A stretch of 64,000 bases of DNA from Pseudomonas sp. DY-1 (lineage in GTDB: Bacteria > Pseudomonadota > Gammaproteobacteria > Pseudomonadales > Pseudomonadaceae), in assembly GCF_003626975.1 (NCBI RefSeq), contig NZ_CP032616.1:4254001-4318000 (forward strand), given 5' to 3'. Below are positions 1 to 64,000 of this stretch, piece after piece. The translations under genes and the position numbers were made by a program. The notes under the pieces were generated by a model that worked only from the letters and a program-made list of their open reading frames with translations, was not told the DNA's origin and did not search any database. Every line of letters starts with the position of its first letter. The first letter of the stretch is position 1.

Positions 1-1
1 G

Positions 2-622
2 CGTCGTCAGGCCCTGGGGGTGCTGCGCATCCTGATCGAGAAGCAACTGAACCTCGATCTCGCTGCAGCCGTTGCCTTCGCCGTCGAGCTTTACGGCTCG
101 AAGGTGAAGGCCGAAGGCCTTGCCGAGCAAGTGCTGGAGTTCATCTTCGACCGTCTGCGTGCCCGCTACGAGGACGAGGGTGTGGACGTCGCCGTCTACC
201 TGTCGGTGCGCGCCCTGCAGCCGTCCTCGGCGCTGGACTTCGACCAGCGCGTGCAGGCCGTACAGGCCTTCCGCAAGCTGCCGGAAGCTGCTGCCCTTGC
301 CGCTGCCAACAAACGCGTGTCCAACCTGCTGAGCAAGGCTGAAGGTAGCGTTCCGGGCAGCGTCGACAGCGCCCTGCTGCAGGAAGCTGCCGAGCAGGCC
401 CTGGCCAAGGCCGTGGCCGACGCCGAACAGGCGCTGGCGAACGCCGGTAGCTATCGCGAGACCCTGGAGCGCCTGGCTAGCCTGCGCGAGCCGGTGGACA
501 GCTTCTTCGAAGCGGTACTGGTCAACGCCGAAGACGCCGCCGTGCGCAGCAACCGCTACGCACTGCTGGCCAAGCTGCGCGGCCTGTTCCTGGGCGTGGC
601 TGACATTTCGGTACTGGGCTAA
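2..622 (+). CDS. glyS: Glycyl-tRNA synthetase beta subunit, C-terminal part (gene enters from the left edge)
   Basis: The open frame is already running at the window edge (first full codon at base 2) and gives the last 206 residues of GlyS, ending in TAA at 622. GlyS is the beta subunit of the alpha2beta2 glycyl-tRNA synthetase that charges tRNA-Gly. The visible part is alanine- and leucine-rich helical sequence that ends with a run of helices typical of the DALR-type anticodon-binding region. The catalytic partner GlyQ would lie upstream, outside the window. gmhB follows 66 bases downstream on the same strand, so glyS-gmhB-plsC probably form one transcript. The start and about two thirds of the protein are missing only because of the window edge. 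Confidence 0.93.
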
Positions 623-688
623 GCGATAACGCGAGCCTGACCCGAAGCGGTGCGCTTCCCGTCAGGCTCAGCGTTTCAGGCGTTGTTC

Positions 689-1219
689 ATGAAACTACTG
701 ATTCTCGACCGCGACGGAGTCATCAACCAAGACTCCGACGAGTACATCAAATCGCTCGAGGAATGGATCCCCATTCCAAGCGCGATAACCGCCATCGCTC
801 GACTCAGCAAGGCCGGCTGGACGGTTGCCGTGGCCACCAACCAATCCGGCATCGCCCGGGGCTACTACGACCTCGCCACGCTGGACTCCATGCATGCCCG
901 TCTGCGCGAGCTGGTAGCGGAGCAGGGCGGCGAGCTCGGTGTGATCCAGTATTGCCCGCACGGTCCTGACGAAGGCTGCAATTGCCGCAAACCGCAGCCC
1001 GGTATGCTCAAGCGCATCGCCGAGCACTATGGCGTGGACCTTGCTGGCACCTGGTTCGTCGGCGACAGCAGTGGTGACCTGGAAGCCGCGCTGGCCGTCG
1101 ATTGTCAGCCCGTTCTGGTAAAGACCGGAAAAGGCGAACGGACCCTGGCCAAGCAACTGCCAGCGGGAACCCTGGTATTCGACGATCTGGCGGCAGTCGC
1201 CACACATCTACTTCAGTAA
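689..1219 (+). CDS. gmhB: D-glycero-beta-D-manno-heptose-1,7-bisphosphate 7-phosphatase
   Basis: A 176-residue HAD-superfamily phosphatase that removes the 7-phosphate in ADP-heptose synthesis for the lipopolysaccharide inner core. The N-terminal motif LDRDGVINQD carries the two catalytic aspartates, and the cysteine/histidine cluster around YCPHGPDEGCNCRKP (residues about 89-104) is the structural zinc loop typical of GmhB. VGDSSGDLEAA near residue 130 is the third HAD motif. I chose the ATG at 689 because the protein then begins MKLLILDRDG directly before motif I; an in-frame start at 650 would add 13 residues unlike the family. plsC begins 14 bases downstream, which suggests co-transcription. 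Confidence 0.93.
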   Translation: MKLLILDRDGVINQDSDEYIKSLEEWIPIPSAITAIARLSKAGWTVAVATNQSGIARGYYDLATLDSMHARLRELVAEQGGELGVIQYCPHGPDEGCNCRKPQPGMLKRIAEHYGVDLAGTWFVGDSSGDLEAALAVDCQPVLVKTGKGERTLAKQLPAGTLVFDDLAAVATHLLQ

Positions 1220-1233
1220 GGTCAACAGCTCCC

Positions 1234-1989
1234 ATGACGACAGTGCAGGCCATCAGAACTTTCTTCTTCTACCTGCTGCTGTCGCTGAGCGCCTTCATCT
1301 GGGGCACGTTGAGCCTCTTTTTCGCGCCCTTCATGCCGTTTCGGGCACGCTACCGCTTCATTGTCTGGCGTTGGTGCCGATTCGCCGTCTGGCTGGCGAA
1401 GGTGATGGTAGGCATCCGCTATGAAGTGAAGGGCCAGGAAAACGTGCCGGCGCAGCCCTGCGTGATCCTCGCCAAGCACCAGAGCACCTGGGAGACCTTC
1501 TTCCTTTCTGGCGCTTTCGAGCCCCTCAGCCAGGTCGTCAAACGTGAGCTCCTGCGAGTGCCCTTCTTTGGCTGGGCCATGGCGCTGATGAAACCTATCG
1601 CCATCGACCGCAGCAACCCCAAGGCAGCGCTCAAGCAGCTCGCTGCGCAAGGCGACGAGCGTCTCAAGCAGGGTGCCTGGGTACTGATTTTCCCGGAGGG
1701 TACTCGCGTTCCGGTCGGGCAAATGGGCAAGTTTTCCCGAGGTGGTACGGCATTAGCGGTCAACGCCGGCCTGCCGGTTCTTCCTGTGGCGCACAACGCC
1801 GGGCACTACTGGCCTAAGGCAGGATGGGCCAAGCATCCGGGGACCATCCAGGTCGTCATGGGTCCGGTCATGTATGCAGAAGGTGAGGGACCCAGGGCCA
1901 TCGCCGAACTGAACGAGCGAGCATTTGCCTGGGTGGAAGCTGCTCAGCGCGAGATCGAAGGTCCGCAGACTATAGCGACGGTCGAGTAA
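1234..1989 (+). CDS. plsC: 1-acyl-sn-glycerol-3-phosphate acyltransferase
   Basis: A 251-residue membrane acyltransferase that converts lysophosphatidic acid to phosphatidic acid in phospholipid synthesis. It opens with a hydrophobic segment (residues about 8-30). The acyltransferase box appears as KHQSTWE, the HX4E form of the usual HX4D motif, and FPEGTR (about residue 156) is the phosphate-binding box. The ATG at 1234 was chosen over an upstream in-frame start at 1102, which lies deep inside gmhB and would add 44 unrelated residues. A hairpin terminator lies 59 bases after the stop and a perfect DnaA box 12 bases after it. The P. aeruginosa neighbour of gyrB named lptA is the likely orthologue. 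Confidence 0.92.
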   Translation: MTTVQAIRTFFFYLLLSLSAFIWGTLSLFFAPFMPFRARYRFIVWRWCRFAVWLAKVMVGIRYEVKGQENVPAQPCVILAKHQSTWETFFLSGAFEPLSQVVKRELLRVPFFGWAMALMKPIAIDRSNPKAALKQLAAQGDERLKQGAWVLIFPEGTRVPVGQMGKFSRGGTALAVNAGLPVLPVAHNAGHYWPKAGWAKHPGTIQVVMGPVMYAEGEGPRAIAELNERAFAWVEAAQREIEGPQTIATVE

Positions 1990-2000
1990 TCGGCCTGATC

Positions 2001-2009
2001 TGTGGATAA
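2001..2009 (-). promoter_or_regulatory. Perfect DnaA box just after plsC
   Basis: TGTGGATAA on the plus strand is the exact complement of the consensus DnaA box TTATCCACA. It begins 12 bases after the plsC stop codon and before the plsC terminator. The same placement occurs after mnmE, atpC and glmU. Confidence 0.7.
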
Positions 2010-2047
2010 GCTGTGAACAAAAATTTGGCGAATTCCCGATTTCATAG

Positions 2048-2080
2048 CGCAAGGCCCTGATTTACAAGGCCTTGCGTTTT
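2048..2080 (+). terminator. Rho-independent terminator of plsC
   Basis: A 9-bp stem CGCAAGGCC/GGCCTTGCG (2048-2056 with 2068-2076) closes an 11-base loop and is followed by TTTT. It sits 58 bases after the plsC stop and ends the glyS-gmhB-plsC direction. Confidence 0.8.
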
Positions 2081-2132
2081 ACAATAAAGCTTAGCGAGAA
2101 AGTGCATAACGCTTTTTCGTTACTCTCCCACA

Positions 2133-2327
2133 TCATCCCTTCAGGTACCGGGAATCCAGGGCATTGAAGCACTGGATGATCCGTTCGCGCGCAACACACG
2201 GGAAGTTCTTTTCGGTCAGGACCACCAGAACCCCTGGCTTCACCCTGCCTGAGCGCAGCTGTCGCATCATGTAGGCGCTGATCTCTTCATCGGTGATGCT
2301 CGGTGCTTCGCCTTTACGCTCATCCAT
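2133..2327 (-). CDS. Small protein of unknown function (64 aa)
   Basis: A 64-residue reading frame starting at the ATG at 2327, preceded by a good ribosome site (AGGAGCGGTAGG). I do not recognise the family. The protein begins with an acidic, hydrophilic stretch (MDERKGEAPSITDEEIS), followed by a basic helix (MMRQLRSGRVKPG), a hydrophobic strand (VLVVLT), and a C-terminal helix holding two cysteines (FPCVARERIIQC). It is small and charged, with no signal peptide or membrane segment. It faces plsC tail to tail and lies downstream of the proposed small RNA on the same strand, so read-through could help express it. A longer in-frame start at 2366 has no better ribosome site. Confidence 0.6.
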   Translation of the reverse strand: MDERKGEAPSITDEEISAYMMRQLRSGRVKPGVLVVLTEKNFPCVARERIIQCFNALDSRYLKG

Positions 2328-2489
2328 CCTACCGCTCCTGTATGTGGCCTCCAGGGGCCTCTGCAAGCGCCTCCAGACTACGCCCTCCCTTCACATGTGC
2401 GAACACCTTCCTACAAGGGAGAACGAGCGAGAACGCTTGATACAGGCGGAGGACGAGCTACGGAGAGGAAGAGAAATTGCGGAAGCCGG

Positions 2490-2844
2490 AAAGCACTGAG
2501 GGGAGCCGAAGCTCCCCTCAAATGTTTATTTCATTATTGTTGTTGTTCTTATCAGATATTCGTTGTTGTTCTTCGCTCCTGGCTACTAACGCAGCCAGAA
2601 ATGGCTGGTCCCAACATGGACCGAGGGCAAACGGATTTTTTTGGACGCTGATCATGTCATCGTCATTGCTGAACCAACCAGAGCGCCGCTACCTCAAGGT
2701 AGTTTTATTGTTCTTTTGCTCTAGTCACCGGGTATGGAACGACACACCCTGTCCAAAAAAATCGGTTTGCTTCTTCTCTGTGCTGTTGTTTTTGTTCTGT
2801 CAGAGTCGAAAACTTTCTTTTTGAAGCTTTTTATTGTTGTTGTC
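2490..2844 (-). ncRNA. Candidate CrcZ/CrcY/CrcX-type small RNA (Hfq/Crc-sequestering)
   Basis: The AT-rich block right of the small ORF reads, on the minus strand, as a roughly 350-nt transcript with five A-rich CA motifs of the AAnAAnAA type bound by Hfq/Crc in Pseudomonas. Their plus-strand positions are about 2831-2842, 2785-2797, 2703-2717, 2562-2573 and 2534-2550, for example AAGAACAACAACAATAA. It starts about 12 bases below a near-consensus sigma-54 promoter (2855-2870) and ends in a 10-bp hairpin with a TTCG tetraloop (2497-2520). Length, number of CA motifs, sigma-54 promoter and terminator match the known CrcZ/CrcY RNAs, which relieve catabolite repression by titrating Hfq-Crc. The location is not the classical crcZ site beside cbrB/pcnB, so this would be a paralogue. 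Frames on the plus strand across this block look like chance. Confidence 0.72.
2497..2520 (-). terminator. Hairpin with UUCG tetraloop ending the small RNA
   Basis: A perfect 10-bp inverted repeat TGAGGGGAGC/GCTCCCCTCA. Read on the minus strand the loop is TTCG closed by C-G, the very stable tetraloop common in bacterial terminators. The minus-strand tail (GTGCTTTCC) is only moderately T-rich. Confidence 0.65.
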
Positions 2845-2854
2845 TCATATAGAA

Positions 2855-2870
2855 AGCATGTCTCGTGCCA
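2855..2870 (-). promoter_or_regulatory. Sigma-54 promoter of the small RNA
   Basis: Minus-strand TGGCACGAGACATGCT fits the -24/-12 consensus TGGCACG-N4-TTGCW with correct GG-to-GC spacing and a single difference (A for T in the -12 box). crcZ-type genes are known to be driven by RpoN with the activator CbrB. Confidence 0.75.
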
Positions 2871-2958
2871 ACTTTTTAAAACACCATATAAATCAATACT
2901 TTATAGAAAATAGTCATTGTTTATCAGCCATTCTTTGCGCAAAACTGTTCCCATACGA

Positions 2959-3049
2959 CCCGTCCGGGTACTCGGTAGACGGGACATAGGTAACACTCCT
3001 GGCGCAAGTTCCAGCGCATAGTGTTACCCGCTGTTTCTGCACCGTAACC
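2959..3049. promoter_or_regulatory. Candidate CbrB upstream activation region (nested inverted repeats)
   Basis: About 120-190 bases upstream of the sigma-54 promoter lie CCCGTC/GACGGG (2959-2964 with 2978-2983), GGTAACACT/AGTGTTACC (2989-2997 with 3020-3028), and a further GTAACC at 3044. GTAACA/TGTTAC half-sites match what I remember of the CbrB recognition sequence in crcZ promoters. The half-site spacings seen here (26 and 16 bases) are not the N14 I recall. The repeats could instead form the transcript end of the Nmad3 gene. Confidence 0.4.
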
Positions 3050-3082
3050 CATTGCTGGGAAAAGAAAAAAGCTCTGCGATGG

Positions 3083-3934
3083 TCAATGCGAAGCTGCCGC
3101 CAGCAAGGTACGGAGCCACTTCATCGGTGCCTCTTTATCCCTCACGTCGACTACAAATTCCTGGCCCCTGTACGCACTGCTTAGTCGGTAGATGTCGCCA
3201 GCACTTTCCCATCGATCCAGTCTCCGGTGATAACTGAGCCCAGGACTTTCCTCGCTCGGCGCGAAGAAAGCCGGCAGTTGCCATTGGGTCTGCATCCTCG
3301 AACCTGGAGCGGTCAGAACCAGGCGGTCATCCAGGACAGGAAATGTTCCTGCTCCCGAAACTGTCGCACCATCCAGACTAAGAAGATCGGCTGCCAGATA
3401 GAGCGTGTTTCCTGGGTCGCGCCCATAAGCAAAGTGCGGGTGATAACGTGCCCAGGGCAATGCTTCTCGCGGCAACTCATCGACCTTGAGGATCTCGCCG
3501 ACCCGCAACCATCCCCAGATTATCTGGCGTGGTGTCTGACCAGGATCGAAGCGCCACACACCTTTCACCTTGTAGACGGCACGAAAGGAACCGAAGAAAA
3601 GGAAAAGGTCACCAGCTGCCACTCCTTCGTTTCGCAAATGCCCCTGTGCACTACCGCTTTGGCCCAGCATGGGCTTCCAGCCATCCACACGCGGCAAGGC
3701 GTCCAAGCGTAGGTCAGGATCGAGGTGGGCACCCTTGTGGTCCCAGGAATGCCCGACTCCCAGTTGGCCGATCAGGTCTCCGAGGTTGATACCTTCGTAA
3801 GCAATATCGCCATATCGAACAGGCGAAAGTTCATCCGGGATGGGAAGCGAACAGAGCCTCCCATCCGGCAGGATCGGGCTTGGAAAGCCGCCCGCGGAAG
3901 AGTCGAAGCCCTTTCGACTCAAGATGATGCGCAT
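3083..3934 (-). CDS. Nmad3-like protein (nucleotide modification associated domain 3)
   Basis: A 283-residue protein whose N-terminus, MRIILSRKGFDSSAGGFPSP followed by ILPDGRLCSLPIPD, matches what I remember of the Nmad3 domain. That family was predicted in comparative-genomic surveys of DNA base modification. Further conserved-looking blocks are GVGHSWDHKGAHLDPDL, the FLFFGSFR strand and WARYHPHFAYG. No signal peptide or membrane segment is visible. The ATG at 3934 is preferred over a start at 4141 because the longer frame would run through the gyrB terminator and into gyrB. It is flanked by the small-RNA promoter region on one side and gyrB on the other, all on the minus strand. Its biochemical activity is not established, and no other modification or restriction gene is nearby. 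Confidence 0.7.
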   Translation of the reverse strand: MRIILSRKGFDSSAGGFPSPILPDGRLCSLPIPDELSPVRYGDIAYEGINLGDLIGQLGVGHSWDHKGAHLDPDLRLDALPRVDGWKPMLGQSGSAQGHLRNEGVAAGDLFLFFGSFRAVYKVKGVWRFDPGQTPRQIIWGWLRVGEILKVDELPREALPWARYHPHFAYGRDPGNTLYLAADLLSLDGATVSGAGTFPVLDDRLVLTAPGSRMQTQWQLPAFFAPSEESPGLSYHRRLDRWESAGDIYRLSSAYRGQEFVVDVRDKEAPMKWLRTLLAAASH

Positions 3935-4021
3935 CGTCTCATTCCCCAAACGGGTGCCTGGAAGTATCGCGTGCAAATAGAGGATTTCAACGGCTGCGAT
4001 GACCGGATCGAGGCTCCAAAA

Positions 4022-4052
4022 CAAAAGCCCCGGCATCAGGCCGGGGCTTTTG
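4022..4052 (-). terminator. Terminator of the dnaA-dnaN-recF-gyrB operon
   Basis: A perfect 13-bp stem (CAAAAGCCCCGGC with GCCGGGGCTTTTG) and five-base loop, 21 bases after the gyrB stop. With A and T runs on both sides it can work in either direction. Confidence 0.9.
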
Positions 4053-4073
4053 AGGTGGGCTTCGTTCCGCTCG

Positions 4074-7597
<3,524 letters not shown>

Positions 7598-7604
7598 TGA
7601 GTCG

Positions 7605-8708
7605 TTACAGACGCATCGGCATTACGACGTAGGAGGATTCATCGTTGTCGGCTTCCTGTACCAGGGCGCTACTATTGGCATCCGAGAGAATCAGGCGAAC
7701 CTGCTCGGTAGACATGACACCCAGAACATCCAGGAGGTAACTGACGTTGAAACCAATTTCCAGATTGCTGCCGCCGTACTCCACGGCAACCTCTTCCTCG
7801 GCTTCTTCCTGCTCCGGGTTGTTGGCCTGAATCTTCAGCAGCCCTGCAGCCAGGGTCAGACGAATACCACGATACTTCTCGTTGGAAAGGATCGCAGTAC
7901 GACTGAAGGCTTCGCGCAGCGCCTGGCGATCGCCAACGACCAGCTTGTCACCACCGCGCGGCAGTACGCGTTCGTAATCCGGGAACTTGCCGTCGACCAA
8001 CTTGGAGGTGAAGGTGAACTCACCGGTAGTGGCACGAATATGATGCTGACCAAGGACGATGCGAACCTCGCCATCCTGTTCGGTTAGCAGACGCGCCAGC
8101 TCCAGGATGCCCTTGCGCGGCACAATCACCTGATGGCGTTCGACACCCTCGATCCCCGCGTTCATCGCGCACATGGCCAGACGGTGACCGTCGGTAGCGA
8201 CAGCACGCAGAACACCGGCATTCACTTCCAACAACATGCCGTTCAGGTAGTAGCGTACATCCTGCTGCGCCATGGCAAAGCTGGTGCGCTCGATCAGACG
8301 ACGCAGCTTGCTCTGCACAAGGCTGAAGTTCAGCGAGCCAGGACCTTCTTCCACGGTAGGGAAATCGTTCGCCGGCAGTGTGGACAGCGTGAAGCGACTG
8401 CGACCCGCCTTGATCAACAGTTTCTGCTCATCGACGCGAATATCGATCAGCGCATCGCTCGGCAGGCTTTTGCAGATATCCATCAGCTTGCGTGCCGGTA
8501 CGGTGATTTCACCTGGCTCAGCCGGTTCCTCCAGGGCAACGCGCCCAACCAGCTCGACCTCGAGGTCTGTGCCGGTCAACGACAGCTGCTGGCCTTCGAC
8601 TACCAGCAGTACGTTGGAGAGGACCGGCAAGGTCTGGCGGCGCTCGACGACGCCGGCGACCAGTTGCAGGGGTTTCAACAGGGCTTCGCGTTGAATTGTG
8701 AAATGCAT
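7605..8708 (-). CDS. dnaN: DNA polymerase III subunit beta (sliding clamp)
   Basis: A 367-residue protein that forms the ring-shaped dimer tethering DNA polymerase III to the template. The sequence opens [20 protein letters not shown] and ends with the PMRL-type C-terminus near the hydrophobic pocket that binds clamp-binding motifs. The length is exactly as expected for Pseudomonas. It sits 29 bases after dnaA and eight before recF in the dnaA-dnaN-recF-gyrB operon. No anomalies were seen. Confidence 0.98.
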
Positions 8709-8737
8709 GGTCTAGTCCCTTGCCTCTTGGGCTGCGG

Positions 8738-10201
8738 TCAGGTGGTCAATGTACGCAGCAGATTCTTGTAATCCTCGCGGATATCCGCGTCGGATTCCCT
8801 TAATTGCGCAATCTTACGACAGGCATGAAGCACCGTGGTGTGGTCTCTTCCGCCGAATGCGTCGCCGATTTCCGGTAGGCTGTGATTAGTCAATTCCTTG
8901 GACAGTGCCATGGCAACCTGACGCGGCCGAGCCACCGAGCGCGAACGGCGCTTGGAGAGCATGTCGGACATCTTGATCTTGTAGTACTCGACTACGGTGC
9001 GCTGGATGTTGTCGATGCTGACCAGCTTGTCCTGAAGGGCCAGCAGGTCCTTGAGCGACTCGCGGATCAGTTCGATGGTGATGTCACGCCCCATGAAGTG
9101 GGCATGCGCGATCACACGCTTCAACGCACCCTCCAGCTCACGCACATTGGAACGGATGCGCTGTGCGATGAAGAATGCGGCGTCATGCGGCAGATCGACC
9201 TTGGCCTGCTCGGCCTTCTTCATCAGGATCGCCACCCGCGTTTCCAGCTCTGGCGGCTCGACGGCGACAGTCAATCCCCAACCAAAGCGCGACTTGAGAC
9301 GCTCTTCCAGCCCCTCGATTTCCTTGGGATATCGATCGCTGGTGAGAATCACCTGTTGTCCGCCCTCCAGCAATGCGTTGAAGGTGTGGAAAAACTCCTC
9401 CTGCGAACGCTCTTTGCGGGCAAAGAACTGGATGTCGTCGATCAGTAGCGCGTCCACCGAACGGTAGAAGCGTTTGAATTCGTTGATCGCATTCAGCTGC
9501 AGCGCCTTCACCATATCCGCCACGAAGCGCTCGGAATGCAGGTAAACCACCTTGGCATTCGGATTCTTCTTCAGCAGGTGGTTACCCACAGCGTGCATCA
9601 AGTGCGTCTTACCGAGGCCGACACCGCCATAGAGGAACAGGGGGTTGTAGCCGTGCTTCGGGTTGTCCGCGACCTGCCAGGCAGCGGCACGAGCCAACTG
9701 GTTCGACTTACCCTCGACGAAGTTTTCGAAGGTGAAGGTACGGTTCAGGTAGCTGGTGTGCTTGAGCGCACCTTCAACCTGTACGGAACGTTCGGTGCGA
9801 ATCGCTGGCGCGGGCACAACCGAAGCCAACGGATCGAGATTGTCGCGGGATTCTTCCACAGTCTCGATACGCATCTGCGGTGGCGCCACAGGAGCGGGGG
9901 GCGGCGGAGCCATGACCGGCGGCGGAGGCGGAGGGGCCTTCCGGGGAGCCGGGCTGCGTTTGCTGCCTATTAATAAGGAAAGGGCAGGCGCCAGACCGTT
10001 GCCTCGTTCGCCGAGCAACTCGAGAAGCCGGCCCATGTACTTTTCATTGACCCAATCGAGCACGAACCGGTTCGGCGCGTAGACGCGCAGTTCGTCTCCA
10101 TCGGCTTCAACCTGTAACGGGCGGATCCAGGTGTTGAATTGCTGGGCAGGCAGCTCATCGCGCAGGAGTTCCACGCACTGCTGCCAAAGTTCCACTGACA
10201 C
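8738..10201 (-). CDS. dnaA: Chromosomal replication initiator protein DnaA
   Basis: A 487-residue AAA+ initiator that binds DnaA boxes and opens the origin. Domain I is [20 protein letters not shown]. Domain II is a proline-rich linker (about residues 85-130), shorter than the one I recall from P. aeruginosa. Domain III carries Walker [10 protein letters not shown] and Walker [10 protein letters not shown]. Domain IV ends with the DNA-binding signature [15 protein letters not shown]. It is the first gene of the leftward operon and faces away from oriC. The number of DnaA boxes elsewhere in the window makes DnaA titration a theme here. Confidence 0.98.
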
Positions 10202-10725
10202 GGATATCCCCCAAGTCGGAAAAGTGCCGGACGCAAAAAACAGCCGTCATTGTAGCGACCGCCCGAGGAGTTATCCACATGAAAGAGGGCGAATGGTTGA
10301 ATAAAATCAAGATGTTATTCACCAGCCGAAATTGCCATCCGCCTGGCATGAATCTTGTGGATAACCATGGTTTAACCCGGCTTCTGAGTCTGGGGAAAAC
10401 TCGTTGCACAACCACCCTGTGGGTAAAAGGTCATTCGATCCCCAGCTTCTACACGACAACCACACAGCCAGGACACGTCTTTTCGACAAGGTTGTTAGCC
10501 TGCTCATCGACAGGCAGAATGGGCCGTCCGCAAGGTTTTCCACAGGAAAGCCGCTCTACAGTTTCTAAAAACACAACCAAGCTTTCTTAATTCTTCCTTC
10601 CTTCTATATTCTTTTGCTCGACGGTACTGGTTGGAAATTGACCTGCACGCAGCGTTTCACTAGAATTGCCGGTCTCTTTAAACGGGGGCCACTTCCGGCC
10701 CGTAGTGACCACCAGGTAAAGCATC
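10202..10725. other. oriC: Chromosomal replication origin (oriC), dnaA-rpmH intergenic region
   Basis: A 524-bp gap between divergent dnaA and rpmH. It holds two perfect DnaA boxes (TTATCCACA at 10271-10279 and TGTGGATAA at 10356-10364). Weaker ones include TGTGGGTAA at 10418 and TTTTCCACA at 10536. An AT-rich tract at about 10555-10620 (tttctaaaaacacaacc... tcttaattcttcc) is a candidate DNA-unwinding element. Pseudomonas origins have been mapped to this gap. The rpmH promoter lies at the right end. The exact unwinding site cannot be told from sequence. Confidence 0.9.
10638..10666 (+). promoter_or_regulatory. Sigma-70 promoter of rpmH-rnpA
   Basis: TTGACC (10638-10643), a 17-base spacer, then TAGAAT (10661-10666), about 60 bases before the rpmH start. 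It is a close match to the housekeeping consensus and well placed for the rpmH-rnpA-yidD-yidC transcript. Confidence 0.75.
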
Positions 10726-10860
10726 ATGAAACGCACTTTCCAACCCAGCACCATCAAGCGCGCTCGCACCCACGGTTTCCGTGCCCGCATGGCCACCAAG
10801 AACGGCCGCCAAGTCCTGTCGCGTCGTCGCGCCAAGGGCCGCAAGCGCCTGACCGTCTGA
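10726..10860 (+). CDS. rpmH: 50S ribosomal protein L34
   Basis: A 44-residue, very basic ribosomal protein: [18 protein letters not shown] is the family-defining start, and the tail is rich in arginine and lysine ([12 protein letters not shown]). It is too short for many gene finders but unmistakable, and its place between oriC and rnpA is conserved in bacteria. rnpA starts 13 bases downstream. Confidence 0.98.
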
Positions 10861-10873
10861 TTATCCGGAACGG

Positions 10874-11278
10874 GTGGTGAGTCAGGGCTTCGGTCGGGAA
10901 AAGCGTCTGCTGGTTCCCCGACAATTCAAGGCAGTCTTCGACTCACCCACCGGGAAGGTTCCCGGCAAGCACGTCCTGCTCCTCGCGCGTGATAACGGTC
11001 TTGATCATCCCCGTTTGGGTCTGGTGATCGGTAAGAAGAGCGTAAAGCTCTCCGTTGAGCGCAATCGCCTGAAACGCCAGATACGCGAATCCTTCCGTCA
11101 CAACCTCGAGTTGTTGGTCGGCTGGGACATCGTGATCGTGGCGCGTAAAGGCATTGGCGAACTGGAGAATCCTGAGCTGAGACATCAGTTCGGCAAACTC
11201 TGGAAGCGCCTGGCGCGCAGCCGGACTCGCCCTGAACCATCGACCGGATCAGGGGTGTCCGACAGTCCCCATGCGTAA
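10874..11278 (+). CDS. rnpA: Ribonuclease P protein component
   Basis: A 134-residue basic protein that binds the RNase P RNA and helps cleave the 5' leader of pre-tRNAs. The RNR motif is visible as [16 protein letters not shown] (about residues 59-74). The start is GTG at 10874, giving [13 protein letters not shown], which matches the MVS start I recall from P. aeruginosa. A second GTG follows directly and cannot be excluded. The 3' end overlaps yidD by eight bases. Confidence 0.95.
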
Positions 11279-11516
11279 ACTGGCCCTCGCTCCGATCCAG
11301 TTCTACCGCTACGCCATCAGCCCGCTGATGGCCAATCACTGTCGTTTCTATCCCAGTTGTTCCTGCTACGCGCAGGAGGCCATCGAACAGCATGGCGTCC
11401 TGCGTGGCGGCTGGCTGACCCTGCGTCGGCTGGGCCGCTGTCATCCGTGGAATCCGGGCGGCTATGACCCGGTGCCACCCGCCAACACATCCCAATCCTC
11501 TTCGATGGCCGAGTAA
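11271..11516 (+). CDS. yidD: Membrane protein insertion efficiency factor YidD
   Basis: An 81-residue protein that assists YidC-dependent membrane insertion. The signature is [17 protein letters not shown] together with the [16 protein letters not shown] motif, and the three cysteines are conserved in the family. The start overlaps the end of rnpA, and the stop lies three bases before yidC, a tightly packed arrangement found throughout Gammaproteobacteria. Confidence 0.95.
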
Positions 11517-11518
11517 TC

Positions 11519-13198
11519 ATGGATATTCAACGCTCGATCCTGATCGTCGCCCTGGCAATCGTGTCCTACTTGATGGTTCTGCAGTGGAACCAGGACTACG
11601 GCCAAGCTGCCCTACCGACCACAGGCACCAGCGCGATCACCGCGCAAGCGACCCTCCCGGACGACACCGCAAGCGCCAAGACCAGCGACGATGTGCCGAC
11701 CGCCACTACCGCGGAACGCAATGAGCCGGCAGTCGCCCAGGTTGCCCCCAGCAGCGACCTGATCCGCGTTGAAACCGATGTCCTCAACCTAGCCATCGAT
11801 CCGAACGGCGGTGACATCGTCCAGCTGACCCTGCCTAAGTACCCACGCCGCCAGGATCGTCCGGACGTTCCCTTCCAGTTGTTCGACAACGGTGGCGAAC
11901 GCCTGTACCAGGCACAGAGCGGCCTCGTAGGCGCCAACGGCCCGGACGCGCGTGCCAACGGTCGTCCGCTGTACAGCGCGACTCAACGCAGCTACACGCT
12001 GGCCGACGGCCAGGAGCAACTGGTAGTCGACCTCACCTTCAGCGAAGCCGGCGTCAACTACACCAAGCGCTTCACCCTCACCCGCGGCAAGTACGAGCTA
12101 CAGGTGTCGTACAAGATCGACAACCAGAGCGCCCAGCCCTGGACCGGCAGCATGTACGCCCAGCTGAAACGTGACGCCAGCGCTGATCCGTCGTCCACCA
12201 CCGCAACCGGCGTGTCCACCTACCTGGGCGCCGCCGTCTGGACCCCGGACGAGCCGTACAAGAAGATCTCCATGAAGGACATGGACAAGCAGGCCTTCAA
12301 GGAAAGTGTCCAAGGTGGTTGGGTAGCCTGGCTGCAGCACTACTTCGTGACCGCCTGGGTCGCCGACAAGGACCAGAACAGCACCGTCCAGACCCGCAAG
12401 GATTCAAAGGGCAACTACATCGTTGGCTTCGTAGGCTCCGCGTTGAACGTGCCGGCCGGTGCTTCCGCCGAAACTTCCGCAACCCTGTACGCCGGTCCTA
12501 AGACCCAGAGCCACCTGAAACAACTTTCCCCGGGCCTGGAACTAACCGTCGACTACGGCTTCCTGTGGTTCATCGCCCAGCCGATCTTCTGGCTGCTGCA
12601 ACATATCCACAGCCTGCTCGGCAACTGGGGCTGGTCGATCATCGTCCTGACCATCATGATCAAGGGCGCGTTCTTCCCGCTCTCGGCCGCGAGCTACAGA
12701 TCCATGGCGCGTATGCGTGCTGTATCGCCGAAGCTGCAGGCACTGAAAGAGCAGCACGGTGACGATCGCCAGAAGATGTCCCAGGCGATGATGGAGCTGT
12801 ACAAGAAGGAGAAGATCAACCCGCTGGGCGGCTGCCTGCCAATCCTGGTACAGATGCCGGTTTTCCTGGCCCTCTACTGGGTACTGCTGGAAAGCGTGGA
12901 AATGCGCCAAGCCCCGTGGATGTTCTGGATCACCGACCTGTCGATCAAGGACCCGTTCTTCATCCTGCCGATAATCATGGGCGCGACCATGTTCATCCAG
13001 CAGCAGCTGAACCCGACTCCGCCGGATCCCATGCAGGCCAAGGTACTGAAGCTGATGCCGATCATCTTCACCTTCTTCTTCCTGTGGTTCCCGGCAGGCC
13101 TGGTGGTTTACTGGGTGGTCAACAACATCCTGTCGATCGCACAGCAGTGGTACATTACCCGGCAGATCGAGGCGGCCAGCAAGAAGGCAGCAGCCTGA
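11519..13198 (+). CDS. yidC: Membrane protein insertase YidC
   Basis: A 559-residue inner-membrane insertase that works alone or with SecYEG. It has an N-terminal membrane anchor (MDIQRSILIVALAIVSYLMV), a large periplasmic beta-sandwich domain (about residues 55-335), then the conserved five-helix core. The core includes GWSIIVLTIMIKGAFFPLS and the cytoplasmic hairpin with KYKKEKINPLGG-like sequence (YKKEKINPLGGCLP). It is somewhat shorter than the roughly 578 residues I recall for P. aeruginosa; the difference probably lies in the linker after the first helix. A strong hairpin follows. Confidence 0.97.
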   Translation: MDIQRSILIVALAIVSYLMVLQWNQDYGQAALPTTGTSAITAQATLPDDTASAKTSDDVPTATTAERNEPAVAQVAPSSDLIRVETDVLNLAIDPNGGDIVQLTLPKYPRRQDRPDVPFQLFDNGGERLYQAQSGLVGANGPDARANGRPLYSATQRSYTLADGQEQLVVDLTFSEAGVNYTKRFTLTRGKYELQVSYKIDNQSAQPWTGSMYAQLKRDASADPSSTTATGVSTYLGAAVWTPDEPYKKISMKDMDKQAFKESVQGGWVAWLQHYFVTAWVADKDQNSTVQTRKDSKGNYIVGFVGSALNVPAGASAETSATLYAGPKTQSHLKQLSPGLELTVDYGFLWFIAQPIFWLLQHIHSLLGNWGWSIIVLTIMIKGAFFPLSAASYRSMARMRAVSPKLQALKEQHGDDRQKMSQAMMELYKKEKINPLGGCLPILVQMPVFLALYWVLLESVEMRQAPWMFWITDLSIKDPFFILPIIMGATMFIQQQLNPTPPDPMQAKVLKLMPIIFTFFFLWFPAGLVVYWVVNNILSIAQQWYITRQIEAASKKAAA

Positions 13199-13220
13199 CA
13201 GCGACGCCAGTCAGCTTGAA

Positions 13221-13247
13221 CAAGACGCCCCCTCTGGGGGCGTCTTG
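13221..13247 (+). terminator. Hairpin after yidC
   Basis: A perfect 12-bp stem (CAAGACGCCCCC with GGGGGCGTCTTG) and three-base loop, 22 bases after the yidC stop. There is no real T-run after it, so it may attenuate transcription or protect the mRNA end rather than fully terminate before mnmE. Confidence 0.65.
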
Positions 13248-13282
13248 CTATCCGCAATCCGCAGACCCTCGGGTATCCACAG

Positions 13283-14650
13283 ATGAATCCTGTCCGTGAC
13301 ACCATTGCTGCCGTCGCAACCGCCCAGGGGCGGGGCGGCGTAGGTATCGTCCGCGTTTCTGGGCCACACGCCGCACGTATAGCCGAGGCTATCAGCGGCC
13401 GCGCACCCAAGCCCCGCTTCGCCCATTACGGCCCATTCCTCGACGCCTCTGGTCAAACACTCGACCAGGGAATTGCTCTCTACTTCCCGGGTCCCAACTC
13501 CTTTACCGGTGAAGACGTCTTCGAGCTGCAAGGCCACGGTGGTCCAGTTGTGATGGACCTGTTGCTGCGCCGCTGCATGGAGCTCGGTGCGCGTCAGGCT
13601 CGCCCTGGCGAGTTCAGCGAGCGCGCCTTCCTGAATGACAAGCTAGACCTGGCCCAGGCTGAAGCGATAGCTGATCTGATCGAAGCCAGTTCAGAACAAG
13701 CCGCGCGCAATGCGCTGCGCTCGCTGCAAGGCGAATTTTCCAGGCGCGTGCATACGCTCACCGAGAAACTGATCGAACTGCGTATCTACGTAGAGGCTGC
13801 GATCGACTTCCCCGAGGAAGAGATCGACTTCCTCGCCGATGGCCATGTGCTTGGGCTACTGGATGGCGTGCGGGATAACTTATCCACAGTCATTCGCGAA
13901 GCTGGACAGGGGGCGTTGCTGCGCGACGGCATGAACGTGGTGATCGCAGGGCGCCCCAACGCCGGAAAATCGAGCCTGCTGAATGCCCTCGCGGGACGTG
14001 AAGCGGCCATTGTCACTGACATCGCCGGTACTACTCGCGACGTGTTGCGCGAACATATCCACATCGATGGAATGCCGCTGCACGTGGTGGATACCGCCGG
14101 CCTGCGGGACACGGACGACCATGTGGAAAAGATCGGCGTAGAGCGCGCGCTCAAGGCCATTGGAGAAGCGGATCGCGTGCTATTGGTGGTCGACGCCACA
14201 GCCCCCGAGGCTGCTGATCCCTTTGCCCTGTGGCCTGAATTCCTGGATCAGAAGCCTGACCCGGCCAGGGTCACCTTGATTCGCAACAAGGCCGACATTA
14301 GCGGCGAATCCATCGGCCTGGAAATCAGCGAGGATCGTCATGTCACCATCAGCCTTTCCGCGCGATCCGGCGATGGCCTGGAACTACTGCGCGAACACCT
14401 GAAGGCCTGCATGGGTTATCAACAAACCGCAGAGAGCAGCTTCAGCGCGCGCCGTCGTCATCTGGAAGCCCTCCGCCTTGCAGGCTCCTTCCTAGAACAC
14501 GGTCGCTCTCAGCTCACCCTGGCAGGCGCCGGGGAACTGCTGGCAGAAGACCTGCGCCAGGCTCAGCAAGCCCTGGGCGAAATCACTGGCGCCTTCAGCT
14601 CAGACGACCTCCTCGGCCGTATCTTCTCCAGCTTCTGCATCGGCAAGTAA
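13283..14650 (+). CDS. mnmE: tRNA uridine-5-carboxymethylaminomethyl(34) synthesis GTPase
   Basis: A 455-residue GTPase that with MnmG installs the cmnm5 modification at wobble uridine 34 of several tRNAs. The N-terminal folate-binding domain begins [19 protein letters not shown]. The G domain has [14 protein letters not shown] (about residue 224), the DTAGLRDT switch and NKAD. The C-terminus is CIGK, the invariant catalytic cysteine tail. A perfect DnaA box (13880-13888) lies inside the coding sequence and another starts 18 bases after the stop. Confidence 0.97.
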
Positions 14651-15166
14651 GCCGAACACCTTCCTTTTTATCCACAGACGACGCGACTGCCCGCTTTTTG
14701 GGCGGTCCGTCGCTGCCTGTCTGCTGAAAAATAGTGGTCCTGAACCCTGTTGATAAGTTACCGATAACCCAGTCCATAACCCTGGTGAAAACCAGAGGGA
14801 TAAATCCCCTGTGCATAACCATGCATTAGGTGCACAGCTTTCTGACGGCATACACAACGGCTACTGGCAGGAATGTAACAGGATTATCATTCCCTGGAAT
14901 ACCCGACCTTGATGGCCTAGAGACACTTATCCACAGAAATGTGCTTCCCTAAGGTATAAACATAAGAACAAGCTTTTTAAAAAATTCTCCTCTTTTGTTT
15001 TCTTTTACCCACAAGGACATTTCCACAGATGGATAACTTTCCTGAAAAAGCGTCACGAGGGCAGACTGGCTATTTTTTGGCCAGAAGGCTTCAAGCGAAT
15101 GGGCAAATTCCCCTATACTGTGCGGCTTTCTCTATTTCCCAGCCTTGAACAGGCACGAGGTGCGCG
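14651..15166. other. mnmE-mnmG intergenic region with DnaA boxes and AT-rich tract (origin-like)
   Basis: A 516-bp gap with no gene. It has perfect DnaA boxes at 14668-14676 and 14927-14935 and weaker ones such as the TTTCCACA at about 15021. A strongly AT-rich stretch at about 14950-15015 contains acaagctttttaaaaaattc. The oriC AT-rich tract has a similar element (accaagctttcttaattc). A -10 box TATACT at 15114-15119 with a weak -35 probably serves mnmG. The E. coli origin also lies beside mnmG (gidA). The region could be a second initiation or DnaA-loading site, or only a DnaA-regulated promoter. Confidence 0.55.
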
Positions 15167-17059
15167 GTGGATTTCCCTTCCCGTTTTGACGTGATCGTGA
15201 TCGGTGGCGGCCATGCCGGCACTGAGGCCGCCCTGGCAGCCGCACGCATGGGCGTGAAGACCCTTCTGCTTACCCACAATGTCGAAACCCTCGGCCAGAT
15301 GAGCTGCAACCCGGCCATCGGCGGTATCGGCAAGAGCCACCTGGTCAAGGAAATTGACGCCCTTGGCGGCGCCATGGCGACCGCCACCGATCTGGGCGGC
15401 ATCCAGTTTCGAGTCCTGAACAGCCGCAAAGGGCCGGCCGTACGTGCTACCCGTGCCCAGGCAGACCGCGTGCTCTACAAGGCCGCCATTCGCGAGATAC
15501 TCGAGAACCAGTCGAACCTGTGGATATTCCAGCAGGCTTGCGATGACCTGATCGTCGAGAACGACCAGGTGAAGGGCGTAGTGACGCAAATGGGGCTGCG
15601 CTTCCTGGCAGAGTCCGTCGTCCTGACCACCGGAACCTTCCTCGGCGGACTTATTCACATCGGCCTGCAAAACTATTCCGGTGGCCGTGCCGGCGATCCG
15701 CCGTCCATAGCGCTGGCGCAGCGCCTTCGTGAGCTGCCGCTGCGCGTCGGTCGTCTGAAGACCGGCACCCCGCCGCGGATCGACGGACGCTCTGTGGATT
15801 TCTCGGTAATGACCGAGCAGCCCGGCGATACGCCCATTCCTGTGATGTCTTTCGTTGGCTCGAAGGAACAGCATCCACGCCAGGTAAGTTGCTGGATCAC
15901 CCACACCAACGCGCGTACCCACGAGATCATCGCCAACAACCTCGACCGCTCGCCGATGTACTCCGGCGTGATCGAAGGCATCGGTCCGCGCTACTGCCCG
16001 TCCATCGAAGACAAGATCCATCGCTTCGCCGACAAGGACAGCCACCAGGTATTCCTCGAGCCGGAAGGCCTGACGACCCATGAGCTGTATCCCAATGGCA
16101 TATCCACTTCACTGCCGTTCGACGTGCAGCTGGAGATCGTGCGCTCCATCCGTGGCATGGAGAACGCCCACATCGTCCGTCCCGGCTATGCCATCGAGTA
16201 CGACTACTTCGACCCGCGCGACCTGAAGTACAGCCTGGAAACCAAGGTCATCTCCGGCCTGTTCTTCGCGGGCCAGATCAACGGCACCACCGGCTACGAA
16301 GAAGCCGGCGCCCAGGGCTTGCTCGCTGGCGCCAACGCTGCCCTGCGCACCCAGGGCAAAGAAGCCTGGTGCCCTCGTCGTGACGAGGCGTATATCGGCG
16401 TGCTTGTTGACGACCTGATTACCCTGGGCACCCAGGAGCCCTACCGCATGTTCACTTCGCGCGCCGAGTACCGGCTGATCCTGCGGGAAGACAACGCGGA
16501 CCTGCGCCTGACTGAGAAAGGGCGGGAACTCGGATTGGTCGATGACAAGCGCTGGGCGGCCTTCGAAGCCAAGCGCGAGGGCATTGCCGTCGAGGAACAG
16601 CGCCTGAAGAGCACCTGGGTTCGCCCTGGAACGCCGGAAGGCGAAGCGATTTCCCAGCGCTTCGGCACGCCGCTGGCCCATGAGTACAACCTGCTCAACC
16701 TGCTGAGTCGCCCGGAAATCGATTACGCCGGCCTGGTGGAAGTCACAGGCGGTGGTGCCGAAGACCCGCAAGTCGCCGAGCAGGTCGAGATCAAGACCAA
16801 GTACGCCGGCTACATCGACCGCCAGCAGGATGAGATCGCCCGCTTGCGTGCAAGCGAAGACATTCGCCTGCCCGAGGACCTGGACTACGCGAGCATTTCT
16901 GGCCTGTCCAAGGAGATCCAGCACAAGCTTGGCAACTCCCGTCCGGAAACCCTGGGCCAGGCAGGCCGTATTCCCGGTGTCACCCCGGCGGCAATTTCCC
17001 TGTTGCTGATTCACTTGAAGAAACGCGGCGCTGGCCGTCAGCTGGAGCAGAGCGCCTGA
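15167..17059 (+). CDS. mnmG: tRNA uridine-5-carboxymethylaminomethyl(34) synthesis enzyme MnmG
   Basis: A 630-residue FAD-dependent partner of MnmE. The N-terminal dinucleotide-binding motif is [18 protein letters not shown]. The conserved block around [16 protein letters not shown] is followed by further MnmG signatures such as [14 protein letters not shown] and [18 protein letters not shown]. The C-terminal helical domain that contacts tRNA and MnmE ends RQLEQSA. Translation starts at GTG (15167), giving [15 protein letters not shown], as I recall for other pseudomonads. The stop overlaps the rsmG start by one base (TGATG). Confidence 0.97.
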
Positions 17060-17706
17060 TGTCCCTGGTTACCCAACGCCATGCTGACGAGCTGTCCCAT
17101 GGCGCAAAGCAGCTTGCTGTCGAGCTGTCCCCGGAGAAACAGAAAGGGCTCCTTGCCTATCTGGCCTTGCTGATCAAGTGGAACAAGGCCTACAACCTGA
17201 CTGCCGTGCGTGATCCCGATGAAATGGTCTCGCGTCATCTGCTCGATAGCCTCAGCGTGGTGCCACATGTGGCAACGCTTGGGGATAACTGGCTGGATGT
17301 CGGTAGCGGCGGAGGCATGCCCGGCATCCCGCTGGCCATCCTGTTCCCTGAGCGGCAATTCACTCTGCTCGATTCCAACGGCAAGAAGACACGCTTCCTC
17401 ACCCAGGTGAAGCTGGAGCTGAAACTCACCAATCTCGAAGTTGTCCACAGCCGGGTCGAGGCCTTCACACCGGAGCAGCCATTCGATGGGATCGTTTCGC
17501 GTGCATTCAGCTCGCTGGAGGATTTCAGCAACTGGACTCGGCATCTGGGCGACGGCGAAACACGCTGGCTGGCCATGAAGGGACTGCACCCGGATGACGA
17601 GCTCCAGGCACTGCCGTCCGACTTCCACGTCGAGACCGCGCATCAGCTGGACGTTCCCGGTTGCCAAGGTCAGCGCCATCTGCTGATACTGCGCCGCACG
17701 CTATGA
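17059..17706 (+). CDS. rsmG: 16S rRNA (guanine(527)-N7)-methyltransferase
   Basis: A 215-residue SAM-dependent methyltransferase (GidB) acting on G527 of 16S rRNA; its loss gives low-level streptomycin resistance in many bacteria. The SAM-binding motif is [17 protein letters not shown] (about residues 76-92), preceded by the conserved HLLDSLSV block. It is translationally coupled to mnmG by a one-base overlap and followed by parA after 14 bases, forming the usual mnmG-rsmG-parA-parB group. Confidence 0.96.
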
Positions 17707-17720
17707 GGGGGAAGGTGGCC

Positions 17721-18509
17721 ATGGCCAAGGTATTCGCAATCGCCAATCAGAAAGGCGGGGTCGGCAAGACCACCACCTGTGTCAACCTCGCAGCCTCGCT
17801 GGTTGCCACGAAGCGGCGCGTGCTGCTGATCGACCTCGACCCCCAGGGTAATGCGACCATGGGCAGCGGCATCGACAAGCTCGCCCTGGAGCATTCCGTC
17901 TACGACGTGCTGACCGGGGAGTGCGACCTGGCTACCGCCATGCAGTACTCCGAGCACGGCGGCTATCAGCTGCTGCCGGCTAACCGCGACCTAACCGCGG
18001 CAGAAGTGGCCCTGCTGGACATGCCGAGCAAGGAGCATCGGCTGCGCGAAGCATTGGCTCCGATTCGCGAGAACTACGACTACATCCTCATCGACTGCCC
18101 GCCTTCGCTGTCGATGCTGACGATCAACGCTTTGGTTGCCTCCGACGGCGTGATCATTCCCATGCAGTGCGAGTACTACGCACTCGAAGGCTTGTCGGAC
18201 CTGGTGAACAGCATCCAGCGCATCGCCCACTTGCTGAATCCGAATCTGAAGATCGAGGGTCTGTTGCGTACCATGTACGACCCGCGCATCAGCCTGACCA
18301 ACGACGTATCGGCGCAACTCAAGGCGCATTTCGGCGACAAGCTCTACGATGCCGTCATCCCACGTAACGTCCGCCTGGCTGAGGCTCCCAGTTTCGGCAT
18401 GCCGGCCTTGGTCTACGACAAGCAATCCCGTGGCGCCATCGCCTATCTCGCACTGGCTGGTGAACTGGTCCGCCGCCAGCGCGCCAATGCTAAAACCGCT
18501 ACCGCATAA
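17721..18509 (+). CDS. parA: Chromosome partitioning ATPase ParA (Soj)
   Basis: A 262-residue Walker-type ATPase that, with ParB bound at parS, segregates the origin region. The deviant Walker A motif KGGVGKTT is at residues 11-18; the later Asp-rich IDLDPQGNATMG and IDCPPSLSMLT are also diagnostic. The ATG at 17721 follows a strong ribosome site (GGGGGAAGG). An upstream in-frame start at 17661 lies inside rsmG and was rejected. parB follows nine bases after the stop. Confidence 0.97.
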   Translation: MAKVFAIANQKGGVGKTTTCVNLAASLVATKRRVLLIDLDPQGNATMGSGIDKLALEHSVYDVLTGECDLATAMQYSEHGGYQLLPANRDLTAAEVALLDMPSKEHRLREALAPIRENYDYILIDCPPSLSMLTINALVASDGVIIPMQCEYYALEGLSDLVNSIQRIAHLLNPNLKIEGLLRTMYDPRISLTNDVSAQLKAHFGDKLYDAVIPRNVRLAEAPSFGMPALVYDKQSRGAIAYLALAGELVRRQRANAKTATA

Positions 18510-18518
18510 GGAATCCGC

Positions 18519-19391
18519 ATGGCCGCGAAAAAACGAGGTCTGGGCCGTGGCTTGGACGCCCTGCTAGGCGGCAGTACCGTCACCAAACTCGAAGAAGAAG
18601 CTGTCCAGGTCGATACCCGCGAGCTGCAACACCTGCCTCTGGACCTGATCCAGCGCGGCAAGTACCAGCCCCGCCGCGACATGGACCCTACGGCCCTGGA
18701 AGAACTGGCCCAATCGATCAGGGCCCAGGGCGTCATGCAACCTATCGTGGTGCGCCCGATCGGTTCCGGTCGTTACGAGATCATCGCCGGCGAACGTCGC
18801 TGGCGCGCTAGCCAGCAGGCTGGTCTGGACAAGATTCCGGCCATGGTCCGCGAAGTTCCGGACGAAGCGGCCATCGCCATGGCACTGATCGAGAACATCC
18901 AGCGCGAGGACCTCAATCCCATCGAGGAAGCCATCGCCTTACAGCGCCTGCAGCAGGAGTTCCAGCTTACCCAGCAGCAGGTCGCTGAAGCCGTCGGCAA
19001 ATCCCGCGTGACCATCACCAACCTGCTGCGCCTGATTGGCCTGCCGGAAGAGATCAAAACCCTGCTTTCCCATGGCGATCTGGAAATGGGGCATGCCCGT
19101 GCACTCCTAGGTCTTCCCCTGGAGCGTCAGGTGGAAGGGGCGCGACATGTTGTCGCACGCGGGCTCACCGTGCGCCAAACCGAGGCACTGGTACGGCAGT
19201 GGATGAACAGCAAGGAAAAAGCTGTCGAAGTGGTCAAGGCCGACCCCGATATCAGCAGGCTTGAACAGCGCCTGGCTGAGCGGTTGGGCGCTCCGGTGCA
19301 GATCAAGCACGGTCAGAAAGGCAAAGGACAACTCGTCATTCGCTACAACTCCCTCGATGAACTACAGGGTGTTCTGGCCCACATCCGCTGA
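18519..19391 (+). CDS. parB: Chromosome partitioning protein ParB (Spo0J)
   Basis: A 290-residue CTP-dependent DNA clamp that loads at parS. The N-terminus MAAKKRGLGRGLDALLGG is the ParA-stimulating peptide. The CTP-binding motif GERRWRA is at about residue 90 and the ENIQREDLNP motif follows. The helix-turn-helix that reads parS is around QVAEAVGKSRVTITNLLRLIGLP. Target sites are present in this window at 6531, 7161 and probably 32885. Confidence 0.97.
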   Translation: MAAKKRGLGRGLDALLGGSTVTKLEEEAVQVDTRELQHLPLDLIQRGKYQPRRDMDPTALEELAQSIRAQGVMQPIVVRPIGSGRYEIIAGERRWRASQQAGLDKIPAMVREVPDEAAIAMALIENIQREDLNPIEEAIALQRLQQEFQLTQQQVAEAVGKSRVTITNLLRLIGLPEEIKTLLSHGDLEMGHARALLGLPLERQVEGARHVVARGLTVRQTEALVRQWMNSKEKAVEVVKADPDISRLEQRLAERLGAPVQIKHGQKGKGQLVIRYNSLDELQGVLAHIR

Positions 19392-19435
19392 AACATTTGG
19401 CGCTGTAGCGGCGGTCGGATTTCACTACCCGCCAG

Positions 19436-19464
19436 TTGAACGGGGGGGGTTCCCCCCCTATACT
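19436..19464 (+). promoter_or_regulatory. Sigma-70 promoter of the atp operon with a G8-TT-C7 spacer
   Basis: TTGAAC (19436-19441) and TATACT (19459-19464) are separated by exactly 17 bases, and those 17 bases are GGGGGGGGTTCCCCCCC. The promoter lies 74 bases before the atpI start and 44 after the parB stop. The spacer is itself a near-palindrome that could form a very stable hairpin in parB read-through transcripts. Confidence 0.8.
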
Positions 19465-19538
19465 CTGCGCGCAATTTTGTCGGCACAAAGTATGCCAAGT
19501 CGTTGATTCCAGCGGCCGACTCCAGAGGACCTGCTGCG

Positions 19539-20832
<1,294 letters not shown>

Positions 20833-20912
20833 TAACGCGCAGCGCATCAACTGACCTTCTTCCGAAAAGGAAGAAGGTGCCCGAAAGGCGAGAGGATGCG
20901 CTGTTTGTTTGA

Positions 20913-21281
<369 letters not shown>

Positions 21282-21330
21282 TCCTCGATTTTCGAGGATT
21301 CGACTGACAACGAACGAGCGAGGTGTTGGC

Positions 21331-21801
21331 GTGAACATTAATGCAACCCTGATCGGCCAGTCCGTTGCGTTCTTCATCTTCGTACTGTTCTGCATGAAGT
21401 TCGTGTGGCCCCCGGTCATCACTGCTCTGCGTGAACGTCAGAAGAAGATCGCTGATGGTCTGGACGCTGCCAACCGTGCGGCTCGTGACCTGGAGCTGGC
21501 CCATGAAAAAGTGGGTCAGCAACTGCGCGAAGCCAAGGCTCAGGCAGCTGAAATCATCGAGCAAGCCAAAAAGCGCGCTACCCAGATCGTCGACGAATCT
21601 CGCGATCAGGCACGTGCTGAAGGCGAGCGCCTGAAGGCGCAAGCTCAGGCTGAGATCGAACAGGAACTGAACAGCGTCAAAGACGCCCTGCGTGCCCAAC
21701 TGGGCAGCCTGGCCGTCAATGGTGCCGAGAAGATCCTGGGTGCCACTATCGATCAAAACGCGCACGCGGAGCTGGTTAACAAACTAGCAGCCGAAATCTA
21801 A
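21331..21801 (+). CDS. atpF: F0F1 ATP synthase subunit b
   Basis: A 156-residue peripheral stalk subunit with one N-terminal membrane helix ([20 protein letters not shown]) followed by a long charged coiled coil rich in Glu, Gln, Ala and Arg. The start is GTG at 21331 ([11 protein letters not shown]), which matches the usual Pseudomonas N-terminus. Subunit b dimers link Fo to F1. atpH follows 12 bases downstream. Confidence 0.96.
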
Positions 21802-21813
21802 GCGAGGGCGATC

Positions 21814-22350
21814 ATGGCAGAACTGACCACGCTGGCCCGACCTTACGCCAAGGCTGCTTTCGAGTACGCCCAGGCCCATCAGCAGCTGGCCGCCTGGTCG
21901 GCCATGCTAGGCCTGGCCGCTGCGGTGTCGCAGGACGACACCATGCAGCGCGTGCTCAAAGCCCCGCGTCTGACGAGCGCAGAGAAAGCCAATGCCTTCA
22001 TTGAGGTAGTTGGCGACAAGTTCGACGCCCAGGCACAGAACTTCATCCATGTCGTTTCCGAGAATGGCCGCCTCGTGCTGCTGTCGGAAATCGCCGAACA
22101 GTTCGAGCTGTACAAGGCCGAGCAGGAAAAGTCGGTAGATGTGGAAGTAACCAGTGCCTTCGCATTGAGCGATGAACAGCAAGACAAACTCGCCAAGGTT
22201 CTCAGCGCACGGCTCAGCCGGGAAGTGCGTCTGCACGCCGTGGAAGACTCCAGCCTCATTGGTGGTGTAGTCATCCGCGCCGGCGACCTGGTTATCGATG
22301 GCTCGGTTCGCGGCAAAATCGCGAAACTGGCCGAAGCGTTGAAATCTTGA
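21814..22350 (+). CDS. atpH: F0F1 ATP synthase subunit delta
   Basis: A 178-residue peripheral stalk protein that caps the alpha3beta3 head. The N-terminal helical domain ([13 protein letters not shown]) and the C-terminal signature [29 protein letters not shown] block are clear. It sits between atpF and atpA with short gaps (12 and 21 bases). The length is normal and no anomaly was seen. Confidence 0.96.
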
Positions 22351-22371
22351 GTTTGAAGGGGCAGCAGAGCA

Positions 22372-23916
<1,545 letters not shown>

Positions 23917-23922
23917 GCCGCA

Positions 23923-23946
23923 GCGGGGGGTCGAAAGGCCCCCCGC
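23923..23946 (+). other. GC-rich hairpin between atpA and atpG
   Basis: GCGGGGGG/CCCCCCGC with an eight-base loop TCGAAAGG. There is no T-run, so it is more likely an mRNA stability or translation-tuning element within the operon than a terminator. Confidence 0.55.
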
Positions 23947-23968
23947 CTGCTAACCCGATAGGTGTTAC

Positions 23969-24829
23969 ATGGCAGGCGCAAAAGAGATTCGCAGCAAGAT
24001 TGCGAGCATCAAAAGCACGCAGAAGATCACCAGCGCCATGGAAAAGGTGGCGGTCAGCAAGATGCGCAGGGCTCAACTGCGTATGGCTGCCAGCCGCCCC
24101 TACGCGGAGCGCATCCGCCAGGTGATCGGTCATTTGGCCAACGCGAACCCGGAATACCGTCATCCCTTCATGATCGAGCGTGAAGTCAAGCGCGTCGGTT
24201 ATGTCGTGGTGAGCAGCGACCGTGGTCTGTGCGGCGGCTTGAACATCAACCTGTTCAAGACTCTGGTCAAAGACATGGCGGGTTACCGTCAGGACGGCGT
24301 GGAGATCGACCTCTGCGTGATTGGTGGCAAGGGTGCGGCCTTCTTCCGCAACTACGGCGGCAACGTCGTTGCAGCCATCAGCCACCTCGGCGAGGAACCC
24401 TCGATCAACGACCTGATCGGCAGCGTCAAGGTCATGCTCGATGCATACCTGGATGGCCGTATCGATCGCCTGTTCGTGGTCTCCAACAAGTTCGTCAACA
24501 CCATGACGCAGAAGCCGACCGTGGACCAACTGGTTCCGCTGGTGGCCGACCCGGATCAAGAGTTGAAGCATCACTGGGACTACCTCTACGAACCCGATGC
24601 CAAGGAGATCCTCGAAGGTCTTCTGGTGCGCTACGTGGAATCCCAGGTGTATCAGGCCGTGGTAGAGAACAACGCCTGCGAGCAGGCGGCACGGATGATC
24701 GCGATGAAGAACGCCACCGACAACGCCGGTGACCTGATCAGCAACCTCCAGCTGATCTACAACAAGGCGCGTCAGGCAGCGATCACTCAAGAGATTTCGG
24801 AAATCGTCGGCGGCGCTGCCGCGGTTTAA
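23969..24829 (+). CDS. atpG: F0F1 ATP synthase subunit gamma
   Basis: A 286-residue central rotor shaft. The N-terminal helix [20 protein letters not shown] and the C-terminal helix ending [18 protein letters not shown] form the coiled coil that turns inside the alpha3beta3 head. The [15 protein letters not shown] block is the family signature. atpD starts 30 bases downstream with an AGAGGA ribosome site. Confidence 0.97.
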
Positions 24830-26236
<1,407 letters not shown>

Positions 26237-26279
26237 CCCCCTGAGCGCCCGGCAACGGGCGCTTACGTGAGGCAAGCGT

Positions 26280-26705
26280 ATGGCTATTACTGTCCATTGC
26301 GATATCGTCAGCGCCGAAGCGGAGATCTTCTCCGGTCTGGTGGAGATGGTGATTGCGCACGGCCACCTGGGCGATCTGGGTATCGCTCCGGGTCACGCCC
26401 CGCTGATCACCGACCTCAAGCCGGGTCCGATCCGCCTGGTCAAGCAGGGTGGTGAGGAGGAGGTGTACTACATCTCCGGTGGTTTCCTCGAGGTCCAGCC
26501 CAACATGGTGAAGGTCCTGGCCGACACCGTGCTACGCGCCGGCGACCTGGACGAAGCTGCTGCTCAGGAGTCCCTCAAGGCTGCTGAGAAGGCCCTCCAC
26601 GAGAAGGGCGCGGAGTTCGATTACTCCGCCGCCTCCGCTCGTCTGGCCGAGGCCGCAGCGCAACTGCGTACCGTCCAGCAGATCCGCAAGAAGTTCGGCG
26701 GCTAA
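26280..26705 (+). CDS. atpC: F0F1 ATP synthase subunit epsilon
   Basis: A 141-residue subunit that regulates and couples rotation. The N-terminal beta-sandwich includes [16 protein letters not shown] and [19 protein letters not shown]; the C-terminal part is a helical hairpin rich in Ala and Glu. It is the last gene of the operon and is followed by a DnaA box (26721) and a strong terminator. Confidence 0.96.
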
Positions 26706-26720
26706 GGCCCAAGGCTTCAT

Positions 26721-26729
26721 TGTGGATAA
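26721..26729 (-). promoter_or_regulatory. Perfect DnaA box between atpC and its terminator
   Basis: TGTGGATAA begins 16 bases after the atpC stop and just before the terminator hairpin. This is one of four boxes in this position relative to a stop codon. Confidence 0.7.
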
Positions 26730-26731
26730 GT

Positions 26732-26760
26732 AAAAGGGTAGCCTTGGCTACCCTTTTTCT
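26732..26760 (+). terminator. Terminator of the atp operon
   Basis: AAAAGGGTAG and CTACCCTTTTT pair around CCTTGG, followed by a run of T. This is a classic Rho-independent terminator. Confidence 0.92.
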
Positions 26761-26810
26761 TTTCCGGTTTTCCGGTTTTCGCTTACCAGCCTGATTCGGT
26801 GATCCTCTCC

Positions 26811-28175
26811 ATGTCCCTCGATATAGTCATCCTCGCCGCTGGCCAGGGCACGCGCATGCGTTCGACCCTGCCCAAGGTCCTGCATCCCGTGGCCGGCAAG
26901 GCCATGCTCGGTCACGTCATCGATACCGCGCGCGAGCTCGAGCCCAAGGGCGTCCATGTGGTGATTGGCCACGGTGCTGAAACGGTACGCGAGCGACTGG
27001 CCGCGGACGACCTGAATTTCGTCTTGCAGGCCGAACAACTGGGCACTGGCCATGCCGTCGCCCAGGCCCTGCCGGAGCTTTCTGCCGAGCGAGTGCTGAT
27101 CCTTTACGGCGACGTACCGCTGATCGAGGTGGAGACGCTGCAGCGCCTGCTGGAGAAGGTGAAGGACGATCAGCTTGCCCTGCTCACAGTGGACCTGCTC
27201 GATCCCACCGGCTACGGCCGCATCGTCCGTGATGCTGCGGGCGTGGTGAAGGCCATCGTCGAGCACAAGGATGCAACCCCCGAGCAGCGCGCCATCTGCG
27301 AAGGCAACACAGGCATCCTCGCCGTGCCTGGCAAGCGCCTGGCCGATTGGCTTGGACGGCTCTCCAACAACAATGCCCAGGGCGAGTACTACCTCACTGA
27401 CGTCATTGCAATGGCAGTGGCGGACGGCCTGGTAGTGGCCACGGAGCAGCCCCATGACGCAATGGAAGTGCAGGGCGCCAATGACCGCATCCAGCTGTCT
27501 GAACTCGAGCGCCATTTCCAGAAGCGCGCTGCCCGCCGCCTGATGGCGCAGGGCGTGACCCTACTGGACCCCGCCCGCTTCGACGTGCGTGGCGAAGTGA
27601 AAGTAGGCCGCGATGTGCTCATCGACGTGAACGTCATCCTCGAAGGCCGTGTGGTGATCGAAGACGGTGTGCAGATCGGCCCTAACTGCGTCATCAAGGA
27701 CAGCACCCTGCGTCGTGGGGCAGTGGTCAAGGCCAACAGCCACCTGGAAGGCGCCGAACTGGGTGAGGGCGCCGATTGCGGTCCCTTCGCGCGTCTGCGT
27801 CCGGGGGCGGTGCTGGGCGCGAAGGCCCATGTGGGTAACTTCGTCGAGCTGAAAAACGCCGTGATGGGCGAGGGCGCCAAGGCCGGTCACCTGGCCTACC
27901 TGGGCGACGCCGAGATAGGCGCGCGCACCAACATCGGTGCCGGCACCATCACCTGTAACTACGACGGTGCCAACAAGTTCCGCACTGTCATGGGGGAGGA
28001 TGTGTTCATCGGCTCCAACAGCTCGCTGGTTGCACCGGTCACTTTGGGCGATGGCGTCACCACCGGTGCAGGCTCTACCATCACTCAGGACGTACCGGCT
28101 AACACCCTGGCTGTAGGTCGCGCCAAACAGCGCAATATCGAAGGCTGGAAGCGTCCGGTGAAGATCAAGAAGTAG
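26811..28175 (+). CDS. glmU: Bifunctional UDP-N-acetylglucosamine pyrophosphorylase / glucosamine-1-phosphate N-acetyltransferase
   Basis: A 454-residue bifunctional enzyme making UDP-GlcNAc for peptidoglycan and LPS. The N-terminal uridyltransferase begins with [11 protein letters not shown] and KVLHPVAGK. The C-terminal half is a left-handed beta-helix of hexapeptide repeats with the acetyltransferase active-site region around NFVELKNA and [10 protein letters not shown]. The ATG at 26811 ([11 protein letters not shown]) is chosen over an upstream GTG at 26799. Together with glmS it supplies the hexosamine pathway. Confidence 0.96.
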
Positions 28176-28193
28176 TCTGTGGAAAACCAGGGT

Positions 28194-28202
28194 TGTGGAT
28201 AA
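28194..28202 (-). promoter_or_regulatory. Perfect DnaA box between glmU and its terminator
   Basis: TGTGGATAA begins 19 bases after the glmU stop and precedes the terminator hairpin by 13 bases. Confidence 0.7.
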
Positions 28203-28215
28203 CTCACGACCCGAA

Positions 28216-28242
28216 CAAAAAGGCGGCCCAGGCCGCCTTTTG
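28216..28242 (+). terminator. Terminator after glmU
   Basis: CAAAAAGGCGGCC and GGCCGCCTTTTG pair around a two-base gap, followed by T-rich sequence. It separates glmU from glmR-glmS. Confidence 0.88.
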
Positions 28243-28317
28243 TCGTTTTCGGGGTTGACGCGAAAGCTTCGTTAGGTTTTGATTCGCGCCATTATATTTC
28301 GAAACGAAACTTCTTAG

Positions 28318-29085
28318 ATGACGAAACGCAACACGCCTCAGCGCCGCCACGCGATCCTTGCAATGCTCGACGAGCAGGGCGAGGTGAGTGTCGACGAGTT
28401 GGCCAAGGCTTTCGCCACTTCCGAAGTGACTATCCGCAAGGACCTCACCGCCCTCGAAAAGAACGGTTTGCTGCTGCGTCGCTATGGTGGTGCCGTGCCG
28501 ATGCCGCAGGAACTGATCGGCGAAAACAACCAGCCGGTGTCGTCCTACAAGCTAGCCATCGCCCGAGCGGCCGTCGGCTGCATACGCGAGCACGCGCGCA
28601 TCATCATCGACAGCGGCAGCACCACTGCCGCCATGATCCCGGAGCTTGGGCACAAGCCGGGTCTGGTCGTGATGACCAACTCGCTCAACGTCGCCAACGC
28701 CCTGCGCGAACTGGAGCATGAACCTGTGTTGCTGATGACGGGTGGCACGTGGGACCCGCATTCCGAATCGTTCCAGGGCCAGGTAGCCGAGCAGGTCTTG
28801 CGCTCCTACGATTTCGATCAGTTGTTCATTGGCGCCGACGGTATCGACCTGCAGCGCGGTACCTCCACCTTCAACGAACTGCTGGGCCTCTCGCGGGTTA
28901 TGGCCGAGGTGGCGCGCGAGGTGATCGTCATGGCCGAGTCCGACAAGGTCGGCCGACGCATACCCAACCTGGAGCTGCCCTGGAGCAGCATTCATACCCT
29001 GATTACCGATGAGCGCCTTTCTACCGAAGCGCGCGAACAGATAGCCGCGCGTGGGGTCAAGCTGATCTGCGCGCGCATAGATTGA
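28318..29085 (+). CDS. glmR: DeoR-family transcriptional regulator beside glmS (GlmR)
   Basis: A 255-residue DeoR/GlpR-type regulator. The N-terminal winged helix-turn-helix (RRHAILAMLDEQGEVSVDEL, then SEVTIRKDLTALEKNGLLLRRYGGAV) is followed by a sugar-phosphate sensor domain with the DSGSTTAAM ligand loop and the FIGADGIDL block. The gene lies 15 bases before glmS, so it probably controls glmS in response to an amino-sugar phosphate. The P. aeruginosa gene in this place is called glmR. The effector is not visible from sequence. Confidence 0.85.
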   Translation: MTKRNTPQRRHAILAMLDEQGEVSVDELAKAFATSEVTIRKDLTALEKNGLLLRRYGGAVPMPQELIGENNQPVSSYKLAIARAAVGCIREHARIIIDSGSTTAAMIPELGHKPGLVVMTNSLNVANALRELEHEPVLLMTGGTWDPHSESFQGQVAEQVLRSYDFDQLFIGADGIDLQRGTSTFNELLGLSRVMAEVAREVIVMAESDKVGRRIPNLELPWSSIHTLITDERLSTEAREQIAARGVKLICARID

Positions 29086-29100
29086 GATAGGAGAACAGTC

Positions 29101-30936
29101 ATGTGTGGCATCGTTGGCGCCATCGCCGAGCGTAATATCACCCCAATCCTGGTCGAGGGCCTGAAGCGCCTTGAGTACCGTGGCTATGACAGCGCCGGTG
29201 TCGCGGTCTACACCAACGACGGTGCGCTGGATCGCCGCCGCAGAGTAGGCAAGGTGTCTGAACTGGAGCAAGCCCTCGCTGAACAACCCCTGCTTGGCCG
29301 TCTGGGCATCGCCCACACCCGCTGGGCCACTCACGGTGCCCCCAGCGAGCGTAATGCTCACCCGCACTTCTCCGGCAACCAGCTGGCGGTTGTCCACAAC
29401 GGCATCATCGAGAACTACGAAGCCTTGCGTGAGCAGCTCAAGGCGCTGGACTACGTGTTCACCTCGGATACCGACACCGAAGTCATCGTGCATCTGCTGA
29501 ATCACAAGCTGAAAACCATCCCTGACCTCGCCGATGCGCTCAAGGCCGCCGTGCCGGAGCTGCATGGCGCCTATGGCCTGGCGGTTATCAGCGCCAGTCA
29601 GCCGGACCGCCTGCTCGCCGCCCGCAGCGGCAGCCCGTTGGTGATCGGCCTGGGCCTGGGCGAGAACTTTCTTGCTTCCGACCAATTGGCCCTGCGCCAG
29701 GTCACCGACCGTTTCATTTACCTGGAAGAGGGCGACATCGCCGAGATCCGCCGTGACAGCGTGCAGATCTGGGACGAGCAGGGTCGTGCCGTGCAGCGTG
29801 AGCAGGTGCAGTATCACGAAGGTGCCGAAGCTGCCGATAAGGGCGAGTACCGCCACTTCATGCTCAAGGAAATCCATGAGCAGCCCAAGGTCGTCCAGCG
29901 CACCATGGAAGGCCGTCTCGGCGCTGACCATGTGCTGGTGAACGCATTCGGGCCGCGTGCGGCTGAGCTCTTTGCCAAAGTGCGCAATGTGCAGATCGTC
30001 GCCTGCGGCACCAGCTACCACGCCGGCATGGTCGCGCGTTACTGGCTAGAAGACCTGGCCGGTATCCCCTGCCAGATCGAAGTAGCCAGCGAGTTCCGTT
30101 ACCGCAAGGTAGTGGTCCAGCCGGACACCCTGTTCGTCACCATTTCCCAGTCCGGCGAAACCGCCGATACCTTGGCCGCCCTGCGCAATGCCAAGGAACT
30201 GGGTTACCTGACCAGCCTGGCCATCTGTAACGTTGGTACCAGTTCCCTGGTGCGCGAATCCGACCTGACCCTGCTGACCCAGGCAGGTCCGGAAATCGGT
30301 GTCGCTTCTACCAAGGCCTTCACTACCCAGCTGGTTGGCCTGTTGCTGCTGACGCTGTCGCTCGGCCAGGTGCGCGGTACCCTGGAAACTGGCGTCGAAG
30401 CCCATCTGGTGGACGAACTCCGTCGCCTGCCGACTCGCCTGGGCGAAGCCCTGGCAATGGACAAGACCATCGAGAAAGTGGCCGAACTGTTCGCCGAGAA
30501 GCACCACACGCTGTTCCTTGGCCGTGGCGCGCAATATCCGGTGGCGATGGAGGGATCGCTGAAGCTCAAGGAAATCTCCTACATCCACGCTGAAGCCTAT
30601 CCGGCCGGCGAGCTCAAGCATGGCCCGCTGGCGCTAGTGGACAGCGATATGCCGGTGGTCACCGTTGCCCCAAACAACGAGCTAGTGGAGAAACTCAAGT
30701 CCAACCTGCAGGAAGTTCGAGCTCGGGGCGGCCAGCTGATCGTCTTCGCCGACGGCGAAGCCGGCATCGACAATGGAGAGGGGACTCACGTGGTGGCCAT
30801 GCCGCACATCGACGATGTACTGACGCCGATCCTCTACACCATCCCGCTGCAGCTGCTGTCCTACTACGTCGCCGTGCTCAAGGGCACCGACGTTGACCAG
30901 CCGCGCAACCTGGCGAAATCGGTAACCGTGGAGTAA
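29101..30936 (+). CDS. glmS: Glutamine--fructose-6-phosphate aminotransferase (isomerizing)
   Basis: A 611-residue enzyme making glucosamine-6-phosphate from fructose-6-phosphate and glutamine. The N-terminal nucleophile is Cys after the initiator Met ([11 protein letters not shown]); [10 protein letters not shown] and the glutaminase block follow. Two SIS domains ([26 protein letters not shown]) bind the sugar phosphate, and the C-terminus is the usual KSVTVE. The 3' end is the recognition sequence for Tn7 TnsD, and no insertion is present. Confidence 0.97.
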
Positions 30937-30965
30937 CGCGGTTTCTGGTTGAATGACGGCGCCCC
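30900..30965 (+). other. attTn7 site (unoccupied)
   Basis: The last codons of glmS plus about 25 bases downstream form the standard Tn7 target. The stop is at 30934-30936, and the expected insertion point near 30961 falls in the terminator hairpin. The next gene follows without any Tn7-like genes or end repeats. Confidence 0.7.
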
Positions 30966-30985
30966 TTGGGCGCCGTTTCTATTTT
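30956..30985 (+). terminator. Terminator of glmS
   Basis: ACGGCGCCC and GGGCGCCGT pair around CTT, followed by TTCTATTTT, 20 bases after the stop. Confidence 0.9.
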
Positions 30986-31145
30986 GGGCAATAGGTGAAG
31001 GATTCAGCCTCCCGCTTGGGGGCGGGAACATATGTCCAAGCGGTATCACGAATGCAATGCAAAGCCGCTTGAATCGTTGCCGTGTTCAGGAGGTCAAACC
31101 TGCTGAGCGGGCCGGAATGCCGGATTGAAGGTGCTTGCGGCCGGC

Positions 31146-31175
31146 GCTATCGAGAGAAACTATCAACTCGATAGC
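31146..31175. promoter_or_regulatory. Inverted repeat upstream of the cyclopropane-synthase-like gene
   Basis: GCTATCGAG (31146-31154) and CTCGATAGC (31167-31175) form a perfect 9-bp inverted repeat with a 12-base centre, 58 bases before the ATG at 31234. It could be an operator or an mRNA leader hairpin. The remaining sequence from the glmS terminator to here (about 160 bp) shows nothing I can name. Confidence 0.45.
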
Positions 31176-31233
31176 CTGACAACTTTATAGGTTGGTCTAC
31201 CTTTCCAGTGTTCTTGGTGAAGGAGGAGTTCCT

Positions 31234-32421
31234 ATGCTTGCGCAACTTCCGCCGGTCATCCGCGATCTGAAATTACCCCTGCGGGTGCTGCTCTGGGACG
31301 GCAAGGAGATCGAACTTGGCCCCAACCCCACCGTGACCATGAGGTTGAAGGATCCCAGCGTGGTCTCCTTGCTGGCGCGACCCAGCCTCGACACTCTGGG
31401 AGCCGCCTATGTGGAAGGACGTCTGGAGCTGGATGGGCCGATCCTGGAGGTTATTCGCGTCGGCGATGCCCTGAGCGAGGCGATGATCGGCAAGGAGGAT
31501 GAGTCGGTGCCGGCGCGCCAGTCCCACGACAAGGCCACCGATGCCGCTGCCATTTCCTACCACTACGACCTGTCCAACGATTTTTACGCTCTATGGCTCG
31601 ATCGGGAGATGGTTTACTCCTGCGCCTATTTCCCCACCGGCACCGAGGACCTCGGGACTGCACAGCTGGCCAAGCTACACCACCTCTGCCGCAAGCTTCG
31701 CCTCAAGGCTGGCGAGTACTTGCTCGATGTCGGCTGTGGCTGGGGTGGGCTGGCGCGCTTCGCCGCACGCGAGTATGGCGTTCGTGTATTCGGCATCACG
31801 CTGAGCCGTGAACAGCTGGCCCTGGCGCGTGAGCGGGTGAAGGCCGAGGGGCTTGAGGGCCAGGTCGAGCTGGAACTGCTGGACTATCGCGACCTGCCGC
31901 AGGATGGCCGCTTCGACAAAGTGGTCAGCGTCGGTATGTTCGAGCACGTAGGTCATGCGAATCTGCCGGTGTACTGCCAGCGCCTGTTCGGCGCAGTACG
32001 CGACGGCGGGTTGGTGATGAACCATGGCATCACCGCCCGGCATCCCGACGGTCGTCCAGTCGGCCGCGGCGCTGGGGAATTCATCGACCGCTACGTATTC
32101 CCCCATGGTGAGCTGCCGCATCTGGCCACCATGGTGACCGAGCTGAGTCTGGCTGGAATGGAAGTGGTGGATGTGGAAAGCCTGCGGCTGCACTACGCGC
32201 GGACCCTCGAACTCTGGAGCGCCAATCTGGAAGCCAATCTTGCCAAGGCCTCCAGGCTGGTGCCCGAACAGGCGCTGCGTATCTGGCGGCTGTATCTGGC
32301 GGGATGCTCCCATGCCTTCCAGAAAGGTTGGATCAATCTGCACCAGATCCTCGTGACCAAGCCCCATGCAAATGGCTCCCATGAGTTGCCCTGGAGCCGC
32401 GCCGACCTCTACCCCGGATAG
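31234..32421 (+). CDS. Cyclopropane-fatty-acyl-phospholipid synthase family protein
   Basis: A 395-residue SAM-dependent enzyme of the CFA synthase/mycolic acid methyltransferase family. It has an N-terminal lipid-contact region of about 115 residues. Then come HYDLSNDFYALWLDREMVYS, the SAM motif LLDVGCGWGGLARFAA (about residue 165), the MFEHVGHANL block and a C-terminal helical tail. The ATG at 31234 has an ideal ribosome site (AAGGAGG). P. aeruginosa has a homologue near glmS distinct from its main cfa gene, so the lipid substrate here is uncertain. The 3' end overlaps folE2 tail to tail by 13 bases. Confidence 0.85.
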   Translation: MLAQLPPVIRDLKLPLRVLLWDGKEIELGPNPTVTMRLKDPSVVSLLARPSLDTLGAAYVEGRLELDGPILEVIRVGDALSEAMIGKEDESVPARQSHDKATDAAAISYHYDLSNDFYALWLDREMVYSCAYFPTGTEDLGTAQLAKLHHLCRKLRLKAGEYLLDVGCGWGGLARFAAREYGVRVFGITLSREQLALARERVKAEGLEGQVELELLDYRDLPQDGRFDKVVSVGMFEHVGHANLPVYCQRLFGAVRDGGLVMNHGITARHPDGRPVGRGAGEFIDRYVFPHGELPHLATMVTELSLAGMEVVDVESLRLHYARTLELWSANLEANLAKASRLVPEQALRIWRLYLAGCSHAFQKGWINLHQILVTKPHANGSHELPWSRADLYPG

Positions 32422-33299
32422 CGCCAGGCATATTCGGCGACGGCGTCGTGCGCGTGGAGGCTCTCTGCGTGCACGACCCGTAGTCGGAACCCCTCCTGCC
32501 AATCCTGCTGTTGCAATGCGCTGCCCAGGCGCCTGGCGGCATCCTCGCAGAACATCAGATTTTGGCCATTGGCCAGGGCGAAGGCCTGTTCGTCTGCGCG
32601 CCTGACTGCGGTCTGTACAGCTGTGCCGAGTGCGGCTTCCGCCAGGTCGGCCAGGCGCCGAAGCGGCATGGTTCCCTCCGCGCCCAGGCGCAGCCAGATC
32701 GTGGCATTGCTGCGCTGGCTATGGGGCGTTGCGACGATTCCTTCAATACTCCCCAGCCAGGCAAGTACCTGTTCCGGGTCCAGTTCGTGGCCGGAAAAAT
32801 CTTCGGCGAAGCGCTGCTGGATCAATTGTCGGGCCAGGGCTGCTGAGCACGGGCAAGTGGAGGAATAGGCCAACTGCAATTGAAGTTCCACGTGAAACCC
32901 CCATGGATCCTGGCGTGCACAGACTTCGAAGGGATAGCTCTTCCAGCCAGCTAGTTGGCTCACCAGGGCCGGACGCTGCAACAGAACCTCCCCATGCAGC
33001 CGCAAGCTGGCACTGGAGGACAAGCCCCGATGGCTGTCGAGGAAGCGATCCAGGACCCGGTGCAGCTGCTCAGCGGAGACCTCCTCCTGCTCCAGTTCCT
33101 CCAGTGCCAGATAGAGACGCGACATATGGATGCCACGGGCGCTGCCGTCATCCAGGCTGACCCCGGCATCGACGCGGGCGGTAATACGCTGCCCTTCCAG
33201 CAAAATTGGTTGGGCGATACCGCACATGCCGACCCAGTTCAGGGGGAGGGAGAGGGAGGCACTTTCGGAGGCTACATCCGGCAAGACGATGGCATTCAT
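32409..33299 (-). CDS. folE2: GTP cyclohydrolase FolE2 (type IB, zinc-independent)
   Basis: A 296-residue GTP cyclohydrolase that makes 7,8-dihydroneopterin triphosphate for folate without a strict zinc requirement, replacing FolE when zinc is scarce. The catalytic cysteine is in STCPCS (residues 147-152), and RGIHMSRLYLALEEL at about 55-69 is the conserved active-site helix. The ATG at 33299 is chosen over a start at 33581, which would run antisense through dksA2. It is divergent from dksA2, with a Zur-type operator between them. A ParB site candidate (32885-32898) lies in its coding sequence. Confidence 0.93.
   Translation of the reverse strand: MNAIVLPDVASESASLSLPLNWVGMCGIAQPILLEGQRITARVDAGVSLDDGSARGIHMSRLYLALEELEQEEVSAEQLHRVLDRFLDSHRGLSSSASLRLHGEVLLQRPALVSQLAGWKSYPFEVCARQDPWGFHVELQLQLAYSSTCPCSAALARQLIQQRFAEDFSGHELDPEQVLAWLGSIEGIVATPHSQRSNATIWLRLGAEGTMPLRRLADLAEAALGTAVQTAVRRADEQAFALANGQNLMFCEDAARRLGSALQQQDWQEGFRLRVVHAESLHAHDAVAEYAWRYPG
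32885..32898. other. Candidate parS site inside folE2
   Basis: GTTCCACGTGAAAC fits the general parS core GTTNCACGTGNAAC exactly, though it is not a perfect palindrome because one half is the C type and the other the A type. It is about 22 kb from oriC, farther out than the recF sites. Confidence 0.6.
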
Positions 33300-33326
33300 C
33301 GGGAGGCTCTTGAAAAGAATGAACAA

Positions 33327-33341
33327 TGTTATGTTATAACA
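33327..33341. promoter_or_regulatory. Zur operator between folE2 and dksA2
   Basis: TGTTATGTTATAACA contains GTTAT-N3-ATAAC, the spacing and half-sites of gammaproteobacterial Zur boxes. It sits 28 bases from the folE2 start and 25 from the dksA2 start, so one repressor site can control both zinc-sparing genes. Confidence 0.8.
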
Positions 33342-33365
33342 AATTAAGCATTGAAGATCGCCACC

Positions 33366-33785
33366 ATGCCAGACATTTCCCTCAGCCGCGAAGAACTCCT
33401 GGCCCAGCCTGCCGAGGCCTATATGAACCGGGCACAGCGGACGTTCTTCCGCAACTTGCTGGAACGCCAGCGCGAAGAACTGCGTCAGCACATCGACAGT
33501 GAATTTGGCGCCCTGCGAGAAGTCGAGCCCGTCAGCGACGCCCTCGACCTCGCCAGCCGGGAGGAACAGCGCCTCTGGCAACTGCGGTTACTGGAGCGGG
33601 ACAAGCGGCTGCTGGACAAGATCGACGACGCCCTGGAACGCCTGGCCAGGGGCGATTACGGCTGGTGCGAGGAGAGCGGCGAGCCCATCGGCTTGCGCCG
33701 GCTGCTGTTGAGGCCAACCGCAACCCTCTGCCTCGAAGCCAAACAACGCCAGGAACTCAAAGAACGCCACCAGCGCCCCGCCTGA
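33366..33785 (+). CDS. dksA2: Zinc-independent DksA paralogue (DksA2)
   Basis: A 139-residue secondary-channel RNA polymerase factor that works with ppGpp. The coiled coil runs through residues about 30-100. The zinc-finger region reads [10 protein letters not shown] and then LCLEAK: only two of the four zinc-binding cysteines of DksA remain (the others are Ser and Ala), the hallmark of the zinc-free paralogue used under zinc starvation. The start is ATG 33366, 25 bases from the Zur box. zigA follows 11 bases downstream. Confidence 0.92.
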
Positions 33786-33796
33786 AGGACACCACC

Positions 33797-35004
<1,208 letters not shown>

Positions 35005-35005
<1 letters not shown>

Positions 35006-35649
35006 TGTTGGTGAACCTGTCGAGCTGCCCGCCCCGGCAGCTACAAGGCGACAGCCCGGATGTTCTGGCGGAGGTGCTGCGGGACGAGGTCAACCTCGCC
35101 ATCTGGCAACGCCAGCTTCCACCGCATGTCCAGGGCTTCGCCAATAGCCTGCTGGGCTTGGGCGAACCGCTGGCCGAGTCCCTGTGCATTGAGCTGCAGG
35201 AGGGTTACGACAGCCCTGAACTCCCCACCCTGGCTGCCGGATTCGCCGATCTGGAGGGCTATCAGGGCTTCGTCGCCGACGTTGGCTGGCTGGTGCGGGC
35301 CTTCGCCTGCCTGGTGGACGCGCGGCGCATTGGGCTGCGCCTGCGCCGCCTGGACAGGGCCATGTGCCCGCGCTTTCACGTCGATCATGTGCCGCTACGG
35401 TTGATTACCACCTACGTGGGGGCTGGTAGCCAATGGTTGCGGGACGGTGCAATGTCCCGTTCAGCTCTGGGCGATCCGTCCGCTGAACCGGCTGGGGATG
35501 TGGATAACCAGCAGTTGGCTGCGGGTCACGTGGCGCTGTTCAAGGGCGAGAAGTGGCTGGGCAATGAAGGCCGTGGAATTATCCACAGGTCGCCCCAGCT
35601 TACGCCCGGAGAAAGCCGCTTGCTGCTCACGCTGGATTGGCTGGGGTAG
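35005..35649 (+). CDS. DUF1826 family protein of the zinc-starvation operon
   Basis: A 214-residue protein of the DUF1826 family, coupled to zigA by a TGATG overlap. The C-terminal half has RFHVDHVPLRL (His125, Asp127), then IIHRSP (His194) and ESRLLLTL (Arg205). This H-x-D...H...R layout recalls iron/2-oxoglutarate dioxygenases, which is only my inference. The context (dksA2-zigA) suggests a role when zinc is limiting. Two perfect DnaA boxes (35499 and 35579) lie in its coding sequence. Confidence 0.75.
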
Positions 35650-35659
35650 GTGCGAAGCC

Positions 35660-36007
35660 CTATTCCCACTTTCCCTGGCTCTGGGTTTCGCAGAAAGGCT
35701 TCAGGTAGCGCGCATCGCTGGCGACGCCGTAGTAGTGGATGTCCTGGCGGTACAGCTGGTTGCTGACCTTGGCATTGCGACAGACGCCAAAAGCGCCGGT
35801 GGGGCAGTTATCCACAAAGCTCACCTCCACTTTCTGCCCTTTCATTTCCGGCTTGCAGAAGCCGTCACGAAAGAGTTGCGGCGGGATGCTACGGTTCTCC
35901 TGACAGAGCTTCACGTCCAGTCCATCGCCCTGGCTGTGGACAACACAGGCTTCGGCATGGGCTTCGACTGAGAGCAACAGCAGCAAAGGCAGCAAACAGG
36001 CGCGCAT
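35660..36007 (-). CDS. Secreted cysteine-rich small protein of unknown function
   Basis: A 115-residue protein with a clear signal peptide (MRACLLPLLLLLSVEAHA, cleavage after about residue 18). The mature part has six cysteines (21, 35, 51, 68, 76, 106), enough for three disulfides in the periplasm. I do not recognise a family. The ATG at 36007 is chosen because the signal peptide starts there; a longer frame to 36139 overlaps the divergent gene. It is convergent with the DUF1826 gene. A perfect DnaA box lies at 35808-35816 inside the gene. Confidence 0.7.
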   Translation of the reverse strand: MRACLLPLLLLLSVEAHAEACVVHSQGDGLDVKLCQENRSIPPQLFRDGFCKPEMKGQKVEVSFVDNCPTGAFGVCRNAKVSNQLYRQDIHYYGVASDARYLKPFCETQSQGKWE

Positions 36008-36086
36008 CGGAGGTCTTCCAGAACATGAAGGCAGCGACTCTAGCACGGCGCTTTCTAAGCGGGTTGTGAGCAAGCACCATATCCCA

Positions 36087-37052
36087 ATGCTTACCCACAT
36101 CCCTACCCATCTCATCGCCGGGCCCTTGGGCGCCGGCAAGACCAGCCTGATCCGTCAGTTGCTGGCACAACGGCCTGCCCACGAACGCTGGGCGGTCTTG
36201 ATCAACGAATTCGGCCAGATCGGCCTGGACGCGGCACTGCTGGCCAGCAGCGACGACGGCATCGCCATGGCCGAAGTAGCAGGCGGCTGTGTCTGCTGTG
36301 TCAACGGCGCGCCCTTCCAGGTTGGGCTGGGCCGGCTACTGCGCAAGGCACGGCCGGACCGGCTGCTGATCGAACCCTCCGGACTCGGACACCCTGTCGA
36401 GCTACTGCGACAGCTACGCGAACCGCCGTGGGAGGGCGTTTTGGCGCTACAGCCGAGCGTCATGGTGCTGGACGCGGCGGCGCTGGCTACGGGCCAGCTA
36501 CTGCCAGACAGCCAGCGGGAGGCGCTTCTGGATGCTGGCTTAGTGCTACTAAACAAGGCCGAAGGCCTGGATTCGGCTACCTGTGAACAACTTGCCGCAA
36601 CATTGCCAAGTGTTCCCCGGCTGTGGACGACGCACGGCATGCTAGATATACAGCAGCTTCCAGGAATCCATGCACAATCTGGAAAAACTGTTGGTATCAA
36701 CGACTTACCAACAGGTGTGGATAAACAACCGATTCTGTGGAGAAATTCTGCCGAACCGGTCTGCCAGATACAGGCCGGTGATGACGGTTGGAGCATCGGT
36801 TGGCGTTGGCATCCGAGCCAGCGATTCGATCCGATCCGCCTGCAGACTTGGCTGGCCAGCCTGCCCTGGCGCCGCGCCAAGCTGGTGGTGCAGACCAGCG
36901 CTGGCTGGCTGTCCGGCAACTTCCTGGGAGGCGCACCGATCCATTGGCAGGCCAGCGAATGGCGCAAGGATTCGCGATTGGAACTGATATTCGCCGGTCC
37001 CCAGGACGAGGCGGCGTTGAAGGCTGGAATGGCGGCTTGCCGCCTGGGCTGA
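36087..37052 (+). CDS. CobW/COG0523-family GTPase, second copy
   Basis: A 321-residue metal-trafficking GTPase. Walker A GAGKTS is near residue 16 and the CxCC motif CVCC at 68-71 (AGGCVCCVNGAPF). NKAE and a short CobW_C domain (about 225-320) follow. It is clearly distinct from ZigA in its short C-terminal domain and YjiA/CobW-type core. ATG 36087 (MLTHIPTHLIAG) is preferred; a GTG at 36066 is in frame. A second COG0523 gene in this locus supports a metal-homeostasis role. It contains a perfect DnaA box at 36716. Confidence 0.83.
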   Translation: MLTHIPTHLIAGPLGAGKTSLIRQLLAQRPAHERWAVLINEFGQIGLDAALLASSDDGIAMAEVAGGCVCCVNGAPFQVGLGRLLRKARPDRLLIEPSGLGHPVELLRQLREPPWEGVLALQPSVMVLDAAALATGQLLPDSQREALLDAGLVLLNKAEGLDSATCEQLAATLPSVPRLWTTHGMLDIQQLPGIHAQSGKTVGINDLPTGVDKQPILWRNSAEPVCQIQAGDDGWSIGWRWHPSQRFDPIRLQTWLASLPWRRAKLVVQTSAGWLSGNFLGGAPIHWQASEWRKDSRLELIFAGPQDEAALKAGMAACRLG

Positions 37053-37223
37053 GAGAAGGTTTGTGGATGGCCGGTGTCGATTCGCCTGCCCGGGCTCGCA
37101 GGATGAAACCGCTTGGGTAGGGGACGCTGTGTGTTCAGCCGGGGGATATAGGTGACAGGTGCCGGTCCAGGCCAAGCGAACTTCGCTGCCCCGTTCAAAG
37201 CAAAAGCGCGAACCTGCGGTTCC

Positions 37224-37250
37224 CTTGGCGATTGAAATCGCCCCTACAAG
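37224..37250 (+). repeat. Short Pseudomonas-type intergenic repeat, copy 1
   Basis: CTTGGCGATTGAAATCGCCC followed by CTACAAG, with the 7-bp hairpin GGCGATT/AATCGCC. Together with the preceding GAACCTGCGG it recurs in reverse orientation at 38847-38892, on the other side of the transporter gene. Confidence 0.65.
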
Positions 37251-37280
37251 GAACGCACCCGGATGCATTCCCCCGGAAAC

Positions 37281-37304
37281 GAAAACGGGCCCCGCAGGGC
37301 CCGT
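37281..37304 (-). terminator. Terminator of the dicarboxylate transporter gene
   Basis: ACGGGCCC/GGGCCCGT with a four-base loop. On the minus strand it is followed by TTTTC, 26 bases after the stop. Confidence 0.85.
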
Positions 37305-37329
37305 CTGATGCTGTCGATCCTATCCGGGA

Positions 37330-38634
37330 TCAGTCCATACGCGAGTGGGTGCGGGTGTCCTTCATGAAAACGTACACCAGCAGCGAGCAGGCGATGCAGG
37401 CGGTGACGTACCAGTAGAAGCCGCTCTCCATGCCGATGCTCTTGAACCACAGGGCGATGTACTCGGCGGTTCCGCCGAAGATGGACACGGTCAGCGCATA
37501 CGGGAGTCCCACGCCCAAGGCGCGGATTTCGGTGGGGAAGAGCTCGGCCTTCACCACGGCGTTGATCGAGGTGTAGCCGCTTACGATGATCAGCGCCGCC
37601 ATGATCAGGAAGAACGCACCCCACCAGGTCTCGATGGTGTGCAAGGTGCTGAGGATCGGGTAGGTGAACAGGGTGCCCATCACGCCGAAGGCGATCAGGA
37701 TCGGGCGACGGCCGATCTTGTCGGAAAGCCCGCCGACAATTGGCTGCAGCAGCATGAACAGGAACAGAGTGGCGGCCGAGATCATGGTCGAGTCGTCCTT
37801 GCTCATGCCCACGGTGTTCACCAGGTACTTCTGCATGTAGGTGGTGTAGGTGTAGAAGGCCAGGGTGCCGCCCATGGTCAGGCCGACCACGGTCAGTACT
37901 TCCTTCGGGTGGCGCAACAGGGTGCGCAGCAGGCTTTCCTTCGGCTTGTCCTTCTTCTTGGTGAAGGACTCGGTCTCTTCCATGCCGCGACGAAGGAACA
38001 TGGCCACCACCGCGCACAGGGCGCCGATGAAGAAGGGTACGCGCCAGCCCCAGCTTTCCAGCTGTTCGGTGGTCAGGGTCTGCTGGAGGATGATCAGCAC
38101 CGCCAGGGCGATGAGCTGGCCGGAAATCAGGGTCACGTACTGGAAGCTGGAGAAGAAGCCGCGTTGCTCCTTGGTTGCCATTTCCGACAGGTAGGTGGCC
38201 GAGGTGCCGTATTCACCGCCCACCGAGAGGCCCTGCAGCAGGCGCGCGACCACCAGCAGGATCGGGGCGGCGACGCCGATGGTTTCGTAGCTCGGGGTCA
38301 GGGCGATGATCAGCGAACCGAAGCACATCAGCAGCACCGAAGCCAGCAGGGCAGCCTTGCGGCCCTTGCGGTCGGCGTAGATACCCATCAGCCAGCCCCC
38401 GATGGGGCGCATCAGGAAGCCGACGGCGAAGATCGCTGCGGTGTTGAGCAATTGGGCGGTCATGTCGCCCTGGGGGAAGAAGGCTTTGGCGAAGTACAGC
38501 GAGAACGCGGCGTACACGTACCAGTCGTACCACTCGACCAGGTTGCCGACCGAGCCACTGAAAATCGATTTGATGCGTTGCGATGTCGTGCGGGGTTCTG
38601 CAGAGGCAGCCAGGGTGCTGGAGTTATCCATCAT
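37330..38634 (-). CDS. MHS-family MFS transporter, probably alpha-ketoglutarate/C5-dicarboxylate
   Basis: A 434-residue, 12-helix transporter of the metabolite:H+ symporter family (KgtP/ShiA/ProP type). The family motif GNLVEWYDWYVYAAFSLYF is at about residues 29-47, GIYADRKGRKAAL (loop 2-3) at about 84, and RLLQGLSVGGEYGTSATYLSE is diagnostic. It has a sigma-54 promoter (38705-38720) and lies beside a DctB/DctD-type two-component system. This matches my memory of the P. aeruginosa alpha-ketoglutarate transporter PA5530, which depends on RpoN and MifS/MifR. Substrate assignment is by family and context only. Confidence 0.85.
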   Translation of the reverse strand: MMDNSSTLAASAEPRTTSQRIKSIFSGSVGNLVEWYDWYVYAAFSLYFAKAFFPQGDMTAQLLNTAAIFAVGFLMRPIGGWLMGIYADRKGRKAALLASVLLMCFGSLIIALTPSYETIGVAAPILLVVARLLQGLSVGGEYGTSATYLSEMATKEQRGFFSSFQYVTLISGQLIALAVLIILQQTLTTEQLESWGWRVPFFIGALCAVVAMFLRRGMEETESFTKKKDKPKESLLRTLLRHPKEVLTVVGLTMGGTLAFYTYTTYMQKYLVNTVGMSKDDSTMISAATLFLFMLLQPIVGGLSDKIGRRPILIAFGVMGTLFTYPILSTLHTIETWWGAFFLIMAALIIVSGYTSINAVVKAELFPTEIRALGVGLPYALTVSIFGGTAEYIALWFKSIGMESGFYWYVTACIACSLLVYVFMKDTRTHSRMD

Positions 38635-38704
38635 CTTTCCTCGACGCGTAGTTGTTGTTGTGGAGGCGCTGCTCTGTGGCGGCGCGCTTGGGCACTGGGC
38701 ACTT

Positions 38705-38720
38705 AGCAGGAGCTGTGCCA
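38705..38720 (-). promoter_or_regulatory. Sigma-54 promoter of the transporter gene
   Basis: Minus-strand TGGCACAGCTCCTGCT matches TGGCACG-N4-TTGCW with correct GG/GC spacing and two differences. It is 71 bases upstream of the ATG at 38634. Confidence 0.75.
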
Positions 38721-38846
38721 GGGGAGGAAAGGCCCGGAATAGAGGGGTTTCAACGTGATACTGCGGCGCTCATGCGCGGAATCCTGCCGATGCCTGAATG
38801 GCGATGAGCAAGATTCCGCCTATCTCGAAGCTCAGGCAGGTCACTG

Positions 38847-38947
38847 TTTGTGGGGGCGATTTCAATCGCCAAGCGGGCCGCAGGTTCGCCCTTCGATCTG
38901 TCAGACGGCCGCGGTGCTGCCCTTGGCGAATGAATGCGCCCCTACAG
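38847..38947. repeat. Two further copies of the short intergenic repeat
   Basis: 38847-38873 is the reverse-oriented copy (GGGGGCGATTTCAATCGCC then AAG), continuing into GGCCGCAGGTTCGCCC. 38922-38947 is a direct copy in the form CTTGGCGAATGAATGCGCCC then CTACAG. Together with the promoter they fill the 307-bp gap between the transporter and the response regulator. Confidence 0.6.
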
Positions 38948-40282
38948 ATCCTCACCGCGGAGGAATTCACTGCGCGCCAGGCCGTGGCGGGCCATCTTTT
39001 CGTTGAGGGTGCGGCGTGGCAGCTGCAGCAGGGTCATCACGGCCTTGATGTCACCCTGGCTACGCGCCAGGGCCTGGCGCAGGCATTGTGCTTCGTAGGC
39101 TTCCATCAGCTCGGCAAGGGAAGGCTCGCCGTCCTTGCGCTCAGCCTGCCCTGTGGATAACCCCAGGACATGGCGTTCGGCGGCGTTGGACAGCTCGCGT
39201 ACGTTGCCCGGCCAGTCGTGGGCCAGCAGCTGCGCGAGCTCCGCCGGGGTCAGGATGGGTTGCGGCCGTCCCAGGCGCTCGCTGGCCTGACGGGCGAAAT
39301 GTTCAAAGAGCAGGGGAATGTCCTCGCGCCGCTCGCGTAGGGCCGGCAGCTGCAACTCAGCCACGTTGAGGCGGTACAACAGGTCCTCGCGGAAACGCCC
39401 GGCGCGAACTTCATCGCGAAGGTCTGGCTTAGTGGCGGCAACCACGCGGATATCCACAGCGATGCTCTGGTTCGAACCCAGACGCTCCAGGCGTTGCTCC
39501 TGCAGCACCCGCAATAGTTTCACCTGCTGCGCCAGGGGCATGCTCTCGATCTCGTCGAGAAACAGGGTGCCGCCATGGGCGTGTTCGATCTTGCCGACGC
39601 GCTTGCCCTGGGCGCCGGTGAACGCGCCGCTCTCGTGGCCGAACAGCTCGCTCTCGAACAGGTTCTCCGGGATGGCAGCGCAGTTCAGCGCCACGAAAGG
39701 CTTCCCGGCGCGTGGGCCGAAGTCATGCAGGCAGCGTGCGACCATTTCCTTGCCGGCACCGGTATCGCCCCGCAGCAGGATATTCACCGGGGTTGAGGCC
39801 AGATCCAGCACCTGGCGGCGCAACTGCGCCATGGCGCGGGAGACGCCGAGCAGGCGCCCGTCGAGTTCGTCCTTGAGCTCCGCCTGGACCCGCAGGCGAC
39901 GGTTCTCCTGCACCAGCCGGCGTTTTTCCAGGGCACGGCGCAGGCTGTCCAGCAGGCGCTCGGCGGTGAAGGGCTTCTCGATGAAGTCATAGGCACCCAG
40001 GCGCATTGCCTCCACGGCCTGCGGTACGTCGCCATGGCCGGTGACCATCAGGAAGGGCAACTCGCGGTCCAGCGCCTGCACGGCCTGGAGCAAGGCCATG
40101 CCACCCATGCCGGGCATGCGCAGGTCGCTGATGACCACGCCGGGGAAATCCCCGTCGAGGTGTTTGAGGCAGTCCTCGGCGCTGGACTCCACCTGCACTT
40201 CGAATCCGGAGAGCTCCAGCCACTCGCGCACGGCGTCACGGATGGCCGATTCGTCGTCGACGAAGATCACCTGGGCTGTCAT
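38942..40282 (-). CDS. mifR: Sigma-54-dependent response regulator (DctD/MifR-like)
   Basis: A 446-residue NtrC-family activator. The receiver domain has the phospho-acceptor Asp53 (VVISDLRMPG). The AAA+ domain carries Walker A GDTGAGKEM and the sigma-54-contacting ESGAFTGA loop. A C-terminal Fis-type helix-turn-helix is at about 405-435 (SQGDIKAVMTLLQLPRRTLNEKM). It overlaps the sensor gene by four bases (ATGA). Its closest sigma-54 target in sight is the transporter at 37.3 kb. The name mifR rests on context and remembered similarity; DctD is the alternative. Confidence 0.75.
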   Translation of the reverse strand: MTAQVIFVDDESAIRDAVREWLELSGFEVQVESSAEDCLKHLDGDFPGVVISDLRMPGMGGMALLQAVQALDRELPFLMVTGHGDVPQAVEAMRLGAYDFIEKPFTAERLLDSLRRALEKRRLVQENRRLRVQAELKDELDGRLLGVSRAMAQLRRQVLDLASTPVNILLRGDTGAGKEMVARCLHDFGPRAGKPFVALNCAAIPENLFESELFGHESGAFTGAQGKRVGKIEHAHGGTLFLDEIESMPLAQQVKLLRVLQEQRLERLGSNQSIAVDIRVVAATKPDLRDEVRAGRFREDLLYRLNVAELQLPALRERREDIPLLFEHFARQASERLGRPQPILTPAELAQLLAHDWPGNVRELSNAAERHVLGLSTGQAERKDGEPSLAELMEAYEAQCLRQALARSQGDIKAVMTLLQLPRRTLNEKMARHGLARSEFLRGEDL

Positions 40283-42078
40283 GGCACTTCCTCTCTGGCT
40301 TTATCCACAGGCAGGCGCAGGCTGAATAGCGCGCCCTCGGCCTGGTTGGCGGCGGTCAGCGTGCCGCCCAGTTCGTGGACGATGGCGTAGGAAACCGCCA
40401 GTCCGATGCCCAATCCGGCACCGGCCGGCTTGGTGGTGAAGAAGGGGTCGAACACCCTTGGCAGGTCTTCCTCGCGAATACCTCCACCGTTGTCGGCCAC
40501 TTCGAGCAGCCAGTGACCGTCGTCCCGCCGAAGGGTTATCCACAGTTTTGGCTCGGGCTTTCCGGCCACGGCGTCGAGGGCGTTGCGCAACAGGTTGACC
40601 AGCACCTGTTCGAGGCGGATGGCATCACCCGAAACCCAGGCCGGCACGTTCAGCTCCTGGCTGATCTGAACGCGGGCATCGCGCAGGTTGGGGGTCAGCA
40701 ATTGCAGGGACTTATCCACAACGCTACCCAGCTCGAGGCATTCGCGCAGGCCTCCGGGCGTCTTGCGTGCATAGGTCTTGAGGTGCCCGGTCAGGGCGGC
40801 CATTCGCTGTAGCAGTTCGTCATGACGCCCCAAGGCCTTGCGCGCTTGCTCCAGTTGGCCGTTATCGAGCATGAGACGCAGGCTCGCCAGGTGCATTTGC
40901 AGGGCGGTGAGCGGCTGGTTGATCTCGTGGGCAAGGGCTGTGGACATCTGTCCCAGGGCGGCGAGCTTGGCCGCCTGGATCAGCCCGTCCTGGGCCGTGC
41001 GCAGGGCCGCGGTGCGTTGTTCCACCAACTGCTCCAGCTCCTCCCGGCTGCGCTGGCGGATACGAGCCAGGCGCCAGCGCTGGTGCAGGAACAGGGCCAG
41101 GAAGAATACCGCCAGCCAGGCTCCACCGGCAGCAAGGCTGGCGGCGCGCGCACTGCTGGCGGCTTCCTGCGGAATGCGCAGCAAATGCAGGGTCCAGCCT
41201 TCGCTGGCCAGCGGCAGGCTTTCCCAGAGGTAGTCAGCGGGGCCGTTAGGCCCCTCGACCCGGGCCAGCCGGCTACCTTCGCCGAAATCGACCCGAGTGT
41301 TGTGGATAAGTGGCGCAAGGGGCTGCTTGTCGTACTGGCGGGTGGCGGTCATTTCAGCGCGGCCCTCGGCGGAGATGGGCTGCAGCTCGCGGTAGCGCCA
41401 TCCGGCCTGATTGGCGATGAACACCACGCCACGGGCGTCGCTGACCAGGATGATGTCCGAGCGTTGGCCCCATTCCTGCTCCAGTTCGGGAAACTCCAGC
41501 TTCACCACGATGGCGCCGATGAAGGCCTCCTCGATACCGCGCACGGCGCTGGCCAGGAAGTAGCCGGGAATCCCGCTGGTCACCCCTACTGCGTAGAAGC
41601 GGCCGCTGCCAAGACGCCGGGCTTCGGCGAAGTAGGGGCGGAAGCCGTAGTTGTGGCCGACAAAGCTGGTGGGCAGACGCCAGTTGCTGGCGGCCACGGC
41701 CAGGCCGTTGCGATCCAGCAGTTCAAGGGTCGTGGAACCGGCGGCGCGGTTCATCTGTTCCAGCTTGATGTTGAGGCTGTGCTGGGCATCTTTATCCACA
41801 GGTCCGGCCAGTGTCGCGCGTAGCTCCGGGTCCAGCGCCAGCACGGCAGGCAGGGCGCGGAAGCGGTCGATCAGCGTACGCAGGCTGCCGGCGTAGAGCG
41901 TCAACTGCTCGCGGGCCTGCTCGCCTTCATCGCGCAAGGCCTGGCGTTCGGCCTGACGGCCGGCCAGATGCATCGCCAGGAACAGACCGGCGAGTAGCAG
42001 CAGGATCAGCAGGGCGATGCGCAGTTGGCGGGAGATCAAGGCGTGGTGTCCCCAGGGCAGAGGCGGCGACGATAGCAC
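40279..42078 (-). CDS. mifS: Membrane sensor histidine kinase (DctB/MifS-like)
   Basis: A 599-residue sensor. Helix 1 is at about residues 18-40, then a periplasmic double-Cache region (about 45-310) containing [20 protein letters not shown], helix 2 near 318-336, and a coiled coil. The HisKA region reads [20 protein letters not shown] with the phospho-histidine in AHEINQPL. The HATPase region reads [18 protein letters not shown] and [12 protein letters not shown]. The N-terminal start is uncertain by about 14 residues. Four perfect DnaA boxes (40536, 40712, 41301, 41792) lie within the gene and another (40301) overlaps its last codons. Confidence 0.78.
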
Positions 42079-42151
42079 GGCAGGCCCTGACTACTGCTCC
42101 TGGCGGGAGTCTGCGGATACACTTCGCGCAGACAACTTCAAGGCACGTTCG

Positions 42152-43030
42152 ATGCAATTGCTCCCCTGGTCCCACTCCACTTCCGCCGGATTCACCCTGC
42201 GCGGCTGGCACACTCCGGCTTCCGGCAAACCGCTCCTGCACTTCCTCCACGGCAACGGTTTCTGTGGCCGCACCTACACGCCCCTGCTGCAAGCGTTGGC
42301 GGAAGATTTCGACCTCTGGCTCTGTGATATCCAGGGTCACGGTGACAGCGACCATGGCGGCCGATTCGTGGGCTGGAACCGCAACGCCGAGCTGGCGGTG
42401 GAGGCTTTCGAGGCTGGACGCCGGGAGTACGGCGATGTGACGCGGGTGGCGGTCGGGCACAGCTTCGGCGGAGTGCTGAGCAGCCTGATCCTGGCTCGTC
42501 ACCCGGAACTGTTCAGCCGCGCAGTCCTGCTCGATCCGGTGATCTTCACGCCGGCGATGATCGGGGTGATGGCGTTCTCCGAAGTGCTCGGCCTGCACCG
42601 CCGCACCACCATGGCCAGCCGTGCCCGGGCGCGGCGCAATCACTGGGCCGATCACCAGGCCGCGTGGCACGGCCTGCATGGGCGGGGGATCTTCAAGGGC
42701 TGGACCGAAGAGGCACTGAACGGCTATGTGGATCACGCTATCAAGGTTGTGGATAACGGCGTCGAGTTGAAGTGCCGCCCGAGTCGCGAGGCGGAAATCT
42801 TCAGCTCCTTCCCCAAGCGCCTGTGGCCGTCGCTGGGACGTATCGTCACGCCGACCCTGATTCTCCACGGCCAGCACAGTTACCCCTTCGTGGCCAAGTC
42901 GGTGGCGCGCCTGACCGCCCTCAATGGCCACGTTAGTGCACAGGTGGTGGAGGGTGGCCACTGCTTCATGCAGGAATTTCCCCAGGCCAGCGCCGAGCGC
43001 ACGGCCGAGTTTCTGTTTCGCATGTCATGA
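42152..43030 (+). CDS. Alpha/beta hydrolase
   Basis: A 292-residue alpha/beta-hydrolase fold enzyme. HGNGFCGRTY (residues 33-42) forms the oxyanion region. The nucleophile is Ser104 in GHSFGG, and the catalytic histidine is in GGHCFMQEFP near the C-terminus. The acid is probably in the segment around TPTLILHGQ. No signal peptide is present. The start at 42152 (MQLLPWSHST) is preferred over an upstream start inside the divergent kinase region. The substrate is unknown. The stop overlaps the next gene by four bases. Confidence 0.8.
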   Translation: MQLLPWSHSTSAGFTLRGWHTPASGKPLLHFLHGNGFCGRTYTPLLQALAEDFDLWLCDIQGHGDSDHGGRFVGWNRNAELAVEAFEAGRREYGDVTRVAVGHSFGGVLSSLILARHPELFSRAVLLDPVIFTPAMIGVMAFSEVLGLHRRTTMASRARARRNHWADHQAAWHGLHGRGIFKGWTEEALNGYVDHAIKVVDNGVELKCRPSREAEIFSSFPKRLWPSLGRIVTPTLILHGQHSYPFVAKSVARLTALNGHVSAQVVEGGHCFMQEFPQASAERTAEFLFRMS

Positions 43031-43332
43031 GTGACCCGCGCCGGGAAGCGGTGTGGCTGGCGCTCTCCGAGCTCTGGCGCGATATCGAACTGGACGCCGC
43101 CAGCCTCGAAAACCTGGCGCGGGTATTGCGCGGCAGCGGTTATCCACAGGACGAGCTGGAGGCCATCTACCGCCTGGAAGTGGCTCCCGTGGTCTGGCTG
43201 AATACCTGGACCACTGCGGGTGTCTGGGATGGCTTTGATCCCGCATGGCTGTTCGAAGGTTGTCGGCGCAACCAGAGATTGAGGACGTCGCGCCGACATC
43301 GGTGGCGCTGCCGCCTTCTGCGACGGCCATGA
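43027..43332 (+). CDS. DUF7079-type small protein
   Basis: A 101-residue cytoplasmic protein coupled to the hydrolase (ATGA overlap). The sequence VWLALSELWRDIELDAASL, GYPQDELEAIYRLEVAPVVW and WDGFDPAWLFE matches a family I remember as DUF7079, of unknown function. The last 20 residues are unusually arginine-rich (RRHRWRCRLLRRP). A perfect DnaA box encodes its GYPQ segment (43140-43148). Confidence 0.65.
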   Translation: MSDPRREAVWLALSELWRDIELDAASLENLARVLRGSGYPQDELEAIYRLEVAPVVWLNTWTTAGVWDGFDPAWLFEGCRRNQRLRTSRRHRWRCRLLRRP

Positions 43333-43402
43333 CGTACGCCGGCGAACACCAATGGCAGGAGCTTATCCATAGAATGCTCCGTGTGATTTCGGGCCGCCCA
43401 TG

Positions 43403-43427
43403 AAAAACGGGCCCGAGGGCCCGTTTT
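43403..43427. terminator. Bidirectional terminator
   Basis: AAAACGGGCCC/GGGCCCGTTTT around GA, between the convergent DUF7079 and DUF3301 genes. Confidence 0.88.
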
Positions 43428-43445
43428 CAGATTAATCACTGGCGG

Positions 43446-43856
43446 TCAGTCCACCCGGCGTTTTTCATCCGGCTTGGGATGATTGCGTCGCCATTCGTTC
43501 ATGTGGATAACCTTGTCGTCCCGCTCGATCTCGAGGTCTGAGCGGAAAGGATGGGCCTCGACATCGATACGGCCCAGGTGATTGCCGAACATCTGGATGC
43601 TGCCGGTCAGACGTTGTTCACCGGTGACGGTGAATTCGAAGTCGTAGATGCGGGCCAGACGGCGGTTGCCCTTGCCATCGCGCACCATTGCCAGGCGGCG
43701 GAAGGCAACGTTGCCATCCAGCAGCTCCAGATCGAGGCGCGCGCAATGCTGCTTGGCGAGCGCCAGCGCACGTTCGCGCACACCATGACCGCGCCACAGC
43801 CAGGCCGCGCTGGCGGCGAACAACATCAGCAGGAATACGTCAGCCAGGCTCAGCAT
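43446..43856 (-). CDS. DUF3301 family membrane-anchored protein
   Basis: A 136-residue protein with one N-terminal membrane helix (SLADVFLLMLFAASAAWLW). After it come ALALAKQHCARLDLELLDGNV, GNRRLARIYDFEFTVTG and QMFGNHLGRIDVEAHPF, which I recognise as DUF3301. It is probably anchored in the inner membrane; the function is not known. It contains a perfect DnaA box at 43502. The 257 bp between its start and the next gene (44114) show nothing I can name. Confidence 0.8.
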   Translation of the reverse strand: MLSLADVFLLMLFAASAAWLWRGHGVRERALALAKQHCARLDLELLDGNVAFRRLAMVRDGKGNRRLARIYDFEFTVTGEQRLTGSIQMFGNHLGRIDVEAHPFRSDLEIERDDKVIHMNEWRRNHPKPDEKRRVD

Positions 43857-44113
43857 GTTGGCTCCAGAAACATAGACCCAAGCTTAAACCATCCTCGGTG
43901 GTTTCAGAGGGCCACCTCGATACGGATTCTTCCCTGTTGCTTGCCGCGGGAGAGCGTCGCATCGGTGCCGCCAGAGTCAGCTCTACTGCTGCCGAACGGT
44001 GTGAATTCCGGAACATCCGGCCTGCGGCCATCTGTCCCAGCGACTAGGCTTCATCCCGAGCAGGCGCTTGGCTAGCATATGCGCCCCCCGTTCGACCGGC
44101 ATGGAACCTACCT

Positions 44114-44497
44114 GTGACCCACGGCAGAGCACGACATCGCGGCGCCTGGCTTGGCCTTCTGGCCATGCTGCTGGTGCTCGTCGGTCCGCTGGTGTCCCAG
44201 GCGCGGGACATGGGGCAGGGTGGGGTACCGGCGTGGATGGATGAGTTGGCTTGTGCCACCGACCACGGCGCTCCCGGTCATGAACCGTCCATGCCCAGCC
44301 ACGAGATGTCCTGGGCCAAGTGCGGTTATTGCACCCTGCTGTTAAATTCTCCCGCCCTGACGCAGGCCGGCCTGCACGGCCTGGACCTTGCCGGGCTCGC
44401 CAACCCGCAGCCGGCGCTGGCCACCTTGAGCGGCCACGGCGGCAGGGCGATCTTCCCTGGCGCACTGACTCGCGCTCCCCCCGTCGCGCTTTCCTGA
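44114..44497 (+). CDS. DUF2946 family protein
   Basis: A 127-residue protein with an N-terminal hydrophobic segment (LGLLAMLLVLVGPLVSQA) and the CGYCTLL motif typical of DUF2946 proteins, which often sit beside copper or haem uptake genes. A His/Met-rich stretch (HGAPGHEPSMPSHEMSW) could bind metal. The start is GTG at 44114. It heads a likely operon with the PepSY protein and the PCuAC chaperone. Confidence 0.75.
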   Translation: MTHGRARHRGAWLGLLAMLLVLVGPLVSQARDMGQGGVPAWMDELACATDHGAPGHEPSMPSHEMSWAKCGYCTLLLNSPALTQAGLHGLDLAGLANPQPALATLSGHGGRAIFPGALTRAPPVALS

Positions 44498-44587
44498 CCC
44501 ACGCAAACCTTACCTTCTGCAGTGCATGGCCCGGCCCATACCGGCACCTGTGCGCGCAGGCTACTGGTTCATCAGGGAAGCACGACA

Positions 44588-45961
44588 ATGTCGAAAAACG
44601 CTGTCTCCTTTTACAACCTGGCGTGGCGCTGGCATTTCTATGCCGGGCTGTTCGTCATCCCCTTCATGATCATGCTGGCGGTCACCGGCAGCATCTACCT
44701 GTTCAAACCGCAGCTGGACAACCTGCTCTACAGCGACCTGATGCAGGTTCGTCCCGCCGGCCCGGCGTTGACCGCCGACCAGCAGCTGGACAAGGTGCGG
44801 CAGGCTTATCCACAAGCCGCCGTCAGCCAGTACCTGCCGCCGCTGGATGCCGAGCACAGTGCGCAGTTCGTGGTCAGCCTCGACGGGCGCAAGACCAACC
44901 TCTTCCTCGACCCCTACAGCGGCCAGGTGCTGGGCACCCAAGACGCGCAGAACAACCTCCAGGCCATTGCCCGCTCACTACACGGCACCCTGCTGGTCGG
45001 CACAGTCGGTGATCGGTTGATCGAGCTGGCCGCTGGATGGGCGATCGTACTGGTGGTTTCCGGCCTCTACCTCTGGTGGCCGCGAGGGCAAGGCATGCGC
45101 GGCGTGTTCTGGCCAAGGCTGGCCATTCGCGGGCGACTTTTCTGGCGTGACCTGCATGCGGTGACCGGTTTCTGGGGATCGCTGCTGCTGCTGTTCATGC
45201 TGCTCACCGGAATGACCTGGACGGGCTTCTGGGGTGAGAAGTTCGCCGACGTCTGGAACACCTTCCCGGCGGCCATGTGGAACGAGGTGCCCAAATCCGA
45301 CCAGCAGGCTCGTAGCCTGAACACCGCCGAAGACCAGACCGTGGCCTGGGCGGTGGAGAACACGCCGCTGCCGGCCTCCGATCCGCACGCCGCGCACAAG
45401 GGGCATGACATGGCGGCGATGACCATTGGTGCCGGCCAGGTGAGCTTGCAGCAGGTGGTCGACACCGCTAGCGACCGTGGCGTGGTACCGGGCTACAGCA
45501 TCACCCTGCCGGCTGACGCCACTGGCGTTTTCAGCATCGCCGTGTTCGCCGATGACCCGCGCAACGACGCCACCCTGCACCTGGATCAGTACAGCGGCAA
45601 GGTGCTCGCCGATATCCGCTGGCAGGACTACGGCGTTGTCGCCAAGAGTGTCGAGATGGGCGTGGTGCTGCATGAAGGCAAGTTCTTCGGTCTCGCCAAC
45701 CAACTGCTGATGTTCGGCGTCTGCTTGTTGATCCTGCTGAGCGCCGTGAGTGGTCTGGTGATGTGGTGGAAGCGCCGCCCGCAAGGTTCGCTTGGCGTAC
45801 CGCCGCTGCGCCATGACCTGCCATTGTGGAAAACCGCGGTGGTGATCATGATCGGCCTCGGTATCGCGTTCCCGCTTGTGGGCCTGTCCCTCCTGGCGAT
45901 CTGGGGGCTGGACTGGCTGGTGCTGTCGCGCATCGGCGGCAGCAAGGTGGTGGCCGGTTAG
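44588..45961 (+). CDS. PepSY-associated transmembrane protein (possible ferric reductase)
   Basis: A 457-residue inner-membrane protein. Four long hydrophobic segments frame periplasmic PepSY domains: WHFYAGLFVIPFMIMLAVTG, AAGWAIVLVVSGLYLWWP, WGSLLLLFMLLTGMTWTGFW, and AVVIMIGLGIAFPLVGLSLL near the end. LQAIARSLHGTLLVG and LYLWWP are typical of the family. A His/Met-rich loop (DPHAAHKGHDMAAM) may bind copper. Family members have been linked to iron or copper reduction. ATG 44588 is preferred over 44522. It contains a DnaA box at 44806. Confidence 0.8.
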   Translation: MSKNAVSFYNLAWRWHFYAGLFVIPFMIMLAVTGSIYLFKPQLDNLLYSDLMQVRPAGPALTADQQLDKVRQAYPQAAVSQYLPPLDAEHSAQFVVSLDGRKTNLFLDPYSGQVLGTQDAQNNLQAIARSLHGTLLVGTVGDRLIELAAGWAIVLVVSGLYLWWPRGQGMRGVFWPRLAIRGRLFWRDLHAVTGFWGSLLLLFMLLTGMTWTGFWGEKFADVWNTFPAAMWNEVPKSDQQARSLNTAEDQTVAWAVENTPLPASDPHAAHKGHDMAAMTIGAGQVSLQQVVDTASDRGVVPGYSITLPADATGVFSIAVFADDPRNDATLHLDQYSGKVLADIRWQDYGVVAKSVEMGVVLHEGKFFGLANQLLMFGVCLLILLSAVSGLVMWWKRRPQGSLGVPPLRHDLPLWKTAVVIMIGLGIAFPLVGLSLLAIWGLDWLVLSRIGGSKVVAG

Positions 45962-46061
45962 TCCGGCCAGCAGGCGCGGTGTTGTTGCCGCGTCCGCAAT
46001 GGAGAGCAATCGGCGCCCGCCGGAGGTGGGCGCCAGTCAATCGAATGAACGGAGTTTCAAC

Positions 46062-46532
46062 ATGCGCAAGACCTTGCTGGCCCTGGGGGCCCTGCTGAGT
46101 TTCTCTGGCTCCCTGGCCGCCCATGAGTACAACCTTGGCTCGCTGCATATCGAACATCCATGGGCTCTGGCCGTGCCCGCGGTATCACCCAATGGCGCCG
46201 CCTACCTGGTTATCCACAACAAGGGCTCGGAGGCCGACAAGCTGCTCGGCGCCGATACCGCCCGTGCCGGCAAGACAGAGATTCACGAGCACCTGCACAA
46301 GGACGGCCTGATGAAGATGCAGCAGGTGCCGGACGGTCTCGATATCCCTGGCGGTGGCGAAGCGCGTCTCGAACAGGGCGGCTACCACTTGATGATGTTT
46401 GGCCTGAAGCAACCGCTGAATGATGGCGACAAGTTCCCCATGACCCTGCACTTCCAGAAGGCGGGCGACCTGGAAGTGGAAATCCACGTACAGAAGGAAG
46501 CACCGGCCGGTAACGCCGAGCACCAGCACTGA
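46062..46532 (+). CDS. Periplasmic copper chaperone PCu(A)C
   Basis: A 156-residue secreted protein (signal peptide MRKTLLALGALLSFSGSLAA). The copper-binding pattern is visible: His75, Met86, His109, Met111, that is H-X10-M-X22-H-X-M, close to the family's H-X10-M-X21-H-X-M. It ends in a His-rich tail (NAEHQH). Such proteins deliver Cu(I) to the CuA site of cytochrome oxidase. It lies 100 bases after the PepSY gene and is followed by a hairpin terminator. Confidence 0.88.
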   Translation: MRKTLLALGALLSFSGSLAAHEYNLGSLHIEHPWALAVPAVSPNGAAYLVIHNKGSEADKLLGADTARAGKTEIHEHLHKDGLMKMQQVPDGLDIPGGGEARLEQGGYHLMMFGLKQPLNDGDKFPMTLHFQKAGDLEVEIHVQKEAPAGNAEHQH

Positions 46533-46541
46533 TGCCTGCCC

Positions 46542-46570
46542 GCGGGGCCGTTCGGCCCCGCAACCTTTCC
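46542..46570 (+). terminator. Terminator after the copper chaperone gene
   Basis: GCGGGGCC/GGCCCCGC around GTTC, then CAACCTTTCC; a perfect DnaA box (46578-46586) follows. The remaining gap to 46817 (about 230 bp) shows no gene. Confidence 0.7.
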
Positions 46571-46817
46571 TGCCGGGTTATCCACAGATGCCGTTCGGCA
46601 CCGTGGTTTGCCGGGCTGTGGTCACTCTTCTAGCCTGATTCCATCGCAAGGAGCACCCGCCGGCAGGACGCCAGCCCCCGCGCAAAGCGCGGCCTCGCAT
46701 CAATCATCTGCCCTCCGCTGTTTCTTGGCGATGCACTGCATCGGGCCTGAGGCGCCGCGCATTTCGCCGCGCCTGGCTGGCCCGTGCCCTGATGAGCTGA
46801 ACAAAAGGAGATGGATG

Positions 46818-48218
46818 ATGAACACAGCAAGGACATTCCGTGTTGCCTGGTTGCTTTCGCTGGCGTTGCTCTGCGCAGGCCCGTTGCTGGTCGCCGGTTC
46901 GGCGCAGGCGGCGAGTCCCGCCTGCAGCGCCAGCCAGGACTGGATCACCAACCCTGCCCCACCCAGCGAGATACCTGAAGGCAGCAACGCAGATTTCTGC
47001 GACTTCTATCAGTTCGCCTGGCAATGGTTCTTCCAACTGGTGAGCCCGTCACAGAGCGATCCGAGCCTGCGCAACTTCCAGATCAACGCCAATTACCCGA
47101 TCCTCCAGGCGACCGGCACCAATTCCTGTGATCCGGCCAATCAGTCCGAAGTGATGTTCGTGCGCCGCGACAAGCCCATCGCTGCCGGCACACCCTTCCA
47201 GATTCCGGAGCGCACCGGCCAGGCGGGTGGCGGCGACACCATCTTCGACCAGAACGGCAATGTGGTCTTCTACGAGATCCGCTTCAGCCAGAGCCTCTGC
47301 AACGTGGCGCAGATTCAGAGCGCGCCGAACTACCCAGCCGGTACCACCGAGATGAAAAGTGCCTGGCGGATCATCACCGATGCCGACAAACCGAATTACT
47401 TCTGGATAGAGGCAAACGTGGATGGGGTGCCCGGCAACGAGTTGCTGGGGCTGGTGGGGTTCCACATGGCGATCGCCACCGCGCTGCACCCGGAATTCAT
47501 CTGGGCCACTTTCGAGCACCGCAGCAACGTGCCCGAATGCAGCAATCCGGGGACCGCTCCAGCGGAAGGATGGTCTTTCACCAGCCCGACCTGCGCTGTG
47601 GATAACCCTCCGTCTACCTGCAACATGAACCTGGCCGCGCCCAGCACCAGCCTTACCGGGACGCCCTCGGAAATCTGCCGGGTCTACCATGACGGGACCA
47701 ACACCGCCGACCATGAAGCAGACACCAACATCGCCGATATCGACAGCCTGAACACGCAGATCCAGGGCTTCCTCTCGGCATTGGGCAGCGACAATCCCAT
47801 GAGCGTCTGGCAGAACTACATGAATGTTGGTGCCCTCTGGGAAAACGACGTTACCCAGCCATCCTCCACGTTCTCCAACCAGCGCGGGTCCATGCGCCTG
47901 GCCAATTCTGTGATGGAAACAACCTTCCAGAACGTCGACCCGACGCAGCCCTTCATTTCCAACTGCTTCGGTTGCCACAACTTCAATGGCAGCGGAAACA
48001 GCAACACCATTCCCTGGGCCAGCTTGAGCCACATTTTCGACGACGTGATGCAGGGCCAATGTGCCACCCCGCAGGACGTGCAAGCCGGGCCCATCTGGAA
48101 CAACAGCCAGGCCGCACAGACTTGCCCCAAGGTGTGCAACAGCAAGGGTGGCTGGAACGGCAATTGGAAGACAACCGAACCCGGCAACATGTCGGTCTGC
48201 GGCTGCTGCGGGGGATAA
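46818..48218 (+). CDS. Secreted haem-binding (CxxCH) protein with a mannan-binding-lectin-like C-terminus
   Basis: A 466-residue secreted protein (signal peptide to about residue 31, SAQAA). It has 14 cysteines after the signal. A single c-type haem motif, CFGCH, is at 383-387. The core carries GFHMAIATALHPEFIWATFEH (about 214-234), a block I associate with a family of cytochrome-like proteins. The last 44 residues (423-466), AGPIWNNSQAAQTCPK then WNGNWKTTEPGNMSV, resemble the MVL mannan-binding lectin repeat (A-G-P-x-W-x-N...W-x-G-x-W). The stop lies 60 bp before the DnaA-box array. The start may be ATG 46815 or 46818. Confidence 0.7.
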   Translation: MNTARTFRVAWLLSLALLCAGPLLVAGSAQAASPACSASQDWITNPAPPSEIPEGSNADFCDFYQFAWQWFFQLVSPSQSDPSLRNFQINANYPILQATGTNSCDPANQSEVMFVRRDKPIAAGTPFQIPERTGQAGGGDTIFDQNGNVVFYEIRFSQSLCNVAQIQSAPNYPAGTTEMKSAWRIITDADKPNYFWIEANVDGVPGNELLGLVGFHMAIATALHPEFIWATFEHRSNVPECSNPGTAPAEGWSFTSPTCAVDNPPSTCNMNLAAPSTSLTGTPSEICRVYHDGTNTADHEADTNIADIDSLNTQIQGFLSALGSDNPMSVWQNYMNVGALWENDVTQPSSTFSNQRGSMRLANSVMETTFQNVDPTQPFISNCFGCHNFNGSGNSNTIPWASLSHIFDDVMQGQCATPQDVQAGPIWNNSQAAQTCPKVCNSKGGWNGNWKTTEPGNMSVCGCCGG

Positions 48219-48278
48219 GTCCGCACCGGGGCGCGTGATCATTTACTGATCAGTTTCGTGCGAACCGCGTCAATCGTG

Positions 48279-48470
48279 GGATACAGCGGTGCCCGCACAG
48301 CTTATCCACAGACGGCTGCACAGATATTGTGTGTAGTCGTCTGTGTAAGTTATTGAAATTGCGCGAAAAACACTCAATCGACGGCAAGCCGCTCTGCGCC
48401 TGGGTTACGGCCATCCATGGACACCTTATGCACAGGACCATCCACGTGAATTGGGTACAAGCGTGGAAAA
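48279..48470 (+). repeat. DnaA-box repeat unit A
   Basis: Box 1 TTATCCACA at 48302; CACAGATATTGTG follows; TAAGTTATTGAAA at 48346 (offset 44; one base from the IHF consensus YAANNNNTTGATW); CGAAAAA; box 2 TTATGCACA at 48426; then CCACGTGAATTGGGTA. Confidence 0.85.
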
Positions 48471-48587
48471 CCTCTCACGGGGTTGTGGGTTACTTGGTGG
48501 CGCCATGGCGCTGTCCAGCATTGGCGCTGCCATGAAGGCACAGGTGGTCATGGAATGATCAGATGGCTGGAGCGCACACCACTACTG

Positions 48588-48779
48588 GCCTGCAGCGATG
48601 CCTGTACAGCTTATACACAGATGCCTGCACAGATATTGTGCGCAATGCCAAGCACAAGTAATTGAAATAGAACGAAAAATGTACAGAGATGGGAAAGCCG
48701 CGGTGCACCGGCTTCCTGGAAGTCGAACTACAGTTTATCCACAGATGAGTCCACGGGTTTTGGGTAAAAGCGCTGGCTC
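48588..48779 (+). repeat. DnaA-box repeat unit B
   Basis: Box 1 TTATACACA at 48611; CACAGATATTGTGCGCAATG; CAAGTAATTGAAA at 48655 (offset 44); CGAAAAATG; box 2 TTATCCACA at 48735; then GTCCACGGGTTTTGGGTAAA. Confidence 0.85.
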
Positions 48780-48969
48780 CCTGTGAACAGATCTCCGGCC
48801 CTCGCCACTTTCATGAAAGTTTGCCCGTCAGCCAAGGTCTCTTGGCGTGGTTTCGCGAATGAATTGGCTCCTGCAGGAGAGGTGATGCAATGCTTTATGC
48901 ACAGAGGAGTCTTTACGGCTGCAGGTTGAACATAAAGTGATCATGTTGATGGAGGCCGCGTTGGCCGTG

Positions 48970-49161
48970 CCCTGCAGCATTGTCCGCACAAGCTATCCAC
49001 AGATGGCTACACAGATATTGTGCGCAATGGTCGAGTTATCCCTATGAATTTGCTCGAAAAATGCCCAGGAAGTGGGAAGCTGCGTCAGTCTTGGGCTTCG
49101 TGCATCCATTGACATCTTATCCACAGAAGCGTCCACCGGATTTGGGGGAAAAAGGCTCTGC
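48970..49161 (+). repeat. DnaA-box repeat unit C
   Basis: Box 1 CTATCCACA at 48993; CACAGATATTGTGCGCAATG; the IHF-like element is degenerate here but in register; CGAAAAATG; box 2 TTATCCACA at 49117; then GTCCACCGGATTTGGGGGAA. Confidence 0.85.
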
Positions 49162-49267
49162 AATGGGCATCTCCGCAAAAGGGAGAAGGCGTACGCAGGG
49201 TGTTTTTCCGCGGGGCGCTGAACCTGGTCGGAAACTGGTCAATCCCCGGAAGTGCCCGGTTAGCGTG

Positions 49268-49459
49268 GGGTAGCAAAGTGTCCGAACAGCTTATCCACAG
49301 TCTGTTGCACAGTATCTGTGTGCAATGCACAGAGCAAGCGATTGAAAATGCTCAGAAAATAGCCTGATCGCGGTGAGGCGCGCGTGGTGTGGGGCCTGGA
49401 GGTTGGTCTACACCTTATCCACAGGCCCTTCCACTGATTTTGGGGAACAGAAGGAAAGG
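49268..49459 (+). repeat. DnaA-box repeat unit D
   Basis: Box 1 TTATCCACA at 49291; CACAGTATCTGTGTGCAATG; CAAGCGATTGAAA at 49335 (offset 44); AGAAAATAG; box 2 TTATCCACA at 49415; then TTCCACTGATTTTGGGGAA. Its end nearly touches the thioesterase stop codon. Confidence 0.85.
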
Positions 49460-49466
49460 CGCGGCT

Positions 49467-49949
49467 TCAGATGCCTTCGCGCATTTCCCGGTAGCGCGCT
49501 TCGAGTTCCTGGCGAATCTGGCGGCGCTGCCTGGCCTGGGCGAAGCGGCGCTTCTCATCGGTGGTTTCCGGTTGCAGGGGGGGTACCTGCGCGGGACGTC
49601 GTTCGTCGTCCAGGGCCACCATGGTGAAGAAGCAGCTGTTTGTGTGGCGTACCGAGCGCTCGCGGATGTTCTCGGTGACCACCTTGATGCCTACTTCCAT
49701 CGAGGTGTTGCCGGTGAAGTTCACCGAGGCGAGGAACGTGACCAGTTCGCCCACGTGGATAGGTTCGCGGAAGATCACCTGGTCCACCGAGAGGGTCACC
49801 ACGTAACGACCGGCATAACGGCTGGCGCAGGCGTAGGCGACTTCATCGAGGTACTTGAGCAGGGTGCCGCCGTGGACGTTACCGGAGAAGTTGGCCATAT
49901 CCGGGGTCATGAGGACGGTCATCGACAGTTGTGCGGTTCCGGGTTCCAT
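49467..49949 (-). CDS. Acyl-CoA thioesterase (hotdog fold, YciA/BACH type)
   Basis: A 160-residue single-hotdog thioesterase. MTPDMANFSGNVHGGTLLKYLDEVAY carries the catalytic region (N-x-HGG-x-L-x-x-x-D). The segments SVDQVIFREPIHVGELVTF and SCFFTMVALDDERRP follow. The C-terminal tail is charged and helical (ARQRRQIRQELEARYREMRE). ATG 49949 is chosen because it gives the normal family length; an upstream start at 50051 adds unrelated sequence. A perfect DnaA box (50039) lies 90 bases upstream. The substrate range is not visible. Confidence 0.88.
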   Translation of the reverse strand: MEPGTAQLSMTVLMTPDMANFSGNVHGGTLLKYLDEVAYACASRYAGRYVVTLSVDQVIFREPIHVGELVTFLASVNFTGNTSMEVGIKVVTENIRERSVRHTNSCFFTMVALDDERRPAQVPPLQPETTDEKRRFAQARQRRQIRQELEARYREMREGI

Positions 49950-50055
49950 GCTGGCCTCGTCAGTTTGGGGGCTGTCAGGGATAGACGCAGGCTGGCGCCG
50001 GGGCGCTACAGTCGGCGTCACGCATTTCCATGGACGCTTGTGGATAACCATCGAC

Positions 50056-50850
50056 TCAGGGGGCTTCGCTCGTCTGATGGCAGGCTGGGCGTTCCTCCAC
50101 CAGGTCGCTGGGGCCGCAGGCCAGGCCGTGCTGACGGCGTAGCTGCGCCAGTTCCTCGCTTTGCTCCATCAGGAACCGGTCGAAGGCTTCGAGGATCTCC
50201 GGGTGCTTCAGGCTGCTGGCGTGGAAGGCCGTCCGCTCCAGCGGCAACTGCGGGTCCAGCAGCAAACGGTCACTGCCAAGGTTGGTACTGGTTTCCAGGT
50301 AGTGGTGCAGCACTTCCGGATTGGCGTAGATGGCGTCGATGCGCAAGCGCAGCAGCATGCGCACAAGGCCGCCGATGTCGCCGGCCTCCACCAGTTGAAC
50401 CTGACCATTGCCCAAGCGCTCCTGCCAGGCCTCTGGGGTAAAGCCGCGCACGGTGCCGAGACGGCGTACCGAATCGACGCCCCGCCCGAGGTGCTCGCGC
50501 AGCACCAGGGTGCCATCGATTATCCGAATCACCGGGCGGCTGTAGTGCAGGCGTGCATCGCCCTTGAGTTGGCGCGACCACTTGGGGTTGTCGGGGAACA
50601 CCAGCATCAGCCGGTCTGTGGTCTGCAGGTTGCGGTGCAGGCGATTGATCGGCAGGGGTTCCAGTTCGAGGGCAAGGCCCTGGCTTATGGCGAAGCGTTG
50701 GAGAAGGGCGATGGCGTAGCCCTCGGCGGGCTGGCCTGGTATTGCACGGTAATAGGGAAGGTAGTCCTGGCTTTCCAGGCCGATGCGCAACGGCTCTGCC
50801 TGGCAGACGCCGATAGCCAGGAACAGCAGCGTGAGGATCGCAGCCTTCAT
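50056..50850 (-). CDS. Periplasmic solute-binding protein (family 3)
   Basis: A 264-residue protein with a signal peptide (MKAAILTLLFLAIGVCQA) and the bacterial family-3 binding-protein fold: LRIGLESQDYLPYY, then EGYAIALLQRFAISQGLALEL, and GTVRGFTPE. There are no transporter genes beside it, so it may serve a distant ABC system or act as a sensor. The C-terminus carries two cysteines. I cannot assign the ligand. Confidence 0.75.
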   Translation of the reverse strand: MKAAILTLLFLAIGVCQAEPLRIGLESQDYLPYYRAIPGQPAEGYAIALLQRFAISQGLALELEPLPINRLHRNLQTTDRLMLVFPDNPKWSRQLKGDARLHYSRPVIRIIDGTLVLREHLGRGVDSVRRLGTVRGFTPEAWQERLGNGQVQLVEAGDIGGLVRMLLRLRIDAIYANPEVLHHYLETSTNLGSDRLLLDPQLPLERTAFHASSLKHPEILEAFDRFLMEQSEELAQLRRQHGLACGPSDLVEERPACHQTSEAP

Positions 50851-50909
50851 CGAGCGGGCCAGAAAAGGTGGAGATGTTGTGAGCCTAGCAGCCGTACGGG
50901 GAGAACGTC

Positions 50910-50935
50910 AGCGCCCGGCGAGATTGCCGGGCGCT
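50910..50935 (-). terminator. Terminator after the glutamine-synthetase-like gene
   Basis: AGCGCCCGGC/GCCGGGCGCT, 10-bp stem and six-base loop, just beyond the stop at 50955 on the minus strand; the following minus-strand sequence GACGTTCTC is mildly T-rich. Confidence 0.7.
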
Positions 50936-50954
50936 GCGCGCAGTCCGGTCACAA

Positions 50955-52322
50955 TCAGGCGTGGGTCAGGTACCAGCGCCAGTCCTGTTCGCCGACTTCG
51001 CTGACGAACTGGCGGAACTCTTCCCACTTGATGGCGAGGAAGATCTTCAGGAAGTCCTCGCCCAGTGCGTCCTTGGCCCAGGCCGATTGTTCCAGGTTGC
51101 GCAGGGCGGTGAGCCAGTCCGTCGGCAGGGTTTCGCGTGCCTGCTCATAGCCGTTGCCAAGGATGGGCTCGCCCGGGTCGATCTGTTCGCGAATGCCCTT
51201 GTGGATGCCGGCGAGGATTGCCGCGGCCGCCAGATACGGGTTGGCGTCGGCGCCACAGATGCGGTGCTCGACGTGACGGCTCTTGGCGGGGCCGCCAGGT
51301 ACGCGGAAAGACACGGTACGGTTGTTCACGCCCCAGCTTTTCGCCAGAGGCGCGTAGCTGTTGGCCTGGAAGCGGCGGTACGAGTTGGCGTTGGGACAGA
51401 AGATCGCCAGCGCGTCGTTAAGCGTGGCCATCATCCCGCCGATGGCGTGGCGCAGCAGCGGCGTACCGTGCGGGTCCTCGCTGGCCATCAGGTTGTTGCC
51501 CTGCTCATCGGCGAGGCTCACGTGCATGTGCAGACCGCTACCGGCAAGGTCGCCGAACGGCTTGGCCATGAAGCAGGCGACCAGCCCGTGCTTGTTGGCC
51601 ACGCCTTTTACCAGGCGCTTGTAGCGAACGCCTTCATCGACCGCGCGCAGGGCGTCGAAACGGTGCTCGAGGGTCAGCTCCAGTTGGCCAGGGGCGTACT
51701 CTGAGATGGCGGTGCGAACCGGCAGGCCCTGGGCCTCGCAGGCCGCGTAGAGGTCGTCGAGGAAAGGCTGCAGTTGTTCCAGCTCATAAACGCCGTAGAC
51801 CTGCGGCGCCTGCGGGCGCACGCCGTTCCCCTGCAGGGCTGGCTGTGGACGACCGTTGGCATCGCGCTGCTTGTCCAGCAAGTAGAACTCCAGCTCGACT
51901 GCCATCACCGGGTGATAGCCGTCGGCCTTGAGGCGTTCGATGGTGCGTGCCAGCACATGGCGCGGGTCGCCGGGGCTGGCCGGCAGGCCCTGGGTCGGGT
52001 GCATGCTTACCTGCACCTGGGCAGTGGGTGTGGCGCGCCAGGGCTGCATTGCCAGCGAACCGGGTATCGGGTAGGTCCAGCAGTCGGCGTCGGCGACTTC
52101 CCAGACCAGGCCGCTGGCCTCGACATCCTCGCCCTGGATGGTCAGCGAGAGAATGGAGCTGGGCAACGGGCGGCCGTTCTCGAAGATCGCCAGCAGTTCT
52201 TCACGGTGCAGCAGCTTGCCGCGCGGGATGCCGTTGGCGTCGAACAGCATCAGTTCGATGCTGCGTACTTCCGGATGTTGTTCAAGGAAGTCGCGGGCTT
52301 CCTGGGGATCGGCGAATTTCAT
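50955..52322 (-). CDS. Glutamine synthetase family protein (gamma-glutamylpolyamine synthetase-like)
   Basis: A 455-residue GlnA-fold ligase. MAVELEFYLLD is the metal-binding E-x-E strand (about residue 140), and GSGLHMHVSL (about 265) and NRTVSFRVPGGPAKSRHVEHR are the nucleotide and glutamate site blocks. The absence of the adenylylation region and the neighbouring class III aminotransferase and GntR regulator point to a PuuA/Pau-type enzyme in polyamine or amine breakdown rather than nitrogen assimilation. The same gene pair occurs in P. aeruginosa (PA5522-PA5523, from memory). The substrate is inferred from family only. Confidence 0.85.
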   Translation of the reverse strand: MKFADPQEARDFLEQHPEVRSIELMLFDANGIPRGKLLHREELLAIFENGRPLPSSILSLTIQGEDVEASGLVWEVADADCWTYPIPGSLAMQPWRATPTAQVQVSMHPTQGLPASPGDPRHVLARTIERLKADGYHPVMAVELEFYLLDKQRDANGRPQPALQGNGVRPQAPQVYGVYELEQLQPFLDDLYAACEAQGLPVRTAISEYAPGQLELTLEHRFDALRAVDEGVRYKRLVKGVANKHGLVACFMAKPFGDLAGSGLHMHVSLADEQGNNLMASEDPHGTPLLRHAIGGMMATLNDALAIFCPNANSYRRFQANSYAPLAKSWGVNNRTVSFRVPGGPAKSRHVEHRICGADANPYLAAAAILAGIHKGIREQIDPGEPILGNGYEQARETLPTDWLTALRNLEQSAWAKDALGEDFLKIFLAIKWEEFRQFVSEVGEQDWRWYLTHA

Positions 52323-52333
52323 GATCGTTCTCT

Positions 52334-52394
52334 TGGGTAGGGTGCGCCGTGCGCACCTTTCATTCGGGTTATCGGTGCGCGGGGCGCACCCTGC
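52334..52394. repeat. Inverted GTGCGC-type short repeat between the two catabolic genes
   Basis: TAGGGTGCGCCGTGCGCACC and, about 40 bases on, GGTGCGCGGGGCGCACCCTG form a pair of small palindromic elements. A related copy (GGTGCGCATGGCGCACCCTA) lies at about 56777-56797. They look like short REP-like intergenic repeats. Confidence 0.5.
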
Positions 52395-52397
52395 GGA

Positions 52398-53789
52398 TCA
52401 TTCGCGGGCGCCGGGGATGGCCAGCAGTTCGCCTATGGCTTCGTCCAGGGTCGCGATGAGCTGGTCCACGTCGGCGGCGGTGGTGGACGGGCAGCACAGC
52501 GTCATGTTGTGGAAAGGCGTGATCAGGATGCCGCGGTTGATCAGGTAGAGGTGCAGCGCCATCTGCAGCTCATCGTGGAACGCGGCTTCGGCTTCGGCGC
52601 CGGTGCGCGGGGATACCGAGCAGAACTGGAACTCGCTGCGCGCGCCCAGCTCGGTCACCGACCACTTCAGCTCGTGCTTGGCGATCAGGCTGCGGAAGCC
52701 ATCGGCCAGCCGCTTGGCCAGCGGCAACATGTGGTCATAGGCGGCCTGGGTCATTACCTGTTCGAGGTTGGCGCGCATGCAGTGCATGGCCAGGGCGTTG
52801 GCCGAGAGGGTAGTGCCCATGCCGCTATGGCCGTGGCCATGGCTGTCTTCCTGGGCTTTCTTGCGCGAGGCGAGCATCCGCTCTGCCATGTCCGCGCTGC
52901 AGCCGAAGATGCCGCAAGGCACACCGCCGGCGATCGGCTTGCCGACCACGAAGAAGTCCGGATCGAGGTTCCACAGCTGGGTGCAGCCGCCGATGTTGGT
53001 GGAGATGGTGTGGGTTTCGTCGATGATCAGCAGGCTGCCGTACTTGCGTGTCAGTTCCCGGCACTTCTGCATGAAGCCCGGGTCGGGCAGGACCATGCCG
53101 ATGTTGGTCATGGCCGGCTCGCAGAGCAGGGCGCAAACGTCGCCCTTCGCCAGCGCGGCTTCCAGTGCCTCGACATCGTTGAAGGGAATGGAGCGGCTGT
53201 ACTGGGTCAGGTCGTAGGCCTGGCCGACCAGGCCGGAGCGGGGCACGGTTTCGCCATCGCGGTAGCGCACCATCACATCATCCACGGTGCCGTGATAGCA
53301 GCCGTCGAACACCAGCAGGGTCTTGCGCTCGGTGATGGCCCGGGCCCAGCGCAGCACGTAGCGGTTGGAGTCGGTGGCGGTGGCGGTCACCTGCCAATAG
53401 GGCAGGCCAAAGCGCTGGGCCAGCAGTTCGCCGCAGACCACGGCGTCCTCGCCCGGCAGCATGGTGGTCAGGCCGTTGTTGGCCTGCTCGGCGATGGCCT
53501 TGGCGATCGGGTCCGGCGAGTGACCGAACATGGTGCCGGTGTCGCCCAGGCAGAAGTCGATGTATTCGTGGCCGTCGACGTCATAGAAGCGGGCGCCCTT
53601 CGCGCGTTCGACGAACAACGGGCAAGGTGTGGACCAGTCGGCCATCCAGTGCATCGGCACGCCGGCATACAGAGACTTGTGCGCGCGTTCGGCGAGGGCG
53701 ACGGATTTCGGGTTGCGCTCGAGGAAACGGGCGCGCTCGCGGGCGGCGAAGGTTTCCACAGCGGCTTGGCTGATTCCACTGGTAGTCAT
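52398..53789 (-). CDS. Class III PLP-dependent aminotransferase
   Basis: A 463-residue aminotransferase resembling glutamate-1-semialdehyde aminomutase and polyamine transaminases. FDGCYHGTVDDVM (about 161-173), the PLP-anchoring LLIIDETHTIS (Asp258) and the Schiff-base lysine Lys284 in VVGKPIAGGVPCG are all present. It lies 75 bases upstream of the glutamine-synthetase-like gene on the same strand, so the two probably act in one amine-breakdown route. A GAGG ribosome site supports the ATG at 53789. Twin palindromic operators lie in its promoter. Confidence 0.87.
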   Translation of the reverse strand: MTTSGISQAAVETFAARERARFLERNPKSVALAERAHKSLYAGVPMHWMADWSTPCPLFVERAKGARFYDVDGHEYIDFCLGDTGTMFGHSPDPIAKAIAEQANNGLTTMLPGEDAVVCGELLAQRFGLPYWQVTATATDSNRYVLRWARAITERKTLLVFDGCYHGTVDDVMVRYRDGETVPRSGLVGQAYDLTQYSRSIPFNDVEALEAALAKGDVCALLCEPAMTNIGMVLPDPGFMQKCRELTRKYGSLLIIDETHTISTNIGGCTQLWNLDPDFFVVGKPIAGGVPCGIFGCSADMAERMLASRKKAQEDSHGHGHSGMGTTLSANALAMHCMRANLEQVMTQAAYDHMLPLAKRLADGFRSLIAKHELKWSVTELGARSEFQFCSVSPRTGAEAEAAFHDELQMALHLYLINRGILITPFHNMTLCCPSTTAADVDQLIATLDEAIGELLAIPGARE

Positions 53790-53825
53790 GTTGAACACCT
53801 CGTTCGAATTTCTGCACATCGTGTT

Positions 53826-53837
53826 TTGTGATCACAA
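53826..53837. promoter_or_regulatory. Palindromic operator 1 (TTGTGATCACAA)
   Basis: A perfect 12-bp palindrome 37-48 bases before the aminotransferase ATG, just downstream of its predicted -10 box. Probably bound by the GntR/FCD regulator encoded next door. Confidence 0.7.
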
Positions 53838-53852
53838 TTCTGTCAAGACTTG

Positions 53853-53882
53853 CTATAAGAAGCCCTGAAATTTAACGTTCAA
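53853..53882 (-). promoter_or_regulatory. Candidate promoter of the aminotransferase operon
   Basis: On the minus strand TTGAAC (53882-53877), an 18-base spacer, then TTATAG (53858-53853). It lies between the two TGTGATCACA operators. Confidence 0.5.
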
Positions 53883-53888
53883 CCATAT

Positions 53889-53900
53889 TTGTGATCACAG
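53889..53900. promoter_or_regulatory. Palindromic operator 2 (TTGTGATCACAG)
   Basis: Shares the 10-bp core TGTGATCACA with operator 1, with centres 63 bp apart (about six helical turns). It sits just upstream of the -35 box of the aminotransferase and on the side of the divergent regulator gene. Confidence 0.7.
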
Positions 53901-53995
53901 GACCGAGCGAAAGACTAGATGGAAAGCGTCCACTGGTCTGGCAACGAACCTTGATCAGCCCCACCAATCCCTCCAAACAGAAGGCGACCATAACG

Positions 53996-54055
53996 ATGCG
54001 TAACTGCAGCCTGACCCTGAACCAACTGCCGGCGCCGCCGGCCATTGCGTGGTGA
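53996..54055 (+). CDS. Possible 19-residue leader peptide before the GntR gene
   Basis: ATG at 53996 to TGA at 54055 encodes MRNCSLTLNQLPAPPAIAW, seven bases before the regulator ATG. An AAGG about 11 bases before the ATG could serve as a ribosome site. The stop region (GGTGA) doubles as the ribosome site of the next gene. It could be a translated leader or chance. Confidence 0.3.
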   Translation: MRNCSLTLNQLPAPPAIAW

Positions 54056-54062
54056 CAAGCCC

Positions 54063-54725
54063 ATGGCCGAGAACCTGCAGGAACTGCTTTACCAACGACT
54101 ACGCGAGGGCCTGCTGGCAGGCCAGTTCAAACCCGGCGAGCGCCTGAAGATCCGCGATCTCGCCGCTGCCTGGGGCACCAGCCCGATGCCCGTACGCGCC
54201 GCCTTGCAGCGCCTGGTGGCTGAAGGCGCCCTCGAGGGCGAGCCACAGCGCTCGGTGCGCGTGCCGCCCATGACCCGGGAACGCTTCAAGCAGATCTTCC
54301 AGGTGCGTATGGCACTGGAAGGCATGGCCGTGGAAACGGCCGCCGCGCGATTGACCGCCGAGGAGCTGGAAATCCTGCGGGCCTGCATGGAGCGCATGGA
54401 TATCGCCATCGAGCAGCGAGATGTGCAGGGCTACCTGACCGATAACAGCCAATTCCATCGGGTTCTTTACGGTGCCTGTGGCAATCCGGTCCTGCTACGT
54501 ACCATCGAAACCCTCTGGCTGCAGGTCGGACCTTTCTTCAACCGACTGTTCACCGAGGCGGACCTGTCATTACGTCTGAACGACTTCCACGAGGACGCCT
54601 TCAAGGCGCTGCTGGAAGGCGACGGCAAGGCCGCGCGTTTTGCCATCGAGCAGGACCTTTCCTACTTCGGCCAATTCCTTCTTAACCTGCTGGAACTGGA
54701 CTTCGCACAGGCCCGCAGCGGCTGA
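54063..54725 (+). CDS. GntR-family (FadR/FCD subgroup) transcriptional regulator
   Basis: A 220-residue regulator. The N-terminal winged helix-turn-helix reads LYQRLREGLLAGQFKPGERL, KIRDLAAAWGTSPMPVRAALQ and RLVAEGALEGEPQRSVRVPP. The C-terminal all-helical FCD ligand domain includes QVRMALEGMAVETAA, NSQFHRVLYGACGNPVLL and HEDAFKALLEGDG, with the metal/ligand histidines. It is divergent from the aminotransferase operon and probably represses it and itself through the TGTGATCACA sites. ATG 54063 is preferred; a TTG at 54045 is in frame. The ligand is unknown. Confidence 0.87.
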   Translation: MAENLQELLYQRLREGLLAGQFKPGERLKIRDLAAAWGTSPMPVRAALQRLVAEGALEGEPQRSVRVPPMTRERFKQIFQVRMALEGMAVETAAARLTAEELEILRACMERMDIAIEQRDVQGYLTDNSQFHRVLYGACGNPVLLRTIETLWLQVGPFFNRLFTEADLSLRLNDFHEDAFKALLEGDGKAARFAIEQDLSYFGQFLLNLLELDFAQARSG

Positions 54726-54737
54726 TCCGGTGTTCTG

Positions 54738-54762
54738 CGGGAGCGGGTCAGCCCTGCTCCCG
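54738..54762 (+). terminator. Hairpin after the GntR gene
   Basis: CGGGAGC/GCTCCCG with an 11-base loop, 12 bases after the stop. It has no T-run, so termination strength is doubtful. Confidence 0.45.
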
Positions 54763-54944
54763 TAGGATGCTTCAGGCAAGTGTTACGGCATATTGCTCTG
54801 ACCTGGCGAGACATGTCGCAGTGATAGTCTGCGTGCGTTCCTTGCATCAACTTCCCTAATTCCTACATGGCTCCGCTGGAGCCGAGCGAGTTGCCCGCGC
54901 GCGGGATCGCTGTGCCGCGCATTGCAGAAAAGGAGTCGGCCGCC

Positions 54945-56702
54945 ATGCATGCCATTGCTTTCATCCAGGATCTTGCCGTGATCATGCTGGTCGCGGGCAT
55001 GGTGACCATCCTTTTCCACCGCTTCAAACAGCCAGTGGTGCTGGGCTACATCGTCGCTGGCTTCATCATCGGGCCGCACACGCCGCCCTTCGAGCTGATC
55101 CATGACGAGGAAACCATCAAGACCCTCGCCGAGCTCGGGGTGATCTTCCTGATGTTCTGCCTGGGGCTCGAATTCAGCCTCGCCAAGTTGTTCAAGGTCG
55201 GTGCCACGGCCTTCATCGCCGCCTTCCTGGAAATCGTGCTGATGATCTGGATCGGCTACGAGATCGGCAGCTATTTCGGCTGGAGCACCATGGACTCGCT
55301 GTTCCTCGGCGCGATCCTGGCCATCTCGTCTACCACCATCATCGTCAAGGCGCTCAGCGACCTGAAGTTGAAGAACGAGCGCTTCGCCCAGCTCATCTTC
55401 GGGGTGCTGATCGTCGAAGACATCCTGGGTATCGGCATCATCGCGCTGCTTTCAGGTATCGCGGTGAGCGGCTCGGTGGAAACCGGCGACGTGTTCGCCA
55501 CCGTCGGCAAGCTCAGCCTGTTCATGATCGTCGCGCTGGTCATCGGCATCCTGCTGGTGCCGCGTCTGCTCGCCTACGTGGCGAAGTTCGAGAGCAACGA
55601 GATGCTGCTGGTGACCGTGCTCGGCCTGTGCTTCGGCTTCTGCCTGCTGGTGGTGAAGCTCGAATACAGCATGGTGCTGGGCGCCTTCCTGATCGGCGCG
55701 ATCATGGCCGACTCGCGCCAGCTGGTGCAGATCGAGCGGCTGATCGAGCCGGTTCGCGACATGTTCAGCGCGATCTTCTTTGTCGCTATCGGCCTGCTGA
55801 TCGATCCCAAGGTGCTGGTCGAGTACGCCTGGCCCATCGTCGTCATCACCCTGGCGGTGGTGCTGGGCAAGATGATCTCCTGCGGCCTCGGCGCTTTCAT
55901 CGCCGGCAATGACGGCCGCACCTCGCTACGGGTCGGCATGGGCCTGTCGCAGATCGGTGAGTTCTCTTTCATCATCGCCGCGCTTGGCATCACCTTGCAG
56001 GTCACCAGCGACTTCCTCTATCCGGTAGCGGTGGCCGTGTCGGCCATCACCACCCTGCTGACGCCTTACCTCATCCGCGCCGCCGACCCGCTCTCGATCA
56101 AGCTGGCCAAGGTGATGCCGCAGCCCCTGGTGCGTGTCTTCGGCCTGTACGGCGAGTGGCTGCGCAGCATTCAGCCTCAAGGTCAGAGTGCGGTGCTGGC
56201 GGGGATGATCCGCAAGATCCTGCTGCAGGTAATGGTCAACCTGGCCCTGGTGGTGGCCATCTTCCTTGGCAGCGCCTACTTCGCCGGAGCGCTCGCCGAA
56301 TACCTGAGCGACTGGGTGACCTCGCCCAATCAGCAGAAGGCGCTGATCTGGGGTGGCGCGCTGCTGCTCTCGCTGCCCTTCCTGATCGCCGCCTACCGCA
56401 AGCTCAAGGCGCTTTCCATGCTGCTGGCGGAAATGGGGGTGAGCCCGGACAAGGCCGGGCGCCACACCGAGCGGGTGCGCAAGGTGATCGCCGAAGTGAT
56501 CCCGCTGCTCTCGCTGCTGGTCATCATGCTGCTGCTGATGGCGCTGTCGGCGAGCATTCTGCCGACGCTGGAGTTGCTGGTGCTTATCGGCCTGCTGGCG
56601 GCAGGTGTCAGCGCGCTGCTCTGGCACTGGTTGATCCGTGTGCACTCACGGATGCAGATTGCCTTGATGGAGACGCTGGAACAGAACCAGAACCACCGCT
56701 GA
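54945..56702 (+). CDS. CPA2-family cation:proton antiporter
   Basis: A 585-residue membrane protein of the monovalent cation:proton antiporter-2 family (KefB/RosB-like). It has about 12 hydrophobic segments, beginning IAFIQDLAVIMLVAGMVTILF, and the pore-region signatures VLGYIVAGFIIGP and LFLGAILAISSTTIIVKALSDL. It lacks the C-terminal TrkA-N domain of KefB/C but has a long membrane/loop extension (about 410-585). ATG 54945 has an AAAAGGAG ribosome site. P. aeruginosa has a similar Na+/H+ antiporter near its dicarboxylate transporter gene. Confidence 0.87.
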   Translation: MHAIAFIQDLAVIMLVAGMVTILFHRFKQPVVLGYIVAGFIIGPHTPPFELIHDEETIKTLAELGVIFLMFCLGLEFSLAKLFKVGATAFIAAFLEIVLMIWIGYEIGSYFGWSTMDSLFLGAILAISSTTIIVKALSDLKLKNERFAQLIFGVLIVEDILGIGIIALLSGIAVSGSVETGDVFATVGKLSLFMIVALVIGILLVPRLLAYVAKFESNEMLLVTVLGLCFGFCLLVVKLEYSMVLGAFLIGAIMADSRQLVQIERLIEPVRDMFSAIFFVAIGLLIDPKVLVEYAWPIVVITLAVVLGKMISCGLGAFIAGNDGRTSLRVGMGLSQIGEFSFIIAALGITLQVTSDFLYPVAVAVSAITTLLTPYLIRAADPLSIKLAKVMPQPLVRVFGLYGEWLRSIQPQGQSAVLAGMIRKILLQVMVNLALVVAIFLGSAYFAGALAEYLSDWVTSPNQQKALIWGGALLLSLPFLIAAYRKLKALSMLLAEMGVSPDKAGRHTERVRKVIAEVIPLLSLLVIMLLLMALSASILPTLELLVLIGLLAAGVSALLWHWLIRVHSRMQIALMETLEQNQNHR

Positions 56703-56837
56703 CGGGCGGCACAGCCCGCGCATTCGACGCCGATCGTAGCGTGCGCTGCAGGCGCCGCGTGCGGAGTAGGTGGCTGGTGCGCATGGCGCACCCTACAGAC
56801 TGAGCCCATCTTCAACGCCGCTGTTCCGACGCGGGAA

Positions 56838-57245
56838 TCAGCTGGCCAGCCAGACGTCCCGTGCCCAGTGCCAGACGGAGTCCCAGCTCTCGTCGGTGAG
56901 TTCGCCCTCGTCGCCGTCCCACAGGACGACTTCGCCTTCGCCGTCGACCAGGTAGTAGTTGCGGCCATCCTGGCAGAGGGGCACCAGATCGCGCGGTACG
57001 CCCAGGTCCCAGGCGACGGCGGCGACTTCCGGCAGGTAGGTGTGGGATTGCGGGTCGGTGGCGGTCACCGGTTCCAGGCGGCCATAGACCACATCGCTGA
57101 CCTTGAGCAGGAACTCGCGCAATTCGAAGGGCAGGTTGATCAGCAGCTGCTCCTCGATCTCCACCAGCAACTCCTCGTCAGGAAGCTCCAGGGGAACCGG
57201 CACCGGCTCGTTGAGTTCACGCAGCTGTTCGATGACTTCTTCCAT
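56838..57245 (-). CDS. SMI1/KNR4 (SUKH) domain protein
   Basis: A 135-residue acidic protein. LPDEELLVEIEEQLLINLPFELREFLLKVSDVVYGRLEP, read in blocks, matches the SMI1/KNR4 helix-strand core, and ends with DGRNYYLVDGEGEVVLWDGDEGELTDESW. Such proteins often serve as immunity proteins to polymorphic toxins, but here no toxin, Rhs or CDI gene is beside it. A housekeeping role is just as likely. Confidence 0.75.
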   Translation of the reverse strand: MEEVIEQLRELNEPVPVPLELPDEELLVEIEEQLLINLPFELREFLLKVSDVVYGRLEPVTATDPQSHTYLPEVAAVAWDLGVPRDLVPLCQDGRNYYLVDGEGEVVLWDGDEGELTDESWDSVWHWARDVWLAS

Positions 57246-57387
57246 GGCAAAAGGCCCTCATGCATTGGGATGCGCTTTATACAGTAGCCGGATGGACGGG
57301 AAAATCGCGGGTTCAATGGACGAAGGTTTTCACCAGACAGCACGGCCAGCCCACCTTATCCTCGACTTTTTTGCCAAGGAGCCTGTC

Positions 57388-57840
57388 ATGGCGATCACCT
57401 GGACCTGCAAACATCACAGCGAGCTCGATTCCCACGAGGTCTACGCGTTCCTGGCGCTGCGCTGCCAGGTGTTCGTGGTGGAGCAGAAATGCCCCTACCT
57501 GGATGTCGATGGCCAGGACCTGGAAGCCGATACCTGCCATGTGATGGCCTGGGAAGACGACAAACTGCTGGCGTACCTGCGCCTGCTGGACCCATCGACC
57601 CAGGGCGGCGACGTGGTGATCGGACGCGTGGTGAGCGCCGCCGAAGCACGTGGTCGCGGCCTCGGGCACGGACTGATGGAGCGTGCCCTGATCGAGGCCG
57701 GCAAGCGCTGGCCGGGCATGCCGGTGTATCTCTCGGCCCAGGCGCACCTGCAGGGTTACTACGGCCGCTACGGTTTCTCTGCGGTGACCGAGGTTTACCT
57801 GGATGACGGCATTCCTCACGTTGGAATGCGCCGCGCTTAG
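57388..57840 (+). CDS. elaA: GNAT-family acetyltransferase ElaA
   Basis: A 150-residue GNAT protein of the ElaA type. The signatures are ALRCQVFVVEQKCPYLDVDGQD, the acetyl-CoA loop RVVSAAEARGRGLGHGLMERAL, and the C-terminal GYYGRYGFSAVTEVYLDDGIPHVGM. The ATG at 57388 has an AAGGA ribosome site; longer upstream frames overlap the opposite gene. The substrate is unknown. Confidence 0.88.
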   Translation: MAITWTCKHHSELDSHEVYAFLALRCQVFVVEQKCPYLDVDGQDLEADTCHVMAWEDDKLLAYLRLLDPSTQGGDVVIGRVVSAAEARGRGLGHGLMERALIEAGKRWPGMPVYLSAQAHLQGYYGRYGFSAVTEVYLDDGIPHVGMRRA

Positions 57841-57975
57841 GCCCAACACTGCTTTGCAGTGCCGGGCTCAGCACCAACCGCTTTATCCCGGCCGGAATGT
57901 GCTGGCTAAACTTTGTGCACCATCCGGCTGCCCCGGGCAGCCGCCAACACCCTGGCTTTCCACAGGAGGTGCATC

Positions 57976-58440
57976 ATGCGAATGGCCGCAACCCTGCAGC
58001 GCAGCCTGGAACGTACCCATACCCAGTTCGATCTGGTGCCGCACCCTCACTCGGCCACCAGCCTGGAGTCGGCGCGCGTCGCCAATATTCCCGCCGAGCG
58101 TCTGGCCAAGCCGGTGATCCTGGACGATCGCCAAGGCAATTTCCTCATGGCGGTCGTTCCCTCCAGCCGCCACCTGGACATGGGCAAGGTGCGCAAGGAC
58201 TCGAGGATCTGGCAACTCACCCACGAAGCCGACCTGGCCCGCCTGTTCAAGGACTGCGAACTCGGTGCCGTGCCGGCACTCGGTGAACCCTATGGCATGA
58301 ACATGCTGGTGGACCCGCAGTTGACGCGGCAGAAGGACATCTACCTGGAGGCCGGCGACCACGAAAACCTGGTGCATATGCGCATGGATGATTACCTGAA
58401 ACTGGTGCCACATGCGGAAGTCTGCGAGCTCTGCCACTAG
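57976..58440 (+). CDS. YbaK/aminoacyl-tRNA deacylase domain protein
   Basis: A 154-residue protein of the YbaK/ProX domain family, which removes wrongly attached amino acids from tRNAs. It is recognised from LAKPVILDDRQGNFLMAVVP, LGAVPALGEPYGMNMLVDP and the final VHMRMDDYLKLVPHAEVCELCH. ATG 57976 follows a strong AGGAGGT ribosome site. The conserved lysine of the deacylase site is probably in LAKPVIL. It stands alone between elaA and a terminator. Confidence 0.8.
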   Translation: MRMAATLQRSLERTHTQFDLVPHPHSATSLESARVANIPAERLAKPVILDDRQGNFLMAVVPSSRHLDMGKVRKDSRIWQLTHEADLARLFKDCELGAVPALGEPYGMNMLVDPQLTRQKDIYLEAGDHENLVHMRMDDYLKLVPHAEVCELCH

Positions 58441-58573
58441 GGCCCGTGATTTGCTCGCGAAATCATGAAGAAGGTCCGGGGCGTCAGACCGCCCATTCCG
58501 CCGCCCTTCTGGTTCCGCCGCTCCCTCGCGCGGCGGCGTTGGCGCAGAGGTGGCGGTCGCCATCAGTGAAACG

Positions 58574-58601
58574 AAAAACCCGGGACAAGCCCGGGTTTTT
58601 T
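58574..58601. terminator. Bidirectional terminator
   Basis: AAAAACCCGGG/CCCGGGTTTTTT around ACAAG, between the convergent YbaK-like and Tim44-domain genes. Confidence 0.92.
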
Positions 58602-58615
58602 CATTGCAGAAGCAA

Positions 58616-59476
58616 TCAGTTCTGACGGATGCCCGCCACCAGCCAGGGCTGGTTTTCGCCATTTACGCGCTCCATGCGCCAGCTTTCGCTGAACACTTCG
58701 CCCTGGTCGAAACGCGAGGACTTGGAGACACCGTTGAAGGTCAGGGTGGCGACGGTCTTGTCGCTCAGCTCATCGATGCCGTCCAGTTGCACCTGGAGGT
58801 TGTCGATATAGGTGGACTGGTAGGCATCGCCCAGGCTGGCGCGCTCTTCCTTCAGGAAGCTCAGCATCTGCGGGGTGACGAACTCGGCGATCTTGTCCAT
58901 CTCGGCCGCGTCCCAGTGCTGTTGCAGGGCCACGAAGTGCTCGCGGCCGGCTTCGATGAAGCGCTGCTCGTTGAACCAGCTCGGCGCGTTGAAGGCAGGC
59001 TGAGCCACCGGGGCGGAGCTGCCGAAGATCGACGGCTGCTGTTGCGGCATCTGCGGCATTTCACGCTGGAACGGCGCATGGCCGGCCATGGCGGGGCGGC
59101 CCTGCTGCTGGGCGCGCTTGCGGGCGGCCAGGAAGCGGAAGATCAGGAAGGCGATCAGGCCGATGATCAGGAAGTCGAAGATTTGCATGCCGTCGAAGCC
59201 GTCACCCATGAACATCGAGGCGAGCAGGCCACCGGCGGCGATGCCGGCCAGCGGGCCAAGCCAGCGGGATGCACCGCTCGCGGCTGCGGCGGGCTTGCCA
59301 GCTGCGGCAGGGGCGGTGGCGTTCGGGGCTTGCTGGGCGGGAGCCGCCTGGCGGGTCTGGTGGGTCGGCGCGGAGCCGAAGGACTTGCCGCCACCCATAC
59401 GCTTGGCGGCGTTGACATCCAGGCTGAGCGTCAGGCCGACGCAAAGGGCCAGGGCAATACTGAGAAATCGGCGCAT
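58616..59476 (-). CDS. Tim44-like domain protein, membrane anchored
   Basis: A 286-residue protein. A signal peptide (MRRFLSIALALCVGLTLSLDVNA) is followed by a Gly/Ala/Pro-rich linker. Two hydrophobic segments follow (LGPLAGIAAGGLLASMF and FDFLIIGLIAFLIFRFLAA, about 72-112), then a Gln/Pro-rich stretch. The C-terminal Tim44-like domain (about 165-286) has WFNEQRFIEAGREHFVALQ and FSESWRMERVNGENQPWLVAGI. Its bacterial role is not established; the domain binds membranes and proteins in mitochondria. Confidence 0.83.
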   Translation of the reverse strand: MRRFLSIALALCVGLTLSLDVNAAKRMGGGKSFGSAPTHQTRQAAPAQQAPNATAPAAAGKPAAAASGASRWLGPLAGIAAGGLLASMFMGDGFDGMQIFDFLIIGLIAFLIFRFLAARKRAQQQGRPAMAGHAPFQREMPQMPQQQPSIFGSSAPVAQPAFNAPSWFNEQRFIEAGREHFVALQQHWDAAEMDKIAEFVTPQMLSFLKEERASLGDAYQSTYIDNLQVQLDGIDELSDKTVATLTFNGVSKSSRFDQGEVFSESWRMERVNGENQPWLVAGIRQN

Positions 59477-59600
59477 CAGAGGCTTCTCTTGGTTATGAAT
59501 CTACGCGCGCCATGCTGCACAGTCAGTCGCGCGATAGCTAGGGGCAGAGTGTTTCGGGATTTTGTCGTACAGCTCTGTCGGCCTTTTCCGGGCATGCCGT

Positions 59601-60176
59601 TCATCTGCGCAGTAGGAACACCAGTGGGCCGCAGCGCAACTGACGGCGTAGCAGGGCGCGCAAATCTGCTTCGTCTTCCAGCGGATGGCGCAGCCAGTGG
59701 ACGAAGGTGCGCAGGTAGGCTCCGGTGAGCAGGCTTTCCTCGGCGATGCGGCACAGGTGCAGGGTTTCCCGCTGCGCCGCCTCGCGCCACCACTGCACGG
59801 TACGGCTGACGCGTAACAGTCCCAGCACTTGCAGGTGGATATGCCCGGGCTCGAGCTTGTAGAGCAGCATCTGCGCGGTAACCGCGCGGTGCGGCGCCAG
59901 CGCGCCAAGCCAGGCCATCAGCAGTTCCTCCAGGCGCCTCTCCGCGCCCAGGGCCGCCAGGTCGCCGCCTTTGCTGCGCTCCAGCAGAGCCAGGTCGGCG
60001 CGGTCGAACCAGGCCTCTACCAGGTCATCCTTCTGTCGATAATGCTTGGCGATGGCGTCGAGGCTGACGCCGAGTTCATTGGCTACCTCGAACAGGTGCA
60101 ACCGTTCCCAACCACTGGTATCGGCCAGGTTCAGGGCGCAATCGAGAATCTGCTGGGCGCTGGGTGAGCGGGGCAT
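59601..60176 (-). CDS. TetR-family transcriptional regulator
   Basis: A 191-residue regulator with the N-terminal helix-turn-helix QQILDCALNLADTSGWERLHLFEVANELGVSLDAIAKHY, read in blocks, and an all-helical ligand domain. The start at 60176 has a GGAGGAA ribosome site. No obvious divergent target gene is present; the Tim44-domain gene 124 bp downstream is on the same strand. Ligand and target unknown. Confidence 0.8.
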   Translation of the reverse strand: MPRSPSAQQILDCALNLADTSGWERLHLFEVANELGVSLDAIAKHYRQKDDLVEAWFDRADLALLERSKGGDLAALGAERRLEELLMAWLGALAPHRAVTAQMLLYKLEPGHIHLQVLGLLRVSRTVQWWREAAQRETLHLCRIAEESLLTGAYLRTFVHWLRHPLEDEADLRALLRRQLRCGPLVFLLRR

Positions 60177-60264
60177 GGACGTTCCTCCGCCACTCAGTAT
60201 GGCCAAGCGCGCGGCGGCGGCAGAGGCATCGGACGGGCGGAGAGTCCGTGGAGCTTCAAAACCA

Positions 60265-60302
60265 GTTGGAGCGAATTCATTCGCGAATGAATTCGCTCCA
60301 AC
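60265..60302. repeat. 38-bp perfect palindrome after uvrD
   Basis: GTTGGAGCGAATTCATTCG is followed directly by its exact reverse complement. It belongs to the same GGCGAATTCATTCGC-type repeat family as 37224, 38922 and about 48853. It lies 28 bases beyond the uvrD stop and may act as its transcript end. Confidence 0.8.
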
Positions 60303-60329
60303 AGAACAGGCGGCGGGAGAGCGTCCCGG

Positions 60330-62510
60330 TCAGAGCGGCTGCAGCTTGGCGTACGCCAGCATCAGCCACTTGCTGCCTTCGCTCTCGAACTTCACCTGCA
60401 CCCGGGCCTGGGCGCCGGCGCCTTCGAAGTTGAGGATGGTGCCCTCGCCGAACAACGCATGCTGCACTCGCTGGCCCAGGGAGAAGGGCGTTTCCGGCAC
60501 GGCGGCACCGTCGAAGATGGAGCCGTGGCGGCTACCGCTCCCCATGGGACGGCTGATGCTGTTGTTCAGGCGCACTTCACGAATCAGCTGCGGCGGCACT
60601 TCGCGGACGAAGCGCGAGACCTTGTTGTAGGTCTCGCTGCCGTAGAGCCTGCGGGTTTCGGCGTAGGTCAGGACCAGGCGCTGCATGGCACGGGTGACGC
60701 CGACATAGGCCAGACGGCGCTCTTCTTCCAGGCGGGTCGGGTCTTCCATGCTCATCTTGTGCGGGAACAGGCCTTCTTCCATGCCCACCAGGAATACCAG
60801 GGGGAACTCCAGACCCTTGGCGCTGTGCAGGGTCATCAGCTGTACGCTGTCCTCGAAAGCGTCGGCCTGGGTTTCCCCGGCCTCCAGCGAGGCGTGGCTG
60901 AGGAAGGCCTGCAGCGGCGTGAGGTCGTCCTCGGGCTCTTCGTTCTCGAAGGCGCGGGCGGCGCTGACCAGCTCTTCCAGGTTTTCCACCCGGGCCTGGC
61001 CCTTCTCGCCCTTCTCGTCCTTGTGGTACGCCACCAGGCCACTCTGCTCGATGACCGTCTGGGTCATCAGGTGCAGGGGCATCTCCAGGCACTTCGCGGT
61101 CAGGTTCTCGATCAGCTCCATGAAGGCCGCCAGGGCGCTGGAGGCGCGACCGGCCAGGGCCTTGTTGGCGATCATCAGGCGCATCGCTTCCCACATCGAG
61201 ACTTCGTTGACGCGGGAGAACTCGCGGATGCTCTCCACGGTTTTCTCACCGATACCGCGTGGCGGCACGTTGATTACCCGCTCCAGCGCCGCATCATTGC
61301 CACGACCGTCGAGCAGGCGCAGGTAAGCCATGGCGTTCTTGATCTCGGCGCGCTCGAAGAAGCGCTGGCCGCCATAGATGCGGTAGGGAATCTTCTCCCG
61401 CAGGAGGGCCTCTTCCAGCACCCGCGACTGGGCGTTGGAGCGATAGAGGATGGCGATTTCGCTGCGGGCCATGCCGTCTTTCAAGGCGCTCTCGATGCTC
61501 TCCACCACGTAGCGGGCTTCGTCGTGCTCGTTGAACGCGGCATACAGGCCAATGGGTTCGCCGTCTTCGCCCTCGGTCCAGAGCTCCTTGCCCAGGCGCC
61601 CTTGATTGTTGGCGATGAGGGCGTTGGCGGCCTTGAGGATGCCTGCGGTGGAGCGGTAATTCTGCTCCAGGCGAATCACCTCGGTATCCGGGAAGTCGCT
61701 GGAGAACTGCTGGATGTTCTCGATCCGCGCACCGCGCCAGCCATAGATCGACTGGTCGTCGTCGCCCACCACCATCAGGCTCTGGCCACCCTTGGCAAGC
61801 AGGCGAAGCCAGGCGTACTGCACGGCGTTGGTGTCCTGGAATTCGTCCACCAGCACATGGCGGAAGCGTCGCTGGTAGTGCTCCAGCAGGCTCGGACGGT
61901 CGCGCCAGAGGTCAAGGGCGCGCAGCAGTAGTTCGGAGAAGTCGATTACCCCGGTGCGCGCACAGGCGGCTTCGTAGGCTTCGTAGATCTTCAGCATGGT
62001 GCCGAGGAACAGGTCGCCGCCGGCCTGGATGTGCTGCGGACGGATGCCCTCGTCCTTCTGTCCGTTGATGAACCACTGTGCCTGACGTGCCGGCCAGCGC
62101 TGCTCGTCGAGGCCGAGGTCGCGAATCACCCGCTTGACCAACCGCTGCTGGTCGTCGCTATCGAGGATCTGGAAGTTCTCGGTCAGGCCCGCTTCCTGCC
62201 AGTGGGCGCGCAACAGGCGGTGCGCCAGACCGTGGAAGGTGCCGACCCACATGCCTGCCGGGTTGATCCCCAGCAGTTGCTCGATGCGCTGGCGCATTTC
62301 GGCCGCGGCCTTGTTGGTGAAGGTCACCGACAGGATCGAGTGCGGCGAGGCCTGCTCCACCTGGATCAGCCAGGCGATGCGGTGCACCAGCACGCGAGTC
62401 TTGCCGGAACCGGCGCCGGCAAGCACCAGTTGACGCCCCAGCGAGGCCGCTACGGCCTGGCGTTGAGCGTCGTTGAGGGAGTTCAGGAGGAGGGAGAGAT
62501 CATCATGCAT
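60330..62510 (-). CDS. uvrD: DNA helicase II
   Basis: A 726-residue superfamily 1A 3'-5' helicase of nucleotide excision and mismatch repair. Motif I is AGAGSGKTRVL (about residue 32) and motif II is VDEFQDTNAVQY. QSIYGWRGA (motif III), VIRLEQNYRS (motif IV), LMTLHSAKGLEFP (motif V) and VGVTRAMQRL (motif VI) follow. The C-terminal Tudor-like domain (GQRVQHALFGEGTILNFEG) is intact. Its length is about the same as the P. aeruginosa enzyme. Confidence 0.96.
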   Translation of the reverse strand: MHDDLSLLLNSLNDAQRQAVAASLGRQLVLAGAGSGKTRVLVHRIAWLIQVEQASPHSILSVTFTNKAAAEMRQRIEQLLGINPAGMWVGTFHGLAHRLLRAHWQEAGLTENFQILDSDDQQRLVKRVIRDLGLDEQRWPARQAQWFINGQKDEGIRPQHIQAGGDLFLGTMLKIYEAYEAACARTGVIDFSELLLRALDLWRDRPSLLEHYQRRFRHVLVDEFQDTNAVQYAWLRLLAKGGQSLMVVGDDDQSIYGWRGARIENIQQFSSDFPDTEVIRLEQNYRSTAGILKAANALIANNQGRLGKELWTEGEDGEPIGLYAAFNEHDEARYVVESIESALKDGMARSEIAILYRSNAQSRVLEEALLREKIPYRIYGGQRFFERAEIKNAMAYLRLLDGRGNDAALERVINVPPRGIGEKTVESIREFSRVNEVSMWEAMRLMIANKALAGRASSALAAFMELIENLTAKCLEMPLHLMTQTVIEQSGLVAYHKDEKGEKGQARVENLEELVSAARAFENEEPEDDLTPLQAFLSHASLEAGETQADAFEDSVQLMTLHSAKGLEFPLVFLVGMEEGLFPHKMSMEDPTRLEEERRLAYVGVTRAMQRLVLTYAETRRLYGSETYNKVSRFVREVPPQLIREVRLNNSISRPMGSGSRHGSIFDGAAVPETPFSLGQRVQHALFGEGTILNFEGAGAQARVQVKFESEGSKWLMLAYAKLQPL

Positions 62511-62711
62511 CGCGGCATTCTATTGGCGCGGCTGGGGGAGGGCAAACCGATGACCGGATGGTCAGCCGGATGGTCGCCGATCCGTGCGGCCGAGACCCTC
62601 CGAAAGTTGGGGGACGCTCATCCGGAACCTCGCACATAAAGCTATTGCAGCGACTCACCGCTCGGGTAAGCTCCGGGCTCGCTTAGGCAGACCACTACAA
62701 AAAAAGCGCCT

Positions 62712-64000
62712 ATGACCGCCAATTCAATGCCCGCAGACCAGGCGTCTTTCCTGGTCGACAGCCGTGAGATCCGCCAGCAGTTCGCGACCGACATTGCGGC
62801 CGAGCGAACGCGCCTCCTTTATCAGGGCTCACAGGTCCCGACCCTGTTCATGCTGCTCAACGGCCTCGCCTGCGCCTACCTGCTCTGGGGGACCGGCAAC
62901 GGCCTGCTGCTTGGCGGCTGGCTGGTCTGGCTCGTCCTGCTGGCCGTCCTGCGCCTGACCCAGGTGGCCGCCTTCAACAAGACACTGCCGTCGAAACAGG
63001 CCTGCCCGCGCTGGCGCCACGCCTTTCTGCTGGGGGCCGGCGCTTCCGGGCTGACCCTGGCTTTCGCCGCCGTGGCGCTGGTGCCGCCGGATGCATTCCT
63101 GACCCAGGCGCTGGTCTACGGGCTGATCGCCGCCGCGATACTCTCCGCCAGCGTCGCCTATGCGGTGAGTCTCTCGGCTTTCCTTACCTTCGCCCTGCCT
63201 TGTCTGCTGCCTTCCATTGCCTGGCTGCTGCTGGGGGATACCCCCCTGCTGCGCGGCTGGGGCGTGCTGGGCGTGATACTTGCCGCGTCGCTCATGGTGG
63301 TGGCCTGGCAGATCAACCGGCTGGTGCAGCGCAGCCTCCTGCAGCGGTTCCAGAACCAGGCATTGATCTGCCATCTCGAAGAAGCCAAGGCCCGCGCCGA
63401 GGGCCTCAACGGCGAGTTGGCTCGTGAAGTGGAGCAGCGCCGCCGTGCCGAGCGCGAACTGCGCCGTGCCCACGGTGAGCTGGAGATGCGCGTGGCCCAG
63501 CGTACGCTGGAACTGGCCGATGCCAGCCATGCTCTGGTCAAGAGCGAGGCACGCCTGGCCCTGGCCCTGGAAGCCAGCGAACTCGGCCTGTGGGACTGGA
63601 ACCTGGAGACCGACGAAGTTCATCACACGCAGCTAAAGGCCATCTTCGGCATCGACGCGGAGGACGTGACCCGCGTGCTGAGCGACCTGAAGCCGCGCCT
63701 GCACCCGGACGACCTGCCGCTGCTACGCCGGACCCTGGTGGAGCATATGAAGGGCCGAACGGATGGTTACGCCATCGACTACCGGGTGCGCCACAACGAT
63801 GGCCACTGGGTCTGGGTGGAAGACCGCGGCCGCGTGGTGGAGCGCGATGGAACCGGCAAGGTGCTGCGCATGCTGGGCACCCGCCGCGACATCACCGCGC
63901 GCAAGCACCAGGACGAGGAACAGCGCCTGGCGGCCACGGTGTTCGAGGCTGCCAGCGAGGGCATCGTCATCCTTGATCCCGACTATCGGGTGATCCAGAC
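62712..64000 (+). CDS. Membrane-anchored PAS-domain sensor (runs off the right edge)
   Basis: 429 codons are visible before the window ends. The start ATG at 62712 leads to MTANSMPADQASFLV. Residues about 45-215 hold several hydrophobic segments of an MHYT/5TM-like membrane sensor region, followed by a coiled coil (about 220-275). A first PAS/PAC domain (about 285-400) has LALALEASELGLWDWNLETD and YRVRHNDGHWVWVEDRGRVV. A second PAS begins at about 410 (AATVFEAASEGIVILD). This layout usually ends in GGDEF/EAL cyclic-di-GMP domains, sometimes a kinase; the deciding part lies outside. Confidence 0.75.
   Translation, partial: MTANSMPADQASFLVDSREIRQQFATDIAAERTRLLYQGSQVPTLFMLLNGLACAYLLWGTGNGLLLGGWLVWLVLLAVLRLTQVAAFNKTLPSKQACPRWRHAFLLGAGASGLTLAFAAVALVPPDAFLTQALVYGLIAAAILSASVAYAVSLSAFLTFALPCLLPSIAWLLLGDTPLLRGWGVLGVILAASLMVVAWQINRLVQRSLLQRFQNQALICHLEEAKARAEGLNGELAREVEQRRRAERELRRAHGELEMRVAQRTLELADASHALVKSEARLALALEASELGLWDWNLETDEVHHTQLKAIFGIDAEDVTRVLSDLKPRLHPDDLPLLRRTLVEHMKGRTDGYAIDYRVRHNDGHWVWVEDRGRVVERDGTGKVLRMLGTRRDITARKHQDEEQRLAATVFEAASEGIVILDPDYRVIQ

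Follow-up and report, generated by a model that had tools for sequence, protein, structure and literature searches.

In this study, we analysed a window of 64,000 nucleotides from Pseudomonas sp. DY-1 (the window always means this whole stretch of DNA) and observed an array of four units, each with two DnaA boxes on the same strand whose starts lie exactly 124 bp apart. Each of the eight boxes opens a triplet that consists of a box, 3 bp, a second box, 5 bp and an inverted box. In E. coli, the loci DARS1 and DARS2 reload DnaA with ATP. On balance, the sequence is best read as two-headed DARS-like elements repeated in tandem, which would probably reactivate DnaA by turning ADP-DnaA back into ATP-DnaA. 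Such an array would extend the DARS timing mechanism to pseudomonads in a new, repeated form. An earlier note on this DNA had proposed a DnaA-titrating or DnaA-modulating locus about 38 kb from oriC. A DnaA-modulating locus at this place is well supported, whereas passive titration is not the best reading, since each box opens a triplet of DARS geometry.

Organization of the array and its surroundings

The array lies about 38 kb from dnaA and occupies a 1.25-kb gap between the ends of two convergent genes. The gap had been described as gene-free, and no open reading frame of at least 100 amino acids was found wholly inside 48219-49466. oriC presumably lies just beyond the start of dnaA, with boxes at 10271 and 10356. 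On rescanning, the four units, the exact 124-bp pairing and all eight box starts given in the earlier note proved right (48302/48426 in unit A, 48611/48735 in unit B, 48993/49117 in unit C and 49291/49415 in unit D). The features are listed below with their positions in the window and the basis of each assignment.

8738..10201, minus strand: dnaA (Pfam, box scan)
46608..48218, plus strand: left flanking gene with a C-terminal MVL mannan-binding domain, pointing into the array (open reading frame, Pfam)
48284..48465, plus strand: unit A, two triplets and an IHF-like site (profile match, alignment)
48302..48336, plus strand: unit A triplet 1, TTATCCACA, 3 bp, GGCTGCACA, 5 bp, inverted CTACACACA (geometry scan)
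48346..48358, plus strand: unit A predicted IHF-like site TAAGTTATTGAAA, 1 mismatch (motif)
48426..48460, plus strand: unit A triplet 2, TTATGCACA, 3 bp, CCATCCACG, 5 bp, inverted TTGTACCCA (geometry scan)
48593..48774, plus strand: unit B (profile match, alignment)
48611..48645, plus strand: unit B triplet 1 (geometry scan)
48655..48667, plus strand: unit B predicted IHF-like site CAAGTAATTGAAA, 1 mismatch (motif)
48735..48769, plus strand: unit B triplet 2 (geometry scan)
48975..49156, plus strand: unit C (profile match, alignment)
48993..49027, plus strand: unit C triplet 1 (geometry scan)
49037..49049, plus strand: unit C position of the IHF-like site, poor match with 3 mismatches (motif)
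49117..49151, plus strand: unit C triplet 2 (geometry scan)
49273..49454, plus strand: unit D (profile match, alignment)
49291..49325, plus strand: unit D triplet 1 (geometry scan)
49335..49347, plus strand: unit D predicted IHF-like site CAAGCGATTGAAA, 1 mismatch (motif)
49415..49449, plus strand: unit D triplet 2 (geometry scan)
49467..50051, minus strand: right flanking gene, a 4HBT thioesterase, pointing into the array (open reading frame, Pfam)

Seven of the eight array boxes fit TTATNCACA, and the remaining one (48993, unit C) is CTATCCACA. CACAGATATTGTG is exact in units A to C, and unit D has CACAGTATCTGTG. The IHF-like motif that had been noted at offset 44 in units A, B and D was recovered there with one mismatch each, and unit C matches it poorly. 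Between units B and C there is an extra box, TTATGCACA, at 48895-48903, without a partner at 124 bp. The same interval harbors a short repeat (48842-48886) that matches many sites in this and related genomes and is possibly a REP-like element. A mobile repeat was rejected as an explanation of the unit, because the dispersed matches trace to this separate short repeat and not to the unit. A few kb from dnaA, a CrcZ-family sRNA (RF01675, 197 bits) was detected at 2465-2843 on the minus strand.

Triplet geometry and its conservation

Within the window, the triplet is carried by all eight array boxes and by none of the 57 other DnaA-like boxes, when the second box must reach 4 of 8 and the third 5 of 8, cut-offs that were chosen after the array was seen. 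The second and third boxes score on average 4.75 and 5.75 of 8 in the array, compared with 2.07 and 1.60 for the other window boxes. An alignment of 61 units has conserved columns at three places after each first box; these units were picked by box match and a spacing of 123-125 bp, so the spacing is not independent evidence there. In a geometry scan of the 58 units in the standard register (three units of a shifted type were left out), the top DnaA-box-like places after the first box were +12 on the same strand and +26 on the opposite strand in both arms, out of 102 options of offset and strand in arm 1 and 46 in arm 2. The first box of the array triplets matches 7-8 of 8 informative positions and the middle box 4-6 of 8, and of 16 additional units examined in this genome, three have a perfect middle box. 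Allowing one mismatch, an IHF-like motif is present in 33 of the 61 units, 31 times at offset 44 (letter shuffles average 1.6, with a maximum of 6), and an A-rich run follows it. The other 28 units have no such motif at this threshold.

The earlier note had proposed an alignment in related genomes, with the 124-bp spacing and the boxes kept and the remainder changing. This is what BLAST revealed in 13 of the 17 same-genus relatives (G003, G004, G006 to G016), and the array was not found by BLAST in the other four (G001, G002, G005 and G017). The query (window 48230-49480) was run against 38 genomes, this one and 37 relatives, and matched in 19 of them, in some through the short dispersed repeat alone. 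Among the matches listed, the arrays comprise between three and five units each. Neighbouring units lie at variable distances, and the spacing within units stays at 124 bp, apart from a few units spaced 123 or 125. The IHF-like site between the triplets recurs, and the rest of the sequence diverges. In 14 array loci, including the one described here, 50 of 160 same-strand box pairs (up to one mismatch per box, distances of 10-290 bp) are spaced exactly 124 bp, and the next most frequent distances are 98 and 222 with 14 pairs each. An exact pattern of the first triplet and its flank gave nine matching stretches in the species-genome collection, all from Pseudomonas.

Further units are present in the same genome. 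Five same-strand pairs of TTATNCACA with 105-135 bp between them were detected (reversed-pattern control: 0), and four of these are exactly 124 bp apart from start to start, namely three array units and one new unit. Unit C escapes this search because its first box is CTATCCACA. The pattern search gave the following further pair:

G000:C2:3801326-3801458, minus strand: further 124-bp pair, about 460 kb on the other side of dnaA (pattern search)

A second cluster of units was observed at G000:C2:3801297-3808924 (L031:8297-15952), likewise at a distance of about 460 kb from dnaA, on the side opposite to the array. Its profile matches are all on one strand and have counterparts in several relatives. 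One of its unit types has its inner elements displaced by about 11 bp with respect to the first box, with the boxes still 123 bp apart. Weaker matches at 5689142, 5670166, 3329555, 5006441, 4997059, 4843729 and 4574595 sit 0.3 to 1.4 Mb from dnaA, and there are still weaker ones. Sixteen of the 20 matches beyond the window, all but the four that were weakest or partial, have triplet scores of 17-21 of 24, compared with at most 15 in 3000 random 160-bp stretches of the window; the scores of matches picked by the profile are descriptive and not independent, since the profile itself contains the triplet.

The profile uses sequence only and was built from 61 pseudomonad units. At E <= 0.01 it matches 146 of 148 Pseudomonadaceae genomes and all 19 genera, some of them marginally. 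Eighteen of these genomes belong to the same genus, which is the source of most profile units (four units come from three other genera), and outside it 128 of 130 family genomes are matched. The two misses and the two weakest matches all fall in one genus (g25), and the model gives rough E-values. Across the class, a match at E <= 1e-4 was obtained in 34 of 274 genomes, this one and one of the same family included, and several distant matches have near-perfect triplets. In distant Gammaproteobacteria, triplet-like sites also precede nrdA-like and priA-like genes (L095:1501-1615 in G216 and L100:1501-1609 in G297); these are possibly DnaA operators. Since some class-wide matches lie upstream of such genes, a triplet-like site need not be a DARS.

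The spacing of perfect boxes was also counted, by eye, without a model, for convergent pairs with 0-24 bp between them. In the family set, 48 of 198 genomes have such a site, and 64 of 66 sites have a gap of 5 bp (one has 17 and one 9). In the class set, 120 of 274 genomes have a site, and 71 of 75 among the sites listed have 5 bp (the others are gaps of 17 bp twice, 22 bp once and 24 bp once). Because related genomes probably share orthologous sites, these counts are not independent. A gap of 17 bp corresponds to the outer pair of the triplet and accounts for three of the six listed sites that do not have 5 bp. With the pattern reversed as a control, one site was obtained in the family set and two were obtained in the class set. 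The divergent arrangement is found at 23 sites in 21 of the same 274 genomes, scattered, with no spacing used more than four times. No convergent perfect pair 0-24 bp apart was found in the genome of this strain or in its 17 same-genus relatives. Thus, the geometry of the array rests on weaker second and third boxes.

Proposed mechanism and alternative explanations

In the proposed mechanism, DnaA would occupy all three sites of each triplet. DnaA molecules on boxes I and II, which face each other across the 5-bp gap, would interact head to head and release ADP, as is proposed for E. coli DARS in excerpts of PMC5742627. IHF would bend the middle of the unit, so that the two triplets could meet in one larger ADP-DnaA complex, and the freed DnaA would take up ATP. 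For DARS2, excerpts of the E. coli literature name IHF and correct spacing as requirements. Having several units in tandem would multiply what the locus can do, and the more distant units on both arms, up to about 1.4 Mb away, would contribute further. The DnaA encoded in the window is 69% identical to E. coli DnaA over 467 residues and keeps Asp269, Arg285 and Leu290 (E. coli numbering), of which Asp269 and Leu290 are named for DARS action in excerpts of PMC5742627. A search of the genome for SeqA gave no match, and the E. coli control was detected. The genome also has Hda, which in E. coli has an established role in the formation of ADP-DnaA. Thus, with Hda present and SeqA not found, the genome likely needs a way to recharge ADP-DnaA.

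Several observations count against a reactivating function. The position near oriC is one of them, because early duplication there would favour an inactivating site. Others are the weak middle box, the datA-like layout of box, IHF site and box on one strand, the lack of a good IHF motif in unit C and in 28 of the 61 units, and the four same-genus relatives in which BLAST did not find the array. Potentially, the array might thus resemble datA and inactivate DnaA: IHF would fold the units, and ATP-DnaA oligomers on the two arms would hydrolyse ATP soon after the origin is copied. Proximity to oriC suits such inactivation after initiation. In E. coli, datA also has same-strand boxes (162 bp apart) flanking an IHF site that is described as required in excerpts of the literature, and it holds a 3-bp double box to which the profile gives 8.5 bits. 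However, datA lacks the 5-bp inverted box after its double box, its inverted pair being 3 bp apart, whereas both arms of the units conserve the 5-bp inverted box, and we regard a datA-like function as unlikely. We give even less credence to a passive DnaA sink near the origin, as the earlier note had proposed. The window is indeed rich in boxes (65 with at most one mismatch, compared with a mean of 5.8 in shuffles), holds 31 of the 145 perfect boxes of the genome in 1.1% of its length (12 perfect boxes genome-wide in the reversed control) and includes a conserved belt of single boxes. However, a sink could do without a constant 124-bp spacing, exact 3- and 5-bp gaps within triplets or an IHF site, and the other boxes of the window lack the triplet. 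A transcriptional or other regulatory role that has nothing to do with DnaA recharging, for example that of a promoter-linked DnaA operator or of a structured RNA, appears very improbable here. Distant profile matches upstream of nrdA-like and priA-like genes would fit an operator, and the E. coli nrdA promoter is bound by DnaA according to excerpts of PMC11317965. However, both flanking genes converge on the array and neither starts there, which disfavours a promoter role and led us to reject a promoter array for this locus. An RNA gene was likewise rejected, since RNAalifold predicted no common fold (0 pairs in 61 units) and no Rfam match at the gathering threshold was found within the array.

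The reservoir idea of the earlier note fits the array less well than the belt of 17 perfect DnaA boxes that lie on both strands at 35499-47597, in the 12 kb before it. The belt is a better candidate for a DnaA reservoir. Among 85 positions in five relatives (one represented by a single 20-kb stretch), 68 could be aligned and 60 of these are perfectly kept, compared with 23-33% of random 9-mers from the same region. At least three belt boxes (42748, 44806 and 47597) lie inside Pfam-supported genes. In E. coli, a dense zone of DnaA boxes near oriC is reported, in excerpts of PMC12371093, as favourable for titration.

If the array is indeed composed of reactivating DARS-like elements, it is tempting to speculate that pseudomonads use dispersed multi-array recharging, in which IHF-folded two-headed units are repeated in tandem beside a conserved titrating belt at the origin and recur along both arms. 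An origin-proximal domain that titrates and recharges might then set timing without SeqA, and DARS-type triplets might be ancient and class-wide and not a speciality of E. coli and its kin. We consider this wider model tentative and rather doubtful as a whole. The array bears on how bacteria without SeqA time replication, and, as a conserved and defined non-coding array, it is a concrete target for deletion and biochemistry in harmless pseudomonads. With its repeated two-arm units and rigid 124 bp, it is also a natural series in which to study how IHF and spacing govern DnaA-DnaA contacts. The near-exclusive 5-bp spacing of convergent perfect pairs across the class provides a simple rule for finding such sites.

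Comparison with E. coli DARS1, DARS2 and datA

Among the matches listed from a title search of open-licence PMC literature, no report of DARS or datA sites in Pseudomonas was found. Excerpts of PMC4245941 describe the DARS2 core as conserved in gamma-proteobacteria related to E. coli. We compared the array with the E. coli MG1655 loci. The DARS1 core is TAATACACA-TGG-TTATCCACA-GGAAT-inverted TTATCCACT, and the DARS2 core is TCTTACACC-ATG-TTATCCACA-GAAAG-inverted TTATCCCAG. Both have the same 9-3-9-5-9 layout and orientation as the array triplets. According to excerpts of PMC5742627, boxes I-III are spaced identically in the two DARS loci, with box I facing the other way from boxes II and III; the 5- and 3-bp spacing with an opposite box I is found at all eight array boxes. 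E. coli ChIP-seq indicates that DnaA prefers double boxes 2-3 bp apart, including those of DARS1, DARS2 and datA (excerpts of PMC11317965). These have the arrangement of the first two triplet boxes, to which the array adds the inverted third box, the paired arms and the IHF-like centre. Therefore, the first two boxes of the triplet are generic, and the inverted box at 5 bp is the mark of DARS.

The profile, applied to 16 kb of E. coli DNA, gave its best match at DARS1, in register (13.6 bits, E 5e-4), followed by the datA double box at 8.5 bits, another double box of the DARS2 region at 5.7 and the DARS2 core at no more than 3.4. DARS2 was therefore rejected as a profile counterpart, and, with datA above the DARS2 core, the profile by itself leaves the choice between DARS and datA undecided. 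E. coli DARS1 adjoins uvrB. Synteny with DARS1 was not supported, as no uvrB was found among the 30 flanking ORFs tested in this genome and at the distant loci. In the datA region, perfect or near-perfect same-strand boxes lie 162 bp apart (L068 3245 and 3407), compared with 124 bp in the array; we read these as datA boxes 2 and 3. Like datA, the array has an IHF site, here a predicted one, between two DnaA boxes of the same orientation, and both are closer to oriC than the E. coli DARS sites. However, judged by eye, the double box of datA is not followed by an inverted box at 5 bp (the boxes of the datA inverted pair, at L068 3407 and 3419, are separated by 3 bp), whereas the units keep such a box in both arms. 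datA is also known as a single locus and not as an array. According to excerpts of the literature, datA requires its boxes 2 and 3 together with the IHF site that separates them.

In summary, the array resembles DARS1 and DARS2 in the core and in its intergenic position, and resembles DARS2 also in an IHF-like site near the core, which is predicted in three of the four window units. It differs in the strength of its boxes, since the middle box II is perfect in DARS1 and DARS2, whereas in the array the first box, equivalent to box III, is the strongest and the middle box is weak. The E. coli DARS sites lie in the middle of the chromosome arms, and the array lies near oriC. Unlike DARS, the array has two direct-repeat triplets in each unit, exactly 124 bp apart, four units in tandem and many further copies.
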